DNA of 64,000 nt from Owenia fusiformis. Taxonomy: Eukaryota > Annelida > Polychaeta > Sabellida > Oweniidae. Under the pieces are notes generated by a model that had not been told where the DNA came from, made no database searches, and saw nothing but the letters and a program-made list of their open reading frames with translations. The first letter of the stretch is position 1. Each line of letters starts with the position of its first letter. Shown here piece by piece: positions 1 through 64,000 of the stretch. Made by a program: the position numbers and the translations under genes. The DNA lies in contig CAIIXF020000005.1 of NCBI GenBank assembly GCA_903813345.2, forward strand, positions 8,189,375-8,253,374. The letters run 5' to 3'.

Positions 1-246
1 GTTAATAAATTAAATGAAAATTCATTGATGCAAAGTGACGCAAACCCTTAAAATACAGTTTAACTCTTTACTAAACAGTTAAGCCTGAGCGCTCATGTGA
101 GACACATTAACTGGTTTTACTGTGTTTAAGCTGTGTGTAAGTGTACAGCTAAATTTAAAGGGACAATGTGATGGAGAGGGAAAATTTTAGAATCTTTATC
201 CCTCATATTACTATTTTATGCTTATTTTCTAATACACATAGGTTTT

Positions 247-345
247 TAGCCTTGCTCAAGTCGGTCTCTTTTACTTATCTTGATTTATTATTATGGTAAT
301 AATTCAAGATCAGATAAGTAGAAAATACCGACTTAGGCAAGGCTA
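247..345. repeat. Near-perfect palindrome, about 99 bp
   Basis: The arm starting TAGCCTTGC at 247 is matched by the reverse complement ending GCAAGGCTA at 345. Pairing runs through AAGTCGGT, TACTTATCT and TTATTA blocks, with one small bulge and a few mismatches, and a short loop near 293-297. It could be a tiny palindromic MITE or fold as a pre-miRNA-like hairpin if transcribed. Nothing in the sequence separates these options. Confidence 0.7.
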
Positions 346-644
346 ATTGGTTTGAAACATCTGGAAAAAAGTAATTGTGATTTTCTAATCAATGAGACAT
401 TGAACCTCTGTTTATTTGTCTGCAATATCTTCCTGTATATGTCTACGAGGATATGTGTACCTGTATATATGTACACACTTATCTATCTAACCAGGTACTG
501 ATACCAACAGTGGCATATTGTATTGTCATATTGTGTTTACTTTAAGTCACTCAAAGAGAGAATCGGCCACTGCTGTAAAATGAAGTATCCATTTATTGGA
601 TTGTTTTTAAGGTATGAACTATTTAAATACATTTCCTTCATCAT

Positions 645-898
645 ACAGTAAAATCTGTGTAAATGGAACACGTTTGATACCTGGAAATAGTGTTCACTTT
701 GGAGATGTTCCACATTTGCAGACAGTAAAACCTGTGTAGATTGAACATTTTTGCTGAGAACGTTCAGTGTTGATTGATTGAGTGTTCACTAGAGAGGGTA
801 ATTTGTACAGAAGCCAGTAGCATATGTGCAGATGAAGGGTGTCAACTTGGGGACAGATGTTTACTTGAGGGAGGTGTTCACTAAGACAGGGTTTACTG
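645..898. mobile_element. pogo/Tigger-like MITE copies (TA-flanked, CAGTAAAACCTG ends)
   Basis: A start CAGTAAAATCTGTG at 645 is followed by a second start CAGTAAAACCTGTG at 723. The segment ends with the inverted partner AGACAGGGTTTACTG before TA at about 898. Ends of this kind flanked by TA are typical of pogo-like Tc1/mariner MITEs. Related copies lie at about 4520-4630 (half), 16645-16797, 47152-47326 and 56744-56919. The 645-722 part looks like a truncated copy next to a fuller one. No coding capacity. Confidence 0.6.
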
Positions 899-1643
899 TA
901 TATGCACTATATGGAGTAACAGGAGTTGGAAAAATGTTCCATTTAAAAGTTTAGTGTGTTGTTCCATATTTTTTAGGAAACATGGCAGGTTGGAAAATGG
1001 GTTCATTCATACTAGAGCTACTTTTAGAGTCTTCTATCAGACTTTGAATATAAAAATTGGCCACCACTTTTTGAGCCCAAAGTCAGAAATTATCGCTTGG
1101 ATTTGCAAAGCTTTAAGTTTACGTATTTGATGTTACAACAAATGTTATTAAAAGAATTCGGAATCGCCACACTCTGTATTGCAGAAAAATTACTTTTTAA
1201 GAATTATTCCTTTGTTATGATTATCACAATGAGATTGAAAAATAGCTGTCAATTCAACTGTAACTAGTTGGATTATCACTGCCTTTAAGGACTGGAGTAT
1301 GGCTATCAGTTGTTATTACTATACTACAGTGTACACTATGGTACACAGGCAACTATCACTTTTCTTTACTTGCTCTTTGAATTACTTTTATTGCCTGACA
1401 TCTCAACTCTTATTTTCTACTTATAGTATACCAATATAAAGCCTATGCCAGTAGTAAATTTCATTTAGAGCTTTTTTCTTAATGAACCTTTTTTGAATCC
1501 CGAGAACCAATTTTTCTCTTTGTGCATCCCAGGTTGAGGGTCACTTTTGCTTTTGAGAAATGGTCCCAATTAACATTTAAGAGCATTTGCCAATTAATTA
1601 GTAATTGCAAGAGTTCTACGAAAATGTTTTATTCTTTCTTCAG

Positions 1644-1845
1644 TGTAATACAGTGGCAACATGTAGTTGCCCAAGGCCCCATGGTCCAGGGGGCCATTAG
1701 TGTGGCTGTCGGCCCCAAGGTAATGTGGGGATATGCCCAGGAGGCAGGTAGAGCTATGGAATGGACATTCAGAAACTTAGGAGGCCCAGACTATAACTAC
1801 ACAGGCCCAGAGATTGACCTACAGGGCCCTGGTTTTAATGTAACT
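1644..1845 (+). CDS. BPI-like exon 1 of those visible (mature N-terminus)
   Basis: It encodes WQHVVAQGPMVQGAISVAVG and continues through the YAQEAG and GPDYNYTG parts, which fit the start of mature BPI proteins. The acceptor is a strong pyrimidine tract plus CAG at 1641-1643; a second CAG at 1651-1653 would start the exon at 1654. The donor is ACT|GTGAGT at 1846, leaving phase 0. The open frame reaching back to 1522 is probably intron read-through. Confidence 0.75.
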
Positions 1846-4800
1846 GTGAGTATTGGGTTTATGTCACCACTAAGAAGTATAATTGCAACTACGTGGTGAT
1901 AGACATTTTGTCAGTTTGTTATGCATGTGCATGTGCACTTGTGCATGTGAGGTCACACATCTTTCTGGCTGGCTGTACAACCTGAAGTGATTAGTTTTTA
2001 AGGTGTTGAAATGTTTAATGAAAAGGCATTTTCATTGAGTCATCATTGCTCTTGCATCAAGTTAAAAAATATGGGCTTTAAATTTGGTTTATCTTTTTTC
2101 TTTTATTTGCCAAATAAGCCAGTCATTTCTGAATGGCTTTAATATGCATTTTCCTTGGTGTCCTCTATTCATACAAGAAACAACAATGAAGATTCAATGC
2201 AGGATATACGATTAAGTGATGCAAATTTAAATAATTTTGTTCATGGATTTCTACCAGCCTGTTGTTATTTCAATTTGTGTGATTCAGAGTATAATACATT
2301 CATTTTTACAATATGTCCTTTATTCTATCTATATACAGGACTATAACATCTGATAAAACACTGATTACAATGTTTATATCTTTCCCATTGTTAAATCATC
2401 CCTTGAACTAAGACTTACAACTTTCCTGTTAAGTTCATCTTTTGTGTGCAACTGAAAATATTTCATTTGCAATATTGATTAATGAAATTCTCTTGAAAAA
2501 CAAGCTATGATAAAAACAGAAAAAAATCATTGTGACATATACATGCAATGCAAAATATGTTTTTTTCCCTGGATTATTTCTAGGTATTAAGATGCATGTT
2601 TTTTTATGTAATCTGATAGTAAACGGAAAACTTGACTTTTAATCTTGAGACATGTTGACTTGTCAAGTGAGCCTCTAATGAGATGAGATTTGAGGTGAAC
2701 GCTCTAGCTTCAGTTATTATTAAATTTCTGTATTATTGATCTAAGCTCATCTAATTAAGGATCTTAGCTCATCTGATTAAGGAGGACCTTCAACTGTCAG
2801 ACAGCGTGATGGTTATCTTGTACTTATTCTTTATACATTACATATAGGGCATCAATCTGTTGCCACTGTCGTTTGAAATTAACAATCAGCACATGTGATA
2901 TCATCCCCAAAAGTTTTATAACCCATGGGTTTGTTTTCGGCACAATCATAAGATACAATTCTAAGAAAACCATTGTTTACTTTAAAATGAGCAATTACTT
3001 GCGGCCAAATTGTACGTTGTGACAATTCCAAAAACCGACCCCTATGTAAAATGGGATATAAGTTGAGGGTAAATATCTCAAAAAGTCTCGAACTTAGGAT
3101 CACCTTGATCACTAAACTTAATACAAAATACCATGTGATAAGAAATGAGATGAGATGAGACGGTAAGGTTATGATGAATTTAATCCCTTCTTCATAAGTA
3201 TGTGACATTTATTTCATATTCAAACTCCCACTAAAGGACAGAGAGCTTTCTTGCTTACGAATTAGCCCCAAACTGTTTTATTTGTCCTGATCAGAGCATA
3301 TTTAGTCCTAAGCTGTACCCCAGGGTATCAACCATTGTGAAAATTCCCGCATTGAAGGATTCTCCTTTTTACACATCAAACTATATTCTCTAATTTTGTT
3401 TTCCCAGTTGAAGAATGTGAGCATCGGTAAGGGAAACCTTGTAGGCATCAAGTCCAAACTCCTTGGAATGGTCCAAAAGAACTTTGACTTTCACCTCAAG
3501 ATCATGTACAACCTCAGCCTTGTCTATAACCACTGGGAGGAAGCAGGGATTGTTACTGGCCATGAGGGACCCATACCTTTTGACCACAAACTGTCAGGAT
3601 ATAAGGTTAGCCCGTATGAAATTATAATACATTGTGGATTAAATCGTGCAATATTTATTTTTCCGTCCATATATTGTAAAAAGTTGAAATTAGATTGAGG
3701 AACACTTAGATGCATGTCAAGGTACAGTACATGTACATGACAAATAAAAAGATCAGATTGAATAAATGATATCATCCCTGTATGGAAAGATGGAGATAGG
3801 TTAACTGATAATTTTAACCACATTTCCACAGTCTCTACTTTACTCTTCATCCCATGTAATAGGCGAAAAGGAATATTGACATTAATTCATATTTCTTTGT
3901 GTAGATGAGTGTCAGTCTGGAGGTTGATGCCAATGTCAGATGTGTAGAGATAGAAGATGGACCAATCTGTGTGATATGGCAGCCACGTCCTAAATACAAG
4001 ATCCATAACCTCGATTTCAAACTACCACCTGAATCATATCTCCACCTCGCTCCTCGTGAGAAAGTCCAGGGTAAAATAGAAGACTGGCTGCTGATGAATT
4101 ACACCAAAAGATTGCATTTCATGCGATCCTTGAGCATCAACTTTACATCCACGTTGGATACGATTGGATTCAGCGGGGGCATCACAGAAGATATTGTGTT
4201 TGATTTTGGTGGGACTGTCACATCTTTGAATTTCACTGGAATGCAGGGTTGTCAGTAAGTGGCTCTGGGTTTTGTCTCCTGTGAATGCATTTTACTACAA
4301 TATATCACTTAAACATCCCAGTTTGTCATTATGTCACCACCACTAGTGGTGACATATCGTTATAGTCTCCAACTTTTTTGGACAGTGATCAGTGGATGGC
4401 ATTTAGTGGTCAGTGTCTGAAAACAATGGCACGTGGTGACATTTGTTTTGCAAAATGTTTTTTTAACGAAATTCCATTTTTGGGGAGGGAGTGGTTGATT
4501 TAAATTCTAATTAATTGTTGCATATTGGGAAAACACTCTCTCTCTACTGGCCAGTATTATTCCTTGTGGACAGGTGTGTATTCCTTTTAGTTTCCTACAG
4601 AGGGTGTTCTCTCAGACAGGTTTTACAGTATTTAATTAAATGTATACAAAGGTAGTGATCATTCCTAGATCCTATTTACCTTTTTCCTTCACTGCGTCAA
4701 TTTCAGCAATCATCTTAATCATTTCACCAATCAAATAAATTAAAAAAACAAGTCAAATTATTATGATGATTAAAGTCCATTCTGATACTCAGACCATCTC

Positions 4801-7800
4801 TGCTATGCACAAGAATGATTCTAGAAGGACACTGAGAGAAGGCTGTGCTATCTCACGATGATTAAAGTCAGTTCCTAAGGAAACCATTGCAGTTTTTTCA
4901 CATTGCACTTTTGGCCAAATACATGTACATGGATCATATACACATTTATCTTAATTTGGTTGAACAATGATTAATATGAAAAAGGTTAATTGAAGTACCA
5001 TCTCTTGATTACTTCTTGTTTGTTTGAAATTAATTGATTGATGATTTTTTTGATTGATTGCTTGATGATTCCACTTGTTTGTTTTAGGATGCGTACAATG
5101 GGGGTTGCGTCACTAAGGAACAGGATGGATATGCCAGAGTGGGTCCTCAAGGTTCCATCAGCCCCTCTGCCCGATATAGCATAGTACGTAGACATTCGCA
5201 ATTATAGTCAAGTAAATTGTGATTCTTTAAAAGGCCCCTACAGGCTGATTGTCTGTCTAGTAGAATTTTCAGAACATTTTGACATGTTGTTTTGACATAC
5301 CATTTTTTCTGACTTGCATGTGCCAGTTGACGTCTGCAGTCTGTAACAAACTGTTACACTGTTGTAACCATATGTAGGGGGTCACATTTTGTCATGTTAA
5401 TGTCTTGTTTTTATGCTTACACTGTAATATATGGTAAATACAAAAATGAATAAAAATGATTTAGGATGACGAGGGGTATGCACTGTTTCAAATACACTTA
5501 AATAGCCTTTCCAGTGCAAAGTGCAGATCTGTTTTAGTTAATTTTACATTGTGTACATAGTTGGTTTTAATAGGTCTGAACTAAACACTTCAGTTTATTG
5601 CAAAGAATTATAATTGAAGTAAATGTTAAATTCCTAAAAGGTCCTACGTGACCATGAGTTGCAGTTCGCCAGTTACACCCTTTCTCTGAGAAACTTAGTC
5701 ACATTGTTTTTGAAACAAATTCACTATTTTAAATAGTCCTTCAAAATCAACCTTTTGAAATCAAAGTGTAAAGTTTCACATATCACATTTTTATGACATT
5801 TGGTAAGACAACGTGATTTAAACTTTATGTGGGGCCTTTAAGGAAGGATTGGAGTGACTTTTACACATCAGCCCTGGGCATACAGAGGATTTAATCATAA
5901 ATGACTACCTGACTACTGAATTCTACTGAAAATCCTTAGTGTTTAGGTATATTACTTCTTGCCTTGTATAAAAAGCCAATCGAGCCTTGACCTTGGCAAA
6001 GAGATTCCAGAAAACCATTTATTTTGTCATTCTTGTTTTGTTCATGGCATCAAAATGAAACTTATAATTATACATGTCAAGTGGATATATCATTATTCAA
6101 AAACATCAATTTTTCATCTTGTTTTTTGTTATTCCAATAATCTGATTAAATAATGACATTATAAGAATTACTTAACCCAATGACATATTACCAACCTGCT
6201 ACCCATAAATGAAACAATCATGTTTATTTTTACATGAGATGAAATTAAGACATATTGAATCTGATTTAAAGAATTGAGCAACCTTGTAATGCAGATTATA
6301 AGTAATGAGAGATAATTGGATATTTTATTCAAAAATTCGGCAGAATCGTTTGAAATAGGTGTAATTATGTCACCACCAAAAGTGGTGACATATTGTTATG
6401 GTCTCCGTTTTTTTTATGTCACCACCAAAAGTGGTGACATATTGTTATGGTCTCCGTTTTTTTTTATGTCACCACCAAAAGTGGTGACATATTGTTATGG
6501 TCTCCGTCTCCGGCGGTTGGAGGTTGGCGGTTGGCGTCCGGCGGTTGGCGTCCGGCGTCTGTAACAATTTCTTACAACTTCCTATAACTTAACAAATACT
6601 GTTTAGACTGACTTCAATTTTTTTCTAAATCATCTACATGTTCTCAGAAGTTCAAATCTGACTTTAGATTTGACATTTGACCTTCAATGACCTTCTCAAG
6701 GTCAAAAAGGTCTTTTTTCAACTTGCTTCACATTGACTAAATTTTTTTTCAAAATCATCTACATGTTCTCAGAAATTCAAATCTGACTTTAGATTTGACT
6801 TTAGATTTGACATTTGATCTTCAAATCTGACTTTAGATTTGACATTTGACCTTCAATGACCTTCTCAAGGTCAAAAAAGGTCAAAAAGGTCTTTTTTCAA
6901 CTTGCTTCAAATTGACTAAAATTTTTTTTCAAAATCATCTACGTGTTCTCAGAAATTCAAATCTGACTTAAGATTTGACATTTGACCGTACCTACAATGA
7001 CCTTCTCAAGGTCAAAAAAGGTCAAAAAGGTCTGTTTTCAACTTGCTTCAAATTGACTAAAAAAAATTTTCAAAATCATCTACGTGTTCTCAGGAATTCA
7101 AATCTGACTTTAGATTTGACTTAAGATTTGACATTTGACCTTCAATGACCTTCTCAAAGTCAAAAAAGGTCAAAAAGGTCTTTTTTCAACTTGCTTCAAA
7201 TTGACTAAATTTTTTTTTCAAAATCATCTACATGTTCTCAGAAATTCAAATCTGACTTTAGATTTGACATTTGACCTTCAATGACCTTCTCAATGTCAAA
7301 AAAGGTCAAAAAGGTATTTTTTCATCTTGCTTCAAATTGACTAATTTTTTTTTTCAAAATCATCTACATGTTCTCAGAAATTCAAATATGACTTTACATT
7401 TGACTTTAGATTTGACATTTGACGTTCAATGACCTTCTCAAGGTCAAAAAAGGTCAAAAAGGTCTTTTTTCAACTTGCTTCAAATTGACTAATTTTTTTT
7501 TCAAAATCATCTACATGTTCTCAGAAATTCAAATCTAATTTGACCTTTAATGACCTTCTCAAGGTCAAAAAAGGTCAAAAAGGTCTGTTTTCAACTTGCT
7601 TCAAATTGACCAAATTTTTTTTCCAAAATCATCTACATCTTTTCAGAAGTTCAAATTTGACTTTACAAGTTCTCAGAAGTTCAAATCTGACTTTAGATTT
7701 GACCTTTGACCTTCAATGACCTTCTCAAGGTCAAAAAGGTCTTTTTTCAACTTGCTTCAAATTGACTAATTTTTTTTTCAAAATCATCTACATGTTCTCA

Positions 7801-10800
7801 GAAGTTCAAATCTGACTTTAGATTTGACATTTGACCTTCAATGCCATTTTCAAGGTCAAAAAGGTCTTTTTTCAACTTGCTTCAAATTTACTTAATTTTT
7901 TTTTCAAAATCATCTACATGTTCTCAGAAGTTCAAATCTGACTTTACAATTGACCTTCAATGACCATCTCAATGTCAAAAAAAGTCAAAGAGGTATTTTT
8001 TCAACTTGCTTCAAATTGACGAATTTTTTTTCAAAATCATCTACATGTTCTCAGAAGTTCAAATCAAACCTTCTTAAGGTCAAAAGGTATTTTCCAACTT
8101 GCTTTAAATTGACCAAATTGTTTTAGGTGGTGACATTTTGTCATGTTAATGCCTTGTTTGAGAGATATTGTGACAGAGCATGTTTACATTGTCGGTTGTT
8201 TTTAGGTAGTTTATTGCCTGAGGTAGATTAGCTTTACTTATAATGATGCCAGCTGATGTTCAGAGATAAGATTACATTTGTTCGTTTTTTATCAAACTAA
8301 TTGATTTAATCAGAGGCTTTCCATAGGAACTACCTGATTTTCTATACCATTGATATATACAATGAATTAAAAGCCTGTGATTCAGATTCCTGGTACTGCA
8401 GATTACTTTTTACGGCTAATTACGCTCTCTAATCTGTTTTGGTTTGTATCATTATTTTCACTGTATTATGTTTGCCTTTATCCTATTCGTAGCACCTGAT
8501 CAATGCAGTTAATGATCAGGTGTACATTTCAAGGATGTAGCATTAAATACTTTTCTAACAAAGTCAGTTCATTACTCACGTTCTACTCGTTGACATGTGT
8601 AGGTGTTTTTGGCTCACACAGTGAGCCTATGGGATCGACCAGGCGTCCGTCCGTCCGTTGGTCCGTCTGTCCGTCCGTCCGTTGGTCCGTCCGTCCGTCC
8701 GTCCGTCCGTCCGTTGGTCCGTCCGTCCGTCCGTCCGTTGGTCCGTCCGTCAACATTGGCCGCACAAATTAAAACTGCTATTCGGATTGAGTCATATCCA
8801 CACTCATTTTATGCATATCCATAATGCCTATTTGACCTATCATCGCCATTTCCCAAGTTCACCCGGTTTCCGAGAAATTGCGGATTTTGACGTCAAAAAG
8901 TCAAATTTTCTGTAAATACTAGACACTTTGTTGAAGTAGACCTTTCAAATAACTTTTAGTAGTTGCTGTATATGCAGCTTATGTCCTCTGAAGATTTCAA
9001 AGCTCTTGAAATTACAGTTTTTGGATTTTACTCTATAAAATTTGACAAAAAGTAGGACTTAGTCATTTTCAAGAAACTTTCTCATGTATAAAGTCAATGG
9101 CAGGTTTTGTGATTGACAAGTTTCTCAAAGTTTGCCTTATACTTGATCATTTCTTGCAATGAATTACATCATTACTAGATTTAAGCATTCCCTACATATT
9201 GCTCAATATATGTCAGCATCAAATTTTTACCGTTTTTGAGATATTTGACTTAAAAAAAACAGTAAAAATAAGTTATTTTTCAACTTGCTTCAATTTGACC
9301 AAATTTTTTTTGAAAATCATCTACAAGTTGCCAGGAGTTCAAATCCGACATTAATTTTAGGATTTGACCTTTACTTGACCTTCAGTGACCTTCGAAAGGT
9401 CAAAAAAGTTGATTTTTCAAATTGATTTTTGGATGTAAATTTTGGTCAGCTTAATCACAAAAGACCTTACTGAGCTCTGAATTAGTAAAATTTTCAAGGT
9501 CAAAGGTCATCAAACTAGGTCACACAACTGTGCTATCTAAGTTTCTCAAAGTTCGAGACTACAAATCCAAATCAATATTTTTGTTTGAAAGTCAGTATAT
9601 ACATTCCTCTGAAGGTTCCAAACTGTGTGAGCATAGGACCGTGGGTCCTTCATTATTTAATGTACATTGAGCAATCACGATGTACAGATTTATCAAAAAC
9701 TTCCAAATGGCAGCCAGAAAACAAGATGGCCACCCAAAAGTTAATCAGGTGTAGAACTTGGTATTTTTCAAGGATATCGAGTTTTAAAAATACATTTCCA
9801 ATAAATTCAGTATATTGAAGGTACTCACATTCTACATGTTTACATGTGTCTGTGTAATTTTAATTGGCATATATTTATTGAAAATATTACAATCCCACCA
9901 CCAGGAATAAATAGAAAGGCTGTCCATCCTATCTGTCTGTTTATGACCTGTGCTCAAGAAGAAATTTCCAATATGGTCACTCAATAAACTAGATTTGAGT
10001 AGAAATAATCTTTACTTACGTCATTAAATATTCAAAATTCAGTCAAAGTGATGTCATATTTGAAATCTACATGTAAAAGTACATCTATAAATATGGTTTC
10101 GAAAATCGTTTATCAACTTTGAAATTTTTTTTTTTTGAAAAAGTGACTTCTAGTTCGGGTTGATTCCCCATAGACCCCATGTTAAAAAATCACAAAAAGT
10201 GAAATAATTTTTCTTGTATTAGACAGATAACATTTTCTTTTACTGGAGATATTTTAATTTGCATAACTATTAGATACATAATGGTGATATGAAAATCGAA
10301 CCACTATACCCGCCATGCTATCTGACCCGAACGAGCCACCTAGTGGTGAAACTGGTAACTACCTACTCACATGTGCGTTATTCAAAATGTTTTATGGTTT
10401 TGGATTATTGTGATGGTAATTTGAAACTTAGGGGACAACGAGGCCATTGACACACTGTTTCTTTGTGAAAGAGATCATTGGTTGGGATGTAAGCATTTCC
10501 TGGTTACTAGTTGTACTTTTCAAATTCAGTGTATTTCTTAAACATTTTATTTTTCCCCTTTTGGCCATTATACTTGCATATATAGAACCATATTAAGACC
10601 AAAGAGTGTTTAAGATCTAATTGTCTTCCATGTATTTACACATGTACATTGTGTGTTTTTTACATCACATTTTCATTTACTTATAGCAAGCATGATGCCG
10701 TGTACGTTGTATCAACTGATGCATTCCAAAGTTTGTTCTGGGCCCATATCTTAAATGGATCAATGGATATTCAGTTTGTTGGCCAGAGTCCTGTCTTTTC

Positions 10801-13800
10801 CACTAACTACTTCAAAGGTACTCCTCTTCAGGTGAGTCTCTTATAATACTCAAAGGGGGGCATTAGGACCAGGAATCAGGATACTTGTTATATAGCCCTA
10901 AAGAGCCCTCCATTGGGACAAATGGTAGGTGGTGACATTTTATATGTTAATGCCTTGTTTTGTTCTGTTATATAGCCCCTCACTTATATAATTATTGAAA
11001 TATGACATATGTTGCATTGGCCATGTCTCAATCAGGGTTATCTGGGAAAAGACATTTGCTGTTTTATCTCTGACCCCTGTTGCAATCTTTGACACATCGC
11101 ATCTTTTATACCTTACTGTGATGACGTGCATTATTCAAACACAGATTTAATTATTGTATTAAAACAAGGACACACTCAGGCCAGTGATAATTCACTTGTG
11201 ATCTTCGGACTGTGTTATTCAATAGCAGATTGCGACTGTAATTGCAAATATCTCTTTGATTACCGCTCACTGATTAAAGGAAGGAAAGAAGCAATCAAGA
11301 GATCTGAAGTAGCTGAGAGTCACCTTTGCTCATCCTGATGTTCATCACATCTTTATGTTTCAATAGAAACGGGATCTCATGGCTGAGAAGAAATGAGATG
11401 TCATGGTTTTATCATGATGCCTTTGCACTTTGAACTTCAGTTTCTTCAATTCTACTTTGAGTTTATTGTTGTCACCACAAGTAGTGACATATTGTTATGT
11501 CACCATTACAAGCTGTTTTTTTGTGGAAGCTGTTCGTCATTTGGCAGTCAGCTTCTGGGATTTGGTGTCTTTAACAAATGACAGGTGGTGATATTTTGCA
11601 TGTTCATGTCTTGTGTATTATTTACTTAAATTACCTCTCAGTAATTATTCTAAAATATGAGCCTATGATATTTAAAGGTGCCCAGTGCCTAGTTCTGATA
11701 CAAACACACACAGACTGTGAATAAACTCAGATTAATTCATGATAACCTTTAACTTATGCCATCAGTAGACATTGTGACAATTCTCCTGATCCTTTTCTGG
11801 ATTTAAGGATGTCCTGCATTTCTTAGCTAATGCCTAGGTCACATAGCCGCCGGGCGCCGGCCGATGAGTAGTCATCGGCCGATTTATAAATCGACCGGGC
11901 GCCGGTGACTTTTCACCGATGTCTTGATCTAATCGTGAGTATGGTCACATTAGTACAGGCATCGTACGGCGCCCGCAATCAATTGAATCTGAAAGACATC
12001 GCACGGGTATCGCAAGGCTATCTGCCGATGGCCGTACGGCACCCGCCAGGACATCGGTCGATCTACAGGCCTCTAGATTTATACTAAATTCTTGTATGAC
12101 CCAGTTTGACTGTTCCACATGGCATGAATGCAAGATTTGAAAACGAAATACTTCGATAGACAGGACTTCCAGGATAATAATGTTTTCATGCAATAAAAAT
12201 CAGAAAAAGAAGATCCTCTAAATAGGTTCAATATTTTTTTTAAAAATGCTGACATGGGGTCCCTATTCATAATTTTTCAAATTGTTTGATTGATATTTTT
12301 ACTATCATGGATACTTCAATTAAAAGAAAACATATTGTTTTAATAAAAACACTGTATTTATGCCCAGAAAGTACTCATGGTGAAAGATATGACCGTCTAA
12401 AACCACTTGCCATACTGCACGTGGTCTTTTCATCAAAGTGCACCCTGACCTTAATTCATTTTTAGATCTTTCATATAAACAAATATTATGTCTACCTGTC
12501 CATCCGATGCTATTAGCAAAATTACCTATTTCTGCATCTTTCTTTTGTCTATTCTCGTATTTGTTTGGTCATAAAAATATGGCCTATCATAAAAAAAATT
12601 GGCAATTTTTTCTTTTATTTCAAATGGAAAACCCTCTTCCCTAGACACATCTAAATCTTCATCATCCACCAGTTAACTAGCATTGTTATTGTCTTTTTCC
12701 ACCTATCTTCCCAAGGCCTTCCTCATATATGGTCCATTGGCCTTATCCCCTCTATCCTTAGCCTTTGGCATATTAACTGTAATTGAGACAGTAAACTTTC
12801 GTATTAAAATTGTGACCCTTGAAAATACTGTACTCACAAAAACATTAAGAAGATTTTTAAAATAAATGATTTGTAATGGTATATGCATGAGTGAATATAC
12901 GCATAAAAATGTATCACTCTATTCAATGTGTATGACAGACATACACGATTAATGTCAATATAAGAACGACTAGATCAACCTACCCACCCACCCAGCCATT
13001 CAAATGTGTGTCATTGTTTTACAGTAAGCATAATCGTTCCATTTATGTTTTATAAAAAATCTCTGACAGTGTGTAGTAATTATAATTCCTTACCTCATTA
13101 TTTCTAAAACCGTTATATCACTTTATAAGTAATCATTATTAAGATTTATCAACAAATCAGCACGTAAAATCCCAAGATGACCGTGCGATGCCACCGGGCG
13201 CCGTAAGATAATCGTACGATGACCGGACGGGACACGGCCGGGTAGGTACCGATGAGTTTGGTTGAGAAAAAATCGCCAAGACATCGGCAACTTTTATCTC
13301 CGCGATAAAACTCTGCCGGCGCCCGTACGATGTCTAAAAATCGGCCGATGAGTGGCGATCATCGCCCGGCGCCCGTACGATGCCCGGGCTCGCCGGCCGA
13401 TTTTGAACAAAATACTCATCGGCCGGGCGCCGTAGTGAAAATCGGAGCCTATGTGACCAAGGCATAAGTGAGATGCCAATTGAAGGCTTTGAATTTTTGA
13501 CATTTGACATAGTTTTTCATAAGGAATGATCTCCAGGCACAATGCAAATTAAACAAAGTACAAGACTGGGAAGTCGTTGCTATAACCCTGGGAGATATAG
13601 AATTCTATTCTTTAAGATGATTGACTATGTGAGATGAATTCTTGACATAATATGATAAAAATGATGTATTTGATCTCAATTGAGTTAAAATGTCCATCTG
13701 GTCATGTTAAGTCCGTACATTTCTCTTCAAGGGGTTTTCATATCATTTTTCTTTTCGCTTTATTCTTTTTCGTTTGAAGAGTTACTTCAACATTTCTTTT

Positions 13801-16800
13801 AAACCTTTATTCTGTTTCTCTTAATATAAAGATTTATTCAATTTCTCTAAAAGGTTTATCTCATACCATTTTCTAAAAAGGTAATTCCAGGGATATTTCA
13901 TACCACTTTCAAAAAGGGTTATTCAACAATTTTCCTTAGATGGTTATTAAATTTTCTCTTGAAGGGTTACTCAATTCACTTTCTTAAGGTTTCGTTTTTC
14001 TGAAAGGGTTATTCCACCATTTCTTTTAAATAAATACATTTTTATTCTCTTAAGGGTTATTCCAAAGGTTCATGTCTATGCTATTTTTCTTAAAGGGTTA
14101 TTCCACAATCTCTCTTAAATGGTTTTCATATTTCGCGAATTTTCCAAATCTTGCCTAAACCGCGAAAATTACCGGGAGTACAGTATAAAAAGATTATGGT
14201 AGAGTTAATGTCTTTTCTCCTCACTGCCAATGTTAAATTAGCAAAATGTCAGCCTAAAGTTGGTTTCTTAATAGTATCCATTTTAAAGGGGCAACAAGGA
14301 CTGTAGAGAGAAAATTCGAAATTTTTTAATTTTTCTGAGCTATCAGGTCAATATTTGGCTGAACGTCTTCTTTGACAGACCTGTTTTCTTAAAATGTCTG
14401 GATAAACTATCAATATCAGCATTAAGAAGTGTAAATTCAGTTCAAAGCTTCTATAAAGGGAGTCCCACTTATAGATTTTTAAGATTAATTTTGACACTGG
14501 TCGAATTGTTGAATGGCCCCCCTGCACTAATTACTGAAGTCAATGGACTGTTTAATTTGATATAATACATCAAAGAACCCATTTCTGTGCATCTATATCT
14601 GTTTATGGTCATTTCTTTTCATCACTGCACTGATTGCCTTGCAAATCAAGCCTATCTCCTCTATTTTACACATTAGTAAGATAACTTCCAAAATTAATTA
14701 GATTTTCTTTGTGTGACGTCAAGCACCCAATATAGGGTGATAAGATGACTGAATAACTGTGAGTACATAACGATAAAGTTATGCAAGTATGATGCATGGT
14801 ATAATGACTACACGATGTTCAACCAGCTAAATATTAATTTTCAATATTTTGATATGAAGTCAACTTTGACATAAATCTTACCATTGGGAATTGCCCCTCC
14901 CAATGTAAAAATATCAAGGTACCAATATTGTCCCCTTTATTTGAAACTGTCTCTGAATTCATATGGTAAGGCACCACCTGCCATTTGTAACAGATGCCAA
15001 ACTCAAACTGCCAAATACCAACTGGCAAACACCAACCACCCATCACTGCCACAAATGGTGACATCATGTCACAATTTATGGTGGTGACATCATAAAACAT
15101 ATGTTTCATCAATTTGGATTAATAAAATAACTGGACATCAATAAGATGTGTTCAAGGGTGGACATCTGAACACAAAGTTAGAGGAATAGGATAACAACTC
15201 ATTAAGATGAGAAAATATTAGTCAAGTTTAAAATGTGTTAAATAACAAGACAATACAAGTTCATTGTCTTTCTATTGTTTTTCTAAAGCCATTAGCCCGC
15301 CCTAGGGATTAAACACGGAAACAAACTCTTTTAATTGATTGATATTTTTGACTCAAGTTTTGGCATGTGATATAAGTCCTTTCTTCCTGTGGGACAATTC
15401 TAGGCATTAAAGAGCATAATTAATCACCATAGTAACGATTTGCTTCATGTTTAATCAGATAATGTAAATACAAAACATAAGTTTGATGTCAAGGTGAATT
15501 ATAGGGGGAGATTATAGGCTAAGGCTTTAGAATTTTGATTGCTGACTTGTATTGTGTTATCGTGTACAGTGCAACCTTTATTAATAATTGAATGGTTTAA
15601 TTTGGAATTTCTTGGTGACTATTATGCATGCTCAGTATGTTGAAAGAATTAGTAAGCCTCATATTAGTGATACACTTCATTTCTTCAAAAACATTTTCTC
15701 TACCAATAGAGTTTATTTAAGAAAAATCAAATATCTTATATCATGAAGACCTCCTCCTAATGAATTGAAAATTCCCTTTTAAAGAAATTATGATATTTTC
15801 TAACAAACTCATTTGTGCAATTCATCACAAATTACTGTATGATATTTGGGAAGACATTTAGGAATCAGATATCAAAGGTCCATGTGCAGTATGGCAAGTG
15901 TTTTAGGCAGTCGTATCTTTCACCATGAGTACTTTCTGGGCATAAATACAATGGTTTTTATTAGAACAATATATTTCCTTTCAAATGAAGTCCCCATGAT
16001 AGTAAAATATAAATCCAACTCTCTGAAATATCATGGATTAGGGCCCCACCTTGGCAAAATATTAGGCTTATTTCTAAAAAGAGGATCTTGTTTTTCTCAA
16101 TTTAAACGTATCGAAAGTTTCTTCTACACTATATTTACAATTTCTGAAAACGGGATGCCTATTGAAATGCGTTAAAGTTAAAAACCACATATCCCATGTT
16201 AATTTCTCATAGGAAAACTTGTGCTATCCATTGTTTTCAGCATCATTTTGGTCATTGAAAATTGATATCTTCAAAACTAGACTTTCAATACCATTATATT
16301 TTTGAAGATGTTTTAGACCCCTTGTTGAATAATCTTTTCATGCAATAAAAATCAGACAAAAGGGAGATCCTCTTTTGAGTAAATAGGTTCAATATTTTGA
16401 AAAAATGTTGACATGGGGTCCCTATTCATATTTTTTTGAATTGTTCGATTGATATTTTTATCATCATGGGTACTTCACATGAAAGAAAACATATTGTTTT
16501 AATAAAAACCACTGTATTTATGCCCAGAAAGTACTCATGGTGAAAAATATGACTGTCTAAAATCACTTGCCATACTGCACGTGGTCTTTTGTGCAAGAAA
16601 ATAGTCAACGAATCAAGAGTCAATCTCTTAAATGGTTCTACATACAGTGAAACCTGTTAATTGGAACACTTCTAGAAATGGAATATCTCTGTAAGTGGAG
16701 CACTTCAGAGTCCCAAGACTTAATGCTGAATGAACATCTATAAGTGGAACACTTTTCTGAGGTACCAAAGGTGTTCCACTTAGACAGGTTTTACTTTATA

Positions 16801-19800
16801 TTCACTTTTGCACATGTTTCCTCACAAGAACCCTGGCTAAATAGTGGGATAAACACAAGATTATCAAGATGTTAATTATAACTGTTGATATATTAGTTTA
16901 TTTTTGATTACAGATTTTTATTTCAGTAAATGTTAAATAATTGTTATATTACATTGAATTTGCAATTAATTGAAGCACTAGTTTCATTGCCTGAAATCAA
17001 ATTACAAGTAAATACAGGCTAATCCTCCATTTATCTTTTAAAATTGACATTTTAAATCAAGATTAAATAGTCAACAACATGGAACATATTGATGTTTTTC
17101 TACTTTTCTGCTGTCTAATTATCCCAACGAACGAAGTTCGGTAGGGATATAGTGAAGCCGTCCGTCCGTCCGTCCGTCCGTCCGTCTGTCCGTCCGTCAG
17201 TCCGTCAGTCCGTCCGTCCGTCCGTCCGTCCGTCTGTCCGTCCGGAAGATAGTTCAAATATTAGTTGACAGATTTCATAAATTTTTCATTCTAAACCAAA
17301 GTAATTAATATTATTGTTTGAAATTTTGGTAGTATATTCGCAACATCTATTTATTTCACATATATTCCGTGTTTTTCATCCTGACCCCCAGGGGCCGTGT
17401 ATGGGGGGTCAGGAAAACAGAAATTTTCGCTAATTTTTAGATCTTTCTGAAGTATAGCTTTATTATACTCAAATCAAAGGCAATTAAGAGTAGATTGCAA
17501 ATATTGTATCTTTTTTCTGATTCGAGCCTCGTAAAATTCAAAATGGCCGTCTAATGTACGATTTCACAATAATTTTTCGATCCCTTCAAAGTATGGCTAT
17601 ATAATACTCAAATTGAAGGAATTTTTGAGTAGATCACAATTATGGTAATATTTTTCAGATTTCTACCTCAGAAAATTCAAAATGGATTTTTTCAAGATGG
17701 CCGCCGCTTTAAAAATGGCGGGACTTTTTCGCAAAAATCATAAATTTTTCATTCTAAACCAAAGTAATTAATATTATTATTTGAAATGTTGGTAGTATAT
17801 ACGCAACATCTATCTATTCCACATATATTCAGTGTTTTTCATCCTGACCGCCAGGGGCCGTGTATGGGGGGTCAGGAAAACAGAAATTTTCGCTAATTTT
17901 TAGATCTTTCTGAAGTATAGCTTTATTATACTCAAATCAAAGGCAATTAAAAGTAGATTGCAAATATTGTATCTTTTTTCTGATTCGAGCCTCGTAAAAT
18001 TCAAAATGGCCGTCTAATGTACGATTTCGCAATAATTTTACGATCCCTTCAAAGTATGGCTATATAATACTCAAATTGAAGGAATTTTGGAGTAGATCAC
18101 AATTATGGTATTATTTTTCAGATTTGTACCTCAGAAAATTCAAAATGGCTGCTTTGCAGGAATTCACAATTCTAAAATCTAAATTTTTCAATTTTAACCA
18201 AAGTAATGAGTATAATTGAATAGAATTCGGTAATTGATATTTTGTTCGTTGGGATTTGCTACTCCGCGGAGTTGCCATCATCTAGTTGAAAACTAGAAAA
18301 ATAGATATAGAATCGTTATTTTGTTTGCATCGTTATTTGTTTAATTCTCTATTACTCATGTGATCAATTTGCGATTATCAGTTGACTTACAGAGCATTTG
18401 GGACTCATTAGATATCATACCGAGCCCTTGATACGATCTTTTAATTACAGAGAATTTCCCCATTGCAAATGTTTTGTAGTCTTGCTTCAAAACCCTGGAA
18501 TCAAGAACCCCCTTATATACGTTTTTGTTGTTGTTGAAGTAGATAAGCTCAGAGGGGGGGGGGGTGTCCAGGGTCTTGAACTTAGGTTTTGTGTTACAAC
18601 ATGTGTTTAGTTGGCTTCTAGATGTTGAATCATAGAATCAAACAGGGGGGGAGGGGCACAGGGCAGTGGAAACCAGATAAACAATTTATCATATTAGATT
18701 TAATTGTTTACTTCATGCATAGAGTGCAGACAATAAATCTCTTTTACTGTTTATGTATTGTTTATGAATATAAAAGATAAGAATTCATTTTAAACTCTCA
18801 ACTAACCTTTATTTATTAATGTTTATGTGATGTGAAAGTTGGACATTTTGTATAAAAATGTGTCACAATTCGAAGATAACTCTGCTATGTGAAATATTTG
18901 ATTAAAGAATAATAGTGTGGAATTGTGGTCAAAACCTGACAGCTAGTTTAACACAGGATAAGCTATTTAAACTATTTATTACTTGTGAAATAAAGCTGAA
19001 AGCATCGAGTTTAATTATGCGCACAAGCTAATAGGGCACATATTAAGGCTTGCATTTAATTCAATGATTAAATGAGTGCATTATTTCACATATTACAGAT
19101 AGTTACTTGTATTGTGTTAAATCCTTTTAATTTGGAGAAATATGGAGAAATATAATTTAACTGGTAAACTTTTTTCGAGGTGGAATCGCTGGCCTGGGTT
19201 TTATAGCAAAACAAAATGATAAACACGCCATCAGTATTTCAAATAACACATGGCTAAACTGGGTTTTGATTGGTTACAATGTGATAAAGCATATCTAGTA
19301 ATGTGTTTTCAATACAAAGGATAATTTTTGTTGAACACTTTTATGTTGAAGGAACCTGCACAGGAATGGGAAGTCTGTGTAGCTTTAAACTTATCATCAA
19401 ATCATACAAAAGCCTTGCTTGTACAAATCAATTTCTGAAATGGCTTTAAAGATAGCAAGACCCTTTAAGAAATCAATTTCTGAAATAACTGCAAGACCCT
19501 TTAAGAATTGGTAGGAATTGAGGACATCCGTTTAATTGTAAAAACAACTTATTCGACTTAATAGTACATTAAAAGTACTTTTCAATCCATATCCAGTGAA
19601 ATAATGTTTTTCTTCCTCTCTGAATTGATTGTAATGGAAGAGACTTTGTGGATTAAGGGGAAATAATGTTTTTCCTTTTTCTAATATATTACCAATAATT
19701 GATCGTAAGTGGGCCTAAGGCTTTTCTATGATGCGACAATTTACATTTGTAAGTAGAGACCTAATGATTTGTTCCTACATCCAATGTAATGTAATGGCTA

Positions 19801-22800
19801 CATCAGTGATTGATAACGATTCAATCAAGACTCAATCCTTTCAACCAATCAGATTGCTTATTTACTGTTCATTATTCAATAAAAATTGAACACTTACTGG
19901 TTTGGATTTGGTGAACTAAATTCGTTTTGTTTCTCTTAAACCAGAAAAAATCTGAAAAGTCAGTGCAATGATCATCTTTTGAATGGTAACAATTTGATTT
20001 GAAAATATTTCGATAATTGTTTTAAGAGGAAAAAAAATTAAATTTAGTTCTCCAAATCATAACCAGTCTTTTGCAACATGGTTTTAAATCTAGACTCACT
20101 GGATAAATATTCAGATGTCATTCCCAGGTTATGCTAAACTCAAGTCAACACAGCATAACATCTAGCTAGTACATGTACATGTATACATGTATATGCAAAT
20201 TGTTTTTGTCTATTTTCATGTATTGAAGAGATAGCTGAATAGAGTATTGCAATATACATTGTATAAGTTATTAAAAATTGAGATGTTTTTGACTGGAATC
20301 ATATTTTGCCAAATCCTCTTATCTAGAAAAATCTAATGATCCATATTTAAGTCGTATTAAATTAATCAATCGGGAATTACTAATTGAATGATTTTTCTAT
20401 TTTCCAGGGGATATATCAGAAACTACCAGACAAACTCCTAATGTACAATGTAAGCATGATGCAGACTCCAACATTTTACTTTTACTCCATGCATGAACAA
20501 TACCCTATGGCCTACCAGTATAATATCAGCGTTGAAGTTTGGACTCTCAAGCATGACGGTACACCTGACATCTTGGCACTTAAGTACATCATCTTGCAGA
20601 CCAATCAGATGTTCGGGTTAAATATCCGCACTGAAAATAAGGTCAGTTCAGTACCTTTACTGATCAGCAGTAGTTGATTTTAAGTAATTATATGTCACAA
20701 ATGGATTCATTTAATTTAGATGGATTGATTTGACGTAATTGTATCCTGCTGTTTTGTCAGTTTTGAACTGTGATTTCAATATTTAGCTGTTAAATACAAA
20801 GGGGCAATTATTTCTACATGATTCAATGGGAATTTGTGTTGATTTCATGCAGATACAGGCTTGTTTATGTGGATGCTTGCTCTTGACAAGGGATTTTATG
20901 TTCTCTTTGATCACCTACCTAGAATAGTAAATAAGGGAACTTATTTGTTAGCAAGATTTAGTCCGAAAGGGTCACAATTAAGGGCACATGTTGCCAGCCA
21001 GATTTAGACATCTAATTGAGACTTAAAGGATACATAGTATGCAGCCAATAGTAGTCTTATAATATTCAAATCGAAGGTATATTTAGATTGCAAATGCTAT
21101 ATTGGACATCATATTGATTCCTCAAAAATGAGAATGATGGTGCATTTCTGGGATTTTTTGAGATTTGGTCCTAATTACAATATTTAATACTCCATGAAAT
21201 ATAAAAAATGATATTTGAAACATCTTTTAGGGTAAATATGATTAGGGTAAATATATTCTCTTACTCTGCTACTCTGTGTAGTTGCTGTTTTCTAATGAAA
21301 GCATGGAATATTAAGCGGGGTCAACATAAACACATTTATTCAGGAAAAGCTAGAATATCATGTATTGCCACAAATCTCTTTTCTGCAAATATTTTCGATT
21401 AAATAGTTTCCTGAGTCTGAAAGCTTTTAACAGATGAAAGCTTTTTATATGGCATTAATACACAACTCTTAAGATTTATGATTGCTGTAGCCTTGAATTT
21501 TAACATTTTTTTATTATTTTATTCAATTTATTGCATTATAAGTTAAAGGTGCAATAATTAGTGCAGAGGGGTCATTCAACGATCACGGACCAGTGTCAAA
21601 ATATATTTAAGTTTGGATATTTCATCAAGACTAACATCTATTTTTATTATCTACAAAGAAACCCCCTAGATAAACATTATTTCAGCTGGTATTCCTCTTG
21701 AAACATGGTGGATCTTAAAAATATAAAAGTGGAAGTCCCCTTTTTGAAGCTTTGAACTGAATTTACACTTTTTCATGCTGAAATTGATAATTTATCCATA
21801 CGTTTTAAGAAAATAGGTATGTCAAAGAAGATGTTAAACCAAATGTTGCCTTGATAGCTCTGAAAAAATTAATAAACTTTCCTATTTTCTCTACAGTCCT
21901 TATTGCCCCTTTAAATATTATGGACAACTCTTCAACTTATGGCGATTCTTATATCCGCATAAGTAAAAGTATAAGAGGGTCTAATAGTAAGAATACGATA
22001 CATACACCTCATTTAAGCATGATACATGTTTCTCATTTTGGTAAGCAAAATACTATTTTATCAATTTAAGCTTAGTGCGAATCATTCATAAAACAATAGC
22101 CCTGCCAAAACCTGATTGTATTCATTGAATTCAGCAACACTATAAGTGAGATAAACTTTTGTAGCTAGGTTTACTCCATGGGTTTTTAACTATGATAGAG
22201 TCTCCAGGTTCATTTGAAGTTCAATTCCTTTTATATTATTCCAGACATGCAACAGTAACTGAACTGTCCCCTCAAAAAAGATTGTTCAGGACTGAGTAAT
22301 AGTCACATAATGCTTTGATCGCAACCGTATCTAATTAATTAATCTGCAAGTCAGACTTAAGTTATAGCTATTGCATTATTGAAATCTGGATCAGGTTCAC
22401 TCCAAGTTCATTCTATTTAAAACCTTCTGCTAGATCAGTGTCTACAATTAAATTAATTCATTTAAAATATGCAAGAAATTGATTTACAACCATAAACCAT
22501 GTAGTTCTGAGAAAAATGGATTTAATAGTTTTTTCTTCATCAACTTATTTTTAATCAAAATGAAGAAATATTCACTTGGTTGCTCATTGTCATTTACGCA
22601 ATCTTAAAAGCCGTTCAGGTGATGCTATGTTAGTTATTTAATTTGGAGGATAGGGCAAATTTAGAAATTTTGGCTGCTATTTAATTTGGCGGATTTACCC
22701 ATCGGTAAAATGTGGATATAAGAGGATTCATCCATAGATGCACAGGGGTGGATCTGGGAACCAACAAGGGGGGGGGCAAAATTGTGGTCTGGGAAAGAAA

Positions 22801-23425
22801 CTTCCGCGAAAAAATTTTGGGCTCCTAAAACCAAAAAGTGGGCCCAGTTTTTATAATTTTGAGGCCCATTTTCTTCAAAATTTGGCCTTAAATGAAATAA
22901 GGCCCATTTATGACCAGAAAGGCCCACTTTTTGGTGCCTTAAGGCCTATTTTGGCCCAAAATTTTTTTTGGACCCAATTTTTTTTCTTGGCCCACCCAAG
23001 AGGGGGGGGGGGCAGCCCAATTATTTTCACTGATACAAGGCAATTAAACATTGATCTCCAACACCATTTTTTTAAATGCTGCAGTTTAAGGATTAATTCT
23101 GTTAAACTAATTCTTTCAGGTGATCCACCTTGATCCAGACCTCCTCTACCAAGTACGAGCGATTCAGTTCACAAGTTCAAACATGACATCATATGCGACA
23201 GTCTCAAACAGTATCGTACCTCTAGGCTACACAGCCCCTCCATTTTGTCTGGATCTTTTCCTCAGCCAATTCTACACAGATTTCAGGTCTTTAGTTGCTC
23301 ACGTGGAGACTATAGGAGTTCCGTTGCCTGCGACTCCATTATTTACTGTTTCTCAGTCTGAGATGTTAGTATTGCAGTGGAATTATCTGACAGTAAATGT
23401 TAATTTTACCACTACAAATGTTTGA
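1644..23425 (+). CDS. BPI/LBP/CETP/PLTP-family lipid-binding protein (gene span, seven exons, 5' end missing)
   Basis: Members of this family are secreted two-barrel (BPI1/BPI2) proteins that bind lipids such as lipopolysaccharide or phospholipid; LPS binding here is only inferred. Exons 1644-1845, 3408-3605, 3905-4254, 5088-5183, 10687-10831, 20408-20641 and 23120-23425 have GT donors and AG acceptors. Their phases match at every junction, giving about 510 codons, close to the family length. Family landmarks occur in order: an N-terminal VGPKVMWGYAQEAG segment like the BPI start, a proline-rich linker before KHDAVYVVSTDAF (BPI second-barrel start [13 protein letters not shown]), a FKGTPLQ-GIYQKLPDK stretch, and a terminal PLPATPLFTV (BPI [10 protein letters not shown]). 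There are many N-x-S/T sequons, as expected for secretion. A signal-peptide exon is not seen. One family cysteine appears missing. The stop codon lies in the first unit of a minisatellite. Confidence 0.85.
1846..3407 (+). other. Intron 1, nothing else seen
   Basis: AT-rich sequence between matching phase-0 splice sites. Short open frames here have no exon-like borders or recognisable protein features. A CATGTG/CACATG-rich patch at about 1920-1960 is simple sequence only. Confidence 0.5.
3408..3605 (+). CDS. BPI-like exon 2 (N-terminal barrel)
   Basis: Sixty-six codons in phase 0 at both ends. The acceptor is TTTTCCCAG|TTG and the donor is AAG|GTTAGC. The residues (LKNVSIGKGNLVG, then HLKIMYNLSLVYNHW) match the alternating strand pattern of the first barrel, where BPI has its surface-strand and membrane-tip region. 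It carries two N-glycosylation sequons, NVS and NLS. Confidence 0.82.
3905..4254 (+). CDS. BPI-like exon 3 (first barrel, cysteine region)
   Basis: The acceptor is TTTGTGTAG|ATG and the donor is CA|GTAAGT at 4255, phase 2; reading on would hit TAA at once. It encodes MSVSLEVDANVRC and then GPICVIWQP, the position of the first conserved BPI cysteine (BPI TITCSSCSS). The following helical stretch, which in BPI carries the second disulfide cysteine (about C175), is shorter here and has no cysteine before the NYTKRLHFM segment. Confidence 0.85.
4331..4450. mobile_element. Short TGTCACCAC-family element
   Basis: It opens with a perfect hairpin, ATGTCACCAC-cacta-GTGGTGACAT, followed by ATCGTTATAGTCTCC. 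It closes with GTGGTGACATTTG, the end motif of the same family. This is a core-less small copy of the long element at 6367-8158. Related copies or ends lie at 5330-5410, 10924-10960, 11469-11612 and, inverted, 14971-15090. Confidence 0.7.
4520..4630. mobile_element. Half copy of pogo-like MITE
   Basis: The right part ends in CTCAGACAGGTTTTACAGTA, the same terminus as the other CAGTAAAACCTG MITEs. The left end is too decayed to place. Boundaries are approximate. Confidence 0.4.
5088..5183 (+). CDS. BPI-like exon 4 (central linker)
   Basis: A 96-nt exon that closes the split CAG codon left by exon 3 and ends in TA|GTACGT, phase 2. In this phase it reads MRTMGVASLRNRMDMPEWV then KVPSAPLPDIA, a proline-containing linker at the place of BPI's NPPPFAPPVMEFP linker between the two barrels. 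Other frames of the same bases are also open, but only this one joins both neighbours. Confidence 0.78.
5330..5410. mobile_element. TGTCACCAC-family 3' fragment
   Basis: CTGTAACAAACTGTTACACT followed by GGGGTCACATTTTGTCATG and TTAATGTCTTG resembles the CTGTAACAATTT interior and GGTGACATTTTGTCATGTT end of the element at 6367-8158. The hairpin end is absent, so this is a truncated or decayed copy. Confidence 0.5.
5411..6366 (+). other. Intron 4 segment, nothing recognised
   Basis: AT-rich intronic sequence without exon-like open frames or clear repeats. Confidence 0.4.
6367..8158. mobile_element. Long hairpin-ended element with about 150-bp tandem core (Helentron/HINE- or pearl-like)
   Basis: The left end is a 10-bp-stem hairpin (ATGTCACCAC-caaaa-GTGGTGACAT) present three times in direct repeat, 49-50 bp apart, at 6367, 6416 and 6466. 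The right end is GGTGGTGACATTTTGTCATG, so a short ATGTCACCACC motif lies inverted at both ends. Between them are about ten or more degenerate units of about 120-160 bp. Subterminal inverted repeats, a hairpin near one end and a variable tandem core match non-autonomous Helentrons (HINE/DINE-1, mollusc pearl elements). On that model the hairpin marks the 3' end, so the element would read on the minus strand. No coding sequence. It sits in intron 4 of the BPI-like gene. Confidence 0.7.
6580..8125. repeat. Core tandem array with AGGTCA half-sites
   Basis: Each unit repeats CTTGCTTCAAATTGACTAA, a T-run, CAAAATCATCTACATGTTCT, TCAAATCTGACTTTAGATTT and the block TGACCTTCAATGACCT then AAGGTCAAAAAAGGTCAAAA. 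TGACCT-tcaa-TGACCT is a direct repeat of AGGTCA half-sites with a 4-base spacer. AGGTCA-aaaa-AGGTCA-aaa-AGGTC gives spacers of 4 and 3. Units vary in length through internal duplications and deletions. Confidence 0.75.
8606..9650. mobile_element. (GTCC)n element with GGCTCAC hairpin end
   Basis: The left end is a 7-bp perfect hairpin, GGCTCAC-aca-GTGAGCC, at 8611-8627. A (GTCC)n microsatellite with TTGG interruptions (about 8646-8752) follows, then an AT-rich body with TTGACCTTCAGTGACCTT-like segments (9365-9410) shared with the core at 6580-8125. The right end has CTGTGTGAGC at 9623-9632, inverse of the left GCTCACACAG. Same plan as the other hairpin families here. Right boundary approximate. 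Confidence 0.55.
8646..8752. repeat. (GTCC)n microsatellite
   Basis: Imperfect GTCC tandem array with periodic GTTG interruptions. It is open in several frames on both strands (period-4 sequence without stops), so the small frames crossing it are not genes. Confidence 0.9.
9955..10370. repeat. Dispersed repeat, + copy (inverted partner at 34466-34895)
   Basis: Shares TCAAAATTCAGTCAAAG-like, ATATGGTTTCGAAAAT, CTAGTTCGGGTTGATTC and ACCCGCCATGCTATCTGACC blocks, in the same order, with the reverse complement of 34466-34895. No terminal inverted repeats or coding capacity were recognised; family unknown. Confidence 0.65.
10687..10831 (+). CDS. BPI-like exon 5 (start of C-terminal barrel)
   Basis: The acceptor is CTTATAG|C; the first base completes a TAC codon with exon 4. 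It reads KHDAVYVVSTDAFQSLFWAH and on to the GTPLQ end, aligning by eye with BPI [20 protein letters not shown]. The donor CAG|GTGAGT leaves phase 0. It lies 5.5 kb after exon 4 and 9.6 kb before exon 6. Confidence 0.85.
10924..10960. mobile_element. TGTCACCAC-family end fragment
   Basis: GTAGGTGGTGACATTTTATA followed by TGTTAATGCCTTG matches the right terminus of the 6367-8158 element. It lies 90 bp after exon 5 of the BPI-like gene; only this end is recognisable. Confidence 0.5.
11310..11420. repeat. Dispersed module (TGAGAAGAAATGAGATGTCA)
   Basis: TGAGAAGAAATGAGATGTCA plus TGGTTTTATCATGATG recurs at 31600-31705 (TGAGAAGAAATGAGATATCA) and more weakly at 51695-51800, 61287-61392 and 38255-38300. 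It looks like an old dispersed module, perhaps a SINE tail. Not classified. Confidence 0.4.
11469..11612. mobile_element. Short TGTCACCAC-family MITE-like copy
   Basis: Left TTGTCACCACAAGTAGTGAC hairpin remnant followed by ATATTGTTATG; right ACAAATGACAGGTGGTGATA then TTTTGCATGTT. A core-less version of the 6367 element, about 145 bp. Confidence 0.65.
11830..13465. mobile_element. CpG-rich TIR element with AT-rich interior
   Basis: The termini ATGCCTAGGTCACATAG (11830) and CTATGTGACCAAGGCAT (13449-13465) are inverted, 16 of 17 bases matching. About 250 bp at each end is strikingly CpG-rich and full of CGGGCGCCG, CGGCCGAT and CATCGTACGG motifs in both orientations, in a genome otherwise about two-thirds AT. 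The interior (about 12090-13150) is AT-rich, has no transposase-like frame, and contains a part (12180-12430) shared with the fold-back at 15870-16600. Superfamily unknown; the second CpG-rich element (40692-41211) has the same style. Confidence 0.65.
13725..14130. repeat. Degenerate minisatellite, about 30-40 bp units
   Basis: Repeated CTTAAAGGGTTATTCCAC and ATTTCTCTTAA-type blocks recur about ten times with much divergence. No coding potential. Confidence 0.55.
14285..14560. repeat. Dispersed repeat, + copy (inverted partner 21545-21915)
   Basis: GGGCAACAAGGACTGTAGAG, AGTGTAAATTCAGTTCAAAG and TTGACACTGGTC with GCACTAATTA follow the same order as the reverse complement of 21545-21915. This copy lacks about 100 bp present in the other. 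Both lie in the BPI-like gene, so they could pair within one intron transcript. Confidence 0.65.
14971..15090 (-). mobile_element. TGTCACCAC-family short copy, inverted
   Basis: On the minus strand it starts ATGTCACCACCATAAATTG and ends TTACAAATGGCAGGTGGTG, matching the order of the 11469-11612 copy. The interior carries several TTGGC/GCCAA units. Confidence 0.6.
15870..16600. repeat. Fold-back repeat, arms about 220-260 bp
   Basis: GTGCAGTATGGCAAGTG with CACCATGAGTACTTTCTGGG (15883-15940) returns inverted as CCCAGAAAGTACTCATGGTG with CTTGCCATACTGCACGTGG (16518-16585). The flanking AT-rich parts also pair. A third, direct partial copy is at 12180-12430 inside the CpG-rich element. The loop segment around 16205-16275 resembles 41910-41975. 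Confidence 0.7.
16645..16797. mobile_element. pogo-like MITE, 150 bp
   Basis: The ends CAGTGAAACCTGTTAATTGG and AGACAGGTTTTACTT are inverted repeats flanked by TA, with internal TGGAACACTT/AAGTGTTCCA repeats. This is the cleanest copy of the family in the window. Confidence 0.7.
17117..18287. mobile_element. (GTCC)n hairpin-ended element, copy 1
   Basis: The left end is a stem-loop, ATCCCAACGAACGAAGTTCG followed by GTAGGGAT (17121-17148). A (GTCC)n array (17158-17243) is followed by a body made of two direct copies of about 450 bp (starting at about 17275 and 17745). The right end holds GTTCGTTGGGAT (18244-18255), the inverse of the left ATCCCAACGAAC, then CTACTCCGCGGAGTTGCC and TCTAGTT. Non-coding; Helentron/HINE-like by architecture. 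It lies in intron 5 of the BPI-like gene. Confidence 0.65.
17271..18180. repeat. Internal direct duplication, two units of about 450-470 bp
   Basis: ATTCTAAACCAAAGTAATTA, CCGTGTATGGGGGGTCAGG and TCAAAATGGCCGTCTAATGT recur in the same order about 470 bp apart, with few differences. The GGGGGTCAGG-bearing unit is the core repeat of the (GTCC)n element. Confidence 0.75.
18288..20407 (+). other. Intron 5 segment, little recognised
   Basis: AT-rich intronic sequence. Poly-G runs at about 18553-18564 and 18644-18656 and an ACATGTACATGTATACATGT palindromic run at about 20169-20190 are the only notable features. Confidence 0.4.
20408..20641 (+). CDS. BPI-like exon 6 (C-terminal barrel)
   Basis: Seventy-eight codons in phase 0 at both ends. 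The acceptor is TATTTTCCAG|GGG and the donor is AAG|GTCAGT. GIYQKLPDKLLMYNVSMMQT and the later DILALKYIILQTNQ block follow the order of BPI [20 protein letters not shown] and SLASLFLIGMHTTG, with TPTFYF at the site of TPPHLSV. Confidence 0.85.
20642..23119 (+). other. Intron 6
   Basis: Contains the inverted dispersed repeat at 21545-21915 and, at about 22738-23010, a G-run-bounded stretch of GGCCCA/TTTTGG-like repeats that may be a decayed small element. No other exon recognised; phase 0 on both sides needs none. Confidence 0.5.
21545..21915 (-). repeat. Dispersed repeat, inverted copy of 14285-14560
   Basis: Reverse-complement order matches 14285-14560, with an extra block of about 100 bp. 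Non-coding. Confidence 0.65.
23120..23425 (+). CDS. BPI-like last exon
   Basis: The acceptor is TTCTTTCAG|GTG, phase 0. It reads VIHLDPDLLYQVRAIQF and ends PLPATPLFTVSQSEMLVLQ followed by WNYLTVNVNFTTTNV and TGA. BPI ends in the same order: [20 protein letters not shown], then a final strand. The last 12 codons and the stop are unit 1 of the 42-bp minisatellite that follows, so the natural C-terminus and 3' UTR are shaped by that array. I saw no clear polyadenylation signal before the array. Confidence 0.83.
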   Translation: MIHLDPDLLYQVRAIQFTSSNMTSYATVSNSIVPLGYTAPPFCLDLFLSQFYTDFRSLVAHVETIGVPLPATPLFTVSQSEMLVLQWNYLTVNVNFTTTNV

Positions 23426-24200
23426 TGTATGACAGTAAATGTTAATTTTACCACTACAAATGTTTGATGTATGACAGTAAATGCTAATTTTACCACCACA
23501 AATATGTGATATCTGACAGTAAATGTTAATTTTACCACTACAAATGCTTGATATATGACAGTGAATGTTAATTTTACCACTACAAATGTTTGATGTATGA
23601 CAGTAAATGCTAATTTTACCACCACAAATATGTGATATCTGACAGTAAATGTTAATTTTACCACTACAAATGCTTGATATATGACAGTGAATGTTAATTT
23701 TACCACTACAAATGTTTGATGTATGACAGTAAATGTTAATTTTACCAGCGCAAATTTGTGATAGCTGACAGTAAATGTTAATTTTACCACTACAAATGCT
23801 TGATATATGACAGTGAATGTTAATTTTACCACTACAAATGTTTGATGTATGACAGTAAATGTTAATTTTACCAGCGCAAATTTGTGATAGCTGACAGTAA
23901 ATGTTAATTTTACCACCCAAAACTTGTGATATATGACAGTGAATGTTAATTTTACCACTACAAATGTTTAATGTATGACAGTAAATGTTAATTTTACAAG
24001 CGCAAATGTGTGATAGCTGACAGTAAATGTTAATTTTACCACCCAAAACTTGTGATATATGACAGTGAATGTTAATTTTACCACTACAAATGTTTGATGT
24101 ATCACAGTAAATGTTAATTTTACCAGCGCAAATGTGTGATAGCTGACAGTAAATGTTAATTTTACCACCCAAAACTTGTGATATATGACAGTGAATGTTA
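23391..24200. repeat. 42-bp minisatellite derived from the BPI-like last exon
   Basis: About 19 units of GACAGTAAATGTTAATTTTA plus a variable CCACTACAAATGTTTGATG-type half. Unit 1 is the end of the coding sequence including its TGA. Unit variants recur in a three-unit order (126-bp higher-order repeat) in the middle and distal part. Because 42 is a multiple of 3, long frames with 14-residue periods stay open on the minus strand; I regard these as artefacts. Confidence 0.9.
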
Positions 24201-25323
24201 TTATCCCATCGAACGAAGTTCGGAGGGATATAGGGAACGCCTCCGTCCGTCCGTCCGTCCGGGCAATAACTCAAATACCGTTGGCCCAATTTTGTTCATA
24301 TTTTGTACACATATACCCTATGGGGGTAGAAGTTCTGCTCGAAAGCCGATTTTTAAAATGGCCACTCATTTCAAAATGGCGGCCATATTAGTGCCGAATT
24401 TACAGTAATTTAGGTGCAATATGTAAAACTATAATAGCAATATGTTTTAGATGTAAATAAGTTATATAGGACATTAATAAAGCTAGAAATGTAGATATTA
24501 AAGAAGCAAATGGCAGCCTTTACTCGTTATTTTACGATTTTTGTGGTAACTCGAAAAGTAGTGGAGCGATTTTGTTCATATTTGGTATGTGAATACTATA
24601 AACATTGCACACTGTCTAAAGACACTTTTGGTAGAAGGCGGCCATTTTGAAAAATGGCTGCCATTTTGAAAAATGGCCACCATTTTAACGTATTTTACTA
24701 TAACTCGAAAAGTAGTGGAGCGATTTTTTCATATTTGGTATGTGAATACTATAAGCATGAAACACTGTCCTATGACACTTTTGAAAGAAGGCGGCCATTT
24801 TGAAAAAAAATTTGAAAAATGGCCGCCATTTTAACGTATTTTACTATAACTCGAAAAGTAGTGAAGCGATTTTGTTCATATTTGGTATGTGAATACTGTA
24901 AGCATGGCACACTGTCTAATGACACTTTTGGTAGAAGGCGGTCATTTTTCAAAATGGCTGCCATTTTAACGTATTTTACTATAACTCGAAAAGTAGTGGA
25001 GCGATTTTGTTTATATTTGGTATGTAAATACTATAAGCACGGCACACTGTCTTATGGCACTTTTGGTAGAAGGTGGCCATTTTGAAAAATGGCCGCCATT
25101 TTAACGTTTTTTACTATAACTTGAAAAGTAGTAGAGCGATTTTATTCATATTTGGTATATGAATACTATAAGCATGGCACATGGTCTAATGACACTTTTG
25201 GTAGAAGGCGGCCATTTTGAAAAATGCATGCCATTTTTGCTATATACTTTGTTTGTAAAAATGCCATCCATGGCTGTTCGATGGGATTCGCTACGCTTTG
25301 GCGTTGCCGTTGTTCTGGTTTGA
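24201..25323. mobile_element. (GTCC)n hairpin-ended element, copy 2, inserted in the 42-bp minisatellite
   Basis: The left stem-loop ATCCCATCGAACGAAGTTCG then GAGGGAT (24203-24229), a short (GTCC)n, and a body of about five units of about 143 bp (TTTACTATAACTCGAAAAGT, GGTAGAAGGCGGCCATTTTG). The right end has GTTCGATGGGAT (25276-25287). It is bounded on both sides by minisatellite sequence (GACAGTGAATGTTA before; CACCACAAATATGTGACAGT after). That makes it a post-array insertion and fixes its ends fairly well. Confidence 0.72.
24520..25245. repeat. Core array, about 143-bp units (five)
   Basis: The core of the element above: GTGGAGCGATTTTGTTCATA, TTTGGTATGTGAATACTATA, and CACACTGTCTAATGACACTT with AAAATGGC/GCCATTTT pairs that can form small hairpins. 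Confidence 0.8.
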
Positions 25324-25339
25324 ACACCACAAATATGTG

Positions 25340-26455
25340 ACAGTAAATTTACTCTACAATGCCATTCCACTCCATTTCTTCCCTCAGTAATATCCTTCCT
25401 CTTTTGTGAAGTCATTTCTCTGCAATGTCCTTCCACTCCATTTCTTCCCTCAGTCATATCCTTCCTCTTTTATGAAGTCATATCTCTGCAATGCCCTTCC
25501 ACTCCATTTCTTCCTTCAGTCATATCCTTCCTCTGTGAAGTCATATCTCTGCAATGCCCTTCCACTCCATTTCTTCCCTCAGTCATATCCTTCCTCTGTG
25601 AAGTCATATCTCTGCAATGCCTTCCACTCCATTTTTCCAAGTCATATCCTTCTTCTGTGAAGTCATTTCTCTGCAATGCCTTTCCACTCCATTTCTTCCC
25701 TCAGTCATATCCTTCCTCTGTGAAGTCATATCTCTGCAATGCCTTCCACTCCATTTTTCCCCAAGTCATATCCTTCTTCTGTGAAGTCATTTCTCTGCAA
25801 TGCCCTTCCACTCCATTTCTTCCCTCAGTCATATCCTTTCTCTGTGAAGTCATTTCTCTGCAATGCCCTTCCACTCCATTTTTTCCCTCAGTCATATCCT
25901 TCCTCTGTTGTGAAGTCATTTCTCTGCAATGCCATTCCACTCCATTTCTTCCCTCAGTCATATCCTTCCTATGTGAAATCCTATCTCTGCAATGCCCTTC
26001 CTCTCCAGTTCTTCCCTCAGTCATATCCTTCCTCTGTGAAGTCATATCTCTGCAATGCCCTTCCACTCCATTTTTTCCCTCAGTCATATCGTTCCTCTGT
26101 AAAGTCATTTCTCTGCAATGCCCTTTGACTCCATTTCTTCCCTCAGTCATATCCTTCCTCTGTTGTGAAGTCATTTCTCTGCAATGCCTTTCCACTCCAT
26201 TTTTTCCCTCAGTCATATCCTTCCTCTGTTGTGAAGTCATTTCTCTGCAATGCCATTCCACTCCATTTCTTCCCTCAGTCATATCCTTCCTATGTGAAGT
26301 CATATCTCTGCAATGCCCTTCCAGTCCATTTCTTCCCTCAGTCATATCCTTCCTCTGTGAAGTCATATCTCTGCAATGCCCTTCGACTCAATTTCTTCCC
26401 TCAGTCATATCCTTCCTCTGTAAAGACATTTCTCTGTTATGCCATTCCTTTGTTG
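25340..26455. repeat. 63-bp minisatellite
   Basis: About 17-18 units containing GTGAAGTCATATCTCTGCAA, TGCCCTTCCACTCCATTTCT and TCCCTCAGTCATATCCTTCC. The 63-bp period (21 codons) keeps several frames open on both strands. The longest are a 307-codon + frame (25657-26580) and a 221-codon minus frame. No conserved domain, plausible splice context or signal peptide supports translation. Confidence 0.9.
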
Positions 26456-26809
26456 TCACTGAATGTTTAACACAGAAACTGACCACTCTTACTTATCAAC
26501 AAAAACAAGAGTTTTATATTCAGACCATCAGGTTGTTGATGTTGCCCAACACCTGTTACCCACTAATGAATTGTCTTTGAATACAGATAGTGCCGTCGGT
26601 TTACAAAAACATCAAGAAGATGACAACACAGAAATCAATCACTTGACATTAAATGCAGCTAATTATCTGTTTTGGATCATGTTATGAGAAGAAAATGTTT
26701 TCTGGGAATTATTTGTAATCAAAAGCACCGAGGGAATGGCCATTATATCCTCAGGGATCAGCAGTAAGTCTTGTAGTTGAATTTTATTATCTCGTTTGAT
26801 GGAAGAGAA

Positions 26810-27329
26810 ATTAATCACTCCCCCCAGTTTTCTGCAAGTTAAAATGCTCAATTCTGCAAGTGAAATTAGTGAATTCTGCAAGAAGAAAGGGCTAATTCTG
26901 CAGAAATTCCGCGGATATTCGCGGCATTTTTTTATATAATATAAATAACTGTTATTAATTTATGTCTTTGTTTAACTTTCTGACGAGAACCGAAAGAAAA
27001 ACTAATGGTTTTCGAACCAGTAAACGGGAAAATATCGTGATAGTCAGGTAGTCAGTCACTACATACATGCTGCCATCTAACGGCAGAAATCAAACGATGG
27101 CGTTTAGAATTTTCACTTCGCATAATTTGGGTTATTTCTGCAAGGGATTTGACTGAAAACGTGTCAAATTGTTACAGGTAAGACTGACTTTTTAAACTTT
27201 TGGAAAATATATGGATTCTGCGGAAAATTCCGCGGAAATTGACCAAAATAGTTGATTCTGCAATTCCGCGGGCAGAGGCAAATTCCGTCCGCGCTCTGCA
27301 AACACGGAATCCTGGGGGCAGTGATTAAT
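26810..27329. mobile_element. TIR element with CTGCAAG/CCGCGGAA repeats
   Basis: The termini ATTAATCACTCCCCCCAG and CTGGGGGCAGTGATTAAT form an 18-bp inverted pair with one mismatch. The interior repeats TTCTGCAAG and ATTCCGCGGAAATT motifs. About 520 bp, non-coding, superfamily unknown; no clear target duplication. Confidence 0.6.
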
Positions 27330-27464
27330 ATACCCTCGGCATATTGTTTAAGAAAAAAAATCACGATAAGAAAACATTAAATCTAATATTGTTTACCCCT
27401 AAATACAGAATGTTTTTATCATAAGAATGTATAAAGAATGTCAGTTTGTGGTTACAAATAGGGT

Positions 27465-28350
27465 AGTAGCACTTGACTTAAAAACACAACGAAGTAGCTC
27501 TTGACTTAAACACACAAGCGTTAGTATCACTTGACTTAAACACACAAACAAAGTAGCACTTGACTTAAACACACAAGGAAGGTAGCATTTAACTTAAACA
27601 CACAGAGTAGCACTTGACTTAAACACACGAACGAACTAGCTCTTGACTTAAACACACAAGCAAAGTAGCACTTGACTTAAACACACAAGCAAAAAGTAGC
27701 ACTTCACTTAAACAAACTTGCAAAGTAACACTTGACTTAAACATAAAACCAAAGTAGCACTTCACTTAAACACACAAGCAAAGTAGTACTTGACTAAAAC
27801 GCACAAATAAAGTAGCACTTGACTTAAGCATACAAGCAAAGTAGCACTTGACTTAAACACATAAACAAAGTAGTACTTGACTTAAAAATACAAGCAAAGT
27901 AGCACTTGAGGTAAACACACAAACAAAGTAACACTTGACTTAAACACACAAGGAAGGTAGCACTTGACTTAAACACAAACAAAGTAGCTCTTGACTTAAA
28001 CACACAATCAAAGTAGCTCTTGACTTAAACAGTAAAGCCCACAAGCAAAGTAGTATTTGACTTGAACACATTAGCAAAGTAGCACTTGACTTAAACACAC
28101 TAGCAGAATAACGCTTGACTTAAACATAAAAACAAAGTAGCACTTGACTTACACTCAAGCAAGTTAACACTTGACTTAAACACACAAACAAAGTAGCACT
28201 TGACTTAAACATACAAGCAAAGTAGCACTTGACTTAAACACACTTGCAAAGTAACACTTGACTTAACCACACAAACAAAGTAGCACTTGACTTAAACACA
28301 CAAGCAAAGTAGCACTTGACTTAAACATAAAAACAAAACACAATTTGACT
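27465..28350. repeat. 29-bp minisatellite
   Basis: About 30 imperfect units of GTAGCACTTGACTTAAACAC plus ACAAGCAAA. Length variants of 26-32 bp are mixed in. No coding potential. Confidence 0.9.
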
Positions 28351-28862
28351 GACTAAGATGTCAATGTAACCATATTTCTAAATACATTGAAAGGAAATAA
28401 GTGAACACAGTGATATGAGGCTTGATGACCTGAACCAATAAATGGAATATAAATACCAGGATATTGCTGATTCAAATCTTCCTGCATTTAAGTATGCATC
28501 AGGCGCTTTTTAAGCACAGTGGTGACTAATCAATCCTAAGCAGCATTGATAGCAGTCCATGTGACAACATTTCAAGAACACAAAACACTTGACATATCAT
28601 TTAATCATATTAATTAGAAATTAAATGATAAGGCAGTGCTGGGGGATCTCAGACAAGCAGGACGTTTGTATGTAGTAGTTTTAACCACTATTTATTATGA
28701 AATAAGATTTTATTACAATTAATTAATTACAGGAATGCTCATTTGTAATGCTGCATCATTTTGTATGTTTCATTTTCGTATAAAGAAGCAATAAAAATAT
28801 AAGGATGAGTTAAATGTAAATTGTCTTTATTTTTCCTACTTGCATTTTCTGTCAAGCCAAAT

Positions 28863-29135
28863 GAGGATTGGCTCCCAGGATTGAAACTCGATATTTTCCA
28901 ACAATGAAAACGTTGAGATGTAATTATTTTCTGAAATTATAACGACAGTATAAATTCAAAATAAACAGTCTAAGTGATTCGAACTAATATCTCGATCATT
29001 TCTTGTGAGTTCCAAAATTCACTATTCAAATGTTGAAGTGAACAAAATGGCGGCCGTTTGAATTCGAAATTTTGTATCACAACATTCCCATATATGGGAC
29101 AGAATATCGATGTTGCACTCTGGGAGCCAATCCTC
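28863..29135. mobile_element. MITE with perfect 16-bp inverted ends
   Basis: GAGGATTGGCTCCCAG at 28863 and its exact reverse complement CTGGGAGCCAATCCTC at 29120-29135 bound 273 bp of AT-rich, non-coding sequence. No clear target duplication; superfamily not assigned. Confidence 0.75.
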
Positions 29136-32100
29136 CTTGTGTCAAATCTATATATTTTCTAATAGGCCCTACTTTCTCAAAATTAGTTTTTATGATTTGC
29201 ATATATTTACTGGGTGCTCAATTTAAAATGACCAGTGTCTTGTAATTTATTAGATTTGGTCCTAGAGGGTGTAAGTTTATATTATGAACAGAACCTGCAT
29301 TTACAAAATGCTGATTATGATGCCATCATGATTTCAAATAAGTATAGTCGAAGTGACTTCTATTTAAAGCCTTTTCACCAAAATAACCCCAAACGTTTCT
29401 TTTTGGACAAATAAACAAACCCCAACATCCTGACTAATGATCCAACGCATTGTACAAAAAAAAATCAAATGTTGTGTAAAAACATGTTCAGATTTATGAT
29501 TATAATGATATATGATTTTTAATATGAGTCATTGAAATGCGATAAAAATGTAGGTAAAATGTGGGCTTACCTCCATTTATATGTACATATGGATGAGAAA
29601 AAAGTAATGATAACATAACATTATGTCAATAATAAATTGCAGGGAAAGATATTGATGTGGGCTTTTCTGCACATCTGATCATATACGTTCATAAGTGCAC
29701 GACGTATTTCAAGTTAAAACAAATTGTGTAGCAGTCAAGGATTGCATGGTTTATTTTTTCCGAAATTAAGCAGCTTTTAATTCAAAAAATAAACTGAGTG
29801 GCATTTTTATTTCTTCTTAAAATATTGATACATATAGATGCAGTACTATTACTGTTATTTCAGCAGGTTATAAGGTATATCCTCCCGATTGTTTGCTTAT
29901 TTGAAAGAGAGCTTCAAGTACCTTTTTCAGTCCTGCTTGTTCAGTAATACTCCTGATACACCAGCAGACATAACTTGTAACAATTTGTTTAGGGTTTGAG
30001 CAGAGACATATAAAAATGTTTTATATTTCTCTGGTTTGAGGTATGTATCATTGATGTTGAAATGCTTGATTGAAATATGATGAGACTAATAGATAAATGG
30101 CCTTGTCAACATGATATTGAGGAGTAAGAAATGGCGAGCCTACAAGGAATAAGAGAGTAGGAAGACACATATGATCCTTGAATAGGATGTCTATTGTCAC
30201 CTTATAAACGGAACTAGAGTCTGATTGAGGGGCAATGACTACAATTTTGTAAATTAGTTAGATTATGGTTGAAATTGTAAGCCCATTAGGGGCCATTATC
30301 ATTATTTTTCACATGTAGTTGATGATGTCATATATAATGATTTTTTCATTTTACGAACTGGTTTGTGGTCGGGTTTGGGAGTACTATGACCGGAACTATG
30401 ACACATGTTGGAGTCTAACAGATCTATTTTGGAATAAAATTATATTTACAATTTACTTTTATATTATATTTCCACACAGAGCATAATCTGGTAAAAATGA
30501 GTTGCCCGGGGGATTGGCTGTCCGACAGTTGGGTTCTCCAGGGATGACATGTCTATTTGGGATGGGCTGTCTAGTGGATGAGTTGTACAGGGGATGACAT
30601 GTATGTCTCTGAGGATGGGTTGTCCAGGGGATGAGTTGCCTGTCTGTGGAGTGAGATGTCCAATGTAAGTTGCCAAGAGATGAGTTGTCTGGTTAGGGTG
30701 CTTTATATTTTCCCTATAATGTAGGATGTTAAAGTCAATATTAGCATACATGTATGTTGTAGCCAGGTATACTGCAAATCTTGTTTTGGTAAAATATGAA
30801 TGCCAAAAAGCAAAATTAGCACAATAGTCAATTAAATTTTCAACATTAGTACTGACAAATAGCACGATTTTCAATATATTTTGTTCTGTTAGCTATTTCC
30901 TTAGATTAATGATGAATAATTTCGCTAGAACTATCATTGAATGATTAATGATGTCTTATTTTCAAAATGTTCTTCCGTTCATGTAATTTCAATAATTTGC
31001 TCTTTAAAATTTGAATAAATTGTTTCATAGATGGGCATTTGTATACAATTTAGAGTTTTGACTAAAGATACGTTTTTTATTCTTGTTCATTTTCATTAAT
31101 TTTACACTATTTACATTTGAAAACATGTTGACGATCAAATTCTCTTTCCGTACAACTGTCCACTTGTTATACAATACGTGACTATTCTCGTTTGATATTA
31201 ATCACCGTTTAATGAAAAATCACCATTACATCCCATTGGCATTTAACGAGACTCTAAACTACGGAGACAATGGCGGAGATAGATGCCTTGGGGTTATAAT
31301 TCGTACATGAACAATTGTACAAGACAATCAAATCACACTTACACAAAATTATCCATAGTGCAATGTACTAAATTTCATTCCTCAATGCTTGGAGTTATAA
31401 AGGAAAGATGAATGTGTATGTCATTCCTAAGTCTAAGTAAGATGTTCCCATCTTATTATCATCGGATTAAAGAAGCGGGTACAATCAATCTCAGAAAGAT
31501 AATGATGACCTGGTAGAGCATGTTGCGTTTGATACAATGTTGCAAACTATGACATTGATACTTTATGTACCTTTGACTCATTAATTTACGGATCAAAATG
31601 GCGTTCAGCATTCTGATACTAATAGCATCTTTTTGTTTCACCAAGAAATATCTCAACATTGAGAAGAAATGAGATATCATGGTTTATTCCATAGTTAGCA
31701 TGATATTCATAGGATAACATGTGAAAATAAAAACGGTATTTTTGTAATCAATTATATTTGAAAAAAGAAGCTTCATTTTACTCATAACATGGACCTTTAT
31801 CCTCCATTGGCAGGAAAAAACGACCATTTTACAAAATTCAACATATTGGGTTTCTACTTTCTAGCCCCTGAGATAAGCCTAAAATACGGTAATAATTCAG
31901 CAAAGGTTGAAAGATACATTATTAAGAATTGGAAGTAGGTTAACTACATCCATCAACATCTCTGAAACGAATGTTCAAAAGATGATATGTAGCCTACTAG
32001 TTACCTTCATTCGGTTTTGGAATTAGAGGCCTTTGTTTGCTCTAGTTGGGGCATCTTGATTCACAAGGTTTTAGTTGCTCCAATTTCAACTGTATCATAA

Positions 32101-34465
32101 CAACGTGGAAGTCGAAGATGAGTTGGGAAGGAAGGAGAAAGGGATAGAGACATTGTTGGCAACCGAGACTACTTTCTACGGACCCTGATCAATCAGAATG
32201 GGGCAGAGAGATTATCAAAGGTAGAGACGTGTTCGAACAAATCGCGGGGGTTGGGATTGATACGTACATGTCTATACGGACCAAACAAAAACAACAACGG
32301 AACTGATAAACACTGTAGAAAACAAGTATATTGGAATCTTAATAAGCTCATTTAGTAGCCTCGTCTCTCAAAATATACGCCTGATACATTTCAATAAGCT
32401 CATTTATGCTCAAAATTACCATTACCCTATTTCTGTCTCTTCGATAAACGAGAAAAATAAATCGGGTTTATAAGTCTGTTGTCGTTTTAATTTATTTTTT
32501 ATGATGTATTGATCGCTGTCATACTTATCCTAAAATGGGACTAAACACAAGAACTATAACGTGTAGGTTGTCTCGTCTTTTTGAGTGACTCTTTGATTCC
32601 GAAGATGAAAGAGATCTTGAGTATTCCATTTTCATTATCCTAATGGACGGTTATTGGTTTAAAGATGCAGACCCGCGCGTATGAATATTAATTAATTAGT
32701 GCCCCGGTTATTTTAATTCGTTCCACGTGTCTTTTATTCAGAGATGAGCATACATTTTCAAATAGAATATCAGTTTTCAAATCTTTTATATGTTGCTTGT
32801 TTTTATGAGAATCATAATGTCTGTCACGTCACCGACTAACTAGAAAAGGGACGAAAGGGACGCATCCTTTTTATTCCGCCTATTGCTATTTAGAACTGAA
32901 TGAACTCCTTGTTACTAGCATTTCATTGAATCTTGTTGTTTTGACAACTTCATGTCATGGTAACCTGCAGATCAATTATCAATGAAATCCGCTAACGTTA
33001 CTTACAAATGTTTGAAGGCTGAAATTTTATTTTGAAAACATGCACAGTTTACATCATTTATAAAAAATGTCAATATTCTCGTTGAAATAGGTGAGAATAG
33101 TTATCATTAATGTCAGCACAATACGATTACGATGGAATGAATGTTGAGTAATTCAGTTCTGTATCTTGTATCCTGGAAATGAAGAACTTCAGTGCGTTGT
33201 CAATTTTAAACGATTTAGAAAACTGATGTTGAAAACTTGTTTAGGTTGTTTAAAAATTATCCACCTCTGGAATATATCTTCCGGGAACTAGCATTCGCGA
33301 ATTCAACTATCGACTGGCGGGTGACGATTTGATCGCTATTTTCCGGCCAACTCATTTGATCATTAATTGTACCTGCTGTGCATCTCGATGGCAACTAGCT
33401 AACACGTCAATCCCGCTCGCTGACCTACATTTCGGTTTAAAAACGTCTTGCACTCCATGTGAATAATAAAAGTCACTTCTGACACATGCTTCTGACACCT
33501 CGCCCTCATTGTAACACTCACTTATCACACCTGGATATTTCTTATTCTCAAAATGTACTGTTCACATTAATGCCACTTACTATCCCAATAGCTAATGCTA
33601 CTTTATGCATTGCTGGCAGCTAATGTCACTTCCACAGATAATGTCACTTTTTGGACTGATTGGAGCTAATGTTTCTTACATTGTGTACAGTTTATGTTCT
33701 TACCCTCGGTGTCACGACTCAAATGTTTTTGAAACAATGAAAATATGATATCTGATTGAGGTAAATTATCAAACATGTAATTTTAATTTTCTGCTCCTGT
33801 TTAAATGGTTTTGCTGATTGCTCTGGCTTTTTTTACCAATGTAAAACCCTGTTTGAAGATTGCTTTTAATGGAGATTTATTGAGTTGTGCGCCAGCTTTC
33901 TTGTTAGGTACTTATCTCGTTCTTTCCCTCGTAAAGCAACGAGTAAAGCAAAACTAATTTTCAAGGTCAACTCAGTAGAAACATTATTTTTCATTATGGT
34001 TTCACATTGAACTGAGCATTGTCATTATTGGTAAAAAAAATCATCACAGTGCATTGTAGTTTTATAAAGAACTGGACAATGCCATTACTTTTAAAGGAGT
34101 GATAGAGTATATTTGAGTTGCAATAAAGAACCCTGTATCACTCTTTCCTGGTTAAGTCGGAAGCAAGGGGTCCCATGCACCCGAAAGATATAATTTTTTT
34201 ATACCGACGGGATGTTAACATTGCCATCTATTACATCCCCCCCCTCCCCCGCACCCAGAATGCACCCCTATTCAAAAGGCAATATGAAAATAACATTAAC
34301 TAATTTTTTAAGAAAGATTCAAGCGGGTAGCTCTTATTAAACTTGGCTATTAGAAAAAAGTGGGTACCTCAGGGGGCAAAATTAGGAGCTGTGTTCATAC
34401 AACCCTTGATATAGCTTTTTTAGTAGGCTTGGGAGTGGACCTTGTGATCTTTGAAGAATAACGCA
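29136..34465. other. Gene-free stretch
   Basis: I found no coding exon. Visible items are a degenerate GATGAGTTGTCCAGGGGATG-like tandem patch at about 30500-30690 (source of a spurious minus-strand frame), the dispersed module at 31600-31705, AATGTCACTT-type repeats at 33590-33680, and a C-run at about 34238-34252. The rest is unremarkable AT-rich DNA. Confidence 0.45.
31600..31705. repeat. Dispersed module (TGAGAAGAAATGAGATATCA)
   Basis: CATTCTGATACTAATAGCAT, then TGAGAAGAAATGAGATATCA and TGGTTTATTCCATAG. The first half is shared with 38255-38300 (CATTCTGATACTAATCACAT), the second with 11379-11420 and 51752-51790. Confidence 0.45.
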
Positions 34466-34895
34466 GGTGCGAGTAGGTAGTTACCAGTTTCACCACCAGG
34501 TGGCTCGTTCGGGTCAGATAGCATGGCGGGTATAGTAGAAAGTTCCCTTTAACTTAAATTACATCTGTTTAAGTGTTTCAATTTTCATATAACCCTTATG
34601 TATCTAATAGTTATCCAAATCAAAATATGTCCAGTAAATGAAAATGTTATCTGACCAATACAAGAAAAGATATTTCACTTTTTGTGATTTTGTAACATGG
34701 GCTCTATGGAGAATCAACCCGAACTAGAAGTCACACTTTCAAAAATAATTAAATATTCAAACCTGATAAACAATTTTCGAAACCATATTTCTAGATGTTA
34801 TTTTACTTGTAGATTTCAAATATAACATCGCTTTGACTGAATTTTGAATATTAATGGCGTAAATCAAAAAAATTTCTACTCGTATCCTGTCTATT
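34466..34895 (-). repeat. Dispersed repeat, inverted copy of 9955-10370
   Basis: GGTCAGATAGCATGGCGGGT, GAATCAACCCGAACTAGAAG and ATTTTCGAAACCATAT match the reverse complement of the earlier copy in order. The frame on this strand at 34757-34966 is part of the repeat, not a gene. Confidence 0.65.
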
Positions 34896-37800
34896 GAGGT
34901 CTTCAAAAAAGCTATATCTAATGTTATTCGATAACAGCTCATAATTTGGCCCCCTGAGGTACCCATCTTTTGCTAATAGTCAAGTCCATAAGACCTATTT
35001 ACATGAATCTTTCTAAAAATGATTAATTAGTGTTATTTTTATCTTTGTCATGTACAAAAATAAAAATATCAATGATATATATTTTCCTGTTTCATTTTAT
35101 AAGTTGATGGTTTGATCTTTTTTCAATTACGAGAATTATAACTTGTTTTTCCGATCACTCTTAATCTATCTCTATAAAAATACAAGTTGATTTAAAGGGA
35201 GGGAGTTATTTACGATGCCATCATTTTTTGGTGCACTTCAAGGTGAAAAATACCAGCGAGCAGTATTGAATTCGTACTTTTTATACTTTCTTCAGAGAAG
35301 ATGTCGTGCAAAGTTCACTTATCACAGACATCTAGACGTCTAAATTAATATAAAAATGTTTAGTTCAGCTGTATTATTTCCATATGGACAAAATATTGAT
35401 AACTTGTCAGAATTGAGAAGCTTTTTATTGCTTTAAAAAACGTTTGTTGCCATTGATCTTGTTATTGAGGGAATCGTTATCCAATTCAATATGACACTTT
35501 AGGCTTCATAACTTTCAATAAGTAGAGGTAAACAATTAAGGGGATGGGGATCTTGTCACTTCGAGGATATTGTCAAACATACCAATATAATGCTTCGGTC
35601 TCATTTGTTACGGCGAAAATGCGTTCTAAAATTAAATGTCTACGAGTAATACAATTTTTAAGGCAGTCTCATGTGGTGGGGTAGTCACAAGGTGTATTTG
35701 GAATTTTTGTTGCAAAAACCCTTCGGCTGCCATACGAACTTTTAAGTGATGGCGCATGGTAGCCTAAGCAGGCTCTCTTCGTGGCTGCCGTAGTTTCTGG
35801 ACAAATACCAAACTAAGGCAGCTGCGATCCTGACGCTATGGCATGGCTACGTACAGCGTATTTTATAGCTAACCTTCAAATGAAAAAGGTTTTTACTCGT
35901 TGTTATTATTCCATGGTGACTCCATTACCGGCAAAAATAGGGTTACGCCGTTGTGTGATTTCGGGCGCGAGAACTCCGACATATATCCATAGAGCAAATT
36001 AATAAATATCACTGGGTATAAGAATGTAATTCGTTCTGAGTTGAAATTCTGAAAAATATAAGTTGACTCCTTCAAAATGTATCATTGGAAAGCTTTGACA
36101 GTGGACCCTTTATAGAAATTCGAGGATAAATGAAAAGTTTATTGAAAGAACAAGCAATTTCTAATAGTGGACAATTTTATTGTAAAATGATCAAATTGTT
36201 GACAAAGCATACTTCAAAAATAGTTACCCCATTCTTAAACCTAAACCTAAGTTGTACTGGCAATATTCCGGCAATTATACGCAATTCCGTAATTTTACTT
36301 TTATTAACCATTTTATTTCCGATATTATAATTATTCTTTTGTTTTGTCACTTTAGATCTCTTCCGACCTTCACGTTATGAACAGGTTTTGATTGAACCAT
36401 CTTATTTATTAACCATCGTTGACGGATGCGTTGTACTCGAGATCAATCAAAACATTTTTTAGCCTTTTATACACATATTATATGGTTTATTATAAAGATG
36501 TTGATGAAAAGCTAACCATTGTGTTAATGTCATCACGTATTTATGAGTTTTGTATTGATCATCTCTACTTCTGGATAACAAGTGATCTTATCAAGACAAA
36601 AACAAACACACTTCCAAAATTATAAAAATGAGTGATCTCACAAATGGGCTATTTTGTTCGATTAATAAATCATCCACACATTCACCAATTGTCAAACTAT
36701 TTTTTCAATAGTACTTGAATATTTTCTATTTTTACTATTCACTATTGTTTGACATATTCATCATATCCAGATTTGCTTTAATGTTTTTCACAAATGTCAA
36801 TATGCATTGAAAAAAGGTTTCTGATTAATTAGTGTTCATAATAAGTATTAAAAAAGGAATCCACTTTTCAGAGAAACAAATTACAATCGGATATATATTG
36901 TGACAACAACAGTCATAACACGTTTTATCGATAATGACATAATTGATGTGTATTGGTACAAAAACACAAAAAAATATTATTAACATTTTTGCTTTCCAAA
37001 CGTGTTATCATTACTCGCAGTCATCTTGCATCTGATGATTCCCTTGTTTTCGTAACGTAACGTAATTCGTATTTCATACATCTGTTCATGTGCGTGAAGA
37101 CATCAAAAATGCACTCGTTAACCGTGATTTAGGAGCAATCAAGGTCAATCAAAACAGATAAACAAAAACAGGACTTGACCTTAATAAACGTATCGGTTTA
37201 GGTTGACCTTTTCGAAATGGCAATTGCAATAATTTAATTTGCAAATAACACCTGACAACGACTTCCATGTTTGCACGCAATAAATTCATTTACTAGTATA
37301 TAAATGACGTACAATATTACTAATATACTCCCAAGATTCCCATTTAAAAAGTTCTCGCAAAATTTTATCGAAATGTTTCAAAATGCAATCAAACAAAAAT
37401 ATACAAATGGAGTACAAGGAGACAAGGATACATCAACACCCCATAAACTACTTAATTGCCTGCCCGAGAAATGGGAATAAGACATTTAAAATTTTAGAAG
37501 AGACAGAAGGTAATGTAGTTAGAGAATAGGATGGCACCTTTTGTTTAATAGCAAGGGATCATTTGGGCACGAATGATAACCCGACTAAACCAGTTTATTT
37601 ATTCCACTAAGTTTAGGCTAACTGTTTTTCTATTAATTCTGGCATTAATTCCCACTAGACTCAAAACAAGACACGATTACACAAGTTCAAGTATAGAGGA
37701 ACATCAGTCTTACTAAGCATGAATCATATACAGACAGTTCGTTTTTAAACATCTTCAGTAAATAAACTTATTATTTTGTGAATCATTAGAGAGTTTGGTG

Positions 37801-38448
37801 TTTATTTGTCACCACCAAAAAGAAACCCCTATTTAGAGAACGATTCGAATTCGATGGACTTCGGCCAAATTTCTCTGGTATTGTACGTGACTTTATGCTC
37901 ACAGTATTGGTATGCATGATCATTTGGGCTCCAACATTCTACTGTCCCAAATGTGTGATAGGCCGAGGCTATTCATTTGTAAAGTATATCCCAGAGATGA
38001 AAGAAAACTAAGATAGACGTCAATCGTAATATAAAACAGAAAACAGGATAATCGAGTGCTTCTTTGATCATTTCCATTACAGAATTGCAGTAGTTACATT
38101 TCAGACATTTCCGTTGTCATTAAGAATACCTGTAGATCTTTGTAAAGTCCTTTGAAGAAGAAGAAGCATTTCATATTGTTTTACTAACGTGACCCTAATC
38201 ACGCAAATAAATGCAAATATTTCATCCGTTCCGTTTTGCTAAAATCAGCCCCTGGACATTCTGATACTAATCACATCTCTCTGTTTTAAAACTATTTATA
38301 TCTATCTACAAAGGAACTGTCTCCTCGAACATGGACACATGATCGAAGTATGCAATATAACCTGGTTACAATGGTAACAATCAGTCAAATTGTCACGCAA
38401 GAAATGAATAAGATGCCAGTGCAAATAATAGTGTGCCACCTTTTTGCA
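34896..38448. other. Gene-free stretch
   Basis: AT-rich sequence without recognisable exons, RNA genes or clear repeats, apart from a partial dispersed module at 38255-38300. Confidence 0.4.
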
Positions 38449-39301
38449 AAGAAGGGAACATTCGTTGAAAGGGATATAAATAAGCAGTCCGCCCATCGGT
38501 CCGTATGTTCGTTCGTCTGTCCAGTCCATTACTCAAATACCGGTCGATTTATTTGATACTGGTGTATAATAGGCATAGGAACTATGCTCAGAAACTCAGT
38601 TTGGCTCCGAATAATCTTTCGCGATCTTCTTTTGACTGTCATGGGCCAATTTGATAATAATATAAACTTGTAATTATTCATTTCCTTGCTAAATTCTTAG
38701 CCTGGAAAATCATGACCGAAATGACATTATAGCACTGTTATTACCAAAATCAACATCATGGAAATGTATTTCCTAAATGAATATAAAATAGCAATGTCAG
38801 TACCAAAAGGGTTGCAAGTCAAAATAATTGTACAGTTATAAAACACTTGTTATAAAGAAAATCAAAAGAAAGAAAACAAAAATATCAATGTAATGTTTGG
38901 ACATAAGAAATATATGACTGATTAAAAACTTGATAAGTATACTTTCTTTTAAAAAATGTAAAAGCTTGACATTTTAAAAATATCTGTATATAATATGTAT
39001 CTTTATTTTTTAAATAAAGTTAGTTTTGGTTTTTGAAAACAACTAAATACTAGCCCGAGCTTTTTATGTTGATGCCTTAGGAATATAGATGCTGCTCAAG
39101 AAGAAATTTTCAATATGGCCTCAGAATTCAAAATGGTCATTTCTCATGAAAATCATGTTTTGATAACTTTATCCTGATATCTCATGGAAATAGGACCTCT
39201 GTCTGAGAAGTTTCCAGTGCAGCCAAAATGGACCGATTAGATCGAAAACAATTGTTCGATGGGGTCTGCTATTCCAAGGAGTTACTGTTTTTTCTAGTTA
39301 T
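38449..39301. mobile_element. Decayed (GTCC)n hairpin-ended element, copy 3
   Basis: GAACATTCGTTGAAAGGGAT with a broken GTCC region and ACTCAAATACCGGTCGATTT aligns with the start of copy 2 (ACTCAAATACCGTTGGCCCA). The right end has TTGTTCGATGGGGTCTGCTA and GGAGTTACTG with TCTAGTT, as in copies 1 and 2. The stem-loop is degraded. Confidence 0.55.
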
Positions 39302-40691
39302 TAGGTACACCATACTTAGTGTTATGATATTAGATCTAAGTTTGAACATATGCTTATATGTATGCGATTTATTGGACCGAATATGCATTTTCCTTATATC
39401 TTTGTCACTTTAAAAACGTACTCCCTGATATTTCACACATTTGTACATCACTCAATTTCCTACCACCCTTCCAGATTTCATAACCATCAGACTGATACAC
39501 GCCTTACCATCGCGTAAGCAGGCGTCACCGTACAGCGTCAAAAAATAGCGGAGTACAGTTTTCTGTACGGTAACGCAAATTAACTGCTTTGAAGCAAAAA
39601 CTTTGACAAGATTTAAAAAAATTAATTTGATGAAAACTAATACGATTTCATGTGAAATAAAAACAGCATTCTCTTAGAAATGGTTTTAACTTTCTGATTA
39701 TGATAAACGTTTTACGAGCACTGTTCGGATTTTTTCTGAGTGAATCGGCCCACATAATCGACCAGATAGACAGGTTCCAATTTCAGAATATCTCAAGGGA
39801 AAGGGTTTTTGAGGCATTTTTTAGAAAAAGCAACAGACCTATTTTTTCTAGATCAGTTTTTCATGCTGATAAAGATATTAAAAGATGACAGCTCAACGGG
39901 ATGGCGATGACACTGATTTTTAGCGTTTTTACCCCCCTAGGAAATTATTCTTGGGGGTACTATAATATTAGTTCATATCTCAAAGGATATATGAACTATT
40001 GTTCTGAGTTCTACAGCATACATTGTTAGTACAGAGATGAATACTATCATAAAGTTATAGGTTGATATCTTTGATGGTTTCGGAAAAATACAATTAATTA
40101 GAAATATATGCAATTAATGTCATTTTTTCTTGCTTATTTTATATTTGTAGCTTCAAGCAAAATATGATAACTTTAACAGCTCAAAGTAGTATTCTAACAA
40201 CATTCCCAAGCTATGTGTGATATTGTAATACATCTATTATAGTGATGAAGAACTATTTTGTAATTCTAATATGACTTTATAGTGCCCTACCCCTGGTAAA
40301 TAGAAGAAAGTTGGTGTGGTTTTCTTCTGGTTTTAACATTTTATTGACTTCTTAGTTGAAGATACAATCAATTTTGTCAGTTTACGATGAGTAGCTTTAC
40401 AATGGTTTAAACTATTCCCATGAATAGAGGGAATTGGGACCTCAAAAATACCAGAACTGTTAAGTGGCATCCTTGGGCAACCCTCTTCAGAGCATTTTCC
40501 TTACACACCAATAAAATCTGCAGGGGATGCTATAAGAAACCTATATATCTTAGATAGTAATGAAAATACTGACTTCATATTTTCAGGATTTGGTCCTGGT
40601 ATGATAGGTAATCTGTATGACAAAAATGACAAAAAGAAAAAACTCTGTTGCCATAGTAACAAGAATACCACACTATTTGTTTCCTAACAAA

Positions 40692-41211
40692 CCAGTCACA
40701 TTTCCCACGGCCGCCGTGTGGCCTATCATTTCTGCGGCCAGTAGCTTTTCTACGCTCGCCGTAGAATTTCTGCGCTCTCATACTTTTGCAGTCACATTTC
40801 CCACGGCAGCCGCACGGTGAATTTTAAATTTCTGTTGATAAATAATACTTTTTTTCATTTTATTTACATTAGGACAATATATAGATGTTATTCATAGTGC
40901 TAGGATGTAATATCAAATGAAAAGTGATCGTGAAACATTGACAAATAATGATTCAATCTTGTTGAGCCAGTTGATTTCTACGGGGACCTCAGAAATGAAC
41001 AAATATTATAACTCAGAGCATGGGCTCTATCAGGTGGTAGAGCCCATGCTCAGAGTTATAATTTCTACGGCGACCCTGCGGCCTGTAAAAAACTGGATAC
41101 GCCGTACGGAGGCCGCAAGGTGAGCGTAGTTTTCCTACGCTCGCCGCAGAAATACACTGATTTACTTGATCTGCGGTCGACTTACGGCCGCAGTGTGACA
41201 AATGTGACTGG
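40692..41211. mobile_element. CpG-rich TIR element, 520 bp, nested
   Basis: The ends CCAGTCACATTT (40692) and AAATGTGACTGG (41200-41211) are a perfect 12-bp inverted pair, continued by CACGGCCGCC-type CpG-rich sequence. A third direct copy of the end (CAGTCACATTTCCCACGG) is at about 40789. Rich in GCGGCC/TACGCTCGCC motifs. It sits inside the fold-back element and contains the hairpin at 41005-41062. Confidence 0.65.
41005..41062. repeat. 24-bp hairpin with one mismatched base pair
   Basis: The arm 41005-41028 (ATTATAACTCAGAGCATGGG then CTCT) pairs with 41039-41062 across a 10-base loop, ATCAGGTGGT. The centre of the CpG-rich element. Confidence 0.85.
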
Positions 41212-43313
41212 GGTGTAAGAAATTTTAAGAGGTTTTGTCATTCTCTTCATATTTTTAATTCTAAATATGTCTACAATGTGGAATGATTAAAATTATGGTA
41301 AAATAATCTTTTCTATATTGTTCATGCAATGTCTCTAAAACAGAAGTTGCTATGGCGACACATATATCAGAGAAAAAATCCTGGGGTGATCGCTCTATTT
41401 GTCAGGAAATTAAAATGGAAACTGAAAAATGAGTTTCTTCCTACTGAATAGCAATTTGGTAGACCATGGCTGACATGCACAAGAGAAAACGTTTATCAGT
41501 TCTATGTCATTTTGTTGTTATTTTTTATTTATCTTGCTCTGGGACTTATAACACCTAATGCCGAATCTTCTCAAACTGCAAAGGAAGGCAAGATTTTAAT
41601 AATGAACATTCATATATCTCAACAAATATGGCCTAAGATTTGGACAATGATGAGGAAACTCTGAGGGAAAACATTAATGTGAGTGGTCCAAAAATAATTA
41701 TGTTTTGAAAAAGTTATGCTCTCGGGTTAATCAGTGTTCCTTTAAGGATAGTCTGAGTCAGGTGAATTTTAACCTTATTGTACCCCTCCCCCAAATTTTT
41801 TACAATGTTTAATGCATTACTATCCTTTATTTTAATGTATCAAATAGCTCTTGAAAGGAAAACTGAATTGCCCTAAGATAAGTGTTCCTCGTGTTATTTC
41901 CCCATTGGAAAAAGTCATGCTATCCATTGGTTTCAGTTCATTTTGGTCATCCAAATTCAGTATCTTTAAAGTCTCTGGAGCAATCCACTTTTCCTCTTAG
42001 GAAATAGAACATGTCTCAAAGCACATTCTAATTATGCATTCAACAATATAATTAAAGGTTGTATTTTTGGTGAAAATTAGGTCAACATTTTTAGTAAAAA
42101 AGTATGTTGATTGGGCCATTCCCTTTAATATCACTTAGGTCTGATTAACTTCATTATCATTATATTTACTTTTCTTGAAGATAATGAATAGATCTAAAAG
42201 ATATACCCATGTTCATGGTCAGAAAATATTCATAATTCAAGCTAGAATTGTCTGAAGTTGTTTTCGATAACCTACATGCTCCTTTTATGCAAATACTATC
42301 AAATGCTGTAGTCATGACAGTTGAAGTAAACTGAAGTCTTGGTATTTAAAGGCAGAATCAGATCTATATAGAATTAACAAAATTGAAAGCAACATGTACA
42401 GTTGACCTACCAATGTATTTCTTACGATCTCAAATATAATATCTCCCAAAAGATCCAAAATATGTTATTAATTGGTAATGTTGCTTAAAATTCAAAGTGT
42501 AAAAGGAGGGAAATGTTCAAATTCTCCAAAATAATAATAAATAAGTTACACTAAGTTATACAAGTGTGAGGCACCATCTGTGGTATCTTTGTCTGGAGTA
42601 AGTGATGTTGGCACTGTTTGACAATGTTACCACCAATAATAAGAAGCAAGTATTGGCTGCAAAGCTTGTACATGGCTCCACTCCTACTGCTATGAGCAAA
42701 AGGCAAACCTGGTCTGATTTTATGCATATTGCAGCTAGGTTGACTACCAGAAAGTCATCTTTGGTTAATAAAGATTCTTAGCTACTTTTCTAACATCTAG
42801 CTGTGATGCATCATGGCTTAATAAGGACTCTGCTATATGGTCAGATGATGAGAACTAACAGTTTTACGGAACTTTTGCCATGTTTTGCAAATTGTAAATG
42901 ACCCTTCTGAATGGGTTGTAAAGGTATATACCAGGAGGTATATATGGCTCAAATGACTCATGACCTAGTATGTGGGACACTGTAGTACATAACTTGTGCA
43001 TGATGACCACCATAGTCTAGTTGCTCAAATGAGATCAATTGATGATTATAATGTTTAGACTTTATGTCAATGTCCAGACTGTTTGCCAACTCTCTAGTAT
43101 GCGATTACGTTAGATTTCATTATGATACATGTACTAAATTGAAAACATATATATAAAATATCTTAAGTCCTATATTGTAGTAATAAATGAATTAGAATGT
43201 CAACTAACATTTGACCGATGGTTTGAATTCATTGATTTGGTATCTATCAATACATGTTTCTAACTTAATGCTGCAAAATGATAAAATTCACCACATCCAC
43301 TTTCTTCAATTTT
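41212..43313. other. Interior of fold-back element, possible decayed coding sequence
   Basis: Around 42560-43060 the base composition is less AT-rich and short open pieces occur, broken by stops, as expected of a dead transposase or captured fragment. I could not recognise a family. The 41910-41975 part resembles 16205-16275. Confidence 0.3.
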
Positions 43314-46300
43314 CCAGGGGTAGGGCACTATAAAGGCATATTAAAATTACAAAATAGTACTTCATAACTAAAATAGATGTATTACAATATTGCACATAGC
43401 TTGGAAATGTTTTTAGAATACTACTTTGAGCTGTTAAAACTGTCATATTTTGCTTGAAGCTACAAATATAAAATTGGCAAGACAAAAATTGTGTATCTTT
43501 TTCCAGTTTATTGTATTTTTTCTGAGACCAATAAGGGTATCAACCTATAACTTTAGGATAGTATTCATATTTGTACTGTATGTATGGTGTGGTACTCAGA
43601 ACAATAGCTCATATATCCTTTGAGCTATGAACTTGTTTCATAGTACCCCCTAGAATATTTTTCTATGGGGGTAAAAATGCCAAAAATTAGTGTCATCGCC
43701 ATCCCGTTGAGCTGTCATCTTTTAATATCTTTATCAGCATGAAAAACTGATCTAGTAAAGATAGGTCTGTTGCTTTTTCTAAAAAATGCCTCAAAAACTT
43801 GAATTATCTAAATTGGAACCTGTCTAAGAGTGAAAAAAGGTTGTTTTTCACATTTTGTTTGGTTATTATTTTCCCTACCGTCTGAGAGTATGGATTATTT
43901 TTATGAGAATATGTATTTGTTACTTACACATTTTAAACGGGTGAAGATTCAGCAAACAACCATTCATTATGTATATTTAAAAAAGATCAAATTTGTACGG
44001 TGACGCACCAGCTGTACGGTGACGCTATGCTTTGATGAACTAAATGAGACTAAGATTCTATGAAATGGAAACTCTGGAGTATGATCATTTGTTCATATAT
44101 AGTGCATGGGCGCTACAGTTCAACGATAGCTTCCACAGCTTAATGGAAGGTTACTGGAAATGTATGATACGGTAAAGATCATGAAACCAAAAACTCTCTT
44201 GTTGCTATGTTATTGATGTTTTAAAACAAGGGATGTCACAAGTAAATCTCATCTTGCACGTGTGACTTTTTAGGATGAAAGATGCAATATCTTGCATGGG
44301 TTAAAGATGGCTATGTAGGCTATCTTTGTTAGTCATATGAGAAAAGCCTGGTTTAGTTCAAATGATACCAAAGCATTACGTCAACTTTCAAATAGTTAAT
44401 TCCATGAAAACTAAAAATATCGAAATTAATACTTCCTGTCCGCCATCTTAAATGCGAAGGTGACGGCTGTAACCTTCGCTTGATACTTACCAGTGATAAT
44501 GTACATGTAGATCTGACGCTTCTTTACCTCTTGTTCGAACAGTAAGCTTAGAGCACTTCATAAAATCTAAGGAAGCGTCACCGTACAGCTGATGCGTCAC
44601 CGTACAGTTCTGATCTTTTTTAAATAAATACACTGAATGATTATTTGCCGAATATTCATCTGTTCTAAAATGTGTAGATAACAAATACATATTCTCATAA
44701 AAATAATCCATACTCTCAGACGACAGGGAAAATAATAACCAAACGAAAAGTGAAAAAACACCATTTTTCTCTCGAGTCGATTATGTGGGCCGATCCAGTC
44801 AGAAAAAATCCGAACAGTGCTCGAAAATCTTTTATCATAATTAGAAAGTTAAAACCATTCCTAAGAGAATGCTGTTTTTATTACACCCGAAATCGTATTT
44901 ATTTTCATCTAATTAATCTTTTTAAAACCCTCATTATAGTTTTTGCTTCAACTCAGTTAATTTTCGTCACCGTACAGAAAACTGTACTACTGTATTTTTT
45001 GACGCTGTACGGTGACGCCTGCTTACGCGATGGTTAGGCGTTTGATAGTCAAAATTTTACAGCACTTTGAATAACTTTAGATTTGGCCATTATCGCGCTG
45101 GAGGCAAAACAGCACAGTTGTCAATGACCCGAATGCATTCCTCAGCATGTATGGGCTGAATGACAGGGATGATCTCACTTTTGTTCTTCAACATTCGGCT
45201 GCAATTTTTGATAAAATTGCCTCCGGTAATCCAACTTATCATTAAGGCCTCCATGTTTAGTCTGACTGACCCGCTTCGTTGCAAGTGATCATCTCTATCT
45301 AGAGATATAATTTCTCAGAGCAATCCAATCGGAATCAATCTGAACGAAAAACGAATTGTAGATAATTGGAATCAATGGATTGAAGATAGGAAAATGAAAA
45401 ATGGCATCCTCCGGAAGATGGAAAAATATCTGCAGGTGAGGTCATTTTGAGGATGCTACACCTTATAGATACAGAGCTTCAATATTCCATTAGCCTCAGT
45501 ATAATGAGTTTCGTTTCAAGACTTCATATAATTTTGTTTACCCGAGGAATAAAAAAATCGGTAAACTTGGGACATTATTGGGTCTTACCGTACTTTGTGA
45601 CATGTCATAATGCCTTGGCTCACCGTTGCACTCATCGTACCATCCCACTGACATGGCGGGCGTAAATGGATGTAATTCAGTTGAGTCATTAAATTATCAT
45701 CTAAGTTATGGTCTCTAACGTAGATTTCAGTCATTTGATGTAAATGTGGGTGTGCAATCATAGATGAGACGATGAATATTGGAGGCCTACAACACCCAAT
45801 TCAAAGTGCCTGAACCAATCTATCTTAATCTTAAAAATAACAATACGCTTATTAAACAACCGCATAACAAACGTCAAGTAAATTACTACTTTTAGAGCAA
45901 GCTATTGTACCACTTATTATTACGGATAAAAAAACAAGATAATCACATTTCATTAACAGTGCACGGATAATCGTCCCAAATCATTCATTTCTGGTACCCT
46001 TTCCCACTGAGTTCATGCTTCAATGCCTGCTACGAGACAAATGGTGATAAATTGGATACAACTTTGGAAAAGGATTGTTACTGTCATTTTTGGTTCTTGC
46101 CTCTGGTTCGATCTAGTTGTTAAGCAATATTTTGTGCAGTCCTGTTGTACTAAAGGTTAAAAGAGATAGAGGAAATAGAATATATGGGGGGGGGGCAATG
46201 AGTCTATATCAGCCTCGGCCCTCCATAAGCTATGTAAATAATTGTGTTGATAATTATGCAAATAAAAAATCATTAACCTAAAAAATTGATTTTATACATT

Positions 46301-46342
46301 AGTGAAATATGCATGATGTCGTGTAATTAGATCTTTAAGACC

Positions 46343-46561
46343 CAGGCCCGTAGCCAGGGGGGGGGGGTTCCCAGGGTTTGGGCGAACCCCCCCCCCCTGG
46401 CCAAAAATTCTTTCAAAATCATGCAGTTTTTCACCATTTAGAGCACTTCTCAAGTGATTTTAGTCATATTTGGGCCAAAATTGTCAAATGTGAACCCTCC
46501 CCTGGAAATTTTTGAAAACTGAACCCCCCCCCCCCCTTGGCAAATCCTGGCTACGGGCCTG
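46343..46561. mobile_element. 219-bp MITE with 16-bp perfect TIR and poly-G/C tracts (copy 1)
   Basis: The ends CAGGCCCGTAGCCAGG and CCTGGCTACGGGCCTG are exact inverses, flanked by the direct repeat AGACC (46338-46342 and 46562-46566), a 5-bp target duplication. Long G and C runs lie just inside and in the middle. No coding sequence. Confidence 0.85.
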
Positions 46562-46810
46562 AGACCAGTTGACACTAACTTGGCAGGTTAATGGAAAAAC
46601 AAATTGATTAGTATGTTACACAAAAGGTATTTATATTTAATCAGTGACTGATTCAATTTCGCAACTGATGTCAACATAGAGATCAAAGTGACAACTGAGG
46701 ATACTGTTAAGAATTAAAAGTATCCCTGTCATCATTTTCATGGTTACCACAGAAATTGGCCTTTTGGATCAATTTCACATATAAGAAAGGTTCAGATACA
46801 AAAAAAGATT

Positions 46811-46894
46811 TGTCAGAAGTGGGATTCGAACCCACGCCCACAGAAGTGGACTGCGACCTGAACGCAGCGCCTTAGACCACTCGGCCATCCTGAC
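46811..46894 (-). tRNA. tRNA-Leu (anticodon CAG), copy 1
   Basis: On the minus strand GTCAGGATGGCCGAGTGGTC begins an 84-nt cloverleaf. It has A box TGGCCGAGTGG, an anticodon loop containing TTCAGGT (CAG), a long class II variable arm, B box GGTTCGAATCC and a 3' TTCTGAC stem strand with discriminator A. A T-run (minus strand) follows about 6 bases on, fitting a Pol III terminator. There is no intron. All stems look intact, so I judge it functional. Confidence 0.95.
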
Positions 46895-47151
46895 GAGGTG
46901 AGATTACTCTCCTGATAACATTGTATAATTTTATTATCGATATTGTAACCCCCGAGACAATATTTTGCAGTAAATTGACAAATCATTACATCACCATTGC
47001 GTCATAACCGCGTTTTTTATCTCTCAAAACTTCACCAAAGGATCAAGTCTAACACATACTAACTGGAGTTAAAAACATTTAACTCATAATCTCATCAGAT
47101 TCTTCATCCATATCAGGAGGGGGATCTCCCGACGTAATAGTAAAATTAAAT

Positions 47152-47326
47152 ACAATGAACCCTGTAAAGTAGAACACTTCTAGAAGTGAAACACTTTTGA
47201 GAGTCCCAAGACCAGCTGACTTAATGTTAGGCTAAATGGATCCCTGTTTAAAGTGGAACACCTCCCAAATGGAACACTTATTAGCCCATGATTCCAAAGG
47301 TGTTTTACTTAGGGAGGTTTTACTGT
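47152..47326. mobile_element. pogo-like MITE (duplication copy 1)
   Basis: CCCTGTAAAGTAGAACACTT at the left and GGGAGGTTTTACTGTA at the right, with internal GGAACAC repeats, match the family at 16645-16797. The small frame covering its end is not a gene. Confidence 0.55.
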
Positions 47327-47829
47327 ACCCAAAGTAGGTACGGTAACAAGCTAAGCATCTTTATAGACCTATCGGGTAAAGTTGTGTATTCCAGGAATAC
47401 ATACGTCTATAAAGATGTCAAAGATGCTTGTGAAACCTTTTATCAGCATGAAAATTTTAATTACAATTACAAAGTAAGATCGTTTTCTGAAACGACGGTC
47501 ATTTATTACAAGAAAATTGGCGATTAAGGTGATATCTGGTGTATTTTGAAGTTCTCAAGTTTATTGCATAACATAAATAAAAGTATGTAGACAGAAGTAG
47601 GCTAAGTAATGATAATCTATAACTAGCCCATTCGACAGCTCTACAAAGGGGTGCGTCACAATGTTGGGTTAAAATATAGAATATTGCCATATATTATTTT
47701 ATAAAATAGGAATATTGGGAAAATAAAAGAATTGAATATTGGTCTCAGATTTGAATATGGTGGCCTAAAAAGTAAGGAATGTGGCTCATGAGAGTAAAAA
47801 CATACAAGGAATATGTTAAAGACCTAATA

Positions 47830-48360
47830 CCACGAAACGACCTCGATGGCGATGGTTTTTAATTCTATCCTCTTTAATCCGACTGGATCCGATTGGAAAC
47901 GGTTCGTTTTGGTAACAAAATGTCGGAACGTCGAAGGTACGATTTTTCTTTTTTCCTATTTCACGCGTTGTAGGCAGAATTCCAACGGCGTTTTTTCTCA
48001 CAAACGCGTATCAGCATCATATGTTTTAAAAAATGTACATGTTTGCGAAAAAATATCTCAGAAGACAACAGAATCGTCGATTTAATTCCTCACTTAAAGT
48101 TATATAAACGGTTTGGGTTAAAAGTGCAGATCTTAACTGTTTTTCGAAAAACCTATTCTGTTGTCTTCTGAACTATTTGCTCGCAAATATGTACATTTTC
48201 TTAAACATATGATACTGATACACGTTTGTTTTAAAAATGTCGTGGGAATTCTCCCTACAACGTGTGAAGTAAGGAAAAAAGAAAAATCGTACCTAAGATG
48301 TTCCGACATTTTGTTACCAAAACGGACCGCTTCGGTAACCAGCGTAATCGAGTGGATCAC
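47830..48360. repeat. Imperfect fold-back, about 500 bp (duplication copy 1)
   Basis: GGTTCGTTTTGGTAACAAAA and TGTCGGAACGTCG near 47900 recur inverted as TGTTCCGACATTTTGTTACC and AAAACGGACCGC near 48300. The TCACAAACGCGTATCAGCAT and GATACTGATACACGTTTG parts also pair. Open frames on both strands here mirror one another because of the symmetry. Repeated at about 57422-57952. Confidence 0.6.
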
Positions 48361-51300
48361 CAGTGTAGTACTAGTCTACTGCAAGATTTCCTTAAAGTGA
48401 ATGGGCAAATTAAGAGTACGGAAAAATAAGATCGTTGATTAATTATATTGAGACCTGGAGAATCTAGTGTCGTTTCAAGAGGCCACATATCCGTTGCTAA
48501 TAAAATGTTCCGTCTGGCTAAATTATAGAGATTCGGAGGATATTCGAGCAATCAGAAATTAATTACGAAAGGTTCACGAATGAATACGTGAAAAAATCAC
48601 GTATGCTCTATTCACCCAGCTCACAATTCTAATACTCTTCACAACTTCCTATCTTGAACCCTACGATATTCAAAAACTTCGAAAAACTTTTTTAAAAAAA
48701 GTTCTATATTATCGCTCAATATTGCTTTGGAAATCTAACCTTCCGAATTTGGCCTATTAATTCAATTTTTGGTTGGGCTTGAAAGTGATGTTGAATTCTG
48801 ATTAGTGTGACTTTGACATTTCGGTGTCTAAAACTAGAGATATCGGCAAAATGGGTTTATCCATTAATAGGGTGTCTCAAAAATGGTGCATCTTGTTATA
48901 TTTCTTTGAATATATTTCTCATAATACAGCATTGCTTAAATATATATTCCGCCTTTGGATTGAAATTTAAATTGATAATTTCGTAAGTCTAGTCTCGCCA
49001 TGTAGGTTGTCTCTCTTTTGAACCAGATTTCAAACGCAAATGTGGACTCATTAGTTTGTTTCAAATTAAAAAATTATCCTTTTTGAAATAGTTGAATTTT
49101 CTTTATTCAAATTGATGTACCTCAACGTGCAAATACTTCGATCAATTTAGCTTTACTCCATTTTTAAAGTTTATTTACGTCAATTAAAATTTCACTATGC
49201 TTCACTTTTTCAAATAATTTTGAAATTTCCATCATATCTTCTACTTTGTCAATTAAGATGATATTTGTAATTAAAGAAAATAAAATTGTCTGTGTTGGAT
49301 TACGAATTTACCATAATTTACCTAAGAATCCTTTTTCACCAACTATGGAAATGGCTGTTTTTGAACCCCATGTCCACCCTAGTAATTAAACTTGAACACT
49401 GGTGTAAAACGACAGGTACCAACTCAATTTTATTGACCTAAAATATAACCTATCTAGTCATTTTGGTACACCCTGTACTTCCTTTCTCTTTGTCAGGCCA
49501 GGCTGACACCGACGGACCAGGCTGACACAGTCAGACAACCTGGACAACATAGACTAAATATATATTCCCATTTCCTTTAGAGTCTATTGTGATGAAATCA
49601 ATTGAATTCTCGGTTTCACTTACAAGAAATTCCAGATAATATGCAGTTACTTTATACTTAGTATTCTAATCAAATTAATAACTGACACGAGCTTTGGGAA
49701 ATTATAGGCCCTATGGTTATAGCCAAGACTGTACTAAGCCATGGATATTGAACTAGTTATCAAAGCCCCTTGAGTGGTTGACTTTGAAATGGTATTGCGA
49801 TGTGCACGTGGTATCATGAACGTTCATGGCTTGGTCTACTGGATCAATAAGCTGATTTCATTAAAAAAGTCATACTCACAAGTACAGTTCTATTTACAAA
49901 TTACAATATACGTTACCTAACCTTCAAATCACCAGGAGTTGTTTTTGATAAATACTTCTGTCTCAACACACCCGGGAATTGTTTTTGAGAATTTCATTAT
50001 TTACCTCTGAAAAAACACATGTTGTTATGAAAGAGCCAGGAACATGCCAAAGTGACATATTTGTTGAGCGTAAATCGATTTACAATAAAACCTCAAATTG
50101 ATATTACGTAACGTTAAACAAACTTTGCCTTTCAACTACGTCCCCGAGTGTAACATCAATGCAAAATATACAATTTATACATAATTGTTTCTATATTAAC
50201 ACCTTGAGAAGATTCATTAGGATGATGTGGACGAAGTTCTCTTTTAAAGAAGCAAAATCAAACTATTGAAAGAGTATGAGTGGGTAGGGCCTTAACGTAA
50301 TTTTTTATTTTTAATGTAAATCTATACATTGATACGTTCACCTAATTGGACTTCCTTAGTTTTTATCTGTCATTTTTCCATCACTATTTACTAAATCAAA
50401 CATATTTGTTGGGTGTTTTGCTTGATAACGTAATCCTCCTACATTCAACCTCAAGTAGTAACATCTAGTTAACGAACAAATCATATACGTTACAAGTCGA
50501 ACATGTTCAAAGACTAAGTAGTAAGTAAGATGACTGTACCAGCGCGGGAGAGCCAAAGCTTATTGAAAGGGTCCAGTAATCATAACTCAACTTGTAGAAA
50601 TGTAATGTGAAGACTAACATGTATTGATGCTATTTTACGAGTCTCCATACGTCGTTCCCACGTAACATCATTTATCTTGGAAAACGTTCAAATTGTGTTG
50701 TTAATGGAACTTATCCAAACTTTGACGCACGGGTCACTTTCTATTTCTTAACCCCGAGTACTGGATATTGGATTGATAATAGTAATTTATTTTCATACGA
50801 AGGGCAGTATTATACTAATGGAGTAAAGTCCTTAGTGACCTTGATAACTTTCTGGCTTCGTAGATTCGCACGTATTCCATATTGGCAGTTTGCGTCATAT
50901 CAAAATCACTCCACTGACACAAAAGAATATAAGTAATTCATAGTCGATAGTCTACATTATGAAATTCCGGTTATCGATACTAATCCTAATTTCAAAACAT
51001 TCTTGCCCTATATCCTTGTTTCAAACAATAACTTGATCCTTTTATTCAAGATTCTTTTAACTGTATCAGTTCAACCATCCGCGATAAATAAACACTCTCG
51101 TGCCGATGAGTGATGAGGCATGGTCGTACTCCGCCCATGCACAATATCTAGGACACTTACCTCAAATTATCTCGGATGCAATTAGATGAAAGAATCGTTA
51201 AAATAGCAACAAGGGGAAATCTAATTTCAAGAAACCATTGAATCACCATTGACCATGCGTGAACAGTCAACTTTACTTTTTCACGAATAGAAATATAATA

Positions 51301-51694
51301 TTGAAATACACTACCCTCCTCAAGTTTGGCAACCTGTAGTTTTCATTTGGATTGCACGTCAAATGTCATCAATGTCTGAATCTTAATTTTGCTTCTTGAG
51401 TACAAAAGTTCGGAAATTTATGAATTTTTTAAATCACCAAACATAAATAGGCATTGATAGATGATCCAAATGTGGACTCTCGTAACTACGTCAACTTACG
51501 AAGGGGGTGTAGTATCGATCGGAAAAATGGGTTGTAAAGAGCTTTCTTTACATTACAATACATACTTTTTTAATAATTCAAGCAAATAAAAAAGGAAATA
51601 TAACTGGAAAAGTTATTACCATTCTTAAAGGATAGCTGCGTATTCACTTAAGAATTTTCCTCAGTGTTGAATGGGTACGGGAAAGTATTTTTCT

Positions 51695-51800
51695 CAATTT
51701 GCCATTCTGATTCTCATGCATGATCGTTTCACTTGTATTGTGATCTCGCCGGCTGAGAAGAAATTCAACGACATGGTCTATTTTGATGCTATTTGCCGGA
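51695..51800. repeat. Dispersed module, diverged copy
   Basis: CATTCTGATTCTCATGCATG, then GGCTGAGAAGAAATTCAACG and ACATGGTCTATTTTGATGC, follow the order of the module at 31600-31705 with more changes. Repeated at about 61287-61392. Confidence 0.35.
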
Positions 51801-53457
51801 AATGAGATTTCTCTAGAACACGTTGAATGCAGACACTTAAATGTTTTAAGAGAAAGTCGGATGCGTTCCTAATATTTATTTCATTCGTCACCTGATTTCC
51901 ATCCTCGGTCTTGCCTCCTGGTTCCATCAATCAGCCCAATAGATAATATGGGCTCCAAGGTTAAGTAGCAAGAGCAATTCCGAGTAATCAGACACGCCAA
52001 GTATTTATTACTCGGACCTTTTTACGCTGAAAACATAAACGTTTAATAATTATGGAATGTTTTTCTTGACCTTTTCATTGCAGTTAACAAGCGAAATAGC
52101 AATTAGTTATCCTTCTAAGATAAACTCCTTCGTATCAGTAAAGCTGAAGAAAGCGTCTGAAACGCTACTCTAGACTTACTGACCCTGGGCGCAGAAGTTA
52201 GTTCTTTTAAGTGGAACGAATGTTGAACGAATGTAAATGGTAAAGCTGGAGTATCTCGATGAGGGCTGAACCGGGCGCCGTCCATGTTTTATGCACTATC
52301 TTGTCTTCTTTCACGGAGGCGATAGGTCATCATTAACATAGCACTAACATTGGCAAACTACGAAACGAGATGAGAGGTCATATTTACTCTTAATCTTTAT
52401 TTTATAAATCCTCCTACATTCCTCCCCTCATTGTATTGTACATTTTTTACCTCGTATTAATAGTTGTAAACCGACTACTCTATCTTTAACCGAAAAACAG
52501 ACAAATTTGGTTCATTAGTTGCATCTCATAGCGGAAGCTCATCAGTTTCAAAATGACGGTGCGATTTCGATATGACGCAAACTGTCTACATGTTATAATG
52601 CTTAAAAATTACAATATGTACGAGGCCAGGGAGTTATTTTACTGTTGAAACATCACTTTTTAGGTTTGAGTGAGAGAAGGTTTATCGATAATTGAACAGG
52701 ATTGTTGCATGCAAAATGAAAACCAGGTTGCCAATTCAATGCAAAAATACTTGTCACCATGGAACATAATATTTCAATTGAGTTCCATCTTACTAGTGTA
52801 AACAAAACCCTGCATATGGGATGATGAAAAGATTGAGAAAGCATTGATCTCATTTCATACATAAACCTCAAATGTCACAGTTAAATAATTAAAGTGAAAT
52901 TACAATAAGATTCGCTTATTTAAATTCCGTTGCAGAAACTTCTGAACTTAACCTGATATATTCTCCACAACGAGTATCAAAACACATTATAGCTAATATA
53001 AGATCGGGCGTAAATGAGAGCTGGAACAGTCGAGGCTTAAACCCAAGGCGAATAGCAGTTGCGTTGAAGAAAATCTATTACGGCACACAACGGCTAGGAT
53101 AACTAAAGATATTACTTATTACAAGATATAATCTTCAATGAGCCGGTCTTCCTTCCAGAGAGTTAATGAAGTTGATTAATTTTATACGGATTATTTTTAA
53201 CGTTATACATCCTGAACCTGGCGTAGTAAAACGGAAAATAGAAACTGATAAAACCCGAGGTTGGTGAACAAATGTGAAGTGAACAAAGCACAAAGGCATT
53301 CAAATTCAAATACATCCTAGAAATACAGCAAGATAACACGACGGAGACAGTGATTATGAAAAATGCCTTCGACTACATCTGCATCGACGAATTACTTTTC
53401 ACAACGCACCGAATCCCGTAAGGACTTGATATAGTTCAAAACTCGTAGAAAGAGTTG

Positions 53458-54621
53458 ATGACTGAGTTGTCAATACATTACAGAATGGCAGGTTATGAAA
53501 GGAACCCGAATTATAGTGATAATTTAAATTTTACTGTTTATATCAGCACAAATGAACCGCCAGGTGGACCGCCGCAGAACTCTTCTCCGGAATTTGACGG
53601 AGTGCCGAATTATATCCCTGCATGCGTGTCGTACATTGGGACCATAACAGGAACAATTGTGTCAATAACTGGTATATTTGGGAACATTCTTCTAATCATT
53701 GCCATCCTAACAATTCCTAAAATGAAAAAGGCTTCAAACATCTTCGTTGCGAGTTTGGCATTTTGTGATTTACTTCAAGCGCTGGGAGTACAACCACTTT
53801 ACATTTACACGTACGTTCATGGAGCGTGGACGTTTGATAACAGCGTTTGCGTTTACGTTATGTACTTAAGTAATCTGAGTATACTTTTGAGCATACTTCA
53901 TATCGCAGTTATAGCATTTTACAGGTATCTTATAGTGGTCCATAGACGCACATCCAGGAAACTGCACAAAAAACTCGCCATCTTTATAATACTGGGAATT
54001 TTATATCTACTACCTTTGGTCATAATCGTGGCTCCGACACTTCCAAAGCTAGTCGGATACACTGCTGCACATCCGGAAGGCCCCCCTCTCGTATATTTCA
54101 ACACAAAAATCATGTTCTGTGTATACAAACGCCATTCATATTCCAATATAGGCGGCTTCATAAAGAAAGTACTGTTTCTTGGAGGAGCGGGATTATTTCT
54201 TATTTTTTGTTACGTTAAAATCTACGCCTCCGTCAAAGAGAGTGGAAAGCTGGTGGCAAAATCAGGAAGTCATGAAACGTACACAATGCATCCATACTCT
54301 CAGACGACAGGGAAAATAATAACCAAACGAAAAGTGAAAAAACACCATTTTTCTCTCGAGTCGATTATGTGGGCCGATCCAGTCAGAAAAAATCCGAACA
54401 GTGCTCGAAAATCTTTTATCATAATTAGAAAGTTAAAACCATTCCTAAGAGAATGCTGTTTTTATTACACCCGAAATCGTATTTATTTTCATCTAATTAA
54501 TCTTTTTAAAACCCTCATTATAGTTTTTGCTTCAACTCAGTTAATTTTCGTCACCGTACAGAAAACTGTACTACTGTATTTTTTGACGCTGTACGGTGAC
54601 GCCTGCTTACGCGATGGTTAG
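53458..54621 (+). CDS. Chimeric ORF: class A GPCR (TM1-5) fused to fold-back element sequence
   Basis: 387 codons. Residues 1-278 are a rhodopsin-family receptor: N-terminal sequons (NYS, NFT, NSS), TM1 about 59-85 with GN at 75-76, TM2 about 93-117 with SLAFCD (D104), C131 and TM3 ending FYRY at 154-157 (the DRY position), TM4 about 172-195, C221 in the second extracellular loop, TM5 about 234-258 with Y252. After H278 the frame crosses the duplication junction into the fold-back element: 109 residues with a basic stretch (KRKVKKHH) and a hydrophobic segment at 349-368. TM6 and TM7 are lost. ATG at 53458 has a poor context; ATG at 53485 (cagaATGg) is better and may be the true start. Probably a broken receptor copy; expression unknown. 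Confidence 0.8.
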   Translation: MTELSIHYRMAGYERNPNYSDNLNFTVYISTNEPPGGPPQNSSPEFDGVPNYIPACVSYIGTITGTIVSITGIFGNILLIIAILTIPKMKKASNIFVASLAFCDLLQALGVQPLYIYTYVHGAWTFDNSVCVYVMYLSNLSILLSILHIAVIAFYRYLIVVHRRTSRKLHKKLAIFIILGILYLLPLVIIVAPTLPKLVGYTAAHPEGPPLVYFNTKIMFCVYKRHSYSNIGGFIKKVLFLGGAGLFLIFCYVKIYASVKESGKLVAKSGSHETYTMHPYSQTTGKIITKRKVKKHHFSLESIMWADPVRKNPNSARKSFIIIRKLKPFLRECCFYYTRNRIYFHLINLFKTLIIVFASTQLIFVTVQKTVLLYFLTLYGDACLRDG

Positions 54622-54634
54622 GCGTTTGATAGTC
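54290..54634. mobile_element. Right end of the fold-back element, duplicated
   Basis: Copy of 44706-45050 brought next to receptor sequence by the tandem duplication. Its 5' part is the coding tail of the chimeric ORF. Includes TGTACGGTGACGC motifs near the TIR. Confidence 0.9.
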
Positions 54635-55930
54635 AAAATTTTACAGCACTTTGAATAACTTTAGATTTGGCCATTATCGCGCTGGAGGCAAAACAGCACA
54701 GTTGTCAATGACCCGAATGCATTCCTCAGCATGTATGGGCTGAATGACAGGGATGATCTCACTTTTGTTCTTCAACATTCGGCTGCAATTTTTGATAAAA
54801 TTGCCTCCGGTAATCCAACTTATCATTAAGGCCTCCATGTTTAGTCTGACTGACCCGCTTCGTTGCAAGTGATCATCTCTATCTAGAGATATAATTTCTC
54901 AGAGCAATCCAATCGGAATCAATCTGAACGAAAAACGAATTGTAGATAATTGGAATCAATGGATTGAAGATAGGAAAATGAAAAATGGCATCCTCCGGAA
55001 GATGGAAAAATATCTGCAGGTGAGGTCATTTTGAGGATGCTACACCTTATAGATACAGAGCTTCAATATTCCATTAGCCTCAGTATAATGAGTTTCGTTT
55101 CAAGACTTCATATAATTTTGTTCAGTACCCGAGGAATAAAAAAATCGGTAAACTTGGGACATTATTGGGTCTTACCGTACTTTGTGACATGTCATAATGC
55201 CTTGGCTCACCGTTGCACTCATCGTACCATCCCACTGACATGGCGGGCGTAAATGGATGTAATTCAGTTGAGTCATTAAATTATCATCTAAGTTATGGTC
55301 TCTAACGTAGATTTCAGTCATTTGATGTAAATGTGGGTGTGCAATCATAGATGAGACGATGAATATTGGAGGCCTACAACACCCAATTCAAAGTGCCTGA
55401 ACCAATCTATCTTAATCTTAAAAATAACAATACGCTTATTAAACAACCGCATAACAAACGTCAAGTAAATTACTACTTTTAGAGCAAGCTATTGTACCAC
55501 TTATTATTACGGATAAAAAAACAAGATAATCACATTTCATTAACAGTGCACGGATAATCGTCCCAAATCATTCATTTCTGGTACCCTTTCCCACTGAGTT
55601 CATGCTTCAATGCCTGCTACGAGACAAATGGTGATAAATTGGATACAACTTTGGAAAAGGATTGTTACTGTCATTTTTGGTTCTTGCCTCTGGTTCGATC
55701 TAGTTGTTAAGCAATATTTTGTGCAGTCCTGTTGTACTAAAGGTTAAAAGAGATAGAGGAAATAGAATATATGGGGGGGGGGGCAATGAGTCTATATCAG
55801 CCTCGGCCCTCCATAAGCTATGTAAATAATTGTGTTGATAATTATGCAAATAAAAAATCATTAACCTAAAAAATTGATTTTATACATTAGTGAAATATGC
55901 ATGATGTCGTGTAATTAGATCTTTAAGACC

Positions 55931-56154
55931 CAGGCCCGTAGCCAGGGGGGGGGGGGGTTCCCAGGGTTTGGGCGAACCCCCCCCCCCCCCTGGCCAAAAA
56001 TTCTTTCAAAATCATGCAGTTTTTCACCATTTAGAGCACTTCTCAAGTGATTTTAGTCATATTTGGGCCAAAATTGTCAAATGTGAACCCTCCCCTGGAA
56101 ATTTTTGAAAACTGAACCCCCCCCCCCCCTTGGCAAATCCTGGCTACGGGCCTG
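55931..56154. mobile_element. 224-bp MITE with poly-G/C tracts (copy 2)
   Basis: As for 46343-46561, with the same 16-bp TIR and AGACC target duplication. It is a few bases longer because the internal G and C runs differ in length. Confidence 0.85.
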
Positions 56155-56403
56155 AGACCAGTTGACACTAACTTGGCAGGTTAATGGAAAAACAAATTGA
56201 TTAGTATGTTACACAAAAGGTATTTATATTTAATCAGTGACTGATTCAATTTCGCAACTGATGTCAACATAGAGATCAAAGTGACAACTGAGGATACTGT
56301 TAAGAATTAAAAGTATCCCTGTCATCATTTTCATGGTTACCACAGAAATTGGCCTTTTGGATCAATTTCACATATAAGAAAGGTTCAGATACAAAAAAAG
56401 ATT

Positions 56404-56487
56404 TGTCAGAAGTGGGATTCGAACCCACGCCCACAGAAGTGGACTGCGACCTGAACGCAGCGCCTTAGACCACTCGGCCATCCTGAC
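56404..56487 (-). tRNA. tRNA-Leu (anticodon CAG), copy 2
   Basis: Identical in sequence to the gene at 46811-46894, including both internal promoter boxes and the downstream T-run, carried by the tandem duplication. Confidence 0.95.
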
Positions 56488-56743
56488 GAGGTGAGATTAC
56501 TCTCCTGATAACATTGTATAATTTTATTATCGATATTGTAACCCCCGAGACAATATTTTGCAGTAAATTGACAAATCATTACATCACCATTGCGTCATAA
56601 CCGCGTTTTTATCTCTCAAAACTTCACCAAAGGATCAAGTCTAACACATACTAACTGGAGTTAAAAACATTTAACTCATAATCTCATCAGATTCTTCATC
56701 CATATCAGGAGGGGGATCTCCCGACGTAATAGTAAAATTAAAT

Positions 56744-56919
56744 ACAATGAACCCTGTAAAGTAGAACACTTCTAGAAGTGAAACACTTTTGAGAGTCCCA
56801 AGACCAGCTGACTTAATGTTAGGCTAAATGGATCCCTGTTTAAAGTGGAACACCTCCCAAATGGAACACTTATTAGCCCATGATTCCAAAGGTGTTTTAC
56901 TTAGGGAGGTTTTACTGTA
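56744..56919. mobile_element. pogo-like MITE (duplication copy 2)
   Basis: Same as 47152-47326. Confidence 0.55.
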
Positions 56920-59900
56920 CCCAAAGTAGGTACGGTAACAAGCTAAGCATCTTTATAGACCTATCGGGTAAAGTTGTGTATTCCAGGAATACATACGTCT
57001 ATAAAGATGTCAAAGATGCTTGTGAAACCTTTTATCAGCATGAAAATTTTAATTACAATTACAAAGTAAGATCGTTTTCTGAAACGACGGTCATTTATTA
57101 CAAGAAAATTGGCGATTAAGGTGATATCTGGTGTATTTTGAAGTTCTCAAGTTTATTGCATAACATAAATAAAAGTATGTAGACAGAAGTAGGCTAAGTA
57201 ATGATAATCTATAACTAGCCCATTCGACAGCTCTACAAAGGGGTGCGTCACAATGTTGGGTTAAAATATAGAATATTGCCATATATTATTTTATAAAATA
57301 GGAATATTGGGAAAATAAAAGAATTGAATATTGGTCTCAGATTTGAATATGGTGGCCTAAAAAGTAAGGAATGTGGCTCATGAGAGTAAAAACATACAAG
57401 GAATATGTTAAAGACCTAATACCATGAAACGACCTCGATGGCGATGGTTTTTAATTCTATCCTCTTTAATCCGACTGGATCCGATTGGAAACGGTTCGTT
57501 TTGGTAACAAAATGTCGGAACGTCGAAGGTACGATTTTTCTTTTTTCCTATTTCACGCGTTGTAGGCAGAATTCCAACGGCGTTTTTTCTCACAAACGCG
57601 TATCAGCATCATATGTTTTAAAAAATGTACATGTTTGCGAAAAAATATCTCAGAAGACAACAGAATCGTCGATTTAATTCCTCACTTAAAGTTATATAAA
57701 CGGTTTGGGTTAAAAGTGCAGATCTTAACTGTTTTTCGAAAAACCTATTCTGTTGTCTTCTGAACTATTTGCTCGCAAATATGTACATTTTCTTAAACAT
57801 ATGATACTGATACACGTTTGTTTTAAAAATGTCGTGGGAATTCTCCCTACAACGTGTGAAGTAAGGAAAAAAGAAAAATCGTACCTAAGATGTTCCGACA
57901 TTTTGTTACCAAAACGGACCGCTTCGGTAACCAGCGTAATCGAGTGGATCACCAGTGTAGTACTAGTCTACTGCAAGATTTCCTTAAAGTGAATGGGCAA
58001 ATTAAGAGTACGGAAAAATAAGATCGTTGATTAATTATATTGAGACCTGGAGAATCTAGTGTCGTTTCAAGAGGCCACATATCCGTTGCTAATAAAATGT
58101 TCCGTCTGGCTAAATTATAGAGATTCGGAGGATATTCGAGCAATCAGAAATTAATTACGAAAGGTTCACGAATGAATACGTGAAAAAATCACGTATGCTC
58201 TATTCACCCAGCTCACAATTCTAATACTCTTCACAACTTCCTATCTTGAACCCTACGATATTCAAAAACTTCGAAAAACTTTTTTAAAAAAAGTTCTATA
58301 TTATCGCTCAATATTGCTTTGGAAATCTAACCTTCCGAATTTGGCCTATTAATTCAATTTTTGGTTGGGCTTGAAAGTGATGTTGAATTCTGATTAGTGT
58401 GACTTTGACATTTCGGTGTCTAAAACTAGAGATATCGGCAAAATGGGTTTATCCATTAATAGGGTGTCTCAAAAATGGTGCATCTTGTTATATTTCTTTG
58501 AATATATTTCTCATAATACAGCATTGCTTAAATATATATTCCGCCTTTGGATTGAAATTTAAATTGATAATTTCGTAAGTCTAGTCTCGCCATGTAGGCT
58601 GTCTCTCTTTTGAACCAGATTTCAAACGCAAATGTGGACTCATTAGTTTGTTTCAAATTAAAAAATTATCCTTTTTGAAATAGTTGAATTTTCTTTATTC
58701 AAATTGATGTACCTCAACGTGCAAATACTTCGATCAATTTAGCTTTACTCCATTTTTAAAGTTTATTTACGTCAATTAAAATTTCACTATGCTTCACTTT
58801 TTCAAATAATTTTGAAATTTCCATCATATCTTCTACTTTGTCAATTAAGATGATATTTGTAATTAAAGAAAATAAAATTGTCTGTGTTGGATTACGAATT
58901 TACCATAATTTACCTAAGAATCCTTTTTCACCAACTATGGAAATGGCTGTTTTTGAACCCCATGTCCACCCTAGTAATTAAACTTGAACACTGGTGTAAA
59001 ACGACAGGTACCAACTCAATTTTATTGACCTAAAATATAACCTATCTAGTCATTTTGGTACACCCTGTACTTCCTTTCTCTTTGTCAGGCCAGGCTGACA
59101 CCGACGGACCAGGCTGACACAGTCAGACAACCTGGACAACATAGACTAAATATATATTCCCATTTCCTTTAGAGTCTATTGTGATGAAATCAATTGAATT
59201 CTCGGTTTCACTTACAAGAAATTCCAGATAATATGCAGTTACTTTATACTTAGTATTCTAATCAAATTAATAACTGACACGAGCTTTGGGAAATTATAGG
59301 CCCTATGGTTATAGCCAAGACTGTACTAAGCCATGGATATTGAACTAGTTATCAAAGCCCCTTGAGTGGTTGACTTTGAAATGGTATTGCGATGTGCACG
59401 TGGTATCATGAACGTTCATGGCTTGGTCTACTGGATCAATAAGCTGATTTCATTAAAAAAGTCATACTCACAAGTACAGTTCTATTTACAAATTACAATA
59501 TACGTTACCTAACCTTCAAATCACCAGGAGTTGTTTTTGATAAATACTTCTGTCTCAACACACCCGGGAATTGTTTTTGAGAATTTCATTATTTACCTCT
59601 GAAAAAACACATGTTGTTATGAAAGAGCCAGGAACATGCCAAAGTGACATATTTGTTGAGCGTAAATCGATTTACAATAAAACCTCAAATTGATATTACG
59701 TAACGTTAAACAAACTTTGCCTTTCAACTACGTCCCCGAGTGTAACATCAATGCAAAATATACAATTTATACATAATTGTTTCTATATTAACACCTTGAG
59801 AAGATTCATTAGGATGATGTGGACGAAGTTCTCTTTTAAAGAAGCAAAATCAAACTATTGAAAGAGTATGAGTGGGTAGGGCCTTAACGTAATTTTTTAT

Positions 59901-62900
59901 TTTTAATGTAAATCTATACATTGATACGTTCACCTAATTGGACTTCCTTAGTTTTTATCTGTCATTTTTCCATCACTATTTACTAAATCAAACATATTTG
60001 TTGGGTGTTTTGCTTGATAACGTAATCCTCCTACATTCAACCTCAAGTAGTAACATCTAGTTAACGAACAAATCATATACGTTACAAGTCGAACATGTTC
60101 AAAGACTAAGTAGTAAGTAAGATGACTGTACCAGCGCGGGAGAGCCAAAGCTTATTGAAAGGGTCCAGTAATCATAACTCAACTTGTAGAAATGTAATGT
60201 GAAGACTAACATGTATTGATGCTATTTTACGAGTCTCCATACGTCGTTCCCACGTAACATCATTTATCTTGGAAAACGTTCAAATTGTGTTGTTAATGGA
60301 ACTTATCCAAACTTTGACGCACGGGTCACTTTCTATTTCTTAACCCCGAGTACTGGATATTGGATTGATAATAGTAATTTATTTTCATACGAAGGGCAGT
60401 ATTATACTAATGGAGTAAAGTCCTTAGTGACCTTGATAACTTTCTGGCTTCGTAGATTCGCACGTATTCCATATTGGCAGTTTGCGTCATATCAAAATCA
60501 CTCCACTGACACAAAAGAATATAAGTAATTCATAGTCGATAGTCTACATTATGAAATTCCGGTTATCGATACTAATCCTAATTTCAAAACATTCTTGCCC
60601 TATATCCTTGTTTCAAACAATAACTTGATCCTTTTATTCAAGATTCTTTTAACTGTATCAGTTCAACCATCCGCGATAAATAAACACTCTCGTGCCGATG
60701 AGTGATGAGGCATGGTCGTACTCCGCCCATGCACAATATCTAGGACACTTACCTCAAATTATCTCGGATGCAATTAGATGAAAGAATCGTTAAAATAGCA
60801 ACAAGGGGAAATCTAATTTCAAGAAACCATTGAATCACCATTGACCATGCGTGAACAGTCAACTTTACTTTTTCACGAATAGAAATATAATATTGAAATA
60901 CACTACCCTCCTCAAGTTTGGCAACCTGTAGTTTTCATTTGGATTGCACGTCAAATGTCATCAATGTCTGAATCTTAATTTTGCTTCTTGAGTACAAAAG
61001 TTCGGAAATTTATGAATTTTTTAAATCACCAAACATAAATAGGCATTGATAGATGATCCAAATGTGGACTCTCGTAACTACGTCAACTTACGAAGGGGGT
61101 GTAGTATCGATCGGAAAAATGGGTTGTAAAGAGCTTTCTTTACATTACAATACATACTTTTTTAATAATTCAAGCAAATAAAAAAGGAAATATAACTGGA
61201 AAAGTTATTACCATTCTTAAAGGATAGCTGCGTATTCACTTAAGAATTTTCCTCAGTGTTGAATGGGTACGGGAAAGTATTTTTCTCAATTTGCCATTCT
61301 GATTCTCATGCATGATCGTTTCACTTGTATCGTGATCTCGCCGGCTGAGAAGAAATTCAACGACATGGTCTATTTTGATGCTATTTGCCGGAAATGAGAT
61401 TTCTCTAGAACACGTTGAATGCAGACACTTAAATGTTTTAAGAGAAAGTCGGATGCGTTCCTAATATTTATTTCATTCGTCACCTGATTTCCATCCTCGG
61501 TCTTGCCTCCTGGTTCCATCAATCAGCCCAATAGATAATATGGGCTCCAAGGTTAAGTAGCAAGAGCAATTCCGAGTAATCAGACACGCCAAGTATTTAT
61601 TACTCGGACCTTTTTACGCTGAAAACATAAACGTTTAATAATTATGGAATGTTTTTCTTGACCTTTTCATTGCAGTTAACAAGCGAAATAGCAATTAGTT
61701 ATCCTTCTAAGATAAACTCCTTCGTATCAGTAAAGCTGAAGAAAGCGTCTGAAACGCTACTCTAGACTTACTGACCCTGGGCGCAGAAGTTAGTTCTTTT
61801 AAGTGGAACGAATGTTGAACGAATGTAAATGGTAAAGCTGGAGTATCTCGATGAGGGCTGAACCGGGCGCCGTCCATGTTTTATGCACTATCTTGTCTTC
61901 TTTCACGGAGGCGATAGGTCATCATTAACATAGCACTAACATTGGCAAACTACGAAACGAGATGAGAGGTCATATTTACTCTTAATCTTTATTTTATAAA
62001 TCCTCCTACATTCCTCCCCTCATTGTATTGTACATTTTTTACCTCGTATTAATAGTTGTAAACCGACTACTCTATCTTTAACCGAAAAACAGACAAATTT
62101 GGTTCATTAGTTGCATCTCATAGCGGAAGCTCATCAGTTTCAAAATGACGGTGCGATTTCGATATGACGCAAACTGTCTACATGTTATAATGCTTAAAAA
62201 TTACAATATGTACGAGGCCAGGGAGTTATTTTACTGTTGAAACATCACTTTTTAGGTTTGAGTGAGAGAAGGTTTATCGATAATTGAACAGGATTGTTGC
62301 ATGCAAAATGAAAACCAGGTTGCCAATTCAATGCAAAAATACTTGTCACCATGGAACATAATATTTCAATTGAGTTCCATCTTACTAGTGTAAACAAAAC
62401 CCTGCATATGGGATGATGAAAAGATTGAGAAAGCATTGATCTCATTTCATACATAAACCTCAAATGTCACAGTTAAATAATTAAAGTGAAATTACAATAA
62501 GATTCGCTTATTTAAATTCCGTTGCAGAAACTTCTGAACTTAACCTGATATATTCTCCACAACGAGTATCAAAACACATTATAGCTAATATAAGATCGGG
62601 CGTAAATGAGAGCTGGAACAGTCGAGGCTTAAACCCAAGGCGAATAGCAGTTGCGTTGAAAATCTATTACGGCACACAACGGCTAGGATAACTAAAGATA
62701 TTACTTATTACAAGATATAATCTTCAATGAGCCGGTCTTCCTTCCAGAGAGTTAATGAAGTTGATTAATTTTATACGGATTATTTTTAACGTTATACATC
62801 CTGAACCTGGCGTAGTAAAACGGAAAATAGAAACTGATAAAACCCGAGGTTGGTGAACAAATGTGAAGTGAACAAAGCACAAAGGCATTCAAATTCAAAT

Positions 62901-63046
62901 ACATCCTAGAAATACAGCAAGATAACACGACGGAGACAGTGATTATGAAAAATGCCTTCGACTACATCTGCATCGACGAATTACTTTTCACAACGCACCG
63001 AATCCCGTAAGGACTTGATATAGTTCAAAACTCGTAGAAAGAGTTG

Positions 63047-64000
63047 ATGACTGAGTTGTCAATACATTACAGAATGGCAGGTTATGAAAGGAACCCGAAT
63101 TATAGTGATAATTTAAATTTTACTGTTTATATCAGCACAAATGAACCGCCAGGTGGACCGCCGCAGAACTCTTCTCCGGAATTTGACGGAGTGCCGAATT
63201 ATATCCCTGCATGCGTGTCGTACATTGGGACCATAACAGGAACAATTGTGTCAATAACTGGTATATTTGGGAACATTCTTCTAATCATTGCCATCCTAAC
63301 AATTCCTAAAATGAAAAAGGCTTCAAACATCTTCGTTGCGAGTTTGGCATTTTGTGATTTACTTCAAGCGCTGGGAGTACAACCACTTTACATTTACACG
63401 TACGTTCATGGAGCGTGGACGTTTGATAACAGCGTTTGCGTTTACGTTATGTACTTAAGTAATCTGAGTATACTTTTGAGCATACTTCATATCGCAGTTA
63501 TAGCATTTTACAGGTATCTTATAGTGGTCCATAGACGCACATCCAGGAAACTGCACAAAAAACTCGCCATCTTTATAATACTGGGAATTTTATATCTACT
63601 ACCTTTGGTCATAATCGTGGCTCCGACACTTCCAAAGCTAGTCGGATACACTGCTGCACATCCGGAAGGCCCCCCTCTCGTATATTTCAACACAAAAATC
63701 ATGTTCTGTGTATACAAACGCCATTCATATTCCAATATAGGCGGCTTCATAAAGAAAGTACTGTTTCTTGGAGGAGCGGGATTATTTCTTATTTTTTGTT
63801 ACGTTAAAATCTACGCCTCCGTCAAAGAGAGTGGAAAGCTGGTGGCAAAATCAGGAAGTCATGAAACGTACACAATGCATCGGATGAAGCGTGAGTATAA
63901 ACTACTCAAAACAATGGTTGTCATATTTGTGACTTTTGTGCTCTGTTATACTCCGCTTTCGATCCTTAACGGGGTCGATCGCGAGAACGCTGAATCGCAC
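63047..64000 (+). CDS. Class A G-protein-coupled receptor, 3' end beyond window
   Basis: 318 codons with no stop to the window edge. The first 278 residues match the chimeric copy; then the sequence goes on RMKREYKLLKTMVVIFVTFV and LCYTPLSILN, a third-loop end and TM6 with F-x-x-C-Y-x-P (297-303) in place of the usual CWxP. TM1 GN, TM2 D104, C131/C221 and FYRY are present. TM4 lacks the usual tryptophan. The motif set (FYRY, AWTF before the TM3 cysteine) recalls melatonin-receptor-like and Tre1/moody-like receptors, but ligand and subfamily cannot be assigned. Start at 63047, or better context at 63074. This is the parental, apparently intact gene. Confidence 0.85.
   Translation, partial: MTELSIHYRMAGYERNPNYSDNLNFTVYISTNEPPGGPPQNSSPEFDGVPNYIPACVSYIGTITGTIVSITGIFGNILLIIAILTIPKMKKASNIFVASLAFCDLLQALGVQPLYIYTYVHGAWTFDNSVCVYVMYLSNLSILLSILHIAVIAFYRYLIVVHRRTSRKLHKKLAIFIILGILYLLPLVIIVAPTLPKLVGYTAAHPEGPPLVYFNTKIMFCVYKRHSYSNIGGFIKKVLFLGGAGLFLIFCYVKIYASVKESGKLVAKSGSHETYTMHRMKREYKLLKTMVVIFVTFVLCYTPLSILNGVDRENAESH

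Follow-up and report, generated by a model that had tools for sequence, protein, structure and literature searches.

The window analyzed here, a stretch of 64,000 nucleotides from an Owenia fusiformis contig (positions 8189375–8253374 of contig C5 of the assembly searched), contains a 9.58-kb unit (44706–54289) that recurs head to tail, in the same orientation, at 54290–63878. The first copy (9,584 bp, plus strand) is made up of the outer part of a right transposon arm, some 8.4 kb of DNA that includes a tRNA-Leu gene, and codons 1–278 of a receptor gene; the second copy (9,589 bp, plus strand) starts with the outer 337 bp of the same right arm (54290–54626). The tandem duplication proposed in a previous, sequence-only reading of this DNA is borne out: the copies are joined by a single BLAST alignment of 9,593 columns with 99.83% identity, 3 mismatches and 6 gap openings, far above chance. 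The three substitutions are all C/T, and four of the six indels are changes in homopolymer length, the remaining two being CAG and GAA; thus, 5 of the 9 differences (the substitutions, CAG, and GAA) lie outside homopolymers. The receptor codons common to both copies show zero differences in this alignment, so that selection is not measurable. A search of the genome (498.26 Mb in 525 contigs) with a 2-kb piece of the unit produced 17 rows, of which 2 were full-length matches, both at this locus, and 15 were shorter than 100 bp; with the 5′ part of the receptor, 2 of 92 rows were 100% matches, both again at this locus, the next best row being only 31% identical. Neither of these searches yielded an extra contig with an allelic copy. 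Matches to the junction region, the receptor, and the transposon fall mainly on contigs C1–C12, presumably the 12 chromosomes. A forkhead search gave 38 rows, grouped by eye into about 32 genes, on nine contigs (C1, C3, C4, C5, C6, C8, C9, C10, and C11), including tight clusters on C8 and C10 and a tight pair on C3; this agrees in outline with the 35 Fox genes published for Owenia fusiformis, which occupy nine of its 12 chromosomes, with tandem duplications of foxQ2 on two of them and a closely linked foxC-foxL1 pair (PMC9539403), although the contig numbering differs from the published chromosome numbering. A COX1 search of the genome gave no match.

The main rival to a genuine duplication is an assembly artefact, whereby a unit that exists once was assembled twice, either because of a chimeric read or because a repeat was under-collapsed. 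The near identity of the copies is compatible with such an error, and the prevalence of homopolymer changes among the indels (4 of 6) is the pattern expected of sequencing error; moreover, false duplications arising from haplotypes and read errors are documented in assemblies, where they are common and may be recognized by signs such as an unusual read depth or a gap between the copies (PMC9516828). Such a gap is not seen here, there being no run of N in the 64-kb window, the five differences outside homopolymers argue against a unit assembled twice, and the sequences that meet at the junction have no more than 3 bp in common, too little for a join by sequence overlap. On balance, the artefact appears improbable, albeit a rival to be taken seriously. 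A real and young duplication, possibly still polymorphic, which left a non-signalling fragment or proto-gene, is the most likely explanation. At approximately 3.1e-4 substitutions per site between the copies, the duplication would date back roughly 16,000 to 160,000 generations under assumed rates of 1e-8 to 1e-9, an estimate that errors or gene conversion would shift.

The shared unit carries several additional features. The tRNA-Leu(CAG) gene, located on the minus strand at 46811–46894 and 56404–56487, was duplicated together with the receptor fragment. An imperfect palindrome is present in both copies (47896–48333 and 57488–57925), with arms of 62 and 83 bp that are 92% and 86% complementary, and is probably another small inverted-repeat element. 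A short element-like stretch (46343–46561, and its counterpart in the second unit) has inverted ends, CAGGCCCGTAGCC...GGCTACGGGCCTG, and long runs of G and C, which hold two of the length differences between the copies.

The intact parent receptor gene, a single exon that codes for a 428-aa protein of the rhodopsin class, starts at 63047 on the plus strand, in the second copy, extends to the end of the window (64000), and reaches its stop codon at window-scale position 64333, 333 bp past the window (read in L001 and L016). The protein aligns with the full 7tm_1 profile (positions 1–260 of 260, E 2.1e-31) and shows seven hydrophobic peaks over its 428 residues; with a complete 7tm_1 domain and seven hydrophobic segments, the predicted product is a class A (rhodopsin) G protein-coupled receptor (GPCR). 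Its best relatives of solved structure are the melatonin receptors MT1 and MT2 and the neuropeptide Y1 receptor (E 2.6e-22 to 1.1e-21), and the 278-aa part by itself matches Y1 best (2.2e-15); as sequence matches, these relatives are insufficient to name the ligand.

The transposon arm belongs to a fold-back element that, in its complete form, occupies 39498–45042 next to the first copy and is flanked by the target repeat TGATA. Its left arm is split by a nested second fold-back element of 4,060 bp (39767–43826), with a 3-bp target repeat AGA and inverted arms that are 86% alike; the possibility that the host element lacks an outer left arm was ruled out because this arm was located at 39498–39766, split off by the nested insertion. 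The nested element is repetitive, with at least 291 matches (38 of 5,789 candidates were scored). For the host element, 40 of 2,664 first-look candidates were scored and the best 14 were fetched, of which one is the window's own, leaving 13 others for comparison. These genomic copies are about 1,440–1,490 bp long, carry inverted arms of some 478 bp, and define a high-copy fold-back family. The ends of the family are CACGCC...GGCGTG; the left end reads CACGCC in 12 of the 13 fetched copies and CATGCC in L005, and 5-bp target repeats, read by eye, accompany all 13. In the copy in the window, the last base is changed. A 5-bp target duplication and termini beginning with CAC are marks of the Transib/RAG-like group, and the family shows the former in 13 of 13 copies and the latter in 12 of 13 left ends (CAT in L005). 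The longest open run in 43827–45042 is 119 codons. Because assignment to the Transib/RAG-like group also calls for a related transposase, in the element or in an autonomous relative, we do not place the element there.

The two breaks are joined through a 3-bp microhomology, ATC, at 54290–54292, which is also found at 44706–44708 and 63879–63881: the receptor side reads ...ACAATGC-ATC-GGATG, the element side ...AAAATA-ATC-CATAC, and the junction ...ACAATGC-ATC-CATAC. Under a uniform-base model, about 5% of blunt joins would share at least 3 bp, and the microhomology suits microhomology-mediated joining or template switching, being proof of neither. The breakpoint at 44706 lies inside the right transposon arm, 337 bp from the end of the element, so that the event does not look like ordinary transposition of an end. 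The candidate identification of the breakpoint with a transposon terminus was rejected since the termini common to the 13 copies lie further out. The same observation weighs against a transposition-driven duplication, in which a transposase would have cut at the element end and joined this end to the receptor gene; one side of the junction is indeed within a transposon, but the distance of 337 bp to the termini fixed by the 13 copies makes this scenario highly implausible. Among the 41 genomic matches to 54100–54500, 39 start at query position 191 or 192 (about 54290), which marks only the end of the receptor part of the query.

Read across the junction, the first copy contains an open reading frame of 387 codons (53458–54621, plus strand), with an ATG at 53458, a TAG stop at 54619–54621 and the closest upstream in-frame stop at 53446. 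Residues 1–278 of the chimera match the parent receptor of the second copy without a single difference and residues 279–387 (codons at 54292–54618) are encoded by the transposon arm, which confirms the reported cut after residue 278 and the in-frame, 109-codon fold-back tail. Only 5 bp separate the end of the tail from the right terminus of the element (45042, corresponding to 54626 in the second copy), so that the tail includes the terminal repeat, as the sequence-only reading had stated. Compared with the first ATG, one at codon 10 sits in a more favorable context, with an A at −3 and a G at +4, so that the true start may be Met10. Two other long open reading frames in the window, 23366–24289 and 25657–26580, appear to span tandem repeats, with peptide motifs repeated on overlapping frames, and are unlikely to be genes.

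The three forward frames entered from the breakpoint stop after 9, 45, and 109 codons, and the longest of these is the one that the fusion uses. Under a first-order Markov null, at least 109 open codons occurred in 0.135% of runs, a rarity that counts against the chimera being a silent fragment. Judged by its frames, this length is notable, yet it is a property of the arm and not of the fusion. Among the other elements, the tail frame stays open to the same stop, at codon 109, in only 4 of the 13 right arms and in none of the 13 left arms (the left arm of L006 is partial), and no Pfam family was found in the tail (the best hit, E 0.54, falls below the cut-off). The interpretation of the tail as a transposon protein was ruled out on both grounds, the frame not being kept across the family and the tail having no Pfam family. 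The simplest reading is that the tail frame was non-coding before the duplication, and the fact that the fusion is in frame carries little weight as a sign of function. Thus, of the proposed "new chimeric gene," the chimeric open reading frame stands, but its status as a gene is at best putative, given that most members of the transposon family have stops within the tail frame.

In the predicted protein, the 7tm_1 match reaches only profile position 190 of 260, and the hydropathy plot shows five receptor peaks and one peak in the tail; TM6, TM7, and the C-tail are gone, which leaves the chimera short of the seven membrane segments of class A receptors. If translated, it should therefore not signal by itself. 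An AlphaFold model of the chimera alone, built from the single sequence, was uninformative (mean pLDDT 45.3, pTM 0.30). The basic patch and hydrophobic stretch described previously are both present: residues 269–348 contain 16 K/R versus 4 D/E and are followed by a segment (349–367) with a mean Kyte-Doolittle value of 1.97, compared to 1.98 for TM5 and 1.53 for TM2. That this segment equals the true TM5 in hydrophobicity and sits behind a basic stretch counts against the silent-fragment explanation, and a sixth membrane segment in the tail is a plausible prediction. When open frames matched to the tail in composition were simulated, 5.6% of 5,000 runs reached the value of this segment and 18.5% a value of at least 1.6. 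Membrane proteins reportedly can arise from thymine-rich noncoding DNA, and the tail resembles these in that a hydrophobic segment was born of noncoding DNA; here, however, the segment is joined to an existing receptor, and T accounts for only 32% of the tail DNA.

Copy 1 does keep the upstream sequence of the parent, about 8.75 kb being the same in both copies, and accordingly, copy 1 could be transcribed. The 3′ end of the parent is excluded from copy 1, and the first AATAAA lies 514 bp after the stop of the chimera and 171 bp after that of the parent. These features bear on the possibility that the chimera acts as a dominant-negative partner, that is, an expressed protein with five or six membrane segments that would bind the intact receptor and retain it in the cell. 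A precedent exists among receptors with five transmembrane segments (5TM): according to PMC3477067, receptors truncated to fewer than seven segments mostly behave as dominant negatives in vitro, with exceptions listed, namely the 5TM form from unspliced Y1, which has no part in facilitating Y1 production, and the 5TM form of NTS2, which is functionally active. A close parallel in that text is GHS-R1b, in which TM1-5 are present, TM6-7 are absent and the end is unrelated; GHS-R1b, however, arises by splicing from a single gene (PMC3477067), whereas the chimera has its own locus, created by the duplication, and carries 109 tail residues that may include a membrane segment. The TM5-like tail segment, the preceding excess of K/R, and the shared upstream DNA would all fit a dominant-negative role; conversely, the tail is a chance frame, comparably hydrophobic segments appear in the simulated frames at the frequencies given above, and copy 1 lacks the 3′ end of the parent. 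By analogy, then, such a role, which the sequence-only reading itself labelled speculative, is conceivable but quite unlikely. The more specific proposal, in which the transposon arm gave a sixth segment and the resulting six-segment protein, with an extracellular C-terminus, owes its expression to the copied upstream DNA and regulates the adjacent intact receptor, seems slightly less likely still.

Taken together, these observations lead us to favor, with fair assurance, a recent tandem duplication that kept the intact gene and produced a 5′ fragment with a run-on frame, likely a functionless fragment or a proto-gene; the assembly artefact ranks second and the dominant-negative function third. 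Starting from the unit, junction, open frame, and intact parent observed in the sequence, the favored course of events would be a single recent rearrangement that generated the 9.6-kb tandem duplication, whereby a break in the fold-back right arm (44706) was joined, with 3 bp shared, to a break after codon 278 of the single-exon class A receptor gene. Microhomology-mediated end joining and template switching are both candidate mechanisms for the join, and the inverted arms might have been a fragile site. The outcome would be a complete gene downstream, in copy 2, and an upstream 5′ fragment, in copy 1, with a frame that continues through the arm as far as the first stop. Under this account, the duplication would be very young, transcription from the duplicated upstream region would be possible, and the product would likely end as a fragment or proto-gene without an independent function, which may still be polymorphic.

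Chimeric frames made by duplication are an already known kind of event, defined by a duplication breakpoint that lies inside a gene and is joined to other sequence, which is the configuration found here. In Drosophila, chimeric and de novo transcripts form when a tandem duplication takes in the 5′ portion of a gene (PMC5460883). As in Drosophila yakuba, a boundary inside a gene sets its 5′ end beside formerly non-genic DNA; the difference is that transcription was measured in Drosophila yakuba (PMC5460883), whereas the Owenia case is known from sequence alone and the partner is a transposon arm. A literature search for a matching case, a chimeric GPCR formed with a transposable element by tandem duplication in an annelid, gave only papers that, judging by their titles, look unrelated, although a matching one may exist in print.

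A caller of open reading frames could label this chimera a gene by length only, which calls for caution. If real, the locus offers a clean, very young chimeric open frame for which the parent, the junction, and the donor element are all at hand, with parent and copy still free of coding change. It would then bear on how often such fragments become expressed, on how noncoding tails turn into membrane segments, and on whether truncated receptor copies may affect the parent gene.
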